Of a stretch of 43,399 nucleotides of DNA, positions 1 to 43,399 are shown piece by piece; the first letter of the stretch is position 1; the number at the start of each line of letters is the position of its first letter. The notes under the pieces are model-generated. The model saw nothing but the letters and a program-made list of their open reading frames with translations. It did no database searches and had not been told where the DNA came from. Location of the stretch: NCBI GenBank assembly GCA_028711995.1, contig JAQTRE010000013.1, forward strand, positions 1 through 43,399. Direction: 5' to 3'. This stretch comes from Dehalococcoidia bacterium (GTDB lineage: Bacteria > Chloroflexota > Dehalococcoidia > SZUA-161 > SpSt-899). The translations under genes and the position numbers were made by a program.

Positions 1-58
1 TGCTTATGCCTGTGGTTCTCTCTGAACATCCCTTCACCTCAAGTCGAATAGCCTCAAC

Positions 59-1168
<1,110 letters not shown>

Positions 1169-1196
1169 GAACTAAATCAAGTTTCCGCTGCCGGTC

Positions 1197-1237
1197 CGGT
1201 CTGCTTATCCTCTTAAAGAAGGAGGATAAGCAGACCG
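1197..1237 (+). terminator. 16-bp perfect hairpin after the surface protein
   Basis: Arms 1197-1212 and 1222-1237 are perfectly complementary around a 9-nt loop. The hairpin sits 29 nt after the preceding stop codon and ahead of the glycosyltransferase ribosome binding site. There is no clear U tract, so the call rests on position and stem strength. Confidence 0.6.
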
Positions 1238-1280
1238 CGAAGAAACAGTACTCTCAAATAAAGTAGAGGAGAGGTGGATC

Positions 1281-2258
1281 ATGACGATCACAACGGATTC
1301 TTTGATCAGGGCGAGCATTGTTACAGACGCCGAGCGCATTATTACCAGCGCTCCGCGGGTGAGTTACAAGATACCTGTCAGCATCGGCATTTGCGCTTAC
1401 AACGAAGAGAAAAACATCTTCAACCATCTCGTCTCGCTCCAGTCTCAAAAGACAGATGTAATCGGAATCAAACAGATTGTGGTCGTCTCCTCTGCCTGTA
1501 CCGACCAGACAGACGATATCGTGGAGAACTTCATCAGAACCGATCCGAGAATCCAATTGGTAAAGCAGGCAGAACGAAAGGGCAAGTCCTCGGCTGTAAA
1601 CCTGTTTCTGGAAAGAGCCACAGAAGAAGTCTGCGTTCTGGTGAGCGCCGATACTTATCTTCCCGAGAATACCATCGAAACTCTGTGCTCATCCTTCCTG
1701 GACCCGTCCATCGGAATTGTAGGCGGACATCCCGTTCCCCTCAACCAGAGAACCACGTTTATGGGCTTTGTCAGTCATTTCATCTGGGGACTGGCCCACG
1801 AGATATCGCTCGATCACCCCAAGCTGGGAGAACTCATAGCCTTCCGGAATATTGTGGATGAAATTCCCGAGGAAAGCGCCGTTGACGAGGCCAGCATCGA
1901 AGCCGTGGTGATACAGAACGGCTACAGTCCCCGCTATGTTCCTGAAGCCGTGGTCTACAACAAAGGGCCCCAGACGGTTAGCGACTATATCAAGCAGCGG
2001 CGGCGGATTCACGCCGGTCATATCTATCTCAAACGCACAGCAGGATATGAAGTGTCCACCATGAGCTCAATCCGATTGGCCAATCACGTCGCGCGACTGA
2101 TTCGACCCAATCCGAAAAGCGTTTCGTTTGTGGCCGCCGCGGTTCTCATGGAAGCTTGGTCGCGACTGCTGGGTTTCTATGATTTCTGCATTGCCAAGAA
2201 AAACCCCTGTATTTGGGAGATTGCAACTTCAACGAAAGTGCTGGTAGACGGCGCCTAG
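1281..2258 (+). CDS. family 2 glycosyltransferase
   Basis: A 325-residue protein with a GT-A fold signature: an Ile-Gly-Ile-Cys-Ala-Tyr-Asn-Glu-Glu start to the nucleotide-binding strand (about residues 36-44) and a Ser-Ala-Asp metal-site motif with Asp124. It is expected to transfer a sugar from a nucleotide-sugar donor in the cytoplasm during surface polysaccharide or glycolipid synthesis. The ATG at 1281 follows a GGAGAGG-type ribosome binding site. No confident membrane segment is seen apart from a weakly hydrophobic stretch near residues 280-300. It opens a same-strand run of glycan genes reaching to 13345. The acceptor and sugar cannot be told from sequence. Confidence 0.85.
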   Translation: MTITTDSLIRASIVTDAERIITSAPRVSYKIPVSIGICAYNEEKNIFNHLVSLQSQKTDVIGIKQIVVVSSACTDQTDDIVENFIRTDPRIQLVKQAERKGKSSAVNLFLERATEEVCVLVSADTYLPENTIETLCSSFLDPSIGIVGGHPVPLNQRTTFMGFVSHFIWGLAHEISLDHPKLGELIAFRNIVDEIPEESAVDEASIEAVVIQNGYSPRYVPEAVVYNKGPQTVSDYIKQRRRIHAGHIYLKRTAGYEVSTMSSIRLANHVARLIRPNPKSVSFVAAAVLMEAWSRLLGFYDFCIAKKNPCIWEIATSTKVLVDGA

Positions 2259-2299
2259 TATATAGGTTCGATTCCGAAAGAAAATAAGCAGGAGGAGAC

Positions 2300-3313
2300 A
2301 TGAAAAAAGCATTAGTCTGCGGTGCAGGAGGGTTCATTGGAAGTCATTTGGCCAAGCGGCTGAAAGGTGAGGGTTACTGGGTGCGGGGAGTGGACCTGAA
2401 ATATCCCGAATTCGGGCAAACGAAGGCGGATGATTTTGTGATAGGGGATCTGAGAGACCCACGCATTTGTCGACAAGTAGTCGATCAGCCGTTTGACGAT
2501 GTGTACCAGCTTGCTGCCGACATGGGGGGTGCAGGTTTTGTATTCTCAGGGGAAAACGACGCTGATATCATGCATAATTCCGCCTTAATCAATCTGCACA
2601 TGGTGGAGGCGTGCTATAAGGCAAGGGTCGGGAAAATCTTCTATTCATCATCGGCATGCATGTATCCGGCATACAACCAGATGGATCCGGACAATCCGAA
2701 GTGTTCTGAAGACTCGGCCTATCCGGCCGAGCCGGATAGCGAATATGGATGGGAAAAGCTGTTCGGCGAGCGGTTGTATCTGGCGTTTCACCGCAACTAT
2801 GGGATGGATGTACGCATTGCGCGATTCCACAACATCTTTGGTCCCGAAGGGTCTTGGAACAACGGGCGAGAAAAGGCACCTGCGGCTTTCTGCCGAAAGG
2901 TTGCCCTGGCACCCGATGACGGGGAGATCGAGATGTGGGGAGACGGGTTGCAGACACGCTCCTTCCTCTATATCGACGAATGCCTGGAGGCGGTGCGTCG
3001 GTTAATGAAATCTGAGTTTACGGGCCCAGTGAATATCGGCTCCGAAGAGATGGTGAGCATCAATCAACTGGCGCAGATGACTATGCATATTGCCGGAAAG
3101 CGTCTTTCCATCAAGCATATTCCCGGGCCTCTGGGCGTACGAGGGCGGAATTCGGATAACCGGCTCTTCGAGGAGAAGTTGGGCTGGAAACCGACGCAGC
3201 CGCTGGTTCAAGGATTGCGACAGACCTATTTCTGGGTGCAGCAGATGGTGGAACTAGACAAGGTGAGTTCTGGTGATCCTCGGACCTGTGCCGAATTGGC
3301 CTCAGTAGCCTGA
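2300..3313 (+). CDS. NAD-dependent sugar epimerase, GDP-mannose-3,5-epimerase-like
   Basis: A 337-residue extended short-chain dehydrogenase/reductase. The N-terminal Rossmann motif GAGGFIG is at residues 8-14, and the catalytic Tyr149-x3-Lys153 pair is preceded by a Ser-Ser-Ser-Ala-Cys-Met-Tyr-Pro segment. That segment and the overall pattern resemble GDP-mannose-3,5-epimerases more than UDP-glucose 4-epimerases. It would make a GDP-sugar donor for the neighbouring glycosyltransferases. The start is fixed by an AGGAGG box just before ATG 2300. Family assignment is firm; substrate is inferred. Confidence 0.85.
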   Translation: MKKALVCGAGGFIGSHLAKRLKGEGYWVRGVDLKYPEFGQTKADDFVIGDLRDPRICRQVVDQPFDDVYQLAADMGGAGFVFSGENDADIMHNSALINLHMVEACYKARVGKIFYSSSACMYPAYNQMDPDNPKCSEDSAYPAEPDSEYGWEKLFGERLYLAFHRNYGMDVRIARFHNIFGPEGSWNNGREKAPAAFCRKVALAPDDGEIEMWGDGLQTRSFLYIDECLEAVRRLMKSEFTGPVNIGSEEMVSINQLAQMTMHIAGKRLSIKHIPGPLGVRGRNSDNRLFEEKLGWKPTQPLVQGLRQTYFWVQQMVELDKVSSGDPRTCAELASVA

Positions 3314-3450
3314 TCCCCCGTGGAGTTTTGCTGATCGGATCAAAAATGAGCATGTACGGAGCGGTAAATTGCCACACAATGTAAGGGCGGGTGCGCTTAA
3401 CGCTGCTTCTGTGTTGGCCCCGGCAGAGGCTTCACCAAACGGGTCTCGGA

Positions 3451-3483
3451 AGCTGGAGAGCGGCATATCGCCGCTCTCCAGCT
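3451..3483 (+). terminator. 14-bp perfect hairpin between epimerase and flippase genes
   Basis: Arms 3451-3464 and 3470-3483 pair perfectly around a 5-nt loop, with no U tract after them. The hairpin lies inside the long open frame that runs into the flippase, which argues that the true flippase start is downstream. It may be an attenuating or processing hairpin in the glycan operon. Confidence 0.5.
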
Positions 3484-3509
3484 CTGGTTCCGGTGACGGC
3501 AAAAGCGTG

Positions 3510-4790
3510 ATGAGCAGGGCTCTGGGGAGCGATGAGAACTACTCAGCGATTGCCAAGCACGGCCTGATCATGTTGGTGTTCGGCAACGTATACACGGCTA
3601 CGAATTATGTCTATCAAGTTTCCATGGGTATTCTGCTGACCCCTGAAGACTACGGCATTCTGTTCAGTTTGACATCGCTGTTCATGATTTTTATGGTGTT
3701 CAGCCACGGCATGGTCTTGGCCTCGGCCAAGTTCACCTCCGAATACGTTGCCAAAGGGCAAGGCAACAGCATCTATACCCTCTGGCGATGGATGCTCAAG
3801 CGAACCGCATGGTTGGGCGTACTCGCCGGTGTCCTCTTCCTGGCCCTGAGTCCGGTGGTGGTGGGCTTCCTTAATCTGAACGCGATGTTCTACCCCCTGA
3901 TCCTGTTTGCCAGCCTGCCCTTCGCCTTTGCCATTTCGATCAACTGGGGCGTCATGCAGGGAATGCAGCGGTTCGCCAGTTTTGGCCTGAATCAGGCGTT
4001 TCTGGGCATAATCCGGGTAGCGCTGGCGATTGCGCTGGTGCTGTTGGGATGGGGGCTGTTCGGCAGCCTGATCGCCGTCCCCATTGCCTGGATGACGGCG
4101 TTTTTCCTTTCGTTTCTTGGCCTCGATCGATTGTTCCGGCGTAGGAGTTATCCATCCGTCGATACCCCCCTGCGTGTGGAAGGATTTGTCAGGCTCACCA
4201 TGGCTTCAGTGCTCGCCCTTCTGGGGATCACCGTGCTCACCAATATCGACGTCATCGTCGTCAATCATTACCTCGGGTCGGCCCAGGCCGGGGAGTACTC
4301 TAAGATCGCCGTGTTGGGGCGAATTGCCTTTTTCGCTCCGGTAGCGGTGATCGGAGCCATGGTCCCCAAAACCTCCGCCCTGTTCGAGAACGGAGGAGAC
4401 CATTTTCGCCTTTTCGTGAGAACAGCGGGAATTGTTGCGGTCATTTCAGTTGGTATTGTGGCAGGTTTTGCCCTTTTCCCGGAGATGATCGTGCATATGG
4501 TCTTCGGCGCCCAGTCCAACAGCCTTGTGTCGGCGTTGGTATTCCCGTACGGGTTGGCAATGGCATTGCTTTCCTTCAGCTGTCTGGGGTTGTTCTTTCT
4601 GCTCTCACTCAATCAATTAAGAGCGGCATACTCTGTGATGGGGGTGGTGATCGTACAGCTTATCCTGATGGGATTCTTCCACAGCAATCTCATCCAGTTC
4701 ATCAATGTCATGCTGGCCACCAGCCTGCTTTCCGTGGCGGTAATCCTTCCGTTCTGCCTGAGGGTCAGAAAACGGAAGATGGCGTCATAG
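3510..4790 (+). CDS. polysaccharide flippase, MOP superfamily (Wzx-like)
   Basis: From ATG 3510 this encodes 426 residues dominated by about 12 hydrophobic segments, with the layout of oligosaccharide flippases. Such proteins move lipid-linked glycans across the cytoplasmic membrane. The same frame is open back to a TTG at 3369, adding 47 Ser/Gly/Ala-rich residues. That extension crosses a perfect 14-bp hairpin (3451-3483) and shows no family character, so the ATG is preferred. An alternative GTG lies one codon earlier at 3507. Neighbouring glycosyltransferases support a role in surface-glycan export. Confidence 0.8.
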   Translation: MSRALGSDENYSAIAKHGLIMLVFGNVYTATNYVYQVSMGILLTPEDYGILFSLTSLFMIFMVFSHGMVLASAKFTSEYVAKGQGNSIYTLWRWMLKRTAWLGVLAGVLFLALSPVVVGFLNLNAMFYPLILFASLPFAFAISINWGVMQGMQRFASFGLNQAFLGIIRVALAIALVLLGWGLFGSLIAVPIAWMTAFFLSFLGLDRLFRRRSYPSVDTPLRVEGFVRLTMASVLALLGITVLTNIDVIVVNHYLGSAQAGEYSKIAVLGRIAFFAPVAVIGAMVPKTSALFENGGDHFRLFVRTAGIVAVISVGIVAGFALFPEMIVHMVFGAQSNSLVSALVFPYGLAMALLSFSCLGLFFLLSLNQLRAAYSVMGVVIVQLILMGFFHSNLIQFINVMLATSLLSVAVILPFCLRVRKRKMAS

Positions 4791-4836
4791 AAATATCCAT
4801 TTGATCAGCCTGAAAAAGTGACGAGGAGGAACAAGA

Positions 4837-5796
4837 GTGATTATCAAATCGCACCCGAAGGTCTCGATTATCATTTCCAGCTTCAACGCAGAACATCTGT
4901 TGCCGGAATGCCTGGATTCCCTGGGGGCGCTAACCTATCCCGATTACGAGGTCATCATCGTCGATGCTGCGAGCACGGACAATTCCAGGAGCCTGATGGC
5001 CGAACGCTATCCCTGGGTTCGAGTCATTCCGCTGGAAAATAAAGTGGGTATTGGCGAAGCGATCAACCATGGGATTGGGGCGGCCGAGGGCGATATCATC
5101 ATCATTGAATTCAATACGGATGAAACAGCCGAACCGGACTGGCTGGATCATCTGGTGGCTGCCTTACAGCAATACCCCGATGAAAAAGTGATGCTCGGCG
5201 GAGCGAGGCTGGTCTATGGCACGGATCGTCTGGTGGACGATCTGGGAATGAAATTCTATCATCCCTTTGGGGTGGCCACCAAGTATTATCAGGGACTTCC
5301 GCTGGATAGCTGCCCGAAGGACCAGATCCGGGAAGTCAGCTATCTGAATATGATCGCGGCATGGCGGCATACGTATGACGAACTGGGGCCGCTGAATGAA
5401 AGCTTCTTTTTCTTCGGGGAGGATATGGAGTATTGCCTGCGGGCTCGCCGCAAAGGCTATCGCACCTTGATCGCCCCCAAGGCCATCACCTGGCATAAGG
5501 TCAGCGCGACAATCGGCAAGTATCCGGAACGGCAGGCGTATTTCTTGAGGAGAAGCATGCTGTATTCGGTGCTCAAGCATTATCCCTGGCGCTTCAAGCC
5601 GTTTGCGGTGCTGGGTTACGCAATGATCTGCGGACTGGATATCCTTATGCTTCTGCCTTCGATGGACCGGTTGCTTGCCCGGACCCGGTTTCCCATGTTT
5701 TCACGAAGGCGCACGGCACGCGAGGTTTGGGCGGATGCAAGAGCTGTGTGGTGGAACGTCTCGCAATTGCCTCAGATTGTCAGTTCACACCCTTAG
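4837..5796 (+). CDS. family 2 glycosyltransferase (rhamnosyltransferase-like)
   Basis: A 319-residue GT-A protein. It starts at GTG 4837 after an AGGAGGAA ribosome binding site. The N-terminal strand KVSIIISSFNAE (about residues 7-18), a Val-Asp-Ala-Ala-Ser-Thr-Asp-Asn-Ser nucleotide-binding loop, an Asn-Thr-Asp-Glu metal site and a Gly-Glu-Asp acceptor-side motif near residue 195 match the Wzx-linked glycosyltransferase 2 group that includes rhamnosyltransferases. A weakly hydrophobic segment lies near residues 262-282. It probably works on the same lipid-linked glycan as its neighbours. Donor identity is not visible. Confidence 0.85.
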   Translation: MIIKSHPKVSIIISSFNAEHLLPECLDSLGALTYPDYEVIIVDAASTDNSRSLMAERYPWVRVIPLENKVGIGEAINHGIGAAEGDIIIIEFNTDETAEPDWLDHLVAALQQYPDEKVMLGGARLVYGTDRLVDDLGMKFYHPFGVATKYYQGLPLDSCPKDQIREVSYLNMIAAWRHTYDELGPLNESFFFFGEDMEYCLRARRKGYRTLIAPKAITWHKVSATIGKYPERQAYFLRRSMLYSVLKHYPWRFKPFAVLGYAMICGLDILMLLPSMDRLLARTRFPMFSRRRTAREVWADARAVWWNVSQLPQIVSSHP

Positions 5797-5837
5797 CGAG
5801 AAAAGGGCAAGTAAAAAAAGTAGCAGAAGAGAACGAC

Positions 5838-7400
5838 ATGCAAGCCAAATCAATCACCATCGGATTGCTCGTATTCATAGCGTTGCTTGTTTGCGGCCAG
5901 TATCTGATACTGGCTACATCGCAGCCAGAGTCGAGCGTGGGGGAGATCGAGACCATACGCCTGGCGGAAATCGATGTGGAGGATACTCTCAGCTCCCTGA
6001 CGGAAATCAGCTACCAGGTGACCGCGGGAAAGTACGATCTTCCCTTTCGGGTGACGGCCATTCCCGGGGCTGCCGCGCCGCAGAGGTTGAACATCGGTCT
6101 GTTCTACGACTCGGAAAAGGATTTTGAGGCCTACAGATCGATGAAGCCCCGATCTGTGGTGGTAGCAGGGATGGCGGAGATACTCAGGGCCGAACTGCGT
6201 TTCCGCGGAATAGAAGGTTCTGTGGAAGTATGCGGGAATACCGAGTTGGGCCAGCGCATCGCGTTATCAGAGGTTGCCGATGACGTGCTGGTTTTCCCTG
6301 CCCTGGTGGGCTCGGTCGAACTGCTGCCGCCTGAACTGGATAAGGAGGCGTTGCTGTCCTGGATTGGCCGCGGGGGAACGGCCTTTGTGATCGGCGGGAC
6401 GGCATTCTATCGGAATATCCTGGCTCAAACGTATCCGGGTGCAACGGTAAGACCGAGTGATCTTGCTTCATGGACCCCAGGAGACGCCAACGCCAGCGGA
6501 CTGGCGAAGGTATCTTCTTACGGCAATGAAGAGGAATCGAACTTCGAGTGGCGTTATGATGATATTTCCAGTCCCGGAAAGGCTGCATGGCTCGTCTGTC
6601 AACCGGTGAGACCATCGGACTGGAGCGTGGCGGGTTATCTGCAGATGGAGATGATGATAGCAAACCCCTCTCCCATATCGAGGGTGTATATTGACCTGAG
6701 GGATTCTCAGGGGAATTTTGCACACTATTACATTGCCAATGGGCTAGCGCATGAATCGGGCTGGCAGAACGTGCTGGTGGATTGGTCAACGCCCTCCTAT
6801 TCTTCAGAAATCCTGCCTGATTTCAAAGACGTTTCCAAGATCGCATTCGTGGTGGATTTCGCGGAAGCCCAGCCTGGCAAGAAGGAGTTCGCCCTGGCAT
6901 GCAGGGGAATTCGCCTGGCCGATGTGTTCTCGCCGATCCCTGCACCCGCAAGAGGTTCAGTCGCTACGGTCAGCAGTGAAATAGCCCATGCTCTCAACAT
7001 CACTTTTGACTCGACTGAGACCGGCGTGCCGGTGGAGACGGTGGAGGCCTCTGGGGGCAAGATACTGGGAAAGACCAGCGGCGGAACGGAGTCCCGAACA
7101 TCAGCAGCTTCATTCCAGTTAGGCAAGGGGCACCTGGTGATTTTCGGCGGTGGTGTGGAACCGCCCTACGGGCAAGAGTCGGTCTCAAAAGACATCATGC
7201 AGATTCTCCACTCCGGCATTCTGGATGCCCCGGCAGTACCAGTATCCCGCGACTATCTGCTGTCCGGCGGAGAGACGGTGAGAGACCGCCTGGAGATTCC
7301 CGCTGCAGGGGCAGACGGCGTCAATCTTCTGTTCTACTCAACAGATATGAATCACATTTTCTACGATAGCTATACTTTGCAATCGAAGGCTGGCCTTTGA
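5838..7400 (+). CDS. membrane-anchored extracytoplasmic protein of unknown function in glycan locus
   Basis: The frame is open from 5727, but that stretch overlaps the previous gene. ATG 5838 follows an AGAAGAG-like site and is directly followed by a signal-anchor helix (about residues 7-26), so it is preferred (520 residues). After the anchor, residues about 85-215 resemble an alpha/beta domain of the glutamine-amidotransferase-like or glycosidase-associated trimerisation type. A beta-rich stretch that could be a carbohydrate-binding jelly roll follows, then a second amidotransferase-like segment. No catalytic triad is evident. The stop overlaps the next ATG (TGATG), so the two genes are translationally coupled. 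A role in recognising or organising surface glycan is inferred only from position. Confidence 0.7.
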   Translation: MQAKSITIGLLVFIALLVCGQYLILATSQPESSVGEIETIRLAEIDVEDTLSSLTEISYQVTAGKYDLPFRVTAIPGAAAPQRLNIGLFYDSEKDFEAYRSMKPRSVVVAGMAEILRAELRFRGIEGSVEVCGNTELGQRIALSEVADDVLVFPALVGSVELLPPELDKEALLSWIGRGGTAFVIGGTAFYRNILAQTYPGATVRPSDLASWTPGDANASGLAKVSSYGNEEESNFEWRYDDISSPGKAAWLVCQPVRPSDWSVAGYLQMEMMIANPSPISRVYIDLRDSQGNFAHYYIANGLAHESGWQNVLVDWSTPSYSSEILPDFKDVSKIAFVVDFAEAQPGKKEFALACRGIRLADVFSPIPAPARGSVATVSSEIAHALNITFDSTETGVPVETVEASGGKILGKTSGGTESRTSAASFQLGKGHLVIFGGGVEPPYGQESVSKDIMQILHSGILDAPAVPVSRDYLLSGGETVRDRLEIPAAGADGVNLLFYSTDMNHIFYDSYTLQSKAGL

Positions 7401-8947
7401 TGATGAACTTCCCGAACTCCAGTGTGGGTAAGACTGCGCCTGAAGCCGTTGGTACAGGCGGGCGTCGGCGGTACTGGGGTCAGGTATGGCATCACCCGTT
7501 GCGAAACATCATCATCATCGGCTTGGCAATCCGCATGGCCATCGCCCTGGCGACTGCCTGGCCGGACACCGAAGCCTTCTCTCTTCTAGGGCTACGCACG
7601 CTGGTCAGTCCTGGTGCCGGGGCTCCATTTGACAACATCTACCCTGCCACCTGGATCACCATCATCTCGCTGTCGCTGGGCGGGGCTGGCTTTTTCCAAG
7701 ACCCCCTGAACATGATCACCCCCCTACCCGGTGGGGCCTATGACCTGGGGCAGGTCGGCCTTCCCCTCACCAACATCCTGAGCTGGCAGGCCGCACTGGC
7801 GCTTAAGCTACCCTGTATTCTTATGGATATGCTCACCGGATTGGTCATCTATGGCATCGTAAAGGAACTGGCCAATGAAACAAAAGCGAAACTGGCGTTC
7901 AAGCTATGGGTTTTCAATCCGCTGGTGATCACGGTAAGCTGTGCGCTGGGGATGTACGATGTGTTTGCTGGATTCTTCAGCCTGCTGGCGGTGTATCTGG
8001 TCACCCGCCGATCCTTCTGGAGCGCCGGGATGGCATTCACATTGGGGTTCTTATTTAAACCACACGGTCTCTTTCTGGGGATAGGGCTCGGCATTTTCAT
8101 CCTGGCCTTCGGCTTTGCGAACGGTAGAACCGCGGTTGCAAATGATTGCAGTCCTGTGCAGAGAGGAGTTAAAAGTCTGGGAAAGAAACTAATGCCGCTA
8201 GGTCAATTTGCTGCCGGATGCCTTTTCCCAGTAGCGGTTTTTCTTCCGGGGGGAATGCTACTCGGCATCGGAAGCGATATCTCTACCCGGTTAACATGGA
8301 ACCAGCTTGGGGGCATTAACCCCTGGTTTATCCAACTCATTCCTTGGGACGCAATGCAATCGATCTTCGCCTGGGGTCATGGCCACTTCCCGCTGGTGTT
8401 GATGGCCAGTATGGCGCTGGGAGGAATGTCCACGCTTTTGGTCGCTTTGTTGGCGCTTCGCAAAATGCACTTCTCGACAAAAGGAATCTATCTAGTTGCC
8501 TTTGTAAGTATGGCACTGTATCCGATCCTCACACCATACAACGGGGCACACTACTTTGTCCCCTGTATTGCGTTTCTGGTAGTCGTGGTGACAGTGTTCG
8601 ATCTGTCGATGACGGCATTTCACACGCTGAGCATGTCTCTTTTTGCCTGGATCCTTTCCCTGTGGGGGGCCGCCTTCCTCTGGCTGCCCCTGGCAATCAA
8701 CTGGAATCTGTTCTCATCAGAAGACCTCATCGAACGGACTTTCAACTACATGGCCAAACCCGGATGGCTAAACGACGCGGCCTACCTGGATGTGCGGCTG
8801 TTCTGTGTGATCGCGATATTCGTCAGTCTGCTATGGCTCGTCATTACTACGATCCGGAGCATCTATCAGCGGGACGATCAGGTCGCATTTCACAAACGCC
8901 GTCAGCAGCAACTTGCGGCCGCGATGATCCAAGAAGGCGGAAAATAA
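7400..8947 (+). CDS. multi-pass membrane protein, GT-C glycosyltransferase-like
   Basis: A 515-residue integral membrane protein with about 10-12 hydrophobic helices. The ATG at 7400 overlaps the preceding stop. The first loop after helix 1 (about residues 45-80) carries acidic residues, as in GT-C enzymes that use polyprenyl-phosphate sugars. The segment near residue 155 (Ala-Lys-Leu-Ala-Phe-Lys-Leu-Trp-Val-Phe-Asn-Pro) resembles the mannosyltransferase-type helix-loop pattern. It would add sugars on the outer face of the membrane. Family placement is by topology and pattern, not by an unambiguous motif. Confidence 0.7.
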   Translation: MMNFPNSSVGKTAPEAVGTGGRRRYWGQVWHHPLRNIIIIGLAIRMAIALATAWPDTEAFSLLGLRTLVSPGAGAPFDNIYPATWITIISLSLGGAGFFQDPLNMITPLPGGAYDLGQVGLPLTNILSWQAALALKLPCILMDMLTGLVIYGIVKELANETKAKLAFKLWVFNPLVITVSCALGMYDVFAGFFSLLAVYLVTRRSFWSAGMAFTLGFLFKPHGLFLGIGLGIFILAFGFANGRTAVANDCSPVQRGVKSLGKKLMPLGQFAAGCLFPVAVFLPGGMLLGIGSDISTRLTWNQLGGINPWFIQLIPWDAMQSIFAWGHGHFPLVLMASMALGGMSTLLVALLALRKMHFSTKGIYLVAFVSMALYPILTPYNGAHYFVPCIAFLVVVVTVFDLSMTAFHTLSMSLFAWILSLWGAAFLWLPLAINWNLFSSEDLIERTFNYMAKPGWLNDAAYLDVRLFCVIAIFVSLLWLVITTIRSIYQRDDQVAFHKRRQQQLAAAMIQEGGK

Positions 8948-9005
8948 CGTCGATCGGGCAGACGCCATTTGCCTCGACGAATAGAATCGATCAAGGGGGA
9001 AAGAA

Positions 9006-9848
9006 ATGAACAAATTCAAGCAGAAATTCTGGTCGGTCTACGAGCAAGTCTACGATGAATGGCCCCAGATACGCAGCGGTTTACCGGAAGGCCATTTTGA
9101 GTTACTCTATCTTGACAATCAGAAATACCGTTTCGAATCATTGGCCAACCTGATAGCTCGACAGGCCAATAACCGCAGTATTCTGGATATCGGCCCCAGC
9201 CCGTTCACCATTATGCTGCGCCGATTGTTTGAAGACAGCGCCATCACAACGCTGGACATGACGGACATGCTTGGGCCGCTTTGCTGGCGCCATCAGATTG
9301 ATTTCAACCTGGTCGATCTCTCCAAGCAGCCCATGCCTTGGATGGACGGGAGTTTTGACGTGGTGATCCTCGGGGAAGTGCTGGAGCATGTGCCCTGTCA
9401 TCCCGCCCCTTTACTGCGCGAGTGCCGCAGAGTGCTCAAGCCGGGGGGACAGTTGATCGTGACTACGCCCAACTTTGCCGCCCTGGAGAATCGATTACGG
9501 CTGTTGGCGGGGCGACACGTCCAGGAGTTCTGGGTGGAAAACGACATCGAGGGAAGAATCCATTTCCGCGAGTATACCAAGGAGGAACTTGTCCGGGAAC
9601 TCAATGCGGTGGGTTATCGCATTGCGGGAACGAGATACGAGAGGTATTGGGAGAAATTGGGTTGTTTTCAAAACATGCTGCAGAATCGGCTAGTGGCCCG
9701 GGATTCCCTGCCGGAGAAAGCACGAATAGCGCTGCTGGCTGCGGTTTATGCTGTCTATTCCACTATCACTGCCGTCATTCCGGCGTTTCGCCGAGGAATC
9801 AGCGTCACCGCTCAAAATCCGGCAGAGGCATCGTTTCCCTTACGGTAA
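9006..9848 (+). CDS. class I SAM-dependent methyltransferase
   Basis: A 280-residue protein with motif I ILDIGPSPFT (about residues 58-67), a post-motif acidic residue in the Thr-Leu-Asp-Met-Thr-Asp strand, motif II around Phe-Asp-Val-Val-Ile-Leu-Gly-Glu-Val-Leu-Glu-His, and Leu-Lys-Pro-Gly-Gly before motif III. This is the UbiE/Methyltransf_11-type fold. The ATG follows a GGGGGAAAG ribosome binding site. In this context it probably O-methylates a sugar or glycan intermediate, possibly as a cap that ends chain growth; that role is inferred. A weakly hydrophobic C-terminal segment (about 236-262) could associate with the membrane. Confidence 0.85.
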   Translation: MNKFKQKFWSVYEQVYDEWPQIRSGLPEGHFELLYLDNQKYRFESLANLIARQANNRSILDIGPSPFTIMLRRLFEDSAITTLDMTDMLGPLCWRHQIDFNLVDLSKQPMPWMDGSFDVVILGEVLEHVPCHPAPLLRECRRVLKPGGQLIVTTPNFAALENRLRLLAGRHVQEFWVENDIEGRIHFREYTKEELVRELNAVGYRIAGTRYERYWEKLGCFQNMLQNRLVARDSLPEKARIALLAAVYAVYSTITAVIPAFRRGISVTAQNPAEASFPLR

Positions 9849-9899
9849 CCCATTACGTTTGACCCTGAACTCGCGACCGCCCCGGCTATAAGAGATATC

Positions 9900-12053
9900 A
9901 TGAAAATCTGCAAGTCATCCACCCTGCTGCCGCCAATGGTCTACGCCCTGCTGGCGGTAGCCGTATTATCCCCGTTACTTCGGCCGGGATATGTCCTCAC
10001 CCTCGATATGGTCTTCGCTCCGGATGAAGACTTCAGCGATTATATTTATGGAATGAGCGAGGGGTGGGTCACCGCAGCCGCCCCATTTCTGTGGCTTCAG
10101 CAGGGATTCACCCATCTTCTTCCGGGATGGGTTTTCCAGAAGATCATCCTCTGTCTGATTCTCTTCTTAAGCGGCTGGGGCGGGCACCGGATGATCCCCG
10201 GCAACGGCATCGGCAGCTATTTTGCCGGCATCTTCTATGCCGTAAATCCGTTCACCTACACCCGGTTCATGGCCGGGCAATGGGGTGTGCTGTGGGCATA
10301 TGCGCTTACCCCGTTTGCCGTCATGGCCTTCATCGAATTTCTGGAGACCAGGGAAGGCCGCTCGATCCCCAAGCTGGTCATCCTCACGACGCTGGTTGGG
10401 CTGTTGCAGATCCACGGATTGTTTCTGCTTCTGCTGGTTTATCTGGTATTGACGGTGGTCAAACTCTATCAGTTGCGCCGGGATCGAGAGCAAGCCTTGC
10501 GGGTCTGCAAACTGGTATTGATGGCAGGCATGGCGTTCACGGCGATCAATGCATACTGGATTATCCCGGCATGGAGCGCCGATGACACGTTGCTCAACCA
10601 TGTTGATACGGCGGATATGGCGTTCTTCGCCCCAAAAACGGAATCCGGTCTCGGCACCGCCTTCGATGTTGCCTCGCTGCATGGCTTCTGGAGAGAGGGG
10701 TATACCTATGCCCGGGATAGTATTCCGGTCTGGTGGCTTATTTACGGGGGCATCCTGTTTCTGGCCATCTACGGTTTTAGCAAGGGCCCCGCTGACCAAC
10801 AGAAAAAATGGATAGCGGTGGCGATTAGTGTGGCCGGTGTAGTGAGTTTTATTTTAGGCCTTGGCGCATCGAGCAGTTTCGGTAATGGCCTGTTCACCTG
10901 GCTCTGGGACCACGTCATGCCTTTGCGCGCATTCAGGGATTCCCACAAATTCATCGGCATACTCTGTCTGGCCTATGCTTATCTTGCCGGACTGGGGGTA
11001 AGCGCTCTGGCAAAGGAAATAAGAATGCGAAAGCATCAATTTCAAAAGGAGATAACTCCGCTGGTGGGTGTCGGCATGGTGTGTGTACCGCTGATCTATA
11101 CCTTCCCGATGTTCGGGTTTTCCGGTAACCTGGGCACAACCGACTATCCGCCACAATGGAGCGAGGTGAATGCGTATCTCAATGACGATGAAGAGGATTT
11201 CAGTGTGCTGGTCTTGCCCTGGCATCGGTACATGGACTTTGACTGGCTGCCAAACGAAGATAAGCGATTGAACAATCCCGCCCGCAGTTTCTTTGACAAG
11301 CCGGTAGTTCAGGGGGATAACATCGAAATACCGGGGGTTTATACCCAGAGCACCAACCCTGTGAGCGCCTATATCGAGTTTCTGCTGGGGAAGAAGGACG
11401 TCATCAATAACTTTGGAGAGCTTGTCGCGCCCCTTAACGCCAAGTATGTGCTCCTGATGAAAGAGGCCGACTTCGAGGCATATGGCTTTCTGCGGGGTCA
11501 AAAGGACCTCGAAACAGCTCTTGAAAACGAACGATTGATCCTGTTCAAAAACCGGCACTTCACGGCCAGGAGCTATTCCGTCAGCGACTTGGTGTGCGTT
11601 AACGGATGGGAAGATGTGTTTCGGCTGAGCCAATCCCAGGATATTATGGAGCACCTCTATCTTTTTGGAGGTGAAGCCCCTGTGAGCAGTCAGCAAGGGG
11701 CCGAGAAAAGGGCCGTGAGCAAAAAGACGGATGCCAAATTCGTAGTTGACGGGACCGCTCAGCCTTACACCGTGTTTGTCGTTCCCCAGAACGTGAATCC
11801 CCGCCATTGGCAGTACAACGGAAGTGATTCGCTCCAGAATCTGGGGTTTATGCCCGCCTTCATATCCGATGAAGATGGTGGAAACATTGTGTATCAGCGA
11901 TTCTATAGTGTCTATCTGCCGGCCTATGGCGTCTCCGGGATTGCCGTGACTGGTTTGCTTTTGTGGTATTTGGTGCAACGAAGGAACAGACTATCGAAGA
12001 ATGCATGTCGGAAGAGTAATACCGAATCAACAGCCACGCAAGAAGGGGGTTGA
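9900..12053 (+). CDS. large polytopic membrane protein, GT-C/YfhO-like
   Basis: A 717-residue protein. Roughly 11 hydrophobic helices fill residues 10-405, a soluble extracytoplasmic domain follows (about 420-690), and one last helix lies near 675-695. An acidic loop after helix 1 (Phe-Ala-Pro-Asp-Glu-Asp) is in the place of the catalytic Asp of GT-C enzymes. The layout resembles YfhO-type and arabinofuranosyltransferase-like proteins. The upstream Shine-Dalgarno is weak (AAGAGA). Its stop is one base before the acyltransferase ATG, implying coupled translation. Likely role: external sugar transfer onto a lipid or protein acceptor. Exact family is uncertain. Confidence 0.7.
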   Translation: MKICKSSTLLPPMVYALLAVAVLSPLLRPGYVLTLDMVFAPDEDFSDYIYGMSEGWVTAAAPFLWLQQGFTHLLPGWVFQKIILCLILFLSGWGGHRMIPGNGIGSYFAGIFYAVNPFTYTRFMAGQWGVLWAYALTPFAVMAFIEFLETREGRSIPKLVILTTLVGLLQIHGLFLLLLVYLVLTVVKLYQLRRDREQALRVCKLVLMAGMAFTAINAYWIIPAWSADDTLLNHVDTADMAFFAPKTESGLGTAFDVASLHGFWREGYTYARDSIPVWWLIYGGILFLAIYGFSKGPADQQKKWIAVAISVAGVVSFILGLGASSSFGNGLFTWLWDHVMPLRAFRDSHKFIGILCLAYAYLAGLGVSALAKEIRMRKHQFQKEITPLVGVGMVCVPLIYTFPMFGFSGNLGTTDYPPQWSEVNAYLNDDEEDFSVLVLPWHRYMDFDWLPNEDKRLNNPARSFFDKPVVQGDNIEIPGVYTQSTNPVSAYIEFLLGKKDVINNFGELVAPLNAKYVLLMKEADFEAYGFLRGQKDLETALENERLILFKNRHFTARSYSVSDLVCVNGWEDVFRLSQSQDIMEHLYLFGGEAPVSSQQGAEKRAVSKKTDAKFVVDGTAQPYTVFVVPQNVNPRHWQYNGSDSLQNLGFMPAFISDEDGGNIVYQRFYSVYLPAYGVSGIAVTGLLLWYLVQRRNRLSKNACRKSNTESTATQEGG

Positions 12054-12054
12054 C

Positions 12055-12660
12055 ATGATCTATGATCGCAAGATGGAAACAGTAAAAACGAGGCTCTCCA
12101 ATCATGAGCGGCTATATCGTTTCAGCTGTACATGCCATCGATACCTCTCCGCAATTGAATGGTTTATCCTCACGTTCGCCGGTTACATCCCCTGCCAGAC
12201 AATAAGGAAGGGCATCTATCGGATGATGGGAATGAAGATCGGCAAAGGAACCGTTATTTTCGGGAAGGCAGAAGTGAGAATGCCCGGGAATATCGTTATT
12301 GGAAACAATGTTGCCATAGGACACGGAGCAATCCTTGACGGACGAGGCGGTATCGAGATCGGCAACAATGTAAACTTCAGTACCGGAGTGTGGTTGTGGA
12401 CTGCCCAGCATGACGTAAATGACCCGTACTTCAGCATGAGCACAGGCAGGATTGTTATAGAAGATTACGCGTGGCTTTCCTGTCGAACCACCGTTTTGCC
12501 CGACACCAGCATCGCTAGAGGCGCAGTTGTGGCTGCAGGTGCCGTAGTAACCAAAGATGTTCCGCCTTTCAAGATAGTAGCTGGTGTTCCCGCTCAAGTC
12601 ATCGGGGAGAGAAACCGCGATCTGCGTTATCGTTTGGAAGACTTCACTCCCATGATCTGA
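12055..12660 (+). CDS. hexapeptide-repeat acyltransferase (WbbJ/LacA type), copy 1
   Basis: From ATG 12055 (after an AGAAGGGGG box) this gives 201 residues. The frame is open to 12001, but that part overlaps the previous gene. An N-terminal amphipathic region leads into left-handed beta-helix repeats of the [LIV]-G-x4 type from about residue 70. A Gln-His-Asp motif near residue 121 supplies the expected catalytic His. The C-terminal coil ends in a Gly-Val-Pro-Ala cap. It would O-acetylate a sugar, moving acetyl from acetyl-CoA. It is closely similar to the next gene over most of its length, so the two are tandem duplicates. Confidence 0.88.
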   Translation: MIYDRKMETVKTRLSNHERLYRFSCTCHRYLSAIEWFILTFAGYIPCQTIRKGIYRMMGMKIGKGTVIFGKAEVRMPGNIVIGNNVAIGHGAILDGRGGIEIGNNVNFSTGVWLWTAQHDVNDPYFSMSTGRIVIEDYAWLSCRTTVLPDTSIARGAVVAAGAVVTKDVPPFKIVAGVPAQVIGERNRDLRYRLEDFTPMI

Positions 12661-12715
12661 TGCCGGCACATGTTCGCAGAGCCCCGATCCCATCAGCCAA
12701 TACGGAGTTAGTAAA

Positions 12716-13345
12716 ATGAACGATGATTACTATCAACCTCAAAATCATGGCGGATACATTAACGCCTTACAAGATCGCTTGGTTAAATATCTGTTCATTT
12801 ACAGCCTGGCAAAAAAAGTCTACAAGCTCGGCCAGGCTTTGGAATGGTATATTCTCAAGTTTGTGGGAGTATTTCCATCACAGACCGTACGTATCATGGC
12901 TTACCGTTTAATGGGCATGAAAACAGGCCAGAGAACAGTTATCTTCGGCGGTGTGGAAGTAAGATGCCCCAAGCGAATAAGTATTGGACATGATACTGTT
13001 ATTGGTCACGGGTCTCTCCTTGATGGCAGAAGACGTCTGGAAATTGGCAATAATGTGACATTGAGTTCGGCAGCTTGGATATGGACTGGCCAGCACGATG
13101 TAAACGACCCCTATTTCAGAGGGAACGGGAAGCCTGTGATGATCGAAGATTACGCCTGGATTTCTTCTCGCGCCACGGTGTTAGCCGGCAGTAAAATTGG
13201 GAGGGGAGCCGTAGTTTGTGCAGGAGCGGTGGTCACACAAGATATTCCAGCCTTCAAAGTAGTCGGAGGCGTGCCGGCTAGGATTATCGGGGAAAGAAAC
13301 ACAGACCTGAGATATGTGCCTCATGATATTGTTCCCATGATATGA
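12716..13345 (+). CDS. hexapeptide-repeat acyltransferase, copy 2
   Basis: A 209-residue paralogue of the preceding gene, with the same order of elements: the Arg-Leu-Met-Gly-Met-Lys lead-in, hexapeptide turns, a Gly-Gln-His-Asp-Val-Asn-Asp-Pro-Tyr-Phe catalytic segment, the Gly-Val-Pro-Ala cap and a shared C-terminal Pro-Met-Ile. By eye, roughly 60 percent of the catalytic half is identical, while the N-terminal 50 residues diverge. The ATG at 12716 is preceded by a weak GGAG. It is the last gene of the glycan cluster. The two copies may acetylate different positions or different sugars; sequence does not tell. Confidence 0.88.
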   Translation: MNDDYYQPQNHGGYINALQDRLVKYLFIYSLAKKVYKLGQALEWYILKFVGVFPSQTVRIMAYRLMGMKTGQRTVIFGGVEVRCPKRISIGHDTVIGHGSLLDGRRRLEIGNNVTLSSAAWIWTGQHDVNDPYFRGNGKPVMIEDYAWISSRATVLAGSKIGRGAVVCAGAVVTQDIPAFKVVGGVPARIIGERNTDLRYVPHDIVPMI

Positions 13346-13461
13346 ATAGTCTTCAGGTACAATTCTGAGAAACGGAAACTGTCGACAACGGTCAGCAAAA
13401 AGAGCAGGGGATAGGGGCTTTCACTCGCAGTCGATCAGGGCTTCCTTAATATGAGAGCCTA

Positions 13462-13495
13462 TGCTGGCCGAAGCGCTATCTCGCTTCGGCCAGCA
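13462..13495. terminator. bidirectional hairpin between convergent genes
   Basis: Arms 13462-13475 and 13482-13495 form a 14-bp GC-rich stem with a 6-nt loop between the convergent acyltransferase and TerB-like genes. No strong U tract on either side. Confidence 0.6.
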
Positions 13496-13508
13496 CCCTA
13501 TTTGTATC

Positions 13509-13952
13509 TTAGGCCTGATTCTTGATCACTACGGCTTCTACAACTTTGAGAGCTATAGCTTCATCGATCTGCAAGGCGTTCTGAAGATCCTCCAGGAACT
13601 TTTTCTCCTCCGGCTCAACAACGCCGTCGGCCAGAACCAGGTCGGCAGCCACAAAGAAAGCAGCCTGCAATTCTTCTTTGGAGAGAGCAGCTTTTGCCGC
13701 CTGGATCACCGGGGCGCTTCCTCGCTTCTTGATCAGGCCGGCAACCTTGTTCAGCGTGTTGGCCATGTCCTTCATGTCGTGTTTTCGGAACGACTTCAAT
13801 GTGGCCAGATCGATAACAGTTCGCTGCACTTCTTCCTGACTGATCTCGCCGTCTGCTGCCACCGCCGCCACACCTATGGCAGCAAAGGCCTCTGACTTGC
13901 TCAAGGATACCGTACCACTGTCCTTGCCAAACGCTTTATCAAACAGTCCCAT
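13509..13952 (-). CDS. TerB-like tellurite-resistance domain protein
   Basis: A 147-residue soluble, mostly helical protein. Two repeats of an acidic helix-turn pattern, Ala-Val-Ala-Ala-Asp-Gly-Glu-Ile (about residue 30) and Leu-Ala-Asp-Gly-Val-Val-Glu-Pro-Glu-Glu (about residue 108), are the metal-binding signature of the TerB/DUF533 fold. Full-length TerB is about 150 residues. The ATG follows an AAGGGAGG box and a TATAAT box further up. It appears monocistronic: a hairpin lies beyond its stop, and a separate terminator ends the gene upstream. Other ter genes are absent, so tellurite resistance itself is unlikely; a general stress role is more plausible. Confidence 0.8.
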   Translation of the reverse strand: MGLFDKAFGKDSGTVSLSKSEAFAAIGVAAVAADGEISQEEVQRTVIDLATLKSFRKHDMKDMANTLNKVAGLIKKRGSAPVIQAAKAALSKEELQAAFFVAADLVLADGVVEPEEKKFLEDLQNALQIDEAIALKVVEAVVIKNQA

Positions 13953-13975
13953 ACATATGCCTCCCTTTGAATCGT

Positions 13976-13981
13976 ATTATA
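13976..13981 (-). promoter_or_regulatory. candidate -10 box for the TerB-like gene
   Basis: A perfect TATAAT on the minus strand, 24 nt from the start codon. The best -35-like match (TTTACA) lies at a poor spacing of about 20 nt, so the promoter is only partly supported. Confidence 0.35.
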
Positions 13982-14016
13982 CTCTTATTTTACCCTGGCG
14001 CTGTAAAATCCGCCGC

Positions 14017-14050
14017 AAAAAAGGGGCCGGGAGCTAGTCCCGGCCCCTTT
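14017..14050 (-). terminator. intrinsic terminator of the zinc-ribbon gene
   Basis: A 13-bp perfect stem (14020-14032 with 14038-14050, 5-nt loop) is followed on the minus strand by a run of T residues. It lies 22 nt after the stop of the zinc-ribbon gene. Textbook layout. Confidence 0.85.
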
Positions 14051-14071
14051 GACCTGGTGTGATGATAAAAT

Positions 14072-14389
14072 CTATCGTCTGCTTTTGGATCCGCCACCCT
14101 GGCTGCTGTAGCACTGGCTGCAATACACCGGCCGGTCCTGGCGAGGCTCGAAGGGCACTTCAGTTTCAGTACCGCATGCGGCACACACCGCCGGATACAT
14201 CTGCCTGCGGGCACCACCAAAACCACCAGATCCACCTCCGCGCTCCTGCTTCCTTGTAGCGCGGCAGTCCGGGCACCGCTTGGGATCATTGGTGAACCCT
14301 TTGTTGGCGAAGAACTCCTGTTCACTCGCAGTGAAAGTGAACTTGGCCCCGCAGTCAGCACACTGCAACTCCCTATCGGTGAAACTCAT
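14072..14389 (-). CDS. double CxxC zinc-ribbon protein
   Basis: From ATG 14389 this encodes 105 residues; a longer frame to 14434 lacks a ribosome binding site, whereas AGGAGG sits just before ATG 14389. Two cysteine knuckles are visible: Cys-Ala-Asp-Cys with Cys-Pro-Asp-Cys (about residues 10-42), then Cys-Ala-Ala-Cys with Cys-Ser-Gln-Cys (about 70-93). The centre and tail are rich in Gly, Arg and Ser. This matches the zinc-binding CXXC families found in many anaerobes, whose role is not well known; nucleic-acid binding is a reasonable guess. The start codon is buried in an inverted repeat. Confidence 0.8.
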   Translation of the reverse strand: MSFTDRELQCADCGAKFTFTASEQEFFANKGFTNDPKRCPDCRATRKQERGGGSGGFGGARRQMYPAVCAACGTETEVPFEPRQDRPVYCSQCYSSQGGGSKSRR

Positions 14390-14439
14390 TGGATGACCTC
14401 CTATCCTAAGAATGCTGAGCTGAACTTCGGTCATCCAAT
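14388..14439 (-). promoter_or_regulatory. inverted repeat covering the start of the zinc-ribbon gene
   Basis: Eleven-base arms at 14388-14398 and 14429-14439 are perfectly complementary with a 30-nt loop. In the transcript the downstream arm includes the end of the Shine-Dalgarno and the first bases of the start codon. Folding would hide the start site; alternatively the dyad is a protein operator. Confidence 0.45.
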
Positions 14440-14625
14440 ATCTTGAGGAATCTTGCCCTGAAGAGACCTTTTCCGGGGAGCTCTAAGGGGTTTCGGGGAG
14501 ATTTGGTAACCTCTGTCATGCTGCTTGGCTCTAGTATACGAGAGAATCGGGATAACTGCAAGATAAGCTTTAAAGATTTTAATCAAGCCTGTCTCATTCT
14601 CCGGAAACATGATTTTGCTACCCCG

Positions 14626-16338
14626 TTAGTCCTCTTCGTCAGTACTGCTGAACTTGGCAATGGATTCCTTTTCTCTCATCCTGGATAGAATCTGCTTTCG
14701 CTCATCCGCTTTCAGGCCGGAGATGTTCAACAGTCTTTTCAATAATCGGAAGCTGGCCTCATATTCAGGGCTTACCATCTCTGAAACCCCGATCCTTTGA
14801 AGCACATTAGCTTCGCCGGTGCGATGGACCCGCGCTAGAACTTGAATATTGGGGCTGAGGGCCAGCGCGGTTCTGACTGTGGTCACCACCGCCACGGGAT
14901 CAGGATACGTTACCACCAACGCCCTGGCCTTCGCCAGGTTCAGCCGATCCAGAACATGGATATTGCTGGCATCCCCATAGATACAGGACACTTGATTGCT
15001 ACGCAGATCAGAGATGATCCCGGGGTTGATCTCGACCACGGTGAAGGGGATGGCTGCATCCCTGAGGCCTCTTGCCAGATGCCTGCCCACCCTGCCATAT
15101 CCGGCGATAATCACCTGGCCCTCGTTTGAAAACCCGGCAGGCTTCCCGGCCGGCGGCTCTCCGGTCGTCGCAATCGGGTAGAACCTGGAATACAGCCATG
15201 AAACCGAACTGATACCAAAGGGAGTGAGCATCATGGTGATCAGGGCGCTAGCCAGGATCAGAGAATAAGAGTCGGCGGAGATGATATCCATATTGACGCC
15301 GATTTGTGCCAGGATAAAGCCGAACTCCCCGATCTGGAAAAGACCGGCGCCGGCCAAAAGAGCAATCCTTTTATTGAAGCCGAATTGCCACACAATGCCG
15401 AAGACCGCCACGAACTTAATGAAGATGATCAGCATCACGGCCTGGATGGTCAGCCACCAGTTGTCGACCACGAATCCGGGATCGAGCAGCATGCCGAGGG
15501 AGACAAAAAACAGGGCGGCAAAAATATCCCGCAGAGGGATAATTTCAGCCAGAGCCCGATGCCCGAACTTCGATTCATGGAGCGCCAGCCCGATGACAAA
15601 AGCGCCAAAGGATACTGATAGCCCCAGGATATAGGTGCCCAGAGCCGTTCCCAGGCACAGCACGATAATGGTCAGCAGAAACAACTCGCGAGAGCGAACT
15701 CCGCCAACACTGCCGAGCAGCCAGGGAAGTATCCATAATCCCAGGATGATCACTACCCCAATAAAGAGTATCGCTTTGCCGGTTGCCAGAAGCAAATCCG
15801 AAGAGAGGCTTTCCGTCTCGCCGTTGAGAGCCGGTATTACCAACACCATAAATACAGCAGCGATGTCTTGAAGGATAAGGATGGCCACCATGATCCGGCC
15901 GTGTACGGAATCCATCTCGCCCCGGTCCATTAATATCTTGAGACAGACCATGGTGCTGCTCAAGGAGATGACTAATCCAAAAACAACCGCTTCTGATGCC
16001 GACCAATCGAACACCAGCACAGCCGCCACAAACCCCAGACCACTGGTGATCATGATCTGAGCCGGGCCACCCAGATAACCCACCTTCCCTGCCTCTTTCA
16101 ACTGCAGGGGCGAGATTTCCAGTCCCAGCGTGAACATCAAGAGCGCCACGCCAACCGTCGCCACAGCCTCAACGAGCGATACATCGTTCACCAGGCCAAG
16201 GGCATAAGGGCCGATGCCCACCCCGACTCCGAGATAGCCAAGGATGATCGGCTGTTTCAGCCGGTGAGCGACCATTCCGCCAACCAGGGCGGCGGTCAAC
16301 AGGATGGCAAAATTGATGGCTTGGCTGGATTGATCCAT
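14626..16338 (-). CDS. Kef-type cation:proton antiporter with TrkA-N domain
   Basis: A 570-residue CPA2-family protein. About 12-13 membrane helices fill residues 5-385, including the Pro-Ile-Ile-Leu-Gly-Tyr-Leu-Gly-Val-Gly-Val-Gly helix near residue 30 and a Phe-Thr-Leu-Gly-Leu-Glu segment near 70 that is typical of the family. A cytosolic RCK/TrkA-N domain (about 410-525) has the Rossmann motif GYGRVG. The layout matches YbaL/KefB potassium efflux systems, which regulate cytoplasmic pH and potassium and are gated by nucleotides. No glutathione-gating partner (KefF/KefG) is nearby. The ATG lacks a strong Shine-Dalgarno. Ion specificity is not certain. Confidence 0.88.
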   Translation of the reverse strand: MDQSSQAINFAILLTAALVGGMVAHRLKQPIILGYLGVGVGIGPYALGLVNDVSLVEAVATVGVALLMFTLGLEISPLQLKEAGKVGYLGGPAQIMITSGLGFVAAVLVFDWSASEAVVFGLVISLSSTMVCLKILMDRGEMDSVHGRIMVAILILQDIAAVFMVLVIPALNGETESLSSDLLLATGKAILFIGVVIILGLWILPWLLGSVGGVRSRELFLLTIIVLCLGTALGTYILGLSVSFGAFVIGLALHESKFGHRALAEIIPLRDIFAALFFVSLGMLLDPGFVVDNWWLTIQAVMLIIFIKFVAVFGIVWQFGFNKRIALLAGAGLFQIGEFGFILAQIGVNMDIISADSYSLILASALITMMLTPFGISSVSWLYSRFYPIATTGEPPAGKPAGFSNEGQVIIAGYGRVGRHLARGLRDAAIPFTVVEINPGIISDLRSNQVSCIYGDASNIHVLDRLNLAKARALVVTYPDPVAVVTTVRTALALSPNIQVLARVHRTGEANVLQRIGVSEMVSPEYEASFRLLKRLLNISGLKADERKQILSRMREKESIAKFSSTDEED

Positions 16339-16735
16339 GACTAATTAAAGGGAAGCACTTTGTTCGTATTCTATCATATGCCGGAGAGGTAGCATAAAAT
16401 CTTGCGTGGCGCTGCTTACAGAACCAGAAATCCGATCCCGCTCATGATAAGCCTTGCATGAGAGCTTATCGGTCGAGATTTCGTGACGCAGAAGTGTATG
16501 CCAGAAACTCACAGCCCGTCCCTGAAATCTTCTCCTTGTGGTGGAGCCGAGAAGGATCGAAGTCCAACTGAAACAGAGACTCAGCTGGTCTCTTTGGATT
16601 GAGAAGCATGATATAAAGTATAAAGTGGGAATGCGCTGCACCTGGCAGATTGAAGGATACTGGAAAGGCTCCAATTATCCAACCTGCCGGTGGCCATCAG
16701 GTCTGACCGGTCAAATCAAATTCTGTCTGTTGAAC
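16339..16735. other. intergenic region between the MarR and Kef genes
   Basis: No credible gene is seen in these 397 nt. Two small dyads stand out: a TGACCGGTCA palindrome at 16704-16713, just beyond the MarR stop, and a 7-bp hairpin with arms 16446-16452 and 16464-16470. Either could belong to control of the antiporter gene or to the 3' end of the marR transcript. Confidence 0.4.
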
Positions 16736-17239
16736 TTATTTGAGGTTTCCACCCCGATCGGCAATCTTCTGGACCAGGCTCAAGAAGGTAATCTGTTCAT
16801 CAGTCGTTAGCCGTCCCATGATACGCAGAACCCTGCGCATGATTACGCTCTCCATTATTTCGTGAAACTGACGTCCGTTTTCGGTCAGTGCTATTCTGAC
16901 GATGCGCCGGTCGTTTGGATCGCCGGAACGTTCGGCAAACCCCTTCTCCACCCACCAGGAGACCAGCCGGGTAGCCGTGTAGGTTTCTATCTTGAGCTTC
17001 TCGCTCAACTCGCCCATGGTGAGCATTTCTTCCTGGCGCAGCAAGCGGTACATCTTGAAAAAAACCATTTCGCCTGCGATTTTCCCCGGTCCATCATTGC
17101 CTACCAGCATGTGAAATCGCTGCCGAATCTCTGCCACGTCCTCGGGGGTGGGGGATCCCATTTCGTCATACAGCTTGATAAAGTCATCCGGCAGATTGGC
17201 CAGTTTCTCGCTCAAGGTACTCTCATGTTCATCAGCCAT
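16736..17239 (-). CDS. MarR-family transcriptional regulator
   Basis: A 167-residue winged-helix protein. The DNA-binding region is Thr-Met-Gly-Glu-Leu-Ser-Glu-Lys-Leu (about residue 76) followed by the recognition helix and the wing signature Gly-Asp-Pro-Asn-Asp-Arg-Arg (about 111-117). Flanking helices at both ends would form the dimer interface. MarR proteins usually repress a divergent gene and release DNA on binding a small phenolic or hydrophobic ligand. Here the divergent gene is the glycyl radical enzyme, and the shared 324-nt intergenic region holds promoters for both plus a striking operator array. It is the obvious candidate repressor for that array. Confidence 0.88.
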   Translation of the reverse strand: MADEHESTLSEKLANLPDDFIKLYDEMGSPTPEDVAEIRQRFHMLVGNDGPGKIAGEMVFFKMYRLLRQEEMLTMGELSEKLKIETYTATRLVSWWVEKGFAERSGDPNDRRIVRIALTENGRQFHEIMESVIMRRVLRIMGRLTTDEQITFLSLVQKIADRGGNLK

Positions 17240-17304
17240 TTTATTAATTGCCCCTGAAATTAGGTTTCATTTGTGATTACTTCATACCGTCGATACAGTT
17301 CTTT

Positions 17305-17331
17305 CTTATATTATCAACACGCTTTTGTCAA
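17305..17331 (-). promoter_or_regulatory. promoter candidate for the marR-like gene, flanked by a dyad
   Basis: On the minus strand, TTGACA (17326-17331) and TATAAG (17305-17310) are separated by 15 nt, about 65 nt from the ATG. An 8-bp inverted repeat, TACCGTCG at 17285-17292 and CGACGGTA at 17335-17342, brackets the promoter and may be an autoregulatory site. Confidence 0.5.
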
Positions 17332-17394
17332 GACCGACGGTACACTTCCTCTCCGGGATGATCGGTAACCGGAATCATAAAGCCATGCGCGCTC

Positions 17395-17423
17395 TTGACA
17401 TGGGCAGGAGACTGGGATATACT
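17395..17423 (+). promoter_or_regulatory. near-consensus sigma-70 promoter of the glycyl radical enzyme
   Basis: TTGACA at 17395-17400 and TATACT at 17418-17423 are separated by exactly 17 nt. The -35 box is perfect and the -10 box has five of six matches. Start of transcription is expected near 17430, giving a leader of about 134 nt. Such a strong promoter suggests control by repression, which fits the adjacent repeat array. Confidence 0.8.
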
Positions 17424-17426
17424 AAC

Positions 17427-17474
17427 TGCAACATGCAGTATTTGCATTATGCAGATTATGCAGCATGCAGGTAT
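17427..17474 (+). repeat. three tandem 16-bp operator-like units (TGCA-N3-TGCA)
   Basis: Three units start at 17427, 17443 and 17459. Each holds TGCA-N3-TGCA followed by G, so six TGCA cores are spaced 7, 9, 7, 9 and 7 nt. The unit consensus is TGCAnnATGCAGnnTn. The array begins 3 nt after the -10 box and covers the transcription start and first 45 transcribed bases, where a bound repressor would block RNA polymerase. A MarR dimer array is the simplest reading. Confidence 0.75.
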
Positions 17475-17563
17475 AGTAGGCATTGTATAGACTGGCGATC
17501 TGAAATTCAAGGGTAAAACGAATCCTCAAGCGTTCACAAATCTTTCAGAAGGGAGGGAGTATC

Positions 17564-20038
17564 ATGGTGCAAATGAAATCACGCCAAGAGCAAAAGTCAT
17601 CCCGATTCGCCAGCGGCGAGAGGGCTCAAAAGCTGAAGAGCAAAAGGGTTCGCAAAAGCATGATAGTCTCCGTGGTAGAGGGCCCGAGGGGCCCGAAGAA
17701 TGTGTACACGTATCTGCCGGGGGTCAGGATTTGCCTGGAGACGGCCAGACTGCTGACCGAATCCTATAAGTCCACTGAGGGGCAACCTGAGGTCATCCGG
17801 AGAGCCATGGCTCTGGATCATATCCTGAGCAACATGACAATCTATATCAGCGATGACGAACTGATTGTAGGGAATTTTGCCAGCGATCCTTATGGGCTGC
17901 CCATTCACCCGGAACTTCAGTGGAGGGATATGGACGCCGTCATTAAGGGCGATCTGAAGCACATGGTGGATGAACGCGGCAAGGCAGATTGGGAAGAGAT
18001 TCGCAACTACTGGGAGGGAAAGACGGTTGATGACAGAATGCTCGCCATTCTGCCGGCTGAGGTAAAGAAAGTTCTGGGGCCGACGGGCAGGACAGAGATG
18101 ACCTGGGCGGCTCAGTGGGGATCTCAGAAGGGATTGGGGTCTCCCAATTATCAAACGCTCTTCGATCTGGGTTTCAACGGAATCATCAAGAAGGCCGAAG
18201 ACAGGCTGCTCCAGCTTGAAGACGAATTCAATAGCGGGAATATCTCCGGCGATGAATACATCGATAAACGCAACAATGTCCAGGCCATGATCATCGCCAG
18301 CAAGGCATCGATCAAGTTCGCCGGCAGATATGCAGCACTGGCCAGAGAGAAGGCATCTGCAGAGCAGAGTGACGAGCGTCGCCAAGAGCTTCTGGAGATC
18401 GCTGAGGTATGCGATTGGATACCCGGCAATCCCGCGCGGACTCTCCGCGAGGCTGTGCAGGCATGGTTTTTAAATCACATGGTCACGCGGTACATTGAGT
18501 ATCATGGCTCCGGCGAGGGGAGCCGGCTGGATGTATTGATGAACCCCTTCTATCAGAGGGATCTCGAGGCGGGGAGGATCACCCAGGAACAGGCCCAGGA
18601 GCTTCTTGAATGTACCTGGATGAAGATGGAGGAACTGGGAGAGATTGAGACCTCGGCGGTTCATCGTAACGAGGAAGGCGGCAGCCTGTATCAGATCATC
18701 AATATCGGCGGCATCACCGAGGACGGTGACGATGCCACCAATGATATGTCGTTCCTGATCCTCGATGCCTGTCAATCGATCCAGTGTATCCAGCCCAGCA
18801 TCGTGCTGAGATATCACACCAACATAAATCCGGAGCTGATCAGCCGGGCAGTAGATATGCTTCGAACAGGCATCGGTCATCCGGCGTTCATCAACGACGC
18901 CGTGTGCATCCCCTATCTGGTGAACCGAGGGATTCCGCTGAGAGATGCGCGGAACTGGGCATCCGGCGGATGTCTCCAGCCGATCATTCCCGGCAAAGCG
19001 ATGCAGAAAACTCACGGCGCGGCGGCGGCGATCCTCCTGCCCAAGGTCTTCGAAATCGCTATGAACCAGGGCAAGAGCATGCAGACCGGGATACAGCTGG
19101 GCCTGGTTACTCCTGATCCCACCACGTTCAAATCGCTCGACGACATGATGGACGCTTACGAAACCCAGTGGAGACATCAAATCGCGCACGTGGTGAAGGT
19201 AGACGAGCTGACCTGCAGTCTCTACAGGCGGTATCATCAGCGGCCGCTCATGTCGGCTCTGACGGACGATTGCATCGAGCGAGGCCAGGATTGCATGGAC
19301 GAATTCTACCATGACCTGTCCACCATCCACATCGCCGGTCAGATGAACGTCATCGACTCGATGGCGGCCATCAAGAAGCTGGTGTTTGATGAAAAGACCG
19401 TGAGCATGGCTGAGCTGCTCGACGCCTGGAAAAACAGTTTCAAGGGCAAAGAGGAGCTGTTCAAGAAACTGAGGAAGGCTCCGAAGTTCGGGAATGACGA
19501 CGAATATGTTGACCTGATCGCGCGGGAAGTCTGCAATCGCCAGCAAGCGGTGGTTGAGAGCTTCCACACAGAATCCGGCTGCATGTATACCATCGAAGGG
19601 AGCACGGCCACGGCGTACTTCCCGTGGAGCTTGAGGCAGCTGGCAACTCCCGATGGGAGAAGAGCCGATGAGTCATTTGCCGATGGCAGCATCTCCCCGA
19701 TGCACGGGAGAGATACCAGCGGGCCAACGGCAGTACTGAAATCGGCAGCCAGGGTGAATCCGAAATACTCCATGCTGCTGAACCAGAAATTCCTGCCGAT
19801 GTTCCTTGAGGGAAACAACAAGGCGCTGTTTATGTCCTATATCAAAACATGGGCTGATCTGGGATGCTGGCATATCCAGTTCAACGTGGTCAAACCCGAG
19901 GTTCTGCTGGATGCCCAGAAACATCCGGAGAACTACGGCAACTTGATCGTCAGGGTAGCGGGGTATAGCGCTCACTTTGTGGACCTGAGCAAGGGGCTTC
20001 AGGACGAGATCATTCATCGTTCGACACAGTGTTTCTAA
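17564..20038 (+). CDS. glycyl radical enzyme, pyruvate formate-lyase superfamily
   Basis: An 824-residue protein with both radical sites. The thiyl Cys470 lies in Ser-Gly-Gly-Cys-Leu-Gln-Pro, and the glycyl radical Gly800 in Arg-Val-Ala-Gly-Tyr-Ser-Ala, 24 residues from the C-terminus as usual. The N-terminal Asp-Asp-Glu-Leu-Ile-Val-Gly-Asn is also typical. The residue two after Cys is Gln, not the Glu used by glycerol/diol dehydratases, choline lyase and 4-hydroxyphenylacetate decarboxylase, and there is no Cys-Cys pair as in pyruvate formate-lyase. That leaves a fumarate-adding (X-succinate synthase-like) or unknown reaction. No activase or small subunits are nearby. The ATG follows GGGAGGGAG. 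A family III CoA-transferase downstream would suit a succinate adduct. Confidence 0.88.
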   Translation: MVQMKSRQEQKSSRFASGERAQKLKSKRVRKSMIVSVVEGPRGPKNVYTYLPGVRICLETARLLTESYKSTEGQPEVIRRAMALDHILSNMTIYISDDELIVGNFASDPYGLPIHPELQWRDMDAVIKGDLKHMVDERGKADWEEIRNYWEGKTVDDRMLAILPAEVKKVLGPTGRTEMTWAAQWGSQKGLGSPNYQTLFDLGFNGIIKKAEDRLLQLEDEFNSGNISGDEYIDKRNNVQAMIIASKASIKFAGRYAALAREKASAEQSDERRQELLEIAEVCDWIPGNPARTLREAVQAWFLNHMVTRYIEYHGSGEGSRLDVLMNPFYQRDLEAGRITQEQAQELLECTWMKMEELGEIETSAVHRNEEGGSLYQIINIGGITEDGDDATNDMSFLILDACQSIQCIQPSIVLRYHTNINPELISRAVDMLRTGIGHPAFINDAVCIPYLVNRGIPLRDARNWASGGCLQPIIPGKAMQKTHGAAAAILLPKVFEIAMNQGKSMQTGIQLGLVTPDPTTFKSLDDMMDAYETQWRHQIAHVVKVDELTCSLYRRYHQRPLMSALTDDCIERGQDCMDEFYHDLSTIHIAGQMNVIDSMAAIKKLVFDEKTVSMAELLDAWKNSFKGKEELFKKLRKAPKFGNDDEYVDLIAREVCNRQQAVVESFHTESGCMYTIEGSTATAYFPWSLRQLATPDGRRADESFADGSISPMHGRDTSGPTAVLKSAARVNPKYSMLLNQKFLPMFLEGNNKALFMSYIKTWADLGCWHIQFNVVKPEVLLDAQKHPENYGNLIVRVAGYSAHFVDLSKGLQDEIIHRSTQCF

Positions 20039-20159
20039 CCTGGTTTGGCAAGCAGGCTGTCTCGGGAAAGAGAAGTGTTTTGACCTGTAGCGGAGTTTAG
20101 GGGGTATATCCTTGGACTCCGGCAGAGAAATTGTTGAAAACGAAATATGGCGTCACGAA

Positions 20160-20203
20160 GAGCCGGAGCAGGAGAAGAAAGAACTCTCGCTCCGGCTCGT
20201 TTT
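20160..20203 (+). terminator. intrinsic terminator after the glycyl radical enzyme
   Basis: A 10-bp GC-rich stem (20160-20169 with 20189-20198) is followed directly by GTTTT. It lies about 120 nt after the stop codon, so the enzyme is probably transcribed alone. Confidence 0.7.
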
Positions 20204-20407
20204 GGGTGAGCCTACAGAAGAAATATGCCCCAAAGCCTTTAAGAGATGCCGGGTTACAGTCGGGATAATAATTCCAGGCTGAAAGGGCCGGGGGTAATTA
20301 GAGAATCGCGCTGAGGCAGGCGAGTTGATGCAACGGAAATAGCCTTTCATCGGTTCTAAGTAGTGTGCTCAATGTGGGGTTAGTGTGTTGAGCTTTAATC
20401 TTTGGTC

Positions 20408-20451
20408 ATCGTGGACGATATTCTGTGATAGTCATAATAGACGATAATCTA
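20408..20451 (+). promoter_or_regulatory. ATCGT-N2-ACGAT dyad and shared box upstream of transporter 1
   Basis: The dyad ATCGTGGACGAT occupies 20408-20419, and the 11-mer ACGATAATCTA occupies 20441-20451. Both elements recur upstream of the second transporter gene at 24523-24534 and 24530-24540. A shared regulator, perhaps the Lrp-type protein at 27198, is implied. The rest of the 20039-20698 gap holds the terminator and leader listed separately and no other gene. Confidence 0.6.
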
Positions 20452-20587
20452 GTGCATTCGATAAGCGCGAATTGCTCTCCGTGAAACCCATTGAAGGAGC
20501 ACAATTTAAAACAAATTCTTTGACAGTTCTCTGACGGTAAATGCCGAACATGAAACCGACAAATGAGATCGACTGTTCCTTAGCTGG

Positions 20588-20698
20588 AAGAAAGGAGAAT
20601 CTGCACCGAATGGTCCTAACTATGAGCCACCACCACTAAAAATGTCTCTCTATAGCAACCGTTAGTAACCAAAGCGCTGGAAAAGGAAGGAGAACACG
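20588..20698 (+). promoter_or_regulatory. leader of transporter 1, homologous to that of transporter 2
   Basis: The segment shares, in the same order as 24561-24667, AAGAAAGGAG (20588), CTAA-rich sequence, CACTAA (20634), TGTCTCTCT (20643) and a GGAGA-containing ribosome binding site (20689). UCUCU can pair with either the first or the real GGAG site, which would allow a translational switch. It does not match a riboswitch class I can recognise. Confidence 0.5.
20610..20639 (+). CDS. candidate 9-residue leader peptide ending in His-His-His
   Basis: ATG 20610 to TAA 20639 encodes MVLTMSHHH. It lies 12 nt after the first AAAGGAG of the leader. The other transporter leader has only ATG-ACG-TAA at the matching place, so the peptide itself is not conserved. 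It may be a translated regulatory mini-ORF or chance. Confidence 0.25.
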   Translation: MVLTMSHHH

Positions 20699-23002
20699 TT
20701 GATAGCGAAGATTCTATTGGGGGTATGGAATTTTACTCAAGGCAAGGCCAAGTGGATATTGCTCATTGCAGGCATTTTGCTGGTGGTGGCCATCATCGGA
20801 GCCACCCAGGTGAAAGTGACCAATGATTACACAGATTATCTCGATCCGAATGGACAAGTCTACAAGGACATCGATAAGCTGAATGAGAATTTCAGCAGCA
20901 GTACGATCCTTGTCATCATTGAAGGCGACAGCACTGCTCAGATCGTCAGCGACAAGAATCTGGCGGCAATGAAGTACTTTGATGAGCACTTCACGCCGAT
21001 GGAAAACGTGAAGTTCGTTATCACACCGGAGTACATGGTTCAGCTGGCAAAGATGCGAGCCGGCGGTGTCGATGATGGGAGGCCTACCGAACAATGGCTG
21101 ATCGATCCTCAAACCGGGCAACCCAACCAGGTGGCCGCGGGCGTCTTCTTCAATCCTACGGCCGCCAGGATGGTACTGAACCTCAAAGGCAATCTTAGCG
21201 ATTCACAAAAGCACGACTTTATAGAAGAGACGAAGAAAGTCGTCGCGGAAGGCGGTTTTGAGAATGTGCAAACAACAGTCACCGGTCAACTCTTGGTAGT
21301 TGACTACATGGTAACGAACATCCCCAAAACGGTTAGCAAGATTATGGTTGGTGCCGCAATTGCCATGGTCATCATTCTGGCAGTGATGTTCAGATCTCGC
21401 GGTTCCTTCCTCTGGCGATGGTTAACGCTGAGCGTCATTGGGCTCGCTGTCATCTATACCATGGGCATCATGGGATTTATAGACTTGCATATCACCGGTG
21501 TCTCTATGGCGGTATACCCCATATTGCTGGGGCTGGGCATGGACTACGCCATCCAGTTCTACAATCGCTATGATGAGGAAAACCGGAAAGGGTTAACGGC
21601 CGCGCAGAGCGTGAAAAACTCTCTGGAACATATCGGCCCTCCCCTGGTCATCGCCATGCTGGTGGCTTGTGCCGCTTTCGCCTCAGTGTTCTTTGCCAGA
21701 ACCCCGATGGTGCAGGGCTTCGGTAAGATGCTGATCATGGGCGTTGCGGCATGTCTGGTCACCTGTACGATGCTCTTGCTCCCTATCCTCTACCTGCGCG
21801 ATCGAAAGAACGACGCCACCAACAAGCCCGATGAAATAAGAGACTCGTCGATTGATAAGATGGCGGCATTCGTGGCTCACAAATCAGTTAAGTATATCGC
21901 CGTTATCCTGGTGGTCGCCATAGGACTTTCAGCCTATGGCTGGAGTCAAGAACACACTCTGAAGGGCGAAGTCGGATATAAGCACAGTATAAGAGAAGGC
22001 TCTGCAGTAATGAATGCCCTTCAGAAAGCTACAGACTTATCCGGAGGGGTCATTCCCGGGGATGTGATCGTGGATGCCCCCAATGTCCTTGACCCGGCTA
22101 TTCTGCAATGGCAGCTGGACACCGAGAAACGATTCATGGCGGATACCGGCATCCAGAATCCGGGCCATTATTCGGGTTCTGCCCAGAGTATATCGGATCT
22201 CTATATGTCAATCTTCGGGTCACTCCCCAAAGATGCCAAAACGGCACAATCCATGCTGGGGATGATACCAGAGAGAATGTGGATCAACTTCGTCAACAAG
22301 GATTTCACCCAGTCTCATATTGTGTTGATGAGCCAGTCTCCGGAAACTGAAGTTATTAAGACTTTCTACCAGGACGTGAGAGCGTATTTCGTCAACAACC
22401 CCGAGGGATCCAAGGTAACAGTGAGCGGTGACGGGCTGCTTCTCATAGAGCTGGCCAAGGATTTGGATGATAGCCGCACCCGGTTGACCTATATCGGGCT
22501 GGGATTTATCTTCGCCATGTTGCTGATCTGCTTCAAGTTCAAAATCGCCAGAGTGATCACGGCTGCCGTGCCCATTGTAATTATCCTTGGCTGGTCTGCG
22601 GTCATCATGGTCACCAAGGACCTGGGCGTGGACACCATGCTGGCGTTAATGCCGGCCCAGGTGATGGGAATCGGCGTAGAGTTCACCGTCCTGCTGCTAA
22701 TGCGCTATTACGAGGAGAGAGACAGGGGTGGAGTGCCCATGGATTGCATGATCACGGCCATGAGCCGGATCGGGCGCGCCATTGTGGTTTCAGGCCTGAT
22801 GGTGGCCGTTGGCTTCGGGGCATTGTATTTTGCCAAAGCCTTCCCAGGGATGAGCAATTTCGGATTCGTCACGGTGATCGACATGATTCTGGTGGTGGTC
22901 AGCACATTGATTGTGCTGCCCGGTATGGTGATCACCTTTGACAACTGGAATGACAAACGCAAGAAGGTTGCCGAACCAGCTAAACAGCCAATCAGCCAGT
23001 AG
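20699..23002 (+). CDS. RND transporter, HAE3/MMPL type, copy 1
   Basis: A 767-residue membrane protein starting at TTG 20699 after AAGGAAGGAGA. It has one N-terminal helix (about 18-38), a periplasm-side domain (about 40-210), five or six helices (about 212-365), a second outside domain (about 420-595) and a final helix bundle (595-755). The duplicated fold shows Gly-Leu-Gly-Met-Asp-Tyr near residue 280 and Gly-Ile-Gly-Val-Glu-Phe near 658, the acidic helix-4 positions that relay protons. The family moves hydrophobic or lipid-like compounds, such as hopanoids or mycolates. A terminator follows its stop. Its paralogue is at 24668. The substrate is unknown; linkage to the glycyl radical enzyme suggests a hydrophobic metabolite. 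Confidence 0.88.
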   Translation: MIAKILLGVWNFTQGKAKWILLIAGILLVVAIIGATQVKVTNDYTDYLDPNGQVYKDIDKLNENFSSSTILVIIEGDSTAQIVSDKNLAAMKYFDEHFTPMENVKFVITPEYMVQLAKMRAGGVDDGRPTEQWLIDPQTGQPNQVAAGVFFNPTAARMVLNLKGNLSDSQKHDFIEETKKVVAEGGFENVQTTVTGQLLVVDYMVTNIPKTVSKIMVGAAIAMVIILAVMFRSRGSFLWRWLTLSVIGLAVIYTMGIMGFIDLHITGVSMAVYPILLGLGMDYAIQFYNRYDEENRKGLTAAQSVKNSLEHIGPPLVIAMLVACAAFASVFFARTPMVQGFGKMLIMGVAACLVTCTMLLLPILYLRDRKNDATNKPDEIRDSSIDKMAAFVAHKSVKYIAVILVVAIGLSAYGWSQEHTLKGEVGYKHSIREGSAVMNALQKATDLSGGVIPGDVIVDAPNVLDPAILQWQLDTEKRFMADTGIQNPGHYSGSAQSISDLYMSIFGSLPKDAKTAQSMLGMIPERMWINFVNKDFTQSHIVLMSQSPETEVIKTFYQDVRAYFVNNPEGSKVTVSGDGLLLIELAKDLDDSRTRLTYIGLGFIFAMLLICFKFKIARVITAAVPIVIILGWSAVIMVTKDLGVDTMLALMPAQVMGIGVEFTVLLLMRYYEERDRGGVPMDCMITAMSRIGRAIVVSGLMVAVGFGALYFAKAFPGMSNFGFVTVIDMILVVVSTLIVLPGMVITFDNWNDKRKKVAEPAKQPISQ

Positions 23003-23006
23003 GGAC

Positions 23007-23049
23007 AACTCGGGGACCTCTAATGAAGAGGTCCCCGAGTTAATATTTA
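23007..23049 (+). terminator. intrinsic terminator after transporter 1
   Basis: A 14-bp perfect stem (23007-23020 with 23028-23041, 7-nt loop) is followed by a T/A-rich tract. It starts 4 nt after the stop codon and ends just before the CoA-transferase ribosome binding site, so the CoA-transferase relies on readthrough or on a cryptic promoter. Confidence 0.75.
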
Positions 23050-23067
23050 AAGGAGATTCACGGTAGG

Positions 23068-24282
23068 ATGACCAAGATGCCATTGGAAGGAATACGAGTC
23101 ATAGAGTGGGCGATGTGGCAGATGGGCCCATCTGCGGCCAGCATGCTGGGAGATCTGGGTGCCCAGGTTATCAAGATCGAGGACCGGATCGGCGGCGACC
23201 CGGCCAGGGGAGTGGGAAGTATCTGCAAGGCGGTGGTGAAAACCGAAACCCGCAATATCTTTTTCGACGCTTTCAATCGCAGCAAACAGAGCATCACCCT
23301 GGATATTCAGACCGAGCAAGGAAGAGAGATTTTCTACCAGCTGATAGAGAAATCGGATGTCTTCCTCCATAACATGCGGGTTGGCGTTGCCGAACGCCAG
23401 GGAATTGATTATGCCACTTTGGCCAAGCGCAATCCTAAGCTGATCTATGCCCATGCCTCTGCATTCGGACCCAAAGGGCCGGATGCAGGGCGTCCGGCAG
23501 TTGACTACGTGGGGCAATCCAGATCGGCATTCATGACCACGGTGGGTGAGCCGCAGATGCCGCCGGTTTATGCCATGGGAACTCCGGCCGATCAGATGGG
23601 GGCCCTTATGACCGTGAGCGGGATAGTTACCGCATTGCTTGCCCGGGAGAGGTTCGGGATCGGTCAGAAGGTGGATATCTCCCTTTTGGGAAGCATGGTA
23701 GCCCTGCAAACGTTCAACGTATCGGCAACCTTGAATATGGGACAGCCTTTGCCTCGAATGCCTCGAGCCGGGATGGGCAACCCGATCTACAATCACTATA
23801 GATGCGGCGATGACAAGTGGCTTGTGCTGGCGATGCAGCAATCGGACAGGCACTGGCCTGAGTTCTGCCAGGCCGTAGGACTGGAGAACTTGATTGACGA
23901 TCCCCGGTCAAACACCATACCAGCCAGAACCGCTAACGCCGAGACAATCATCGCCATTCTGGACAAGCTTTTTGCCACAAAACCGCGCCATGAGTGGCTG
24001 AAAATCCTCGATGGGAAGGATTTCGTCTATGGTCCCATAAACGACATGAAAGATCTGGTTCGCGACCGGCAGGTGCTGGAGAATGACTACATTATCGAAT
24101 ATGACGACCCCGGTAGGGGCAAGATCAAAATGATCGGGTTCCCGGTCAAACTAAGCAAGACACCGGCACGGGTGCAAAGCCCGATCCCCGAGTTCGGGCA
24201 GCACACCGAGGAAGTCCTTGAAGGGGTCCTGGGCTATAGCTGGGAGAAGATAGCCCAACTAAGAGAGCAACACGTCATCTAA
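23068..24282 (+). CDS. family III acyl-CoA transferase (CaiB/BaiF)
   Basis: A 404-residue cytoplasmic enzyme of the formyl-CoA transferase/CaiB/BbsF family, close to the usual length of about 400. The N-terminal Gly-Ile-Arg-Val-Ile-Glu-Trp and Leu-Gly-Ala-Gln-Val-Ile-Lys-Ile-Glu patterns are typical. The catalytic Asp is expected in Pro-Ala-Asp-Gln-Met-Gly near residue 175. The enzyme swaps CoA between two acids through an aspartyl-CoA anhydride. BbsE/BbsF of anaerobic toluene degradation belong here but act as a heterodimer; only one subunit is present. ATG 23068 follows AAAGGAG. Standing between two transporters and downstream of a glycyl radical enzyme, it may activate that enzyme's product. 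Confidence 0.88.
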   Translation: MTKMPLEGIRVIEWAMWQMGPSAASMLGDLGAQVIKIEDRIGGDPARGVGSICKAVVKTETRNIFFDAFNRSKQSITLDIQTEQGREIFYQLIEKSDVFLHNMRVGVAERQGIDYATLAKRNPKLIYAHASAFGPKGPDAGRPAVDYVGQSRSAFMTTVGEPQMPPVYAMGTPADQMGALMTVSGIVTALLARERFGIGQKVDISLLGSMVALQTFNVSATLNMGQPLPRMPRAGMGNPIYNHYRCGDDKWLVLAMQQSDRHWPEFCQAVGLENLIDDPRSNTIPARTANAETIIAILDKLFATKPRHEWLKILDGKDFVYGPINDMKDLVRDRQVLENDYIIEYDDPGRGKIKMIGFPVKLSKTPARVQSPIPEFGQHTEEVLEGVLGYSWEKIAQLREQHVI

Positions 24283-24371
24283 GTTGGTCCCTCTGAAGGG
24301 GATGAAAATATTTGACACCAACAAGAGACGAGACCAAGATACAATGACCCAATAGACGAAAAGATTTGCGA

Positions 24372-24415
24372 AGCCGACTCCAATTGCACATGAAGCCCGT
24401 GCGTTTGAGTCGGCT
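24372..24415 (+). other. nested hairpin upstream of transporter 2
   Basis: Outer arms 24372-24380 and 24407-24415 (9 bp) enclose inner arms 24386-24389 and 24399-24402. There is no U tract. It could end the CoA-transferase transcript or be part of a regulatory RNA in this 385-nt gap, which otherwise holds only the operator and leader listed next. Confidence 0.4.
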
Positions 24416-24521
24416 CCCGACCTCTCAGTCAGATTGCCATGGTAAGGAGTTCGGCTAGCATGCCGAAACTCGAGTTGCTGTTCTTAATGCAAGAAAGAGC
24501 GTGTGTTTTTAGTCTCACATG

Positions 24522-24540
24522 TATCGTATACGATAATCTA
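24522..24540 (+). promoter_or_regulatory. 14-bp perfect palindrome and shared box upstream of transporter 2
   Basis: TATCGTATACGATA at 24522-24535 is a perfect palindrome containing ATCGT-N2-ACGAT, and the overlapping ACGATAATCTA ends at 24540. Both features match the region upstream of transporter 1. The distance to the start codon is 128 nt. Confidence 0.6.
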
Positions 24541-24560
24541 TGGCGTACATATAGTGCCAA

Positions 24561-24667
24561 AAGAAAGGAGGAACTATGACGTAATCGTTCTAATCCTAAG
24601 CCGGCGTCACTAACAAGTGTCTCTCTTGGCAAATACCGGCAACTGAACACTGCGAAAGGAGGAGAAA
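24561..24667 (+). promoter_or_regulatory. leader of transporter 2 with decoy Shine-Dalgarno
   Basis: AAGAAAGGAGG at 24561 is followed 4 nt later by a minimal ORF, ATG-ACG-TAA (24575-24583). CACTAA (24608), TGTCTCTCT (24618) and AAAGGAGGAGA (24655-24665) follow, ending at the GTG start. The order and spacing match the leader of transporter 1 over about 110 nt. Confidence 0.5.
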
Positions 24668-26965
24668 GTGTTAGAGAAAATAAGCGGAGCCTGGTTTGGA
24701 CTGATCCGGAGCAAGCCGATTATATGGATTATAGTGGCTCTAGTATTATTGATTCCGGCGGGGATATTGGCCACAAAAGTGTCGTTTGGTTCCGACTATA
24801 CCACCATAATGAGGAAAGACTCTCAGGGGTACAAGGAGATGGTGGAATTCGACAAGTACTTTGCCAGCGAAAATGAGCTGGTGATCATGGAGGCTCCCCA
24901 TGACGTCTTGGTTAATGAGCAGAACTTCGCTGCCCTCAAGAAAATGGAGGGCGAGATAAGAGCGCTCCCTAACGCGTTCAACGTGTCCAGCCCTGCATTC
25001 ATGGTCGAGTTCATGAAGCAAATGATGGGCACGCCGAATGCTGCCCCGGATGATCTGATTTACGATCCTGCCACCGGCAAGATGCGGACCACGTTCAGCA
25101 GCTTCTTCTTCAATCCGGATGCCATGCGTCTGATCGTAAACCTCAAAGGAGACCTCAAGCTTGAGGATAAGGCTGATCTCGATGCGGGCATGAAAAAGGC
25201 TGCCGCCGAAGCGGGTTTCTCACCGGACGTGAAGATCACCGTTACCGGGGTGTCCTCTGTCATCGACTATGCCAATACTGAGATTGCCGGCGCCTTGACC
25301 GTCATCATGATAATCGCCTTTGTATTGATGTTCCTGATACTGCTCTTCTTCTTCAAGATGCGCGGCTTCTTCGCATGGCGGTTTCTGGCTCTCGGCGTGG
25401 TAGGCATCGGCCTCGTCTATACGTTCGGAATCATGGGCATCGTCGATCTCAATATCGCCCTGGCTTCCGTGGGCGCTTTCCCCATCTTACTGGGTTTGGG
25501 AGTGGACTATGTGGTCCAATTCCATAACCGCTACGATGAGGAACAGAGAAACGGGAAGACCGCCGACGAAGCGGGATTGGCAGCCTTCACCCATATCGGG
25601 CCGCCCATTATCATGGCTGTGGTCGTCGGTTGTGTGGGCTTCGCCACGGCTCTCCTCTCCAAGACTCCGATGGTTCAGGATTTCGGCTGGATGCTGATCA
25701 TCGGTGCGCTCATTCTTCTGATTGTTGCGCCTACTATTCTCATGGCCAGCTTGTATCGTCGAGATCGGAATAAGCCGGCCAAAGCAGATAAAGACGTTGT
25801 CCCCCCTGTTCTGGAAAGATGGCTGGGACATCTTGCGCCCAGGGTGGTCAAATATGCCATCCCCATTATTATCATCGGCGTCATACTGACAGGACTGGGA
25901 TGGGCCGTAGAAGGGAAGATCAAGACTACGGCCGTAGCCACGGATTTCGTGGGCGGTAACGTGCAAGTTACCAAAGATTTCAAACACATGGTCGATCTGG
26001 CTAATGGGGCGTCCGCTTCGATGTCATTTATTGAAGTTCCGGACGCAACCGATCCCAAGGTGCTTCAGTGGATGGTTGAGCGCAAGCAATACGCATTGTC
26101 CACGTACGGGAGAGCGGAAGGGAAAGGCACTGTCAACGGGCAAACCTCAATCGCTGACCTGATCATGAATTTCAGCGGCGGAAAGTTACCGGCTACTGCT
26201 GAACAGGCCAAGGCCATCGTGAATATGATCCCTGAGCCGCTGAAGAAAAACTTCATCTCTCCGGACTTCACAAAGGCCAACATTGCGACCGGTCTGCAAA
26301 CCTACGATCAGGAGTCCTACTATGTCGGGAGGGATGAGTTGACGGATATTTTCGGCCCAAACACACCACCTCCCGGCGCGACCCAGTATATTGCCTGGAC
26401 AGGCACGATCTCCATGTCCACCACAGTCGCCGATGACCTGGCCGACAGCCGCGAAAAGATGACGTTTTGGGGAATCGGCCTCTGTCTGATCGCCCTGCTG
26501 GTCATGTTCCGGCTTAACTGGAAAAGGGTTATCACTGCTGCCCTTCCTATCGGATTGATCCTTGGATGGTCGAACGGCCTGACGTGGTTGATGGATATAA
26601 AGGTCAATCCTGTCATGGCGACCATGACCGCTCTGATCCTGGGTATCGGCACCGAATTCACCATTCTGCTGCTGATGCGCTATTATGAAGAGCGGGACAA
26701 GGGCACGAGCCCCATTAAATCTATGAGCATTGCCCAGACCAAGATCGGACGCGCCATCGTTATCTCCGGGTTGATGGTGATCATTGGATTCGGCTCGATG
26801 ATATTTGCCTTTGACTTCCCCATCATTGCCGATTTCGGCACGCTCACCGTCATCGATATGGCTATGTGCATCATCAGCACGCTGGTGGTGCTGCCGGCCA
26901 TTGTGGTCACCTTCGATCTATGGCGTGAAGGAACAGAGAACGTCAAAGAAACAGCCCAGGCTTGA
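24668..26965 (+). CDS. RND transporter, HAE3/MMPL type, copy 2
   Basis: A 765-residue paralogue of the transporter at 20699, with the same helix and domain order. It starts at GTG 24668 after AAAGGAGGAGA. Helix-4-type motifs are Gly-Leu-Gly-Val-Asp-Tyr near residue 278 and Gly-Ile-Gly-Thr-Glu-Phe near 660, followed by the shared Leu-Leu-Leu-Met-Arg-Tyr-Tyr-Glu-Glu. The two outside domains differ most between the copies, as expected if substrates or partners differ. Bacterial HAE3/MMPL proteins can work as homotrimers or single units; a hetero-assembly of these two copies is possible but unproven. The shared upstream DNA suggests co-regulation. Confidence 0.88.
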   Translation: MLEKISGAWFGLIRSKPIIWIIVALVLLIPAGILATKVSFGSDYTTIMRKDSQGYKEMVEFDKYFASENELVIMEAPHDVLVNEQNFAALKKMEGEIRALPNAFNVSSPAFMVEFMKQMMGTPNAAPDDLIYDPATGKMRTTFSSFFFNPDAMRLIVNLKGDLKLEDKADLDAGMKKAAAEAGFSPDVKITVTGVSSVIDYANTEIAGALTVIMIIAFVLMFLILLFFFKMRGFFAWRFLALGVVGIGLVYTFGIMGIVDLNIALASVGAFPILLGLGVDYVVQFHNRYDEEQRNGKTADEAGLAAFTHIGPPIIMAVVVGCVGFATALLSKTPMVQDFGWMLIIGALILLIVAPTILMASLYRRDRNKPAKADKDVVPPVLERWLGHLAPRVVKYAIPIIIIGVILTGLGWAVEGKIKTTAVATDFVGGNVQVTKDFKHMVDLANGASASMSFIEVPDATDPKVLQWMVERKQYALSTYGRAEGKGTVNGQTSIADLIMNFSGGKLPATAEQAKAIVNMIPEPLKKNFISPDFTKANIATGLQTYDQESYYVGRDELTDIFGPNTPPPGATQYIAWTGTISMSTTVADDLADSREKMTFWGIGLCLIALLVMFRLNWKRVITAALPIGLILGWSNGLTWLMDIKVNPVMATMTALILGIGTEFTILLLMRYYEERDKGTSPIKSMSIAQTKIGRAIVISGLMVIIGFGSMIFAFDFPIIADFGTLTVIDMAMCIISTLVVLPAIVVTFDLWREGTENVKETAQA

Positions 26966-27037
26966 GGATCTGAACAATATTGAGATATGGGATGAATCCT
27001 GCACGGCTGAGTGTTTGAATCCGCACCCCTTTTTTCG

Positions 27038-27078
27038 CACAGGGAACTGCCTCGATATGGAGGAGGCAGTTCCCTGTG
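27038..27078 (+). terminator. 16-bp hairpin after transporter 2
   Basis: Arms 27038-27053 and 27063-27078 pair perfectly around a 9-nt loop, 72 nt after the stop codon. No U tract follows, so termination is inferred from stem strength and position. Confidence 0.6.
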
Positions 27079-27197
27079 TGTGAGTAGAGCGTCACCGAAT
27101 ACGCTTTACAGACTGATGGTTGATGACTTTGCAGGTCCAAGCTCCATCGGGATTGGAGTGATACTGAAGAGCGCAAATAATTTCACAGGAATAAGAA

Positions 27198-28193
27198 ATG
27201 AGTGAGAAAACCGCAAAAAAGCCCCTGGATGAACTGGATCGGATGATCATTAGTGAACTGGAAGTCGATGCCAGAAGAAGTGCCAAGGAACTCGCGGCCA
27301 AGCTGGGCACCAGCCATACCACAGTACAGCGGCGATTACGATACCTCCTCGATGAAGGGATCATTTCATTCGTCACCATCGCTGATCACAAAACCCTGGG
27401 ATACCTGACCCTGGTATTGCTGGGGATAAATATCCGCCCGGGAAAAGTGGATGCGGTAGCCACCCGGATCGCCTCCCTGGATTACTCCAAAATGGTTTCC
27501 GCCACCCTGGGCCATTATGATTTGCTGGTATCGATGTCCATCGAAGGCCTTGAAGATCTGGGCGGATTTGTCTCCACAGACCTGGGTGCCATTAAAGAGA
27601 TCACCAATATCGATTCTATGATCATCCTCGAAATCTTCAAAAACGATTGGTCCTGTCTGGTGGCCAATGGCCATATCATCCAGCGCCATCCCGGCAAAAA
27701 CCATCTGGACGAGTTTGAGAAAGCCTTGATCGGGGAATTGGAATTGCATCCCCGGGAAACCATTTCCGAACTGGCCCAGAAGCTGAGAACAAACCGGTTA
27801 ACAGTGAGCAAGAGACTGCAAGCGCTCCTGGAAAAAGGGATTATTCGAATTGTCAGTGTGCCGGACCTTTCTGCTCTGGGCTACAAGATATGGATAACGG
27901 TAAAACTGAAAGTCGATCCTTCTCAGATTCATGAAGTTGCCCAAACCCTCTGCGGCTATCCGAATGTGACGCAGGTCATCATGCTCACGGGAATGTATGA
28001 ACTGGGCATCGCAGCGGTGTTCAAAGATCGGACTGAGGTGTATGACTTCATGGAGAACCAATTGGGCCAGATCCCGGGAGTGATCGGGCATGAGGCGTTG
28101 ATGAATCTGAAGAGCTACAAGCGCGCTTTTGGGCTGCCGCCCCTGCGCGGACAACATATTGTAAATAGCAAATCGTTGACCTGTCCGGTTTAG
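27198..28193 (+). CDS. tandem-fused Lrp/AsnC transcriptional regulator
   Basis: A 331-residue protein that is two Lrp/AsnC modules in a row, about twice the usual 150-160 residues. Module 1 has a helix-turn-helix (about 10-58) with Leu-Asp-Glu-Leu-Asp-Arg-Met-Ile at its start, then a RAM ligand-binding domain (about 65-145). Module 2 repeats this: helix-turn-helix about 172-222 and RAM domain about 228-305. Such proteins usually sense amino acids or other small molecules and form DNA-wrapping octamers; a fused dimer would fix pairing. It lies after the two transporters and may bind their shared ATCGT-N2-ACGAT sites. Its stop overlaps the convergent copA stop by 4 nt. Confidence 0.85.
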
Positions 28194-30655
28194 GAGAAGC
28201 GTCTCAGCCGAAGCGAATTGGTCACCACTGAAACCGAACTGGCGGCCATGGCTGCCGAGGCAAAGATCGGGCTGAGAAGAATGCCCCAGAAAGGATAGAG
28301 AATACCGGCGGCAATCGGGATGCCCACCGAGTTATAGAAGAACGCCCAGAAGAGGTTCTGTTTGATGGTTCGCATGGTCCGCTGGCTCAGATCGATGGCA
28401 GTGACCACGCCTCGCAGGTCGCCGGTGATCAGGGTGATATCGGAGGCTTCTATGGCCACATCGGTGCCGGTGCCGATAGCGATGCCGATATCCGCCTGAG
28501 CCAGGGCAGGGGCATCGTTGATCCCATCCCCGACCATCGCCACCACCTTGCCTTCTTCCTGGAGTCTTTTGATTTCCGCAGCCTTTTCACCCGGCATAAC
28601 TTCCGCCAGAACGCTCTCGATTCCCGCTCTGGCGGCAATCGCCTGAGCCGTGCGCAGGTTATCCCCGCTGAGCATGATCACTTCGAGCCCCAAATCGTGA
28701 AGCTTCCGAACTGCCTCCACCGAGTGATCTTTGAGCGTATCGGCCACGGCAATAATCCCGGCCAGACTCCCATCAGAGGCCAGCAGCATAGGCGTTTTGC
28801 CATCCATGGATAGCGACTCCACCTGTTGGGTAGCATTGCCGATATCGATTCCTTCCTCTTGCATCATTTGCGGATTGCCCAGCAGAACGGATTTTCCTTC
28901 CACGCGAGCCCGAACTCCTTTTCCAGCGATGGCTTCGAAGTCCTGTGGCTCTTTCAATTCCAATCCTTCCGATCGGGCCCGGGTCACCATCGCTGCGCCC
29001 AGCGGGTGCTCCGAATTGCGCTCCACCGAGGCTGCCAGGACCAGAATCTCTTTGTCGCTCAGCCCATTGACCGAAAGGATATCCGTCACCATCGGCTCGC
29101 CTTTGGTCAAAGTTCCGGTCTTGTCAAAGACGATGGTATCGATCCGGTGAGCGGTTTCCAGACTTTCTCCGCCCTTGATCAAAATGCCCAGCTCGGCTCC
29201 TTTTCCCGTCCCAACCATAATGGCCGTCGGCGTTGCCAGTCCCAACGCGCACGGACAGGCGATGATGAGCACGGCCACAAATGTCAGCAGAGCAAAGACG
29301 AATGTCTCTCCGCCGATCAGGAACCATATCAGAAACGTCAGAATGGCGATGGAAATGACTGTCGGAACGAAGACGCTGGCCACTTTATCGGCCAGCCGCT
29401 GGATGGGAGCCTTCGACCCCTGGGCCTCCTCGATCAGCCGGATGATCTGGGCCAGCGTGGTTTCCCGGCCTACCTTGGTGGCCTCGAATTTGAAGCTACC
29501 CATCTTGTTGATCGTAGCGCCGATGACCTCATCTCCCGCATTCTTTTCCACCGGAAGGCTCTCGCCGGTGATCATCGATTCATCGACCGCCGAACTGCCT
29601 TCCCGGATGACGCCATCGACCGGTATCTTTTCCCCCGGACGCACCAGTATCAGATCGCCTTTACGAACTTCTTCCACTGGTATGTCGATCTCCTGGCCAT
29701 CGCGAATCACTCGCGCCGTCTTCGGTTTGAGCCCCATCAGCTTCTTGATCGAATCCGAGGTCTGGCTTTTTGCCTTGGCCTCCAGCAGTCTGCCGAACAG
29801 GATCAGAGTGATGATCATCGCGGCAGTGTCATAGTAGACCATTGGGTTTTCACCCGGCGTCACGACAAGGCCGGGGAAGAAGGTCACGATGAAGCTATAG
29901 GAAAAGGCGGCCGATGTGCCTACCGCGATCAGGGTGTTCATATCGGATGTTTTGTGTTTCAGAGCCGACCAGAATCCGCGATAGAAGCGCAGGCCGCACC
30001 AGAACTGCACCGGAAGCGTCAGAACAAACAGAGAGTAGAACATGGTGCGCATCGAGATGTCCGCAAGCAGAGGAATGTGCTCATGCATACTCCCGATCAT
30101 TATAAGGGTGGCAAGGACAGCACTGACAATAAACCGAAGCTTCAATGCGCCATATTCGGCGTCGCGGGCTTCCTTCTCGGTATCGCGGGCTTGTTCCTCT
30201 GAAGGTAAATCCAGGGGAGTGTATCCGGCATCGGTGATCGCCCGCTTGAGGTCACCCACGGTGACCCGGGAGGGGATGAATTCCGCTGTAGCTCTCTCTG
30301 TGGCGAAATTGACATTGGCCGAAACCACGCCGTCGAGACTGCGAAGGGCGTTCTCCACCCTGCGCACGCAGGCAGCACAGGTCATTCCCTGCACCGGGAT
30401 GGTCACCTTTTCCAGCCGAGCCTCGTATCCCAGGTCTTTGATGGCATCGATCATCCGGTGGGGATCGGTCTTCTCTGGATCGTAGCTGACGGCCGCTTTT
30501 TCGTTGGCAAAGTTGACGGCCGCCTTCTTGACGCCTTCCAGCCTGGAGAGCCCCTTCTCGATGTTGAGGGCGCAGGTGGCACAGGTCATCCCCCGGATCG
30601 GGATTTCGATCCTCTTTTCGTTCGGCTTGTCTGCGATGCGTTCATCTTGATTCAT
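28190..30655 (-). CDS. copA: copper-translocating P1B-type ATPase
   Basis: An 821-residue CopA-type pump with two N-terminal metal-binding domains (Cys25-x2-Cys28 and Cys93-x2-Cys96), eight predicted membrane helices, the Cys467-Pro-Cys469 intramembrane site, the phosphorylated Asp511 in Asp-Lys-Thr-Gly-Thr, a Ser-Glu-His-Pro nucleotide motif and Gly-Asp-Gly-Ile-Asn-Asp-Ala-Pro. It exports Cu(I) from the cytoplasm using ATP. Length and order are normal. No CopZ chaperone or CsoR/CueR regulator is adjacent. It sits downstream of a flavodoxin-fold gene with a 65-nt gap and ends convergently with the Lrp-type gene. Confidence 0.95.
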
Positions 30656-30696
30656 GGTTTGTCACCAAACGGATGGAAAGACGCTGTGGTAGCGTA

Positions 30697-30730
30697 AACA
30701 GGGTTAACACTAGGACCTGACTACCCTGTT
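30697..30730 (-). promoter_or_regulatory. 8-bp dyad between the flavodoxin-fold and copA genes
   Basis: AACAGGGT (30697-30704) and ACCCTGTT (30723-30730) form an inverted repeat with an 18-nt spacer that overlaps the end of the upstream gene. It could be an operator or an attenuator for copA. It does not match known CsoR, CueR or CopY sites. Confidence 0.35.
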
Positions 30731-31296
30731 ACCAGCTTCCTTCCGGCTTCAAAGGCATCTTTCAGTGCAGTGGGATGGTTCCTGATAGCGCCCTTTTCAT
30801 CTACGCGAGCAAAGGTCAGTTCTCCGGCCGATTTGATATCGAGCACAGCAAACCAGGCCTTGAGCGTGGGCATTGCTGATTGAAAGAGGGTGGAAAATCC
30901 AGTTCCTCCCGCGGAGACAAAGAGACCCCACCGTTCTCCCCCGGAGTTGAGGGCCACCGGTTGCTTCAAGACTTGCTTTAATGCCCACAATGCCTGGCAA
31001 CGGTCGATCATCGCTTTGGTCTGCGCGGTGAGCCCCATGAAAAACATAGGGGAGGCAATCACCAGCCGATCGCACTCACGCAGTTTGGGATACACCTTCT
31101 GCATGTCATCATCGATGATGCACTTTCCCTCTTTCAGACAGCCATCGCAATGAAGGCAAGGAGCAATCTTCAGTTCGCAGATCGATAAGGTTTCAACTTC
31201 CGCGTCGGCACTCTTGGCTCCGGCCAGCACCTGTTCCAGCAAGAGGTCGGTGTTTCCGCCCCGCCTGGGGCTTCCTGCTATTCCAAGAACTTTCAT
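30721..31296 (-). CDS. flavodoxin-fold NAD(P)H-dependent FMN reductase/iron-sulfur flavoprotein
   Basis: From ATG 31296, which follows AAGGGG, this gives 191 residues; the frame stays open to 31419 but that part is unlike the family. The FMN-phosphate loop is Gly-Ser-Pro-Arg-Arg-Gly-Gly-Asn-Thr near residues 8-16. A compact cysteine cluster, Cys-x2-Cys-Asp-Gly-Cys with a later Cys (about 46-60), is the mark of archaeal-type iron-sulfur flavoproteins that bind [4Fe-4S]. These proteins carry electrons or reduce oxygen species and quinones in anaerobes. Physiological partner unknown. It may be cotranscribed with copA. Confidence 0.8.
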   Translation of the reverse strand: MKVLGIAGSPRRGGNTDLLLEQVLAGAKSADAEVETLSICELKIAPCLHCDGCLKEGKCIIDDDMQKVYPKLRECDRLVIASPMFFMGLTAQTKAMIDRCQALWALKQVLKQPVALNSGGERWGLFVSAGGTGFSTLFQSAMPTLKAWFAVLDIKSAGELTFARVDEKGAIRNHPTALKDAFEAGRKLVTG

Positions 31297-31347
31297 CTTC
31301 AGATTACCCCTTATGATTAGGCTGAAATCGTCTGACTCAACCCCCTG

Positions 31348-31395
31348 TCCCCCACTCGTTGGGGGAATTAGAGTATTTTGGGGGACACCCCCAAA
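31348..31395. repeat. pair of G/C-run hairpins
   Basis: Arms TCCCCCA (31348-31354) with TGGGGGA (31360-31366), and TTTGGGGG (31377-31384) with CCCCCAAA (31388-31395). They resemble dispersed intergenic palindromes. They lie just upstream of the flavodoxin-fold gene on its strand. The rest of the 31297-31651 gap holds only the nitroreductase promoter region. Confidence 0.5.
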
Positions 31396-31590
31396 CCCCT
31401 GGCAGGAGGAATCCTGCATCTCTTTGTTGACAGGCTATTTATGGCATTCCCACTTTGAATCTAACCGCCGGGTCTGTTTTCATCTGTGACTGGGGTCATA
31501 GGTGGATTGTCATAACCAAGATTTGTTATCTGCTGGTATGGTTGAGGATAATGGGAGCGAAGCTGCTTGTCAATGACCACTCTCTTCCGA

Positions 31591-31619
31591 TTGACAAATC
31601 GGGCAGGCAATCGCAGAAT
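31591..31619 (+). promoter_or_regulatory. promoter candidate for the nitroreductase gene with overlapping dyad
   Basis: TTGACA (31591-31596) and CAGAAT (31614-31619) are separated by 17 nt, about 33 nt before the ATG. An inverted repeat, TTGTCAAT (31567-31574) and ATTGACAA (31590-31597), overlaps the -35 box and may be an operator. Confidence 0.5.
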
Positions 31620-31651
31620 GAATCAAGAGAGGTTATCCTCAGGAGGCCGCC

Positions 31652-32224
31652 ATGATCGATGATCTCATTAAGGGGAACCGCAGCTTTCGCCGGTTTGACC
31701 AGAGTTATACTGTAAGCCGCAAGACGCTGGAGGAGCTGGTTGATCTGGCTCGCCATTCAGCCTCAGCCCGAAATTTGCAGCCGTTGAAGTATTTTCTCTC
31801 CTGCGATCCTCAAACCAACGCCTTGATCTTCGATACCCTCACCTGGGCGGCGGCACTGAAGTGGGCAGGTCCGGCTGAGGGTGAAAGGCCATCGGCGTAT
31901 ATCGTCGTGCTCGGCGATACAAAGGTGGCTACCAACTTTGGTTGCGATCATGGCATCGCCAGCCAGAGCATCATGCTGGGGGCCAGAGAGCGGGGGTTGG
32001 GGGGATGCATGCTGGCCTCAGTGAATCGGCAAAAGCTCCGATCCGAGCTGAACATTCCAGAGCAACATGAAATCCTGCTGGTGCTGGCTCTCGGCAAGCC
32101 TGCCGAAACTGTGGTAATTGAATCCGCCAAGCCGGATGGAGACACAACTTATTGGCGTGACAGTCAGGACGTGCATCATGTGCCAAAGCGGACGCTGAAG
32201 GAAATCATTCTAAATTCTGCATAA
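31652..32224 (+). CDS. nitroreductase-family FMN-dependent oxidoreductase
   Basis: A 190-residue protein with the N-terminal Arg-Ser-Phe-Arg-Arg-Phe segment that contacts FMN phosphate (about residues 9-15), and Ala-Ser-Ala-Arg-Asn-Leu-Gln-Pro near 38-45, the isoalloxazine-side loop. A Gly-Leu-Gly-Gly-Cys-Met near 114-119 completes the FMN site. The Leu-Gln-Pro in place of Asn-Gln-Gln is seen in divergent subfamilies. The enzyme likely acts as a dimer that reduces quinones, nitro compounds or related acceptors with NAD(P)H. AGGAGG precedes ATG 31652. It is coupled to the UbiE-like gene, 17 nt downstream. Confidence 0.85.
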   Translation: MIDDLIKGNRSFRRFDQSYTVSRKTLEELVDLARHSASARNLQPLKYFLSCDPQTNALIFDTLTWAAALKWAGPAEGERPSAYIVVLGDTKVATNFGCDHGIASQSIMLGARERGLGGCMLASVNRQKLRSELNIPEQHEILLVLALGKPAETVVIESAKPDGDTTYWRDSQDVHHVPKRTLKEIILNSA

Positions 32225-32241
32225 CCCGCGATTGAATATCA

Positions 32242-32940
32242 ATGAGCGAAAGCATTCAAGACCTGTTTATTGACGTCCCCGCCAACTATGAGATCATCAA
32301 CCACCTCCTGACCTTCGGGCAGGACATCCGCTGGCGCAGAAGGGTAGCGAAGGCTGCCGCCTCAGGGGGTGGATCGGCATGGCTTGATGCCTGTGGCGGC
32401 ACCGGAGAGATGGTGGCCCGCCTTTCTGACCTTGCTCCGGAAAACACCCGGATAGTGGTGGCCGATTTCTCTCTCCCGATGATGAGCAAGGCATTAGAAA
32501 AGCCCGAGTCAAAGCGGATCGATTTCACCCTCGCAGATGTCAGCCATTTGCCTTTTCAGGATAATTCTTTTGATGTGCTGACCATCGCCTTTGCCACCCG
32601 GAATCTGAATACCAGCAGAGAGAATCTGCTCAGCTGTTTTGCCGAGTTCAACCGGGTTCTGAAGCCGGGAGGAAGGCTGGTTATGCTGGAGACAAGCCAG
32701 CCGAAATCAAACATCATCCGATGGTTTTTTCATCTTTATCTGAAGCTGGTCGTGAGGCCGGTGGGACGTCTCATCTCCGGCTCCGATGCCCCCTACGTCT
32801 ATCTCTCAGACAGCATGCGCCGATTCTATAGCGCCGAAGAGCTTGCGGAGAATATCCGGGAGGCTGGCTTCTCTGAAGTCAGTTTCAAGCGCTTCATGCT
32901 GGGCGCTGCTGCCATACACCAAGCGCGAAAAGGATACTGA
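32242..32940 (+). CDS. UbiE/MenG-like quinone methyltransferase
   Basis: A 232-residue class I methyltransferase. It starts with the Tyr-Glu-Ile-Ile-Asn-His-Leu-Leu-Thr-Phe-Gly-Gln-Asp segment typical of UbiE/MenG, then motif I Asp-Ala-Cys-Gly-Gly-Thr-Gly-Glu (about 50-57), Asp-Val-Ser-His-Leu-Pro-Phe for the substrate side and Leu-Lys-Pro-Gly-Gly. UbiE/MenG enzymes C-methylate demethylmenaquinone. The rest of a menaquinone pathway is not in the window, so a related polyprenyl or aromatic substrate is possible. It is the second gene of a two-gene unit with the nitroreductase and ends at a strong hairpin. Confidence 0.83.
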   Translation: MSESIQDLFIDVPANYEIINHLLTFGQDIRWRRRVAKAAASGGGSAWLDACGGTGEMVARLSDLAPENTRIVVADFSLPMMSKALEKPESKRIDFTLADVSHLPFQDNSFDVLTIAFATRNLNTSRENLLSCFAEFNRVLKPGGRLVMLETSQPKSNIIRWFFHLYLKLVVRPVGRLISGSDAPYVYLSDSMRRFYSAEELAENIREAGFSEVSFKRFMLGAAAIHQARKGY

Positions 32941-32962
32941 CTACTGTGAGACCGGGTTTGCC

Positions 32963-33030
32963 ATTCCGGCGCAGGCCGGAATCTAAGGCTGGAGGAGACT
33001 GCGAGTATGGACTCCGGTCTTCACCGGAGT
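32963..33030. repeat. paired-palindrome intergenic repeat (REP/MITE-like)
   Basis: ATTCCGGC (32963-32970) pairs with GCCGGAAT (32975-32982), and ACTCCGGT (33011-33018) pairs with ACCGGAGT (33023-33030). This paired-hairpin form resembles common dispersed intergenic elements of many bacteria. A single copy is visible here, so mobility is inferred. Confidence 0.55.
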
Positions 33031-33042
33031 GACGAAGAATTA

Positions 33043-33085
33043 AGCCCTTTCGGCCCCCCTTTTTAGAGGGGAGGCCGAAAGGGCT
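33043..33085. terminator. bidirectional terminator hairpin between convergent operons
   Basis: Arms 33043-33055 and 33073-33085 form 13 perfect base pairs, extended inside by C/G runs. It separates the UbiE-like gene from the convergent MvhD-type gene. Confidence 0.75.
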
Positions 33086-33106
33086 CCTTATGCTGCGCGG
33101 CAGTGA

Positions 33107-33559
33107 TTAAGCGTTAACCGGGGCTTTCTTGGCGTGCTCGATCTTCCCCTCCCTCAGAGGAGAAGGCCCCAGCTCTTTGATGCGGTTGACCATCTCTTCC
33201 ATGGTCTTGGCGAACTTCTGGCCCTCTCCGGCGCCGATCCACTCCAGCCTCAAGCGGTCGTCTTCCAGTCCCAGCCGGTGCAGCAGGGTTTTCAGCCTTG
33301 CTATCATCTTTTCCGCTCTGACGTTCCCGGAAGTATAGTGGCAATCCCCAATGTGGCATCCGGCGACCAAAACGCCGTCGGCGCCATCTTCCAAAGCCTT
33401 GAGCACATAGGTGAAATCCACCATTCCGCTGCACATCACCCGAATCACGCGCACGTTAGCCGGATAGCGCATGCGGCTGGTTCCGGCCACATCGGAAGCG
33501 CTGTAAGAGCACCAGTTGCAAGCAAACACAATTATCCGTGGTTCAAAACCTTCTTTCAC
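33107..33559 (-). CDS. mvhD: MvhD-type iron-sulfur electron-transfer protein
   Basis: A 150-residue protein matching the hydrogenase iron-sulfur subunit MvhD, whose usual length is about 140. Cysteines at 14, 17, 43, 68 and 73 are placed as in the family and would bind a [2Fe-2S] cluster. In methanogens MvhD passes electrons between a hydrogenase or formate dehydrogenase and HdrA. Here it sits 4 nt after the HdrA-like gene, starting at GTG 33559 with GGAGG upstream, so the pair is almost certainly one complex. No hydrogenase subunit is present in the window. Confidence 0.92.
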   Translation of the reverse strand: MKEGFEPRIIVFACNWCSYSASDVAGTSRMRYPANVRVIRVMCSGMVDFTYVLKALEDGADGVLVAGCHIGDCHYTSGNVRAEKMIARLKTLLHRLGLEDDRLRLEWIGAGEGQKFAKTMEEMVNRIKELGPSPLREGKIEHAKKAPVNA

Positions 33560-33563
33560 CAGT

Positions 33564-36500
33564 CTATACCTCCACTAAGGCATCAACCATGGCTCCGATC
33601 TCATCCCTGGTGAAATGCCTGGTAGTCATAGCTCCTGTAGGGCAGACAACAGCACAACTGCCGCATCCCTTACAGAGCGCTTCGTTGACAACGCACACCG
33701 GCATCTTTCTGCCGTCTTTCAGAACGATCTCCGGGGCGTGATATTCGCACACATCTTCACATCGTCCGCAGCCGATACAGATGGACTCGTCGGCATGCGA
33801 AACCACCGCCTCAAGTGTCACCGATCCCCGACTGATCATCGCCAGCGCCTCTCCGGCTCCGCCGAGTGCTTGGCCGACAGTATCGGTGATATCCTTTGGC
33901 CCTCCGGCGCAGCCTATCACAAAGACACCGGCTGTCGGGGTGGCTATCGGATCGAGCTTGAGATGCTTTTCCTGGAAGAAGCCATCCGGCCGGCGGGAAA
34001 TGTTGAACATCCTCACGATGTCCTCCGAATCCGAACGCGGCTCGAGCGCCTGGCAAAGGATGACCATATCCACCGGCGTTCTCATCACGCCTCCCAGAAG
34101 CGTGTTATCGCCGACAACGACCAGCTTCCCTTTCTCTTCATCTGTGATAGCCTCGTCCGTGACCTTGGCCACTTTGCCGCGGACAAACTTGACGCCCTCT
34201 TCGGAAAGGCGCTTGTAGAACTCTTCATAGCCCTCGCCAAAGCAGCGCATATCAATGTAAAACTCGTATACTTGTGCGTCCGTCTTGTGTCTCACCAGAT
34301 GAGCATCTTTGAGGCCATACATGCAGCAGACACGGGAGCAATACTCGTGATAGTTCTTGTCGCGGCTGCCGACGCAGTGTACGATAGCCACACTCTCCGG
34401 CGTGCTGCCGTCTTTCATCCGTATCTCACCACCGGTCGGCCCGCCTGCGCTGCACATTCTTTCGAACTCCAGCGCGGTGAGAACGTTCTCATACTGACCG
34501 TAGCCGTACTGTTTAATTGGAGCAGGATCAAAGGCATCGAATCCGGTAGAGAGGATGATAGAACCAACCTCCACCTCGATGGTCTCATCCGGCATGTCAT
34601 AGTCGATCGCCCCGGCCTGGCAGAGCTTGGCACACTCGCGGCAATCGCAACAGCCGCCGCAGGCAAGACACCGCTTGGCCTCTTCCTGGGCTTGTTCAAT
34701 GGAGTAACCCAGTTCCACTTCCCCGAAGCTCTTGATGCGCTCCGCCGAAGCCTGCTCCGGCATCTCAACGCGCTCATGCACGGGGAATTCTTTTTTGAGT
34801 TCCGCGATCTCTTTCTCATCCAGTTTCTGCGGGGCCTTTTTCTCTTCGACAGCCGGGGTTTCTCCCTTTAAGTAGGCATCGATAGATTTGGCTGCTTTCT
34901 GTCCGCCGGCTATTGCATCTACAACCATCGCCGGTCCGGTGACTACATCTCCGGCGGCGAAAACGCCCTCAATGTTAGTCGCCAGATTATCATTGGCTAC
35001 AACATTCCCCTTGGCTGTCTTCAATCCCAGAGCCTCAGCAAAGTTGACATGGGACGTCTGCCCAAGCGCAGTGATCACCGTGTCCACATCAATAGTAAAC
35101 TCCGATCCCTTAATGGGAACAGGCCGCGGCCTGCCGCTTGCATCGGGCTCGCCCAGCTTCATGCGAATGCATTCGATCTTGGCTGCCTTGCCCTGCTGAG
35201 CATCTATCTTGACGGGATTGGCCAGGAACATCAACTCGATCCCCTCGTCCTCTGCGCCCTTGACCTCTCCTGCATTAGCGGGCATCTCCACCCGGGTGCG
35301 CCGGTAGATCAGAGTCACTGAAGCCCCGAGTCTGCGCGCCACGCGAGCGGCGTCGATAGCAGTATTGCCTCCGCCGATCACGGCCACCTTGGCTCCCACC
35401 TTGACCTTCTTGCCCAGGTTTATCTCCCGCAGGAAATCTACGCCCGTAATAACGGCCTTGGAGTCTTCGCCCGGAACCCCCATCTTGACGCTGCCGTGGG
35501 CTCCGGTGGCAACCAGTATCGCCTTGTAATCGCGTTTCAGATCTTCGATCTTGACCTGCTCACCGACTTTAACGCCTGTTTTTATGTCAACTCCCAGCTT
35601 CTGAATGTAAGCGATATCCTTGGCCAGGATATCCTTGGGCAGACGATACTCCGGAATTCCCACGCGCAGCATTCCGCCCGCTTCAGGCAGGGCTTCAAAT
35701 ATCGTTGGTTCATATCCTAGTAATGCCAGATCGTTGGCGGCTGCCAGTCCTCCCGGCCCGCTGCCGATGATGGCCACCTTCTTGCCGTTCTTGGGAATCT
35801 GGGGGACTTCGATCTTATCGATATCCACCTGATCGCAGAGGAACCGCTTCAGTGAAGCGATAGCCAGCGGATCATCCACATATCCGCGCTTGCACGCAGT
35901 CTCGCAAGGATGATAGCAAACGCGACCGCAAATAGCCGGGAGAGGATTGGTTCTCCTCATTACCTGGTAGGCTTCCTGGAATTTCCCCACGGCGATCAGC
36001 GCCAGATAGCCCTGGACATCCATGTTAATCGGGCAAGTAAGCTTGCAGGGCGGAGTCTCTCTCTTATCGATAAGGAATTTGTTGGGAATGGCCTGCGCAA
36101 AAGGCCTGTAAATAGCCTTGCGTGTGTTCATCCCCTCATTAAAAGCGTTCGGAATATCCACGGGGCAACCCTTGGTGCAATCCCCGCAGGAGGTACATTT
36201 CTTCAGATCGACGTAACGAGCCTTTTTCTTGATCTTGGCCTTGAAATTCCCAACGTAGCCCGATACTTCTTCCACCTGGCTGCAGCTGAAGAGCTCGATG
36301 TTCGGGCTGGAACCCACATCGGTCATCCTTGGAGTCATGGTACACTCAGAGCAATCGAGGGTCGGGAAGGTGACATCCAACTGCGCCATGTGGCCGCCGA
36401 TGGAAGCCTCTTTCTCCACCAGATAAACTTTGTTCCCGGAGGCCGCGATCTTGAGCGCTGCCGTCATACCCGCAATGCCGCCACCTACCACAAGGGTATT

Positions 36501-36926
36501 GGGGTTCACTGGGGCCTCTCTGACCACCAGAGGTTCATGGAGACGAACCCTGCTTACCCCGGCCCGGATCAAATCCTTGGCCTTTTGGGTGGCCGCTTCC
36601 TTATCCGTATGAACCCAGCTGCAGTGCTCCCGAACGTTTACCTGCTCGTACAGATAAGGGTTAAGCCCGGCCTTGGCGCACGCATTGCGGAAAGTCAGCT
36701 CGTGCATCCGCGGCGAGCAGGAAGCCACCACCACTCGATCGATTCCGTTTTCCCTGATATCTTTCTGGATGAGCTCCTGTCCAGGCTCGGAACACATATA
36801 CATGTAGTGTTGCGCCGAGGCTACCGAGTCCAACCCGGCAGCATATTTAGCTACTTCTTCAACCTCCACTGTGCCGGCGATATTCTCGCCGCAGTGGCAA
36901 ATATATACACCCGTTTTCTCTGCCAT
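33564..36926 (-). CDS. hdrA: HdrA fused with a GltD/NfnB-like NADPH-flavin module
   Basis: A 1120-residue fusion, much longer than a typical HdrA (about 650). Order: HdrA N-terminal cysteine region (residues 1-140); FAD motif GGGIAG (148-153); HdrA signature Asp-Cys-Ser-Glu-Cys-Thr-Met-Thr-Pro (191-199); a [4Fe-4S] site (Cys244, 247, 250, 254); a GltD-type cysteine-rich N-domain (Cys294, 298, 333, 337, 341, 345); a second FAD motif GSGPGG (388-393); an NAD(P)H motif GGGNTA (518-523); a central Cys-rich segment (near 740-760); the HdrA C-half; and two C-terminal ferredoxin sites. Such a flavin hub could bifurcate electrons. MvhD follows; CCG proteins precede in the same operon. Confidence 0.92.
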   Translation of the reverse strand: MAEKTGVYICHCGENIAGTVEVEEVAKYAAGLDSVASAQHYMYMCSEPGQELIQKDIRENGIDRVVVASCSPRMHELTFRNACAKAGLNPYLYEQVNVREHCSWVHTDKEAATQKAKDLIRAGVSRVRLHEPLVVREAPVNPNTLVVGGGIAGMTAALKIAASGNKVYLVEKEASIGGHMAQLDVTFPTLDCSECTMTPRMTDVGSSPNIELFSCSQVEEVSGYVGNFKAKIKKKARYVDLKKCTSCGDCTKGCPVDIPNAFNEGMNTRKAIYRPFAQAIPNKFLIDKRETPPCKLTCPINMDVQGYLALIAVGKFQEAYQVMRRTNPLPAICGRVCYHPCETACKRGYVDDPLAIASLKRFLCDQVDIDKIEVPQIPKNGKKVAIIGSGPGGLAAANDLALLGYEPTIFEALPEAGGMLRVGIPEYRLPKDILAKDIAYIQKLGVDIKTGVKVGEQVKIEDLKRDYKAILVATGAHGSVKMGVPGEDSKAVITGVDFLREINLGKKVKVGAKVAVIGGGNTAIDAARVARRLGASVTLIYRRTRVEMPANAGEVKGAEDEGIELMFLANPVKIDAQQGKAAKIECIRMKLGEPDASGRPRPVPIKGSEFTIDVDTVITALGQTSHVNFAEALGLKTAKGNVVANDNLATNIEGVFAAGDVVTGPAMVVDAIAGGQKAAKSIDAYLKGETPAVEEKKAPQKLDEKEIAELKKEFPVHERVEMPEQASAERIKSFGEVELGYSIEQAQEEAKRCLACGGCCDCRECAKLCQAGAIDYDMPDETIEVEVGSIILSTGFDAFDPAPIKQYGYGQYENVLTALEFERMCSAGGPTGGEIRMKDGSTPESVAIVHCVGSRDKNYHEYCSRVCCMYGLKDAHLVRHKTDAQVYEFYIDMRCFGEGYEEFYKRLSEEGVKFVRGKVAKVTDEAITDEEKGKLVVVGDNTLLGGVMRTPVDMVILCQALEPRSDSEDIVRMFNISRRPDGFFQEKHLKLDPIATPTAGVFVIGCAGGPKDITDTVGQALGGAGEALAMISRGSVTLEAVVSHADESICIGCGRCEDVCEYHAPEIVLKDGRKMPVCVVNEALCKGCGSCAVVCPTGAMTTRHFTRDEIGAMVDALVEV

Positions 36927-36941
36927 ACTTACCCCTTGGAC

Positions 36942-38090
36942 CTAAATGGCCTCTCTTGCTAATTCTGCAATGTCCTTGATCTCTATGCCGCTGCCTTTCT
37001 CCGAAGACAGAAGGCTATCCTCGAAATTGCTCATGCAATACGGGCAGGCGACCGCCAGAATCTCAGCGCCCGTTTCGATAGCTTGATTGAGCCGAATATC
37101 GGAGAACCTTTCTCCCTTCTTGGTCTCCATCCATATCCTGCCACCGCCGCCGCCACAGCACAGCGCCAGCTCGCGATTATCCTTCATCTCAACCAGTTCC
37201 AACCCGGGTATGCTCTTCAGAACCTTTCTGGGCTCATCATAGATTCCACTGTGCCGACCCAGATAGCACGGATCGTGATAGGTGACCCGCTTGTTCAGGC
37301 TCTTAGTAAACTTGAGCTTGCCCTGCTCGATCATCTGGGCGAGATACTGAGTCATGTGTATCGCTTCGAAGTTACCGCCCACCTCCGGGTATTCGTTCTT
37401 GAAGGTGTAATAGCAATGGGGAGAATTGACGACGATCTTTTTAACGCCCTTCTCGGTGAAGACCTGGGTATTGTCCCTGGCGAGCGACTGCATCAGAGAC
37501 TCATCTCCTGCCTTACGCACGCTTTCGCCGCAACAGCTCAACTCTGCGCCAAGCACGCCATAGCTTGCCTTGAGCGCATTCAGGACATCGGCTCCGGCCT
37601 GGGCCGCCCTCTGAATCTTGGCATCATAAGCAGTGAAACAACAGGCAAAAAAGAGGAAATCCATCTCTTTGGAGAAGGTCTTCACATCCCGCCCTTTAGT
37701 CCATGCCATCCGCTTTTCCTTCGACTCACCGTAAGGGTTGCCTATCGCGGCGATGTTCTTCAGCGTGACTTCAAGCGATTTGGGAACATGTCCGAATCCC
37801 ATTCCCACCATCGCCCTGCGGAGAGCCCTCATCACATCGATGATCTCCACACCGCGAGGACACCGGTCGACGCAAGCATGACAACTGGTGCACATCCAGT
37901 TATCCTCGGACTCGAAATCGATGAGGCCCAGTTGCGACTGGCCCATGATCTTGCGGACGGGAAAACTCCTGACCATGTTCCAGGGACAAGTTCCTGTGCA
38001 GAGCCCGCACTGATAACAAAGCCGGAGCGGCTCGCCACCGGCCTCCACTATAACTTGTACTGCTTCCTCAAACGGAGTTAATGTTGTCAT
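36942..38090 (-). CDS. CCG-domain iron-sulfur protein, HdrD/GlpC-like, full two-CCG form
   Basis: A 382-residue protein. Two [4Fe-4S] motifs occur near the N-terminus: Cys25-x2-Cys28-x2-Cys31-x3-Cys35 and a second set in Met-Cys-Thr-Ser-Cys-His-Ala-Cys. Two CCG domains follow: an Ala-Cys-Cys with Ser-Cys-Cys-Gly-Glu (residues about 150-195), then His-Asp-Pro-Cys with Cys-Cys-Gly-Gly-Gly-Gly-Gly (about 270-320). HdrD and relatives use CCG motifs for a special [4Fe-4S] cluster that does thiol or disulfide chemistry. In this operon it would carry electrons from the dehydrogenase side to HdrA. It lies 15 nt upstream of HdrA and 18 nt downstream of a second CCG protein. Confidence 0.88.
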   Translation of the reverse strand: MTTLTPFEEAVQVIVEAGGEPLRLCYQCGLCTGTCPWNMVRSFPVRKIMGQSQLGLIDFESEDNWMCTSCHACVDRCPRGVEIIDVMRALRRAMVGMGFGHVPKSLEVTLKNIAAIGNPYGESKEKRMAWTKGRDVKTFSKEMDFLFFACCFTAYDAKIQRAAQAGADVLNALKASYGVLGAELSCCGESVRKAGDESLMQSLARDNTQVFTEKGVKKIVVNSPHCYYTFKNEYPEVGGNFEAIHMTQYLAQMIEQGKLKFTKSLNKRVTYHDPCYLGRHSGIYDEPRKVLKSIPGLELVEMKDNRELALCCGGGGGRIWMETKKGERFSDIRLNQAIETGAEILAVACPYCMSNFEDSLLSSEKGSGIEIKDIAELAREAI

Positions 38091-38108
38091 ATTTAATACC
38101 TACCGGAG

Positions 38109-39227
38109 TTACTTCAGCTTGCTCGCCACGAAATCGGTGAAATCCATCACCTTGACCGTCGGCGGGTTCTCTTTCTCATTGGGCTCTTCCAGGAAGCATC
38201 GGAAATGAGAAACACACTTGCTGCAAGCGGTGATCATGATCTCCGCCGTCTGCGATGCTTCCATCAATCTATCCTGCCGAATCTCTTTCGAGAACTCATT
38301 GCAGTTCATCCACGCGCCGACGCCGCAACAGGGGCCGTCTTTGCCATGCCTCGGCATATCCTTGAAATCGGCAATCTGCTTGAGCACTTCCCGCGGGGCC
38401 TCGAACTCGCCCATGTGTCTGCCCAGTCGGCACGGATCATGGTAAGTTACTTTTTCGGTGCCTTTTTCAAAGCTCAGCTTGCCCTGCTTCATCAGGTCTC
38501 TCACATACTGAGATATGTGATAAACCTTGGCAGGCAGGGAATATTCTTTCGATAGAGTCCTGTAATCCTCGGCGCAGGTGGTAACGATCACCTTAGCCCC
38601 TTTGAGGAGCTTGGTGTTCTTCTCTCGCAAAGCGTTGAAAAGGTCGGTCTGGCCGGACCAGAACGCATCGTGGCCGCTGTCTGCCAGCTGCGGTATTATG
38701 GCGGGTTTAATCCCGGCATGGTTGAGTATCTTCACCGCGCCGGACATGATCCGCCTGGCCCCGATATCGAAATTCATCACCGGCTCTATATAAGGGAGAG
38801 ATCCGACGAAATAGACGATTTCGCCTTTGTCCACGAAATCGCCCTCGATCAGGTCCGTCCAATCCCGCTTCAAATCGTCTCTCAGCGTTATCCGGGAGAT
38901 GAGATCGAAGGCTGCTTTGTGGGAAAACGGGATATCGGCACCCTTTTCGACGAGGAGTTCCCTTGCTTTCCTGATGATCTCCGTTACCTTGACGCCAGAG
39001 GTACATTGCTGCTCGCACATCATGCAGGTGGGGCATCGATAGATGGCCTCGACAAGTTCCTGATTGACATCCAGGTCCCCTCTGGCTAAACCCCACGTCA
39101 GCAACACCCTCCCCCTGGCTACGTCGGTATCCCAGCCCTCGGTCTCTTTGTACATGGGACAGATCGCTCCACACTTTCCGCACCGGGAACACTTGGTTAT
39201 ATCGATTAGTAATTGCTCGTTATTCAT
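38109..39227 (-). CDS. CCG-domain iron-sulfur protein, GlcF/HdrD-like, one CCG motif lost
   Basis: The ATG at 39227 overlaps the upstream stop (ATGA) and gives 372 residues; a longer frame to 39332 overlaps that gene and is not preferred. Two [4Fe-4S] sets occur, in Lys-Cys-Ser-Arg-Cys-Gly-Lys-Cys (about residue 12) and Arg-Cys-Pro-Thr-Cys-Met-Met-Cys (about residue 63). The second CCG domain is intact (His-Asp-Pro-Cys and Pro-Cys-Cys-Gly). The first CCG site reads Val-Gly-Ser-Leu-Pro-Tyr-Ile-Glu instead of a Cys-Cys pair, and is therefore degenerate. This matches glycolate-oxidase-type GlcF proteins in pairing with the GlcD-like dehydrogenase next door. Confidence 0.88.
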   Translation of the reverse strand: MNNEQLLIDITKCSRCGKCGAICPMYKETEGWDTDVARGRVLLTWGLARGDLDVNQELVEAIYRCPTCMMCEQQCTSGVKVTEIIRKARELLVEKGADIPFSHKAAFDLISRITLRDDLKRDWTDLIEGDFVDKGEIVYFVGSLPYIEPVMNFDIGARRIMSGAVKILNHAGIKPAIIPQLADSGHDAFWSGQTDLFNALREKNTKLLKGAKVIVTTCAEDYRTLSKEYSLPAKVYHISQYVRDLMKQGKLSFEKGTEKVTYHDPCRLGRHMGEFEAPREVLKQIADFKDMPRHGKDGPCCGVGAWMNCNEFSKEIRQDRLMEASQTAEIMITACSKCVSHFRCFLEEPNEKENPPTVKVMDFTDFVASKLK

Positions 39228-40606
39228 GTGACCTCGAACAGTTTTCCTGGGTTCATAATATTCTGTGGATCGAAGACCTTCTTGATGGCCTGCATCCACG
39301 GGTACGAAGTGGGATGCTCTTCTATGAGCCATCTGATCTTGAATGCTCCGATTCCGTGTTCCGGCGTTGCCGTTCCTCCCAGCCTCAGCGCAGCCTCGTG
39401 GACCATGTCGCCGGCCTTCTTCCCCCGCGCCAGTTCCTCTTCGTCCAACATATTAACAGCCATGCCGGAATGCAGATTACCGTCCCCGATATGGCCATAA
39501 GTGGCAATCTGAATGTTGGTCTCCGCGCTGATCCTTCTCAGCTCTCTGAGCATCTCAGGTATTTTTGTCAGGGGAACGCCATAGTCATCGGCGAGGTTCG
39601 GGCCAGCCTTCTTAGGATCGAGCCTGGATATGGCGGAGGCAACTGACTTCCTGCCTGCCCAGAGCGCATCCGCCTCTTCCTTGCTAGCCGCAGTTTTCAC
39701 TTCGACGGCGCCCGCCTTCTCGCAGACATTGATTACCACCTCAGTCTCTTCCTTTACAGCGGCCGCACTTCCTTCAACATTGAAGAAGAGCATGGCTTCG
39801 ACATCGGGAAGACCGATTTCAGGCTTGTATTGATTGACGGCTTGAATACCCGATCTATCCAGCACATCGCAGGCTGCTGGAACGATGCCGGCGGCAAAGG
39901 TGCCAACCACAGCCGCGCCGACTTTGTCCAGATCATCAAAATAAGCGACAACCGTGGCCTTGTACTTGGGTTTGGGAAGTATCTTCAGGATAGCTTTGGT
40001 CACCACTCCCAAGGTGCCCTCTGCACCCACAATCAAAGCCGTCAGGTCATAGCCGGAGACGCTCTTCACCGTTTTTGAACCGGTCTTAATAACCGAACCA
40101 TCTGGCAGAACCACTTCCAGGCCGAGGACTGAATTTCTGGTGTTGCCGTACTTGAGGCAGGTCATGCCACTGGCGTTGGTACCGATCATTCCGCCGATAG
40201 TAGCAAAGTCGGTGGAAGCCGGGGCCGGAGGCCAGAAAAAGCCGCGCTCCGCTAATTTGGAATCCAACGTGACGTGAAGGATGCCAGGCTCTACCACAAC
40301 ATAGAGATTATCCGTATCGAACTCCAGGATATTATCCATGTTGCGCATGTCAAGGACGATCCCGCCCTTGACCGGAACCACTCCGCCTTCCATCCCGCTG
40401 CCGACTCCCCTCGGTACAATGGGAATATTGTTCTTGGCCGCCAGTTTGACGATTGCGGAAACCTCTTCCGTCGTCTTCGGCCGGACAACATAATCCGGCA
40501 TACCCTCGACGATGGAGACGTCTTTGGAGTAGGTATAGAGGATCGTTTTGTCATTCGATGCTCTTCCTTTGCCCACGATTTTGATAAGCTCATCTATGAT
40601 GTTCAC
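39224..40606 (-). CDS. FAD-linked 2-hydroxyacid dehydrogenase, GlcD/D-LDH type
   Basis: A 460-residue member of the vanillyl-alcohol-oxidase fold. The FAD-binding PCMH domain spans about residues 38-215, with Pro-Arg-Gly-Val-Gly-Ser-Gly-Met-Glu-Gly-Gly (65-75) and Ile-Gly-Gly-Met-Ile-Gly-Thr-Asn-Ala-Ser-Gly (about 138-148). The C-terminal cap ends with Gly-Asn-Leu-His and Gly-Thr-Ala-Thr-Pro-Glu-His-Gly-Ile-Gly, the substrate- and metal-side signature of GlcD and D-lactate dehydrogenases. It oxidises a 2-hydroxyacid to a 2-oxoacid and passes electrons to the CCG protein it overlaps by ATGA. ATG 40606 follows AGGAGA. Lactate, glycolate or 2-hydroxyglutarate are all possible substrates. Confidence 0.9.
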   Translation of the reverse strand: MNIIDELIKIVGKGRASNDKTILYTYSKDVSIVEGMPDYVVRPKTTEEVSAIVKLAAKNNIPIVPRGVGSGMEGGVVPVKGGIVLDMRNMDNILEFDTDNLYVVVEPGILHVTLDSKLAERGFFWPPAPASTDFATIGGMIGTNASGMTCLKYGNTRNSVLGLEVVLPDGSVIKTGSKTVKSVSGYDLTALIVGAEGTLGVVTKAILKILPKPKYKATVVAYFDDLDKVGAAVVGTFAAGIVPAACDVLDRSGIQAVNQYKPEIGLPDVEAMLFFNVEGSAAAVKEETEVVINVCEKAGAVEVKTAASKEEADALWAGRKSVASAISRLDPKKAGPNLADDYGVPLTKIPEMLRELRRISAETNIQIATYGHIGDGNLHSGMAVNMLDEEELARGKKAGDMVHEAALRLGGTATPEHGIGAFKIRWLIEEHPTSYPWMQAIKKVFDPQNIMNPGKLFEVT

Positions 40607-40710
40607 CTGCTTCGATCTCCTTCAGGCGTTTGTTCCTGAGACGGGTCACTTTAGCGGCGTAACCCATCCTGATTTCAGTATAGCATAGGCAATTATCGGT
40701 TTCACGAAGA

Positions 40711-40738
40711 GGGCTGCCCCATTTGGCCTGGGCAGCCC
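40711..40738 (-). terminator. hairpin after the 2-hydroxyacid dehydrogenase gene
   Basis: Arms 40711-40719 and 40730-40738 (9 bp, 10-nt loop) are followed on the minus strand by TCTTCG. It lies between the hydroxyacid dehydrogenase and the GlcD-type gene, so these may form separate transcripts. Confidence 0.55.
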
Positions 40739-40774
40739 CCTTGTTCCTCTAGGTTTGTAGTCAGATGGAGACTA

Positions 40775-41800
40775 CTACTTCTTCTTGCCCCACTTGGCCA
40801 TCCACTTGTCTTCTACCTTGGGATTTACCGCGTAGAGAGGGAACTTGCCTTCGAAGGCCTGAATGACCTGGGTAACCGGCTTGCCGTACATCTCTTCCTG
40901 AGCAGTAGTGGAATACCACGCGCTGTGGCCGGTGAGATAAACGTTAGGCATCTTAATGAATGGGCAATCCGGCTTGATAGGCTCATCCCATGTTACATCA
41001 AGGCCAGCTCCGGCAATGAGTTTTTCCTGGAGCGCCTTAACAAGGGCGGGCTCATCCACAACACGACCGCGAGCAGTATTGATGAAATAGGCGGTCTTCT
41101 TCATCTTCTTGAACTCATTGTAGCCCAGCATGCCCTCGGTCTCGCTGTTGTGAGGACAATGCACAGTGACATAGTCCGACTCTTTCAAGAGGGTATCCAA
41201 GCTCACTGGCTCGATATAGCGGCTCTTCAGGACCGATGGGAAGACGTAGGGATCATAGCCGATAACCCGCATGCCCAATCCACGGCACTTGAGAGCGGCA
41301 GTCATACCGATTCGACCGCAACCGATGACGCCCACGGTCTCAGCGTTCGTCCGAAACACGGGATAAAGGACCTCCATCAAGCCCTTTTGGTCCCGAAGCG
41401 TATTGAGTTGCTTTTCCTTTGCCGCCTGGTTCATCTGAATCAGCTTGCGACCCAGAGCCATTATCATGGTCACTGCCATTCCGGAGACTTCATCGACACC
41501 GTAATCGGGAACATTGCAGACCACTATGCCAAGCTCTGTGGCCGCGTCCACATCAACCTTTTCATAACCGACGCCAGCGCTGGCGACGATACGACACTTG
41601 GGCAACGCTGTAAGCACACGACGGCTGAACGGCTGAATTGTAGTCCCGCCCATTACCGCATCGCAATCCTTCGCGTTTTCGATGATCTGGTCTTCCGTCA
41701 TCCACGTGCCTTTGACCAGGGTATGACCCAGCGGCGCCAGCAGCTCTCCCTTAAAATTAACTCCCGGCATGTCTATACATTGAGCAACTTTGAAACCCAT
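40775..41800 (-). CDS. NAD-dependent D-isomer 2-hydroxyacid dehydrogenase
   Basis: A 341-residue protein of the D-2-hydroxyacid dehydrogenase family. The NAD-binding Gly-Cys-Gly-Arg-Ile-Gly (about 159-164) is preceded by the helix-linker Val-Asp-Glu-Val-Ser. The catalytic Arg in Thr-Ala-Arg-Gly-Arg-Val-Val-Asp-Glu (about 243), the following Glu, and the His in Thr-Gly-His-Ser-Ala-Trp-Tyr-Ser complete the active site. Length and order are normal for phosphoglycerate, glyoxylate or CtBP-type dehydrogenases. ATG 41800 follows AAAAGGAGGG. It could supply or remove the substrate of the GlcD-type enzyme, but the pairing is inferred from neighbourhood only. Confidence 0.88.
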   Translation of the reverse strand: MGFKVAQCIDMPGVNFKGELLAPLGHTLVKGTWMTEDQIIENAKDCDAVMGGTTIQPFSRRVLTALPKCRIVASAGVGYEKVDVDAATELGIVVCNVPDYGVDEVSGMAVTMIMALGRKLIQMNQAAKEKQLNTLRDQKGLMEVLYPVFRTNAETVGVIGCGRIGMTAALKCRGLGMRVIGYDPYVFPSVLKSRYIEPVSLDTLLKESDYVTVHCPHNSETEGMLGYNEFKKMKKTAYFINTARGRVVDEPALVKALQEKLIAGAGLDVTWDEPIKPDCPFIKMPNVYLTGHSAWYSTTAQEEMYGKPVTQVIQAFEGKFPLYAVNPKVEDKWMAKWGKKK

Positions 41801-41823
41801 AGATCCCTCCTTTTGATGTTTTG

Positions 41824-41916
41824 CTAAATATTGAGATTCATCTCATGCTGGATTTCCAGCCAAACCTCTCTGAAAAGATGGAAAGGGATATTTCTCTTGC
41901 GCGGGCCTCCTTTCAT
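41824..41916 (-). CDS. candidate 30-residue small protein upstream of the dehydrogenase
   Basis: ATG 41916 to TAG 41824 encodes a basic, Arg/Glu/Trp-containing 30-residue peptide. AAAGAGG is about 10 nt upstream and the gene ends 23 nt before the dehydrogenase start. A TGAGAT-N2-ATCTCA dyad (41832-41845) lies inside its 3' end. It may be a leader peptide or chance. Confidence 0.25.
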   Translation of the reverse strand: MKGGPRKRNIPFHLFREVWLEIQHEMNLNI

Positions 41917-42024
41917 GGTTGATGCCTCTTTAAGTCCCGGCGTTCAACGGAGCACTGCCGGAATTCGCCATCTGCCCAACCGGCTCGAAGGAGAACTCTC
42001 CAGCCGCTTTACACATTAAAACGA

Positions 42025-42053
42025 CTGTTTGTGCGGAAAGCCTGCACAAACAG
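42025..42053. terminator. 10-bp hairpin in gene-poor region
   Basis: CTGTTTGTGC (42025-42034) pairs with GCACAAACAG (42044-42053). T-rich sequence occurs on both sides on the relevant strands, so it may end transcripts from either direction. Confidence 0.5.
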
Positions 42054-42126
42054 CACTCAATGCTAGAATTTTACATGCCAAGCCGCTTCTTGTCAATCAC
42101 CAAGTAGTCGGTGGCAGTGTTCGCTA

Positions 42127-42393
42127 ATGGTTGATGGGAATATCTGGGGTTTGAATCGTTGGGGCATCTCCAGTATGCTCAAACGTGTGCAGCCTGTAAC
42201 ACGTATCAAGTGCAATCCACACGTCTTTAGGCGAACCTTCGCCAGCTTGCTGAGAAAGTCAGGCGTGGATAGCATGACCATCAGAGACCTTGGCAGATGA
42301 GAGTCTCTGGAGATGGTGCAGAGCTACACCAGGTCAGTGACGTTCTGTGCTATCTTAAAGCTGTACAAGGCACCGTTGTCCCGGGATACTTGA
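42127..42393 (+). pseudogene. C-terminal remnant of a tyrosine recombinase (integrase)
   Basis: An open stretch from ATG 42127 to TGA 42393 (open back to 42067), broken by one in-frame TGA at 42298-42300, reads as the C-terminal catalytic part of a phage-type integrase. Visible: His-Val-Phe-Arg-Arg-Thr-Phe-Ala-Ser (the H-x-x-R box, His codon at 42220), then Gly-Val-Asp-Ser-Met-Thr-Ile-Arg-Asp-Leu-Gly, then Leu-Glu-Met-Val-Gln-Ser-Tyr-Thr, with the nucleophile Tyr codon at 42325. The residue after Leu-Gly, usually His, is Arg. The N-terminal half is missing. It marks a past integration event. Confidence 0.8.
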
Positions 42394-42490
42394 CCAACTT
42401 CTCTAGTCCCCAAGACAATCCCTGCCCTTGAGGGTTTTTGCTGGCAGAATGTGTAGGGATTTTTGACCGGGCCAAGGCTGGGCATATGCC

Positions 42491-42730
42491 CTAGTCAAGC
42501 GACACAGCCAAATAGGTGGTAGTGTCCATCACGCCAGGGACAGTATCAATGTCAGAGAGGACTATATTGGCTATGTCTTCGGTATCGGCAGCCTGCAAGA
42601 TAACAATTATATCGTATGAGCCCATGACCGCATCTGCAACCAACACCGCTGGCGTTTGGCGAATGGCTTTGACCGCTTGAGGAAGTATGCTTCCGTCGCA
42701 TTTCACCAAAACATATGCTTTTGTTGCCAT
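42491..42730 (-). CDS. stand-alone Lrp/AsnC ligand-binding (RAM) domain
   Basis: A 79-residue protein that is a RAM/AsnC ligand-binding domain with no helix-turn-helix. It shows the alternating beta-alpha-beta pattern, Ala-Tyr-Val-Leu-Val, then Gly-Ser-Tyr-Asp-Ile-Ile-Val near residue 38, and the last beta strand Thr-Thr-Thr-Tyr-Leu-Ala-Val. Such single-domain proteins bind amino acids or other small ligands and can pair with full Lrp regulators. GGTG lies upstream of ATG 42730, and a good promoter lies just beyond. It might cooperate with the fused Lrp at 27198; that is speculative. Confidence 0.85.
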   Translation of the reverse strand: MATKAYVLVKCDGSILPQAVKAIRQTPAVLVADAVMGSYDIIVILQAADTEDIANIVLSDIDTVPGVMDTTTYLAVSLD

Positions 42731-42759
42731 GACGCTTCACCTCTATCTTTTGCTCATAA

Positions 42760-43195
42760 CTATTCTACCAAGACAATGTGTTGCCTCAAGACGAAGTTGC
42801 CGAGAAGACAGAGACCAAGGATAATGATGCTCAGGTGTGAGAGAAGATAACGGTAGGGATGGAGGAAAAACGAATCCCCCCAGGTAGCTTTGGCTCTACC
42901 TAGGACTCCTGCTCTGACTTGCGCTACCGCGGCATCCGCACTCTGATTCCCACCTCGGTTGCCACTACCTCAAATTCCAGACTTGGGTTCTGCCTCGGTT
43001 AGCACCGCCTCTGCATCCAGCCTTGGCTCAGACTGCCTTGGTTTCCTGGGAGGACTATAATCATCATACCCGCAATCAAGCGGATACAAAATACGTAAGC
43101 CTACGTAGTTTGTCCCAATCGTCAACGTATTTTTCGCAGACCTTTTCCAGCTTCAGCAATTTAATGACAGCACCCGAGACGATGGTTATGCCCAT
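42760..43195 (-). pseudogene. possible frameshifted coding remnant
   Basis: A 39-codon frame (ATG 43195 to TGA 43076) looks protein-like in its first 30 codons. A second frame beginning before 43074 continues for about 105 codons to TAG 42760 with one internal TGA (42970). The junction reads like a frameshift between an Asp-Asp-Trp-Asp segment and a Tyr-Pro-Leu-Asp-Cys-Gly-Tyr segment. The family is not recognised, and coding is unproven. Nothing else is seen in 42790-43388. Confidence 0.25.
42762..42789 (-). promoter_or_regulatory. promoter candidate for the RAM-domain gene
   Basis: On the minus strand TTGAGG (42784-42789) and TAGAAT (42762-42767) are separated by 16 nt, about 30 nt before the ATG. 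Confidence 0.5.
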
Positions 43196-43388
43196 CTCAG
43201 GGGTCCTTGCTTTTGAATCGACCCTGTAGAAGACCCGGTGAATGAAATCCGGGGATATACTCCCTCTTATTATAATTGAGGCTGTTTAGTTTTGATTTCA
43301 GCCTCGACTTTGACTGATTTTGTAATGCCTTCACCCCCACGTATCTGGTAGAATCAACTCAGATTCAGATTGAGGGGGAGAATCCTCC

Positions 43389-43399
43389 ATGAGAACAGC
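43389..43399 (+). CDS. start of a gene running off the window
   Basis: ATG 43389 is preceded at a good distance by GAGGGGGAG. Only three codons and part of a fourth lie inside the window. Confidence 0.45.

Follow-up and report, generated by a model that had tools for sequence, protein, structure and literature searches.

Family III CoA-transferases act after fumarate addition in the known pathways, as is established for BbsEF. Fumarate addition is regarded as the most prevalent anaerobic route of attack on hydrocarbon C-H bonds, and the fumarate-binding arginine is common to BSS (Arg508) and MASS (Arg492) (PMC12358834). A small Fe-S subunit is unique to the fumarate-adding enzymes (PMC6776118), and the succinyl-CoA-dependent CoA-transferase LssDE acts after limonene addition (PMC12583861). 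For a recent benzene-activation gene cluster, the available part of its description names type III CoA-transferases and no glycyl radical enzyme (GRE). In the literature searched, GREs and Dehalococcoidia were joined in single mentions only, and a sister group of the X-succinate synthases (XSS) was nowhere described.

A gene for a GRE, an oxygen-sensitive radical enzyme, was identified in the window, which is the whole 43,399-nt stretch analysed here from a Dehalococcoidia bacterium. Its product has the same fold as the XSS references BSS/TutD (4pkc), MASS/MasD (9o8u) and Atribacteria FaeA, and the Glu of the CxE motif is absent from both. The window GRE also resembles XSS in the sister position of its clade, in the CoA-transferase in its surroundings and in the presumed C-H activation. 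Unlike XSS, with which it shares 30-31% identity by structural alignment, the window GRE falls outside the XSS clade and has neither small Fe-S or rubredoxin-type subunits nor an adjacent activase. With the CxE dehydratases and lyases (glycerol/diol dehydratase, CutC, HYPD, IslA and HpsG) it shares the fold and the Cys and Gly loops, and with glycerol dehydratase also the PGK after the Cys motif, but it carries CLQ in place of CxE and stands on a separate tree branch.

The locus and its glycyl radical enzyme

The GRE (824 aa, 17564..20038, + strand) contained the PFL-like domain PF02901 (581 bits) and the Gly_radical domain PF01228 (97 bits), and lay head to head with a divergent MarR-family regulator (167 aa, 16736..17239, - strand; PF01047, 32 bits). 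Downstream on the + strand, the two MMPL/HAE3-type transporters and the family III CoA-transferase of the first-pass annotation were found where it had placed them. The first MMPL/HAE3-like RND transporter (MMPL1, 767 aa, 20699..23002; PF03176, 158 bits) uses a TTG start, and the second, of the HAE3 family (MMPL2, 765 aa, 24668..26965; PF03176, 152 bits), a GTG start, each with the ribosome-binding site AAGGAGG. The TIGR00921 (HAE3) cut-off of 351.9 was exceeded by MMPL2 at 369 bits, while MMPL1 stayed below it at 317. Between them, the CaiB-type CoA-transferase (404 aa, 23068..24282; PF02515, CoA_transf_3, 383 bits) kept the conserved Asp146 in a VDYVGQ motif match, and reached no specific equivalog in the curated profile search. 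A two-domain Lrp/AsnC regulator (331 aa, 27198..28193, + strand) was identified by domain profile search, and clustering placed its homologues on five further contigs that bear a GRE in this genome.

The domains, Cys470 (in SGGCLQP), Gly800 (in RVAGY) and the fold assign the window enzyme to the GRE superfamily, and both radical residues claimed at first reading are thus present. The Gln noted at that stage two residues after Cys470, where the usual catalytic Glu is replaced, is real in the alignment (Gln472) and was kept in 4/4 full-length members of the window GRE family; other site residues were His484 and the clade-typical Tyr582. The AlphaFold2 model had a mean pLDDT of 87.6 and a pTM of 0.90, with a loop at 484-487 below pLDDT 50. 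Foldseek confirmed the fold, with glycerol dehydratase 1r8w as the best match (E 1.7e-59, TM 0.89) and also as the best pairwise score, but dehydratases and BSS/MASS were equally near (TM 0.85-0.89), so that structure comparison was not informative on class. The small-ORF scan bore out that no activase, BssB/C-like or AssB-like ORF lies near the window GRE.

Position among the glycyl radical enzyme classes

No NCBIfam cut-off was reached by the GRE, the best being TIGR01774 (589.7 vs 678.2), and the scores for the profiles of 4-hydroxyphenylacetate decarboxylase (329 bits; cut-off 1150) and indoleacetate decarboxylase (381 bits; cut-off 1100) were also too low. The Cys-Cys pair of classic pyruvate formate-lyase was absent, with a single Cys470 in GGCLQ, and the score against 1h16 was only 110 bits.

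In the maximum-likelihood tree, the clade of the window GRE (23 rows, support 100/99) was the sister of XSS and not inside it (joint node 100/97), while XSS formed a clade of its own (100/100); a further tree gave the same topology. The dehydratase, CutC, HYPD and IslA/HpsG references stood apart from the window clade with support of 100/97. The tree was built without HPAD, arylacetate decarboxylase and classic PFL, whose profile scores to the clade were among the lowest. The earlier suggestion of an enzyme outside the described classes agrees with this placement, beside XSS and in none of the described GRE classes tested. The clade to which the GRE belongs, the sister group of XSS, is uncharacterised.

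Two residues after the Cys, the 32 clade members had R15 Q5 S4 Y3 V2 D1 E1 I1, so CxE was nearly absent (E in 1/32). The clade was hosted by metagenome-assembled Chloroflexota, Thermodesulfobacteriota, Myxococcota and Nitrospinota. These relatives were searched with divergent members; an alignment of the genome's own paralogues only gave patterns too narrow, which no relative matched.

Paralogues, activases and gene neighbourhoods

The label "orphan" given to the GRE at first did not hold, as 14 GRE genes were present in the genome, six of them of the window type with 74-90% identity. Two activases were found genome-wide (C12 and C14), neither of which adjoins any retrieved member of the window GRE family. 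Since only two were found, the GRE is probably activated in trans; the assembly, a bin of 240 contigs, may however lack an activase. A genome of the same class had about 23 GREs to 5 activases. Such ratios would allow a direct test of the sharing of a single activase among many GREs.

A second group of GREs, class B, comprised seven genes (C35a, C95, C79, C12, C131, C116 and C102). It resembles the window GRE in the CxQ motif, in its amplification and in same-strand CaiB neighbours (C79, C131, C116 and C12), and differs from it by an identity of about 32% and a different tree branch. The idea that class B is benzylsuccinate-synthase-like with small Fe-S subunits was given up, because glycerol and diol dehydratases scored as its nearest solved relatives, class B lies away from XSS in the tree, and its short ferredoxin-type matches (C12, C79 and C131) stand just ahead of FAD oxidoreductase genes.

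A same-strand CoA-transferase was located within 3.1 kb of 9/14 GREs, where 0.9 were expected and 0/20,000 simulations reached nine; this link spans the two GRE groups. Same-strand MMPL genes occurred within 6 kb of 4/14 GREs (0.73 expected by simulation, P 0.005). Profile matches for HGD-D (24), CaiB (40) and MMPL (33) were abundant genome-wide, thus some neighbourhoods may reflect general enrichment. Among the relatives examined outside this genome, adjacent CoA-transferases existed only in G026 (GRE-CaiB-CaiB in a row, with a flavin reductase within 7 kb), and no relative had an MMPL gene within 4 kb of the GRE. The proposed co-occurrence of GRE, MMPL and CaiB therefore recurs in this genome above chance, but the four-gene linkage was not found in other genomes.

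The best mechanistic clues to the GRE family are on other contigs, in the benzoyl-CoA-reductase-like and old-yellow-enzyme-type genes of C64. At this paralogous locus, one strand carries CaiB, the GRE and an old-yellow-enzyme-type flavin reductase together with BzdN-, BzdO- and BzdQ-like genes, a further activator of the BzdQ type and a 95-aa ferredoxin. The row of Bzd-like genes, second activator and ferredoxin is like bzd-type benzoyl-CoA reductase operons, but differs in scores just under the NCBIfam cut-offs. The described bzd operons are not known to carry a GRE. HGD-D-family genes (benzoyl-CoA-reductase/2-hydroxyacyl-CoA-dehydratase-type) also adjoin the GRE in the relatives L043 and L044.

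Proposed reaction, alternatives and regulation

As read from the sequence, the enzyme has the GRE fold, the radical Gly and the thiyl Cys, no CxE Glu and no small subunits, with no adjacent activase, six paralogues and recurrent same-strand CoA-transferase and MMPL neighbours. The C-H activation that it carries out anaerobically is probably of a new kind. We tentatively read the locus as a regulated module in which a C-H activating GRE for a hydrophobic substrate is combined with activation by CoA and transport of the RND type, and give this whole reading a little under an even chance. The radical on Gly800 would be installed in trans by one of the two radical-SAM activases, most likely that on C12, and Cys470 would take an H atom from a C-H bond of the substrate, inferred to be hydrophobic and probably aromatic or alicyclic. 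As a Glu base is lacking, the radical of the substrate would rearrange or add to an unsaturated partner, in place of the 1,2-elimination that is usual. The CaiB-type transferase might then turn the acid product into its CoA thioester, whose CoA-dependent degradation would in one paralogous operon (C64) involve the benzoyl-CoA-reductase-like enzyme and the old-yellow-enzyme-type reductase. Transport of the hydrophobic compound, or of products formed from it, could fall to the two RND transporters, and the Lrp- and MarR-type regulators would switch the module.

For the clade as a whole, it is possible, though somewhat doubtful, that the reaction is an undescribed one: single-subunit radical C-H activation of a hydrophobic substrate without the CxE base or the known fumarate site, in amplified paralogues of different specificity which share one or two activases. 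Should this clade perform C-H activation without accessory subunits, it would offer a simpler system than benzylsuccinate synthase for expression and study, and uncultured Dehalococcoidia-type organisms would gain a part in anaerobic carbon degradation that has gone unrecognised.

The GRE might instead be a true fumarate-adding enzyme that lost its small subunits, with CaiB acting as BbsEF or LssDE to move CoA from succinyl-CoA to a substituted succinate. The sister position to XSS, the shared absence of the CxE Glu, the place of family III CoA-transferases after fumarate addition in known pathways and the pair of CaiB genes that follows the GRE in G026 are consistent with it. One or two residues before the BSS Arg508 position, most relatives had Arg and the window family His484, which could take the role of the fumarate-binding Arg, in a loop modelled with low confidence. 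An exact match of His484 to Arg508 is doubtful, since the profile alignment sets Gly485 at the position of BSS Arg508 and MASS Arg492. Against fumarate addition stands this Gly485; moreover, Trp613, Asn615 and Gln707 of BSS are replaced by Thr587, His589 and Ser680, and a scan of four loci in this genome (window, C35, C51 and C64) found no small Fe-S subunit gene except the ferredoxin at C64, while the same scan detected Cys-rich small ORFs adjoining two true XSS-type genes (L037 and L068). We consider this explanation unlikely.

Less probable still would be an ordinary GRE lyase (decarboxylase, dehydratase or C-N/C-O lyase), with Gln, Arg or another residue for Glu and a substrate needing no such base. 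The best pairwise and Foldseek matches to glycerol dehydratase 1r8w would suit it, as would a fold about equally close to all classes, but the tree sets this clade apart from the dehydratase, CutC, HYPD and IslA/HpsG references, CxE is nearly absent, and the decarboxylase and PFL profiles scored among the lowest. An incidental neighbourhood, in which amplified GRE, CaiB and MMPL genes meet often while the transporters and CoA-transferase serve another pathway, would accord with the 24 to 40 genome-wide matches of HGD-D, MMPL and CaiB, the terminator-like hairpin after the GRE and the linkage not conserved in other genomes, but is quite improbable against nine CoA-transferase neighbours where 0.9 were expected and a link that spans two GRE groups.

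Returning to the regulated module, the strong regulatory DNA claimed for each gene is supported at the GRE only, where a sigma-70-type promoter (TTGACA-17-TATACT, 11/12; 17395..17423, + strand) was the top-scoring site in the 12 kb scanned; the transporters and the CoA-transferase had ordinary 9/12 matches. The region contained 20 promoter-like matches vs 11.3 expected from shuffles. Directly after the -10 lies the operator-like palindrome ACTGCAACATGCAGT (17425..17439), a putative regulatory site, and further ATGCAG-like words extend to about 17470. This palindrome was not conserved upstream of the GRE paralogues, and a common operator for the six was rejected, as only the ribosome-binding site was common to them. 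Among their upstream regions, -35/-10 elements of at least 10/12 were limited to the window and C152 genes.

Between GRE and MMPL1, a terminator-like hairpin (GAGCCGGAGC..GCTCCGGCTC, then GTTTT; 20160..20198, + strand) was found in a gap of 660 bp, so a single GRE-MMPL1 transcript is not certain and the GRE and transporter genes may be separate units. An inducible module is putative, and is suggested by the promoter, the two neighbouring regulator genes and the palindromes. A perfect 16-nt inverted repeat (27038..27078) was observed between MMPL2 and the Lrp-type gene.

Place of the window GRE among glycyl radical enzymes

The glycyl radical enzyme (GRE), CoA-transferase and transporter genes of the first-pass annotation were real and correctly placed. 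The window GRE (17564-20038, + strand) is 824 amino acids long, carries its Cys470 within SGGCLQP and its Gly800 within RVAGY, and reached none of the NCBIfam cut-offs. A promoter (TTGACA-17-TATACT, 17395-17423) with a palindrome immediately 3' was found upstream, and a terminator-like hairpin (20160-20198) closed the unit. Neither subunit genes nor a local activase gene accompanied it. A perfect 16-nt inverted repeat (27038-27078), missed by the terminator scan, lay between the second MMPL transporter gene and the Lrp-type regulator gene.

Two maximum-likelihood trees, which left out HPAD, arylacetate decarboxylases and PFL and used references rebuilt from printed HMMER alignments (chain ends absent, occasional residue errors possible), agreed on the placement of the window GRE. 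It fell within a clade of 23 rows (support 100/99), outside the known classes sampled. The sister was the X-succinate synthase (XSS) clade of MasD, TutD, L068 and L037 (100/100; joint node 100/97), and glycerol dehydratase, propanediol dehydratase (9rco), CutC, HYPD, IslA and HpsG were all outside the joint node. L068 belongs to Atribacteria UBA6251, whose fumarate-addition operon has been published (PMC6776118). L037 (G036:C3) is a MasD-like (1-methylalkyl)succinate synthase locus that also includes two activase genes and a pair of small Cys-rich ORFs; its host G036, of the same class and probably a member of Dehalococcoidia, is a candidate alkane degrader.

Paralogues, activases and neighbourhoods in the genome

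The genome containing the window as contig C13 (G000; 3.32 Mb, 240 contigs, 96% complete, 4.5% contaminated) encodes an RpoB that matched those of four named Chloroflexota/Dehalococcoidia genomes in unbroken alignments (63-66% identity), and those of the other genomes tested only piecewise. Judged from RpoB, the host would be a member of Chloroflexota, probably of Dehalococcoidia.

The window GRE had been described as an orphan, which it is not, with 14 GRE genes in the genome, 11 full-length and three cut by contig ends (C102, C103 and C152). Six are of the window type and 74-90% identical: the window gene, those of C35b, C51 and C64, and the contig-end copies of C152 and C103. A second group, class B, comprises seven genes sharing about 32% identity with the window type (C35, C95, C79, C12, C131, C116 and C102; L011, L014-L019), likewise CxQ with a CTQ/CVQ motif; CaiB, Lrp-type regulators and ABC binding proteins were observed near several of them. 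One further gene, on C14, is of the CxE type. Only two genes, on C12 and C14, reached the activase model (the third-best, at 38 bits, fell below the cut-off of 174), so the window-type GREs are probably activated in trans, unless the assembly missed an activase. About 23 GREs and five activases were present in G044, a 5 Mb genome of the same class and the richest in GREs among those examined.

When clustered, the GRE-bearing contigs shared a CoA-transferase, a two-domain Lrp regulator, MMPL, a periplasmic binding protein and a flavin reductase. A CoA-transferase gene lay within 3.1 kb of the GRE, always on the same strand, at nine of the 14 loci, against 0.9 expected from random placement of 38 such genes, and a simulated count of nine or more never arose in 20,000 runs; the limit was set knowing the window distance (3.05 kb), with eight of the nine within 2.1 kb regardless. 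MMPL was within 6 kb at four of 14 loci (0.73 expected, P 0.005); the totals of 38 CoA-transferase and 18 MMPL genes were counted from profile matches. Three loci were informative: C64 carried, on one strand throughout, BzdN-, BzdO- and BzdQ-like genes, a second activator, ferredoxin, CaiB, GRE and flavin reductase; C51 carried CaiB, an HMG-CoA-lyase-like gene, GRE and flavin reductase; and C35b carried GRE, CaiB and MMPL. The module around this uncharacterised clade beside XSS is real and recurrent.

The C64 CaiB (L013:8004-9204), flanked by the GRE and the bzd-like genes, was in two overlapping frames, through a frameshift, a pseudogene or an assembly error. On C51 a transposase gene (L012:4487-5272) separated the flavin reductase from etfBA-like genes. 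The genome also had 24 PF06050 matches, equal to about 12 pairs of HGD-D genes (benzoyl-CoA-reductase/2-hydroxyacyl-CoA-dehydratase type), several of them on contigs holding CaiB or MMPL as well (C5, C28, C62, C81, C91, C147 and C176). Within the window, an Fe-S flavoprotein (1120 aa), two Cys-rich-domain (CCG) proteins, an FAD-linked oxidase and a D-2-hydroxyacid dehydrogenase formed a cluster (33564-41800, - strand) that looks like a 2-hydroxyacid oxidation unit, and the long ORFs at 59-1168, 3369-4790 and 5727-8947 (369, 473, 557 and 516 aa) had no Pfam match at E 1e-10.

Active site and possible reaction

The AlphaFold2 model (pLDDT 87.6, pTM 0.90, 47-sequence alignment) adopts the GRE fold and resembles glycerol dehydratase (TM 0.89) to the same degree as BSS and MASS (0.88-0.89). 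CxE enzymes have Glu two residues after the thiyl Cys, whereas the window clade mostly has others (Arg 15, Gln 5, Ser 4, Tyr 3, Val 2, Asp 1, Glu 1, Ile 1), and the window GRE has no base there. Tyr582, near the position of BSS Trp613, was conserved in 94% of clade members and 5% of the remaining sequences. Around position 484 there is a basic residue, a His for the window family and an Arg for most relatives, that might, speculatively, bind carboxylate.

GRE reactions begin with hydrogen abstraction by the thiyl, family III CoA-transferases produce CoA thioesters, and HAE3 RND pumps transport hydrophobic compounds. The substrate may be hydrophobic, either aromatic or alicyclic, and its acid product would be activated to CoA and could then enter a benzoyl-CoA-reductase-like or beta-oxidation path. 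Fumarate addition, the activity of the published operon in the sister clade, is a possible though less likely alternative. In BSS, fumarate is bound by Arg508, Trp613, Asn615 and Gln707 (PMC4848970, PMC12358834), for which the alignment gives Gly485, Thr587, His589 and Ser680 in the window GRE. There is a fair chance that the window clade catalyzes an undescribed reaction.

Relatives in other genomes

The top named relatives (36-48%) were from metagenome-assembled Nitrospinota, Thermodesulfobacteriota, Myxococcota and Chloroflexota. Of the two findings that the annotation had said would together refute its reading, a lack of conserved four-gene linkage in related genomes was observed, with the full GRE-MMPL-CaiB-MMPL set in none of the relatives examined, and placement in a known class was not. 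One MMPL gene lay about 5 kb from the GRE in G003, and in G026 GRE, CaiB and CaiB were consecutive with a flavin reductase within 7 kb. HGD-D-family genes adjoined the GRE in two of the nearest relatives (L043 and L044), and an activase adjoined it in many (L048-L050, L052, L055, L058, L060, L079 and G003). In three genomes, aldehyde:ferredoxin-oxidoreductase-family genes, the family of BamB-type benzoyl-CoA reductase, lay about 2-5 kb from clade GREs (L045:6078-7943, L049:14605-16569 and L050:4748-6715).
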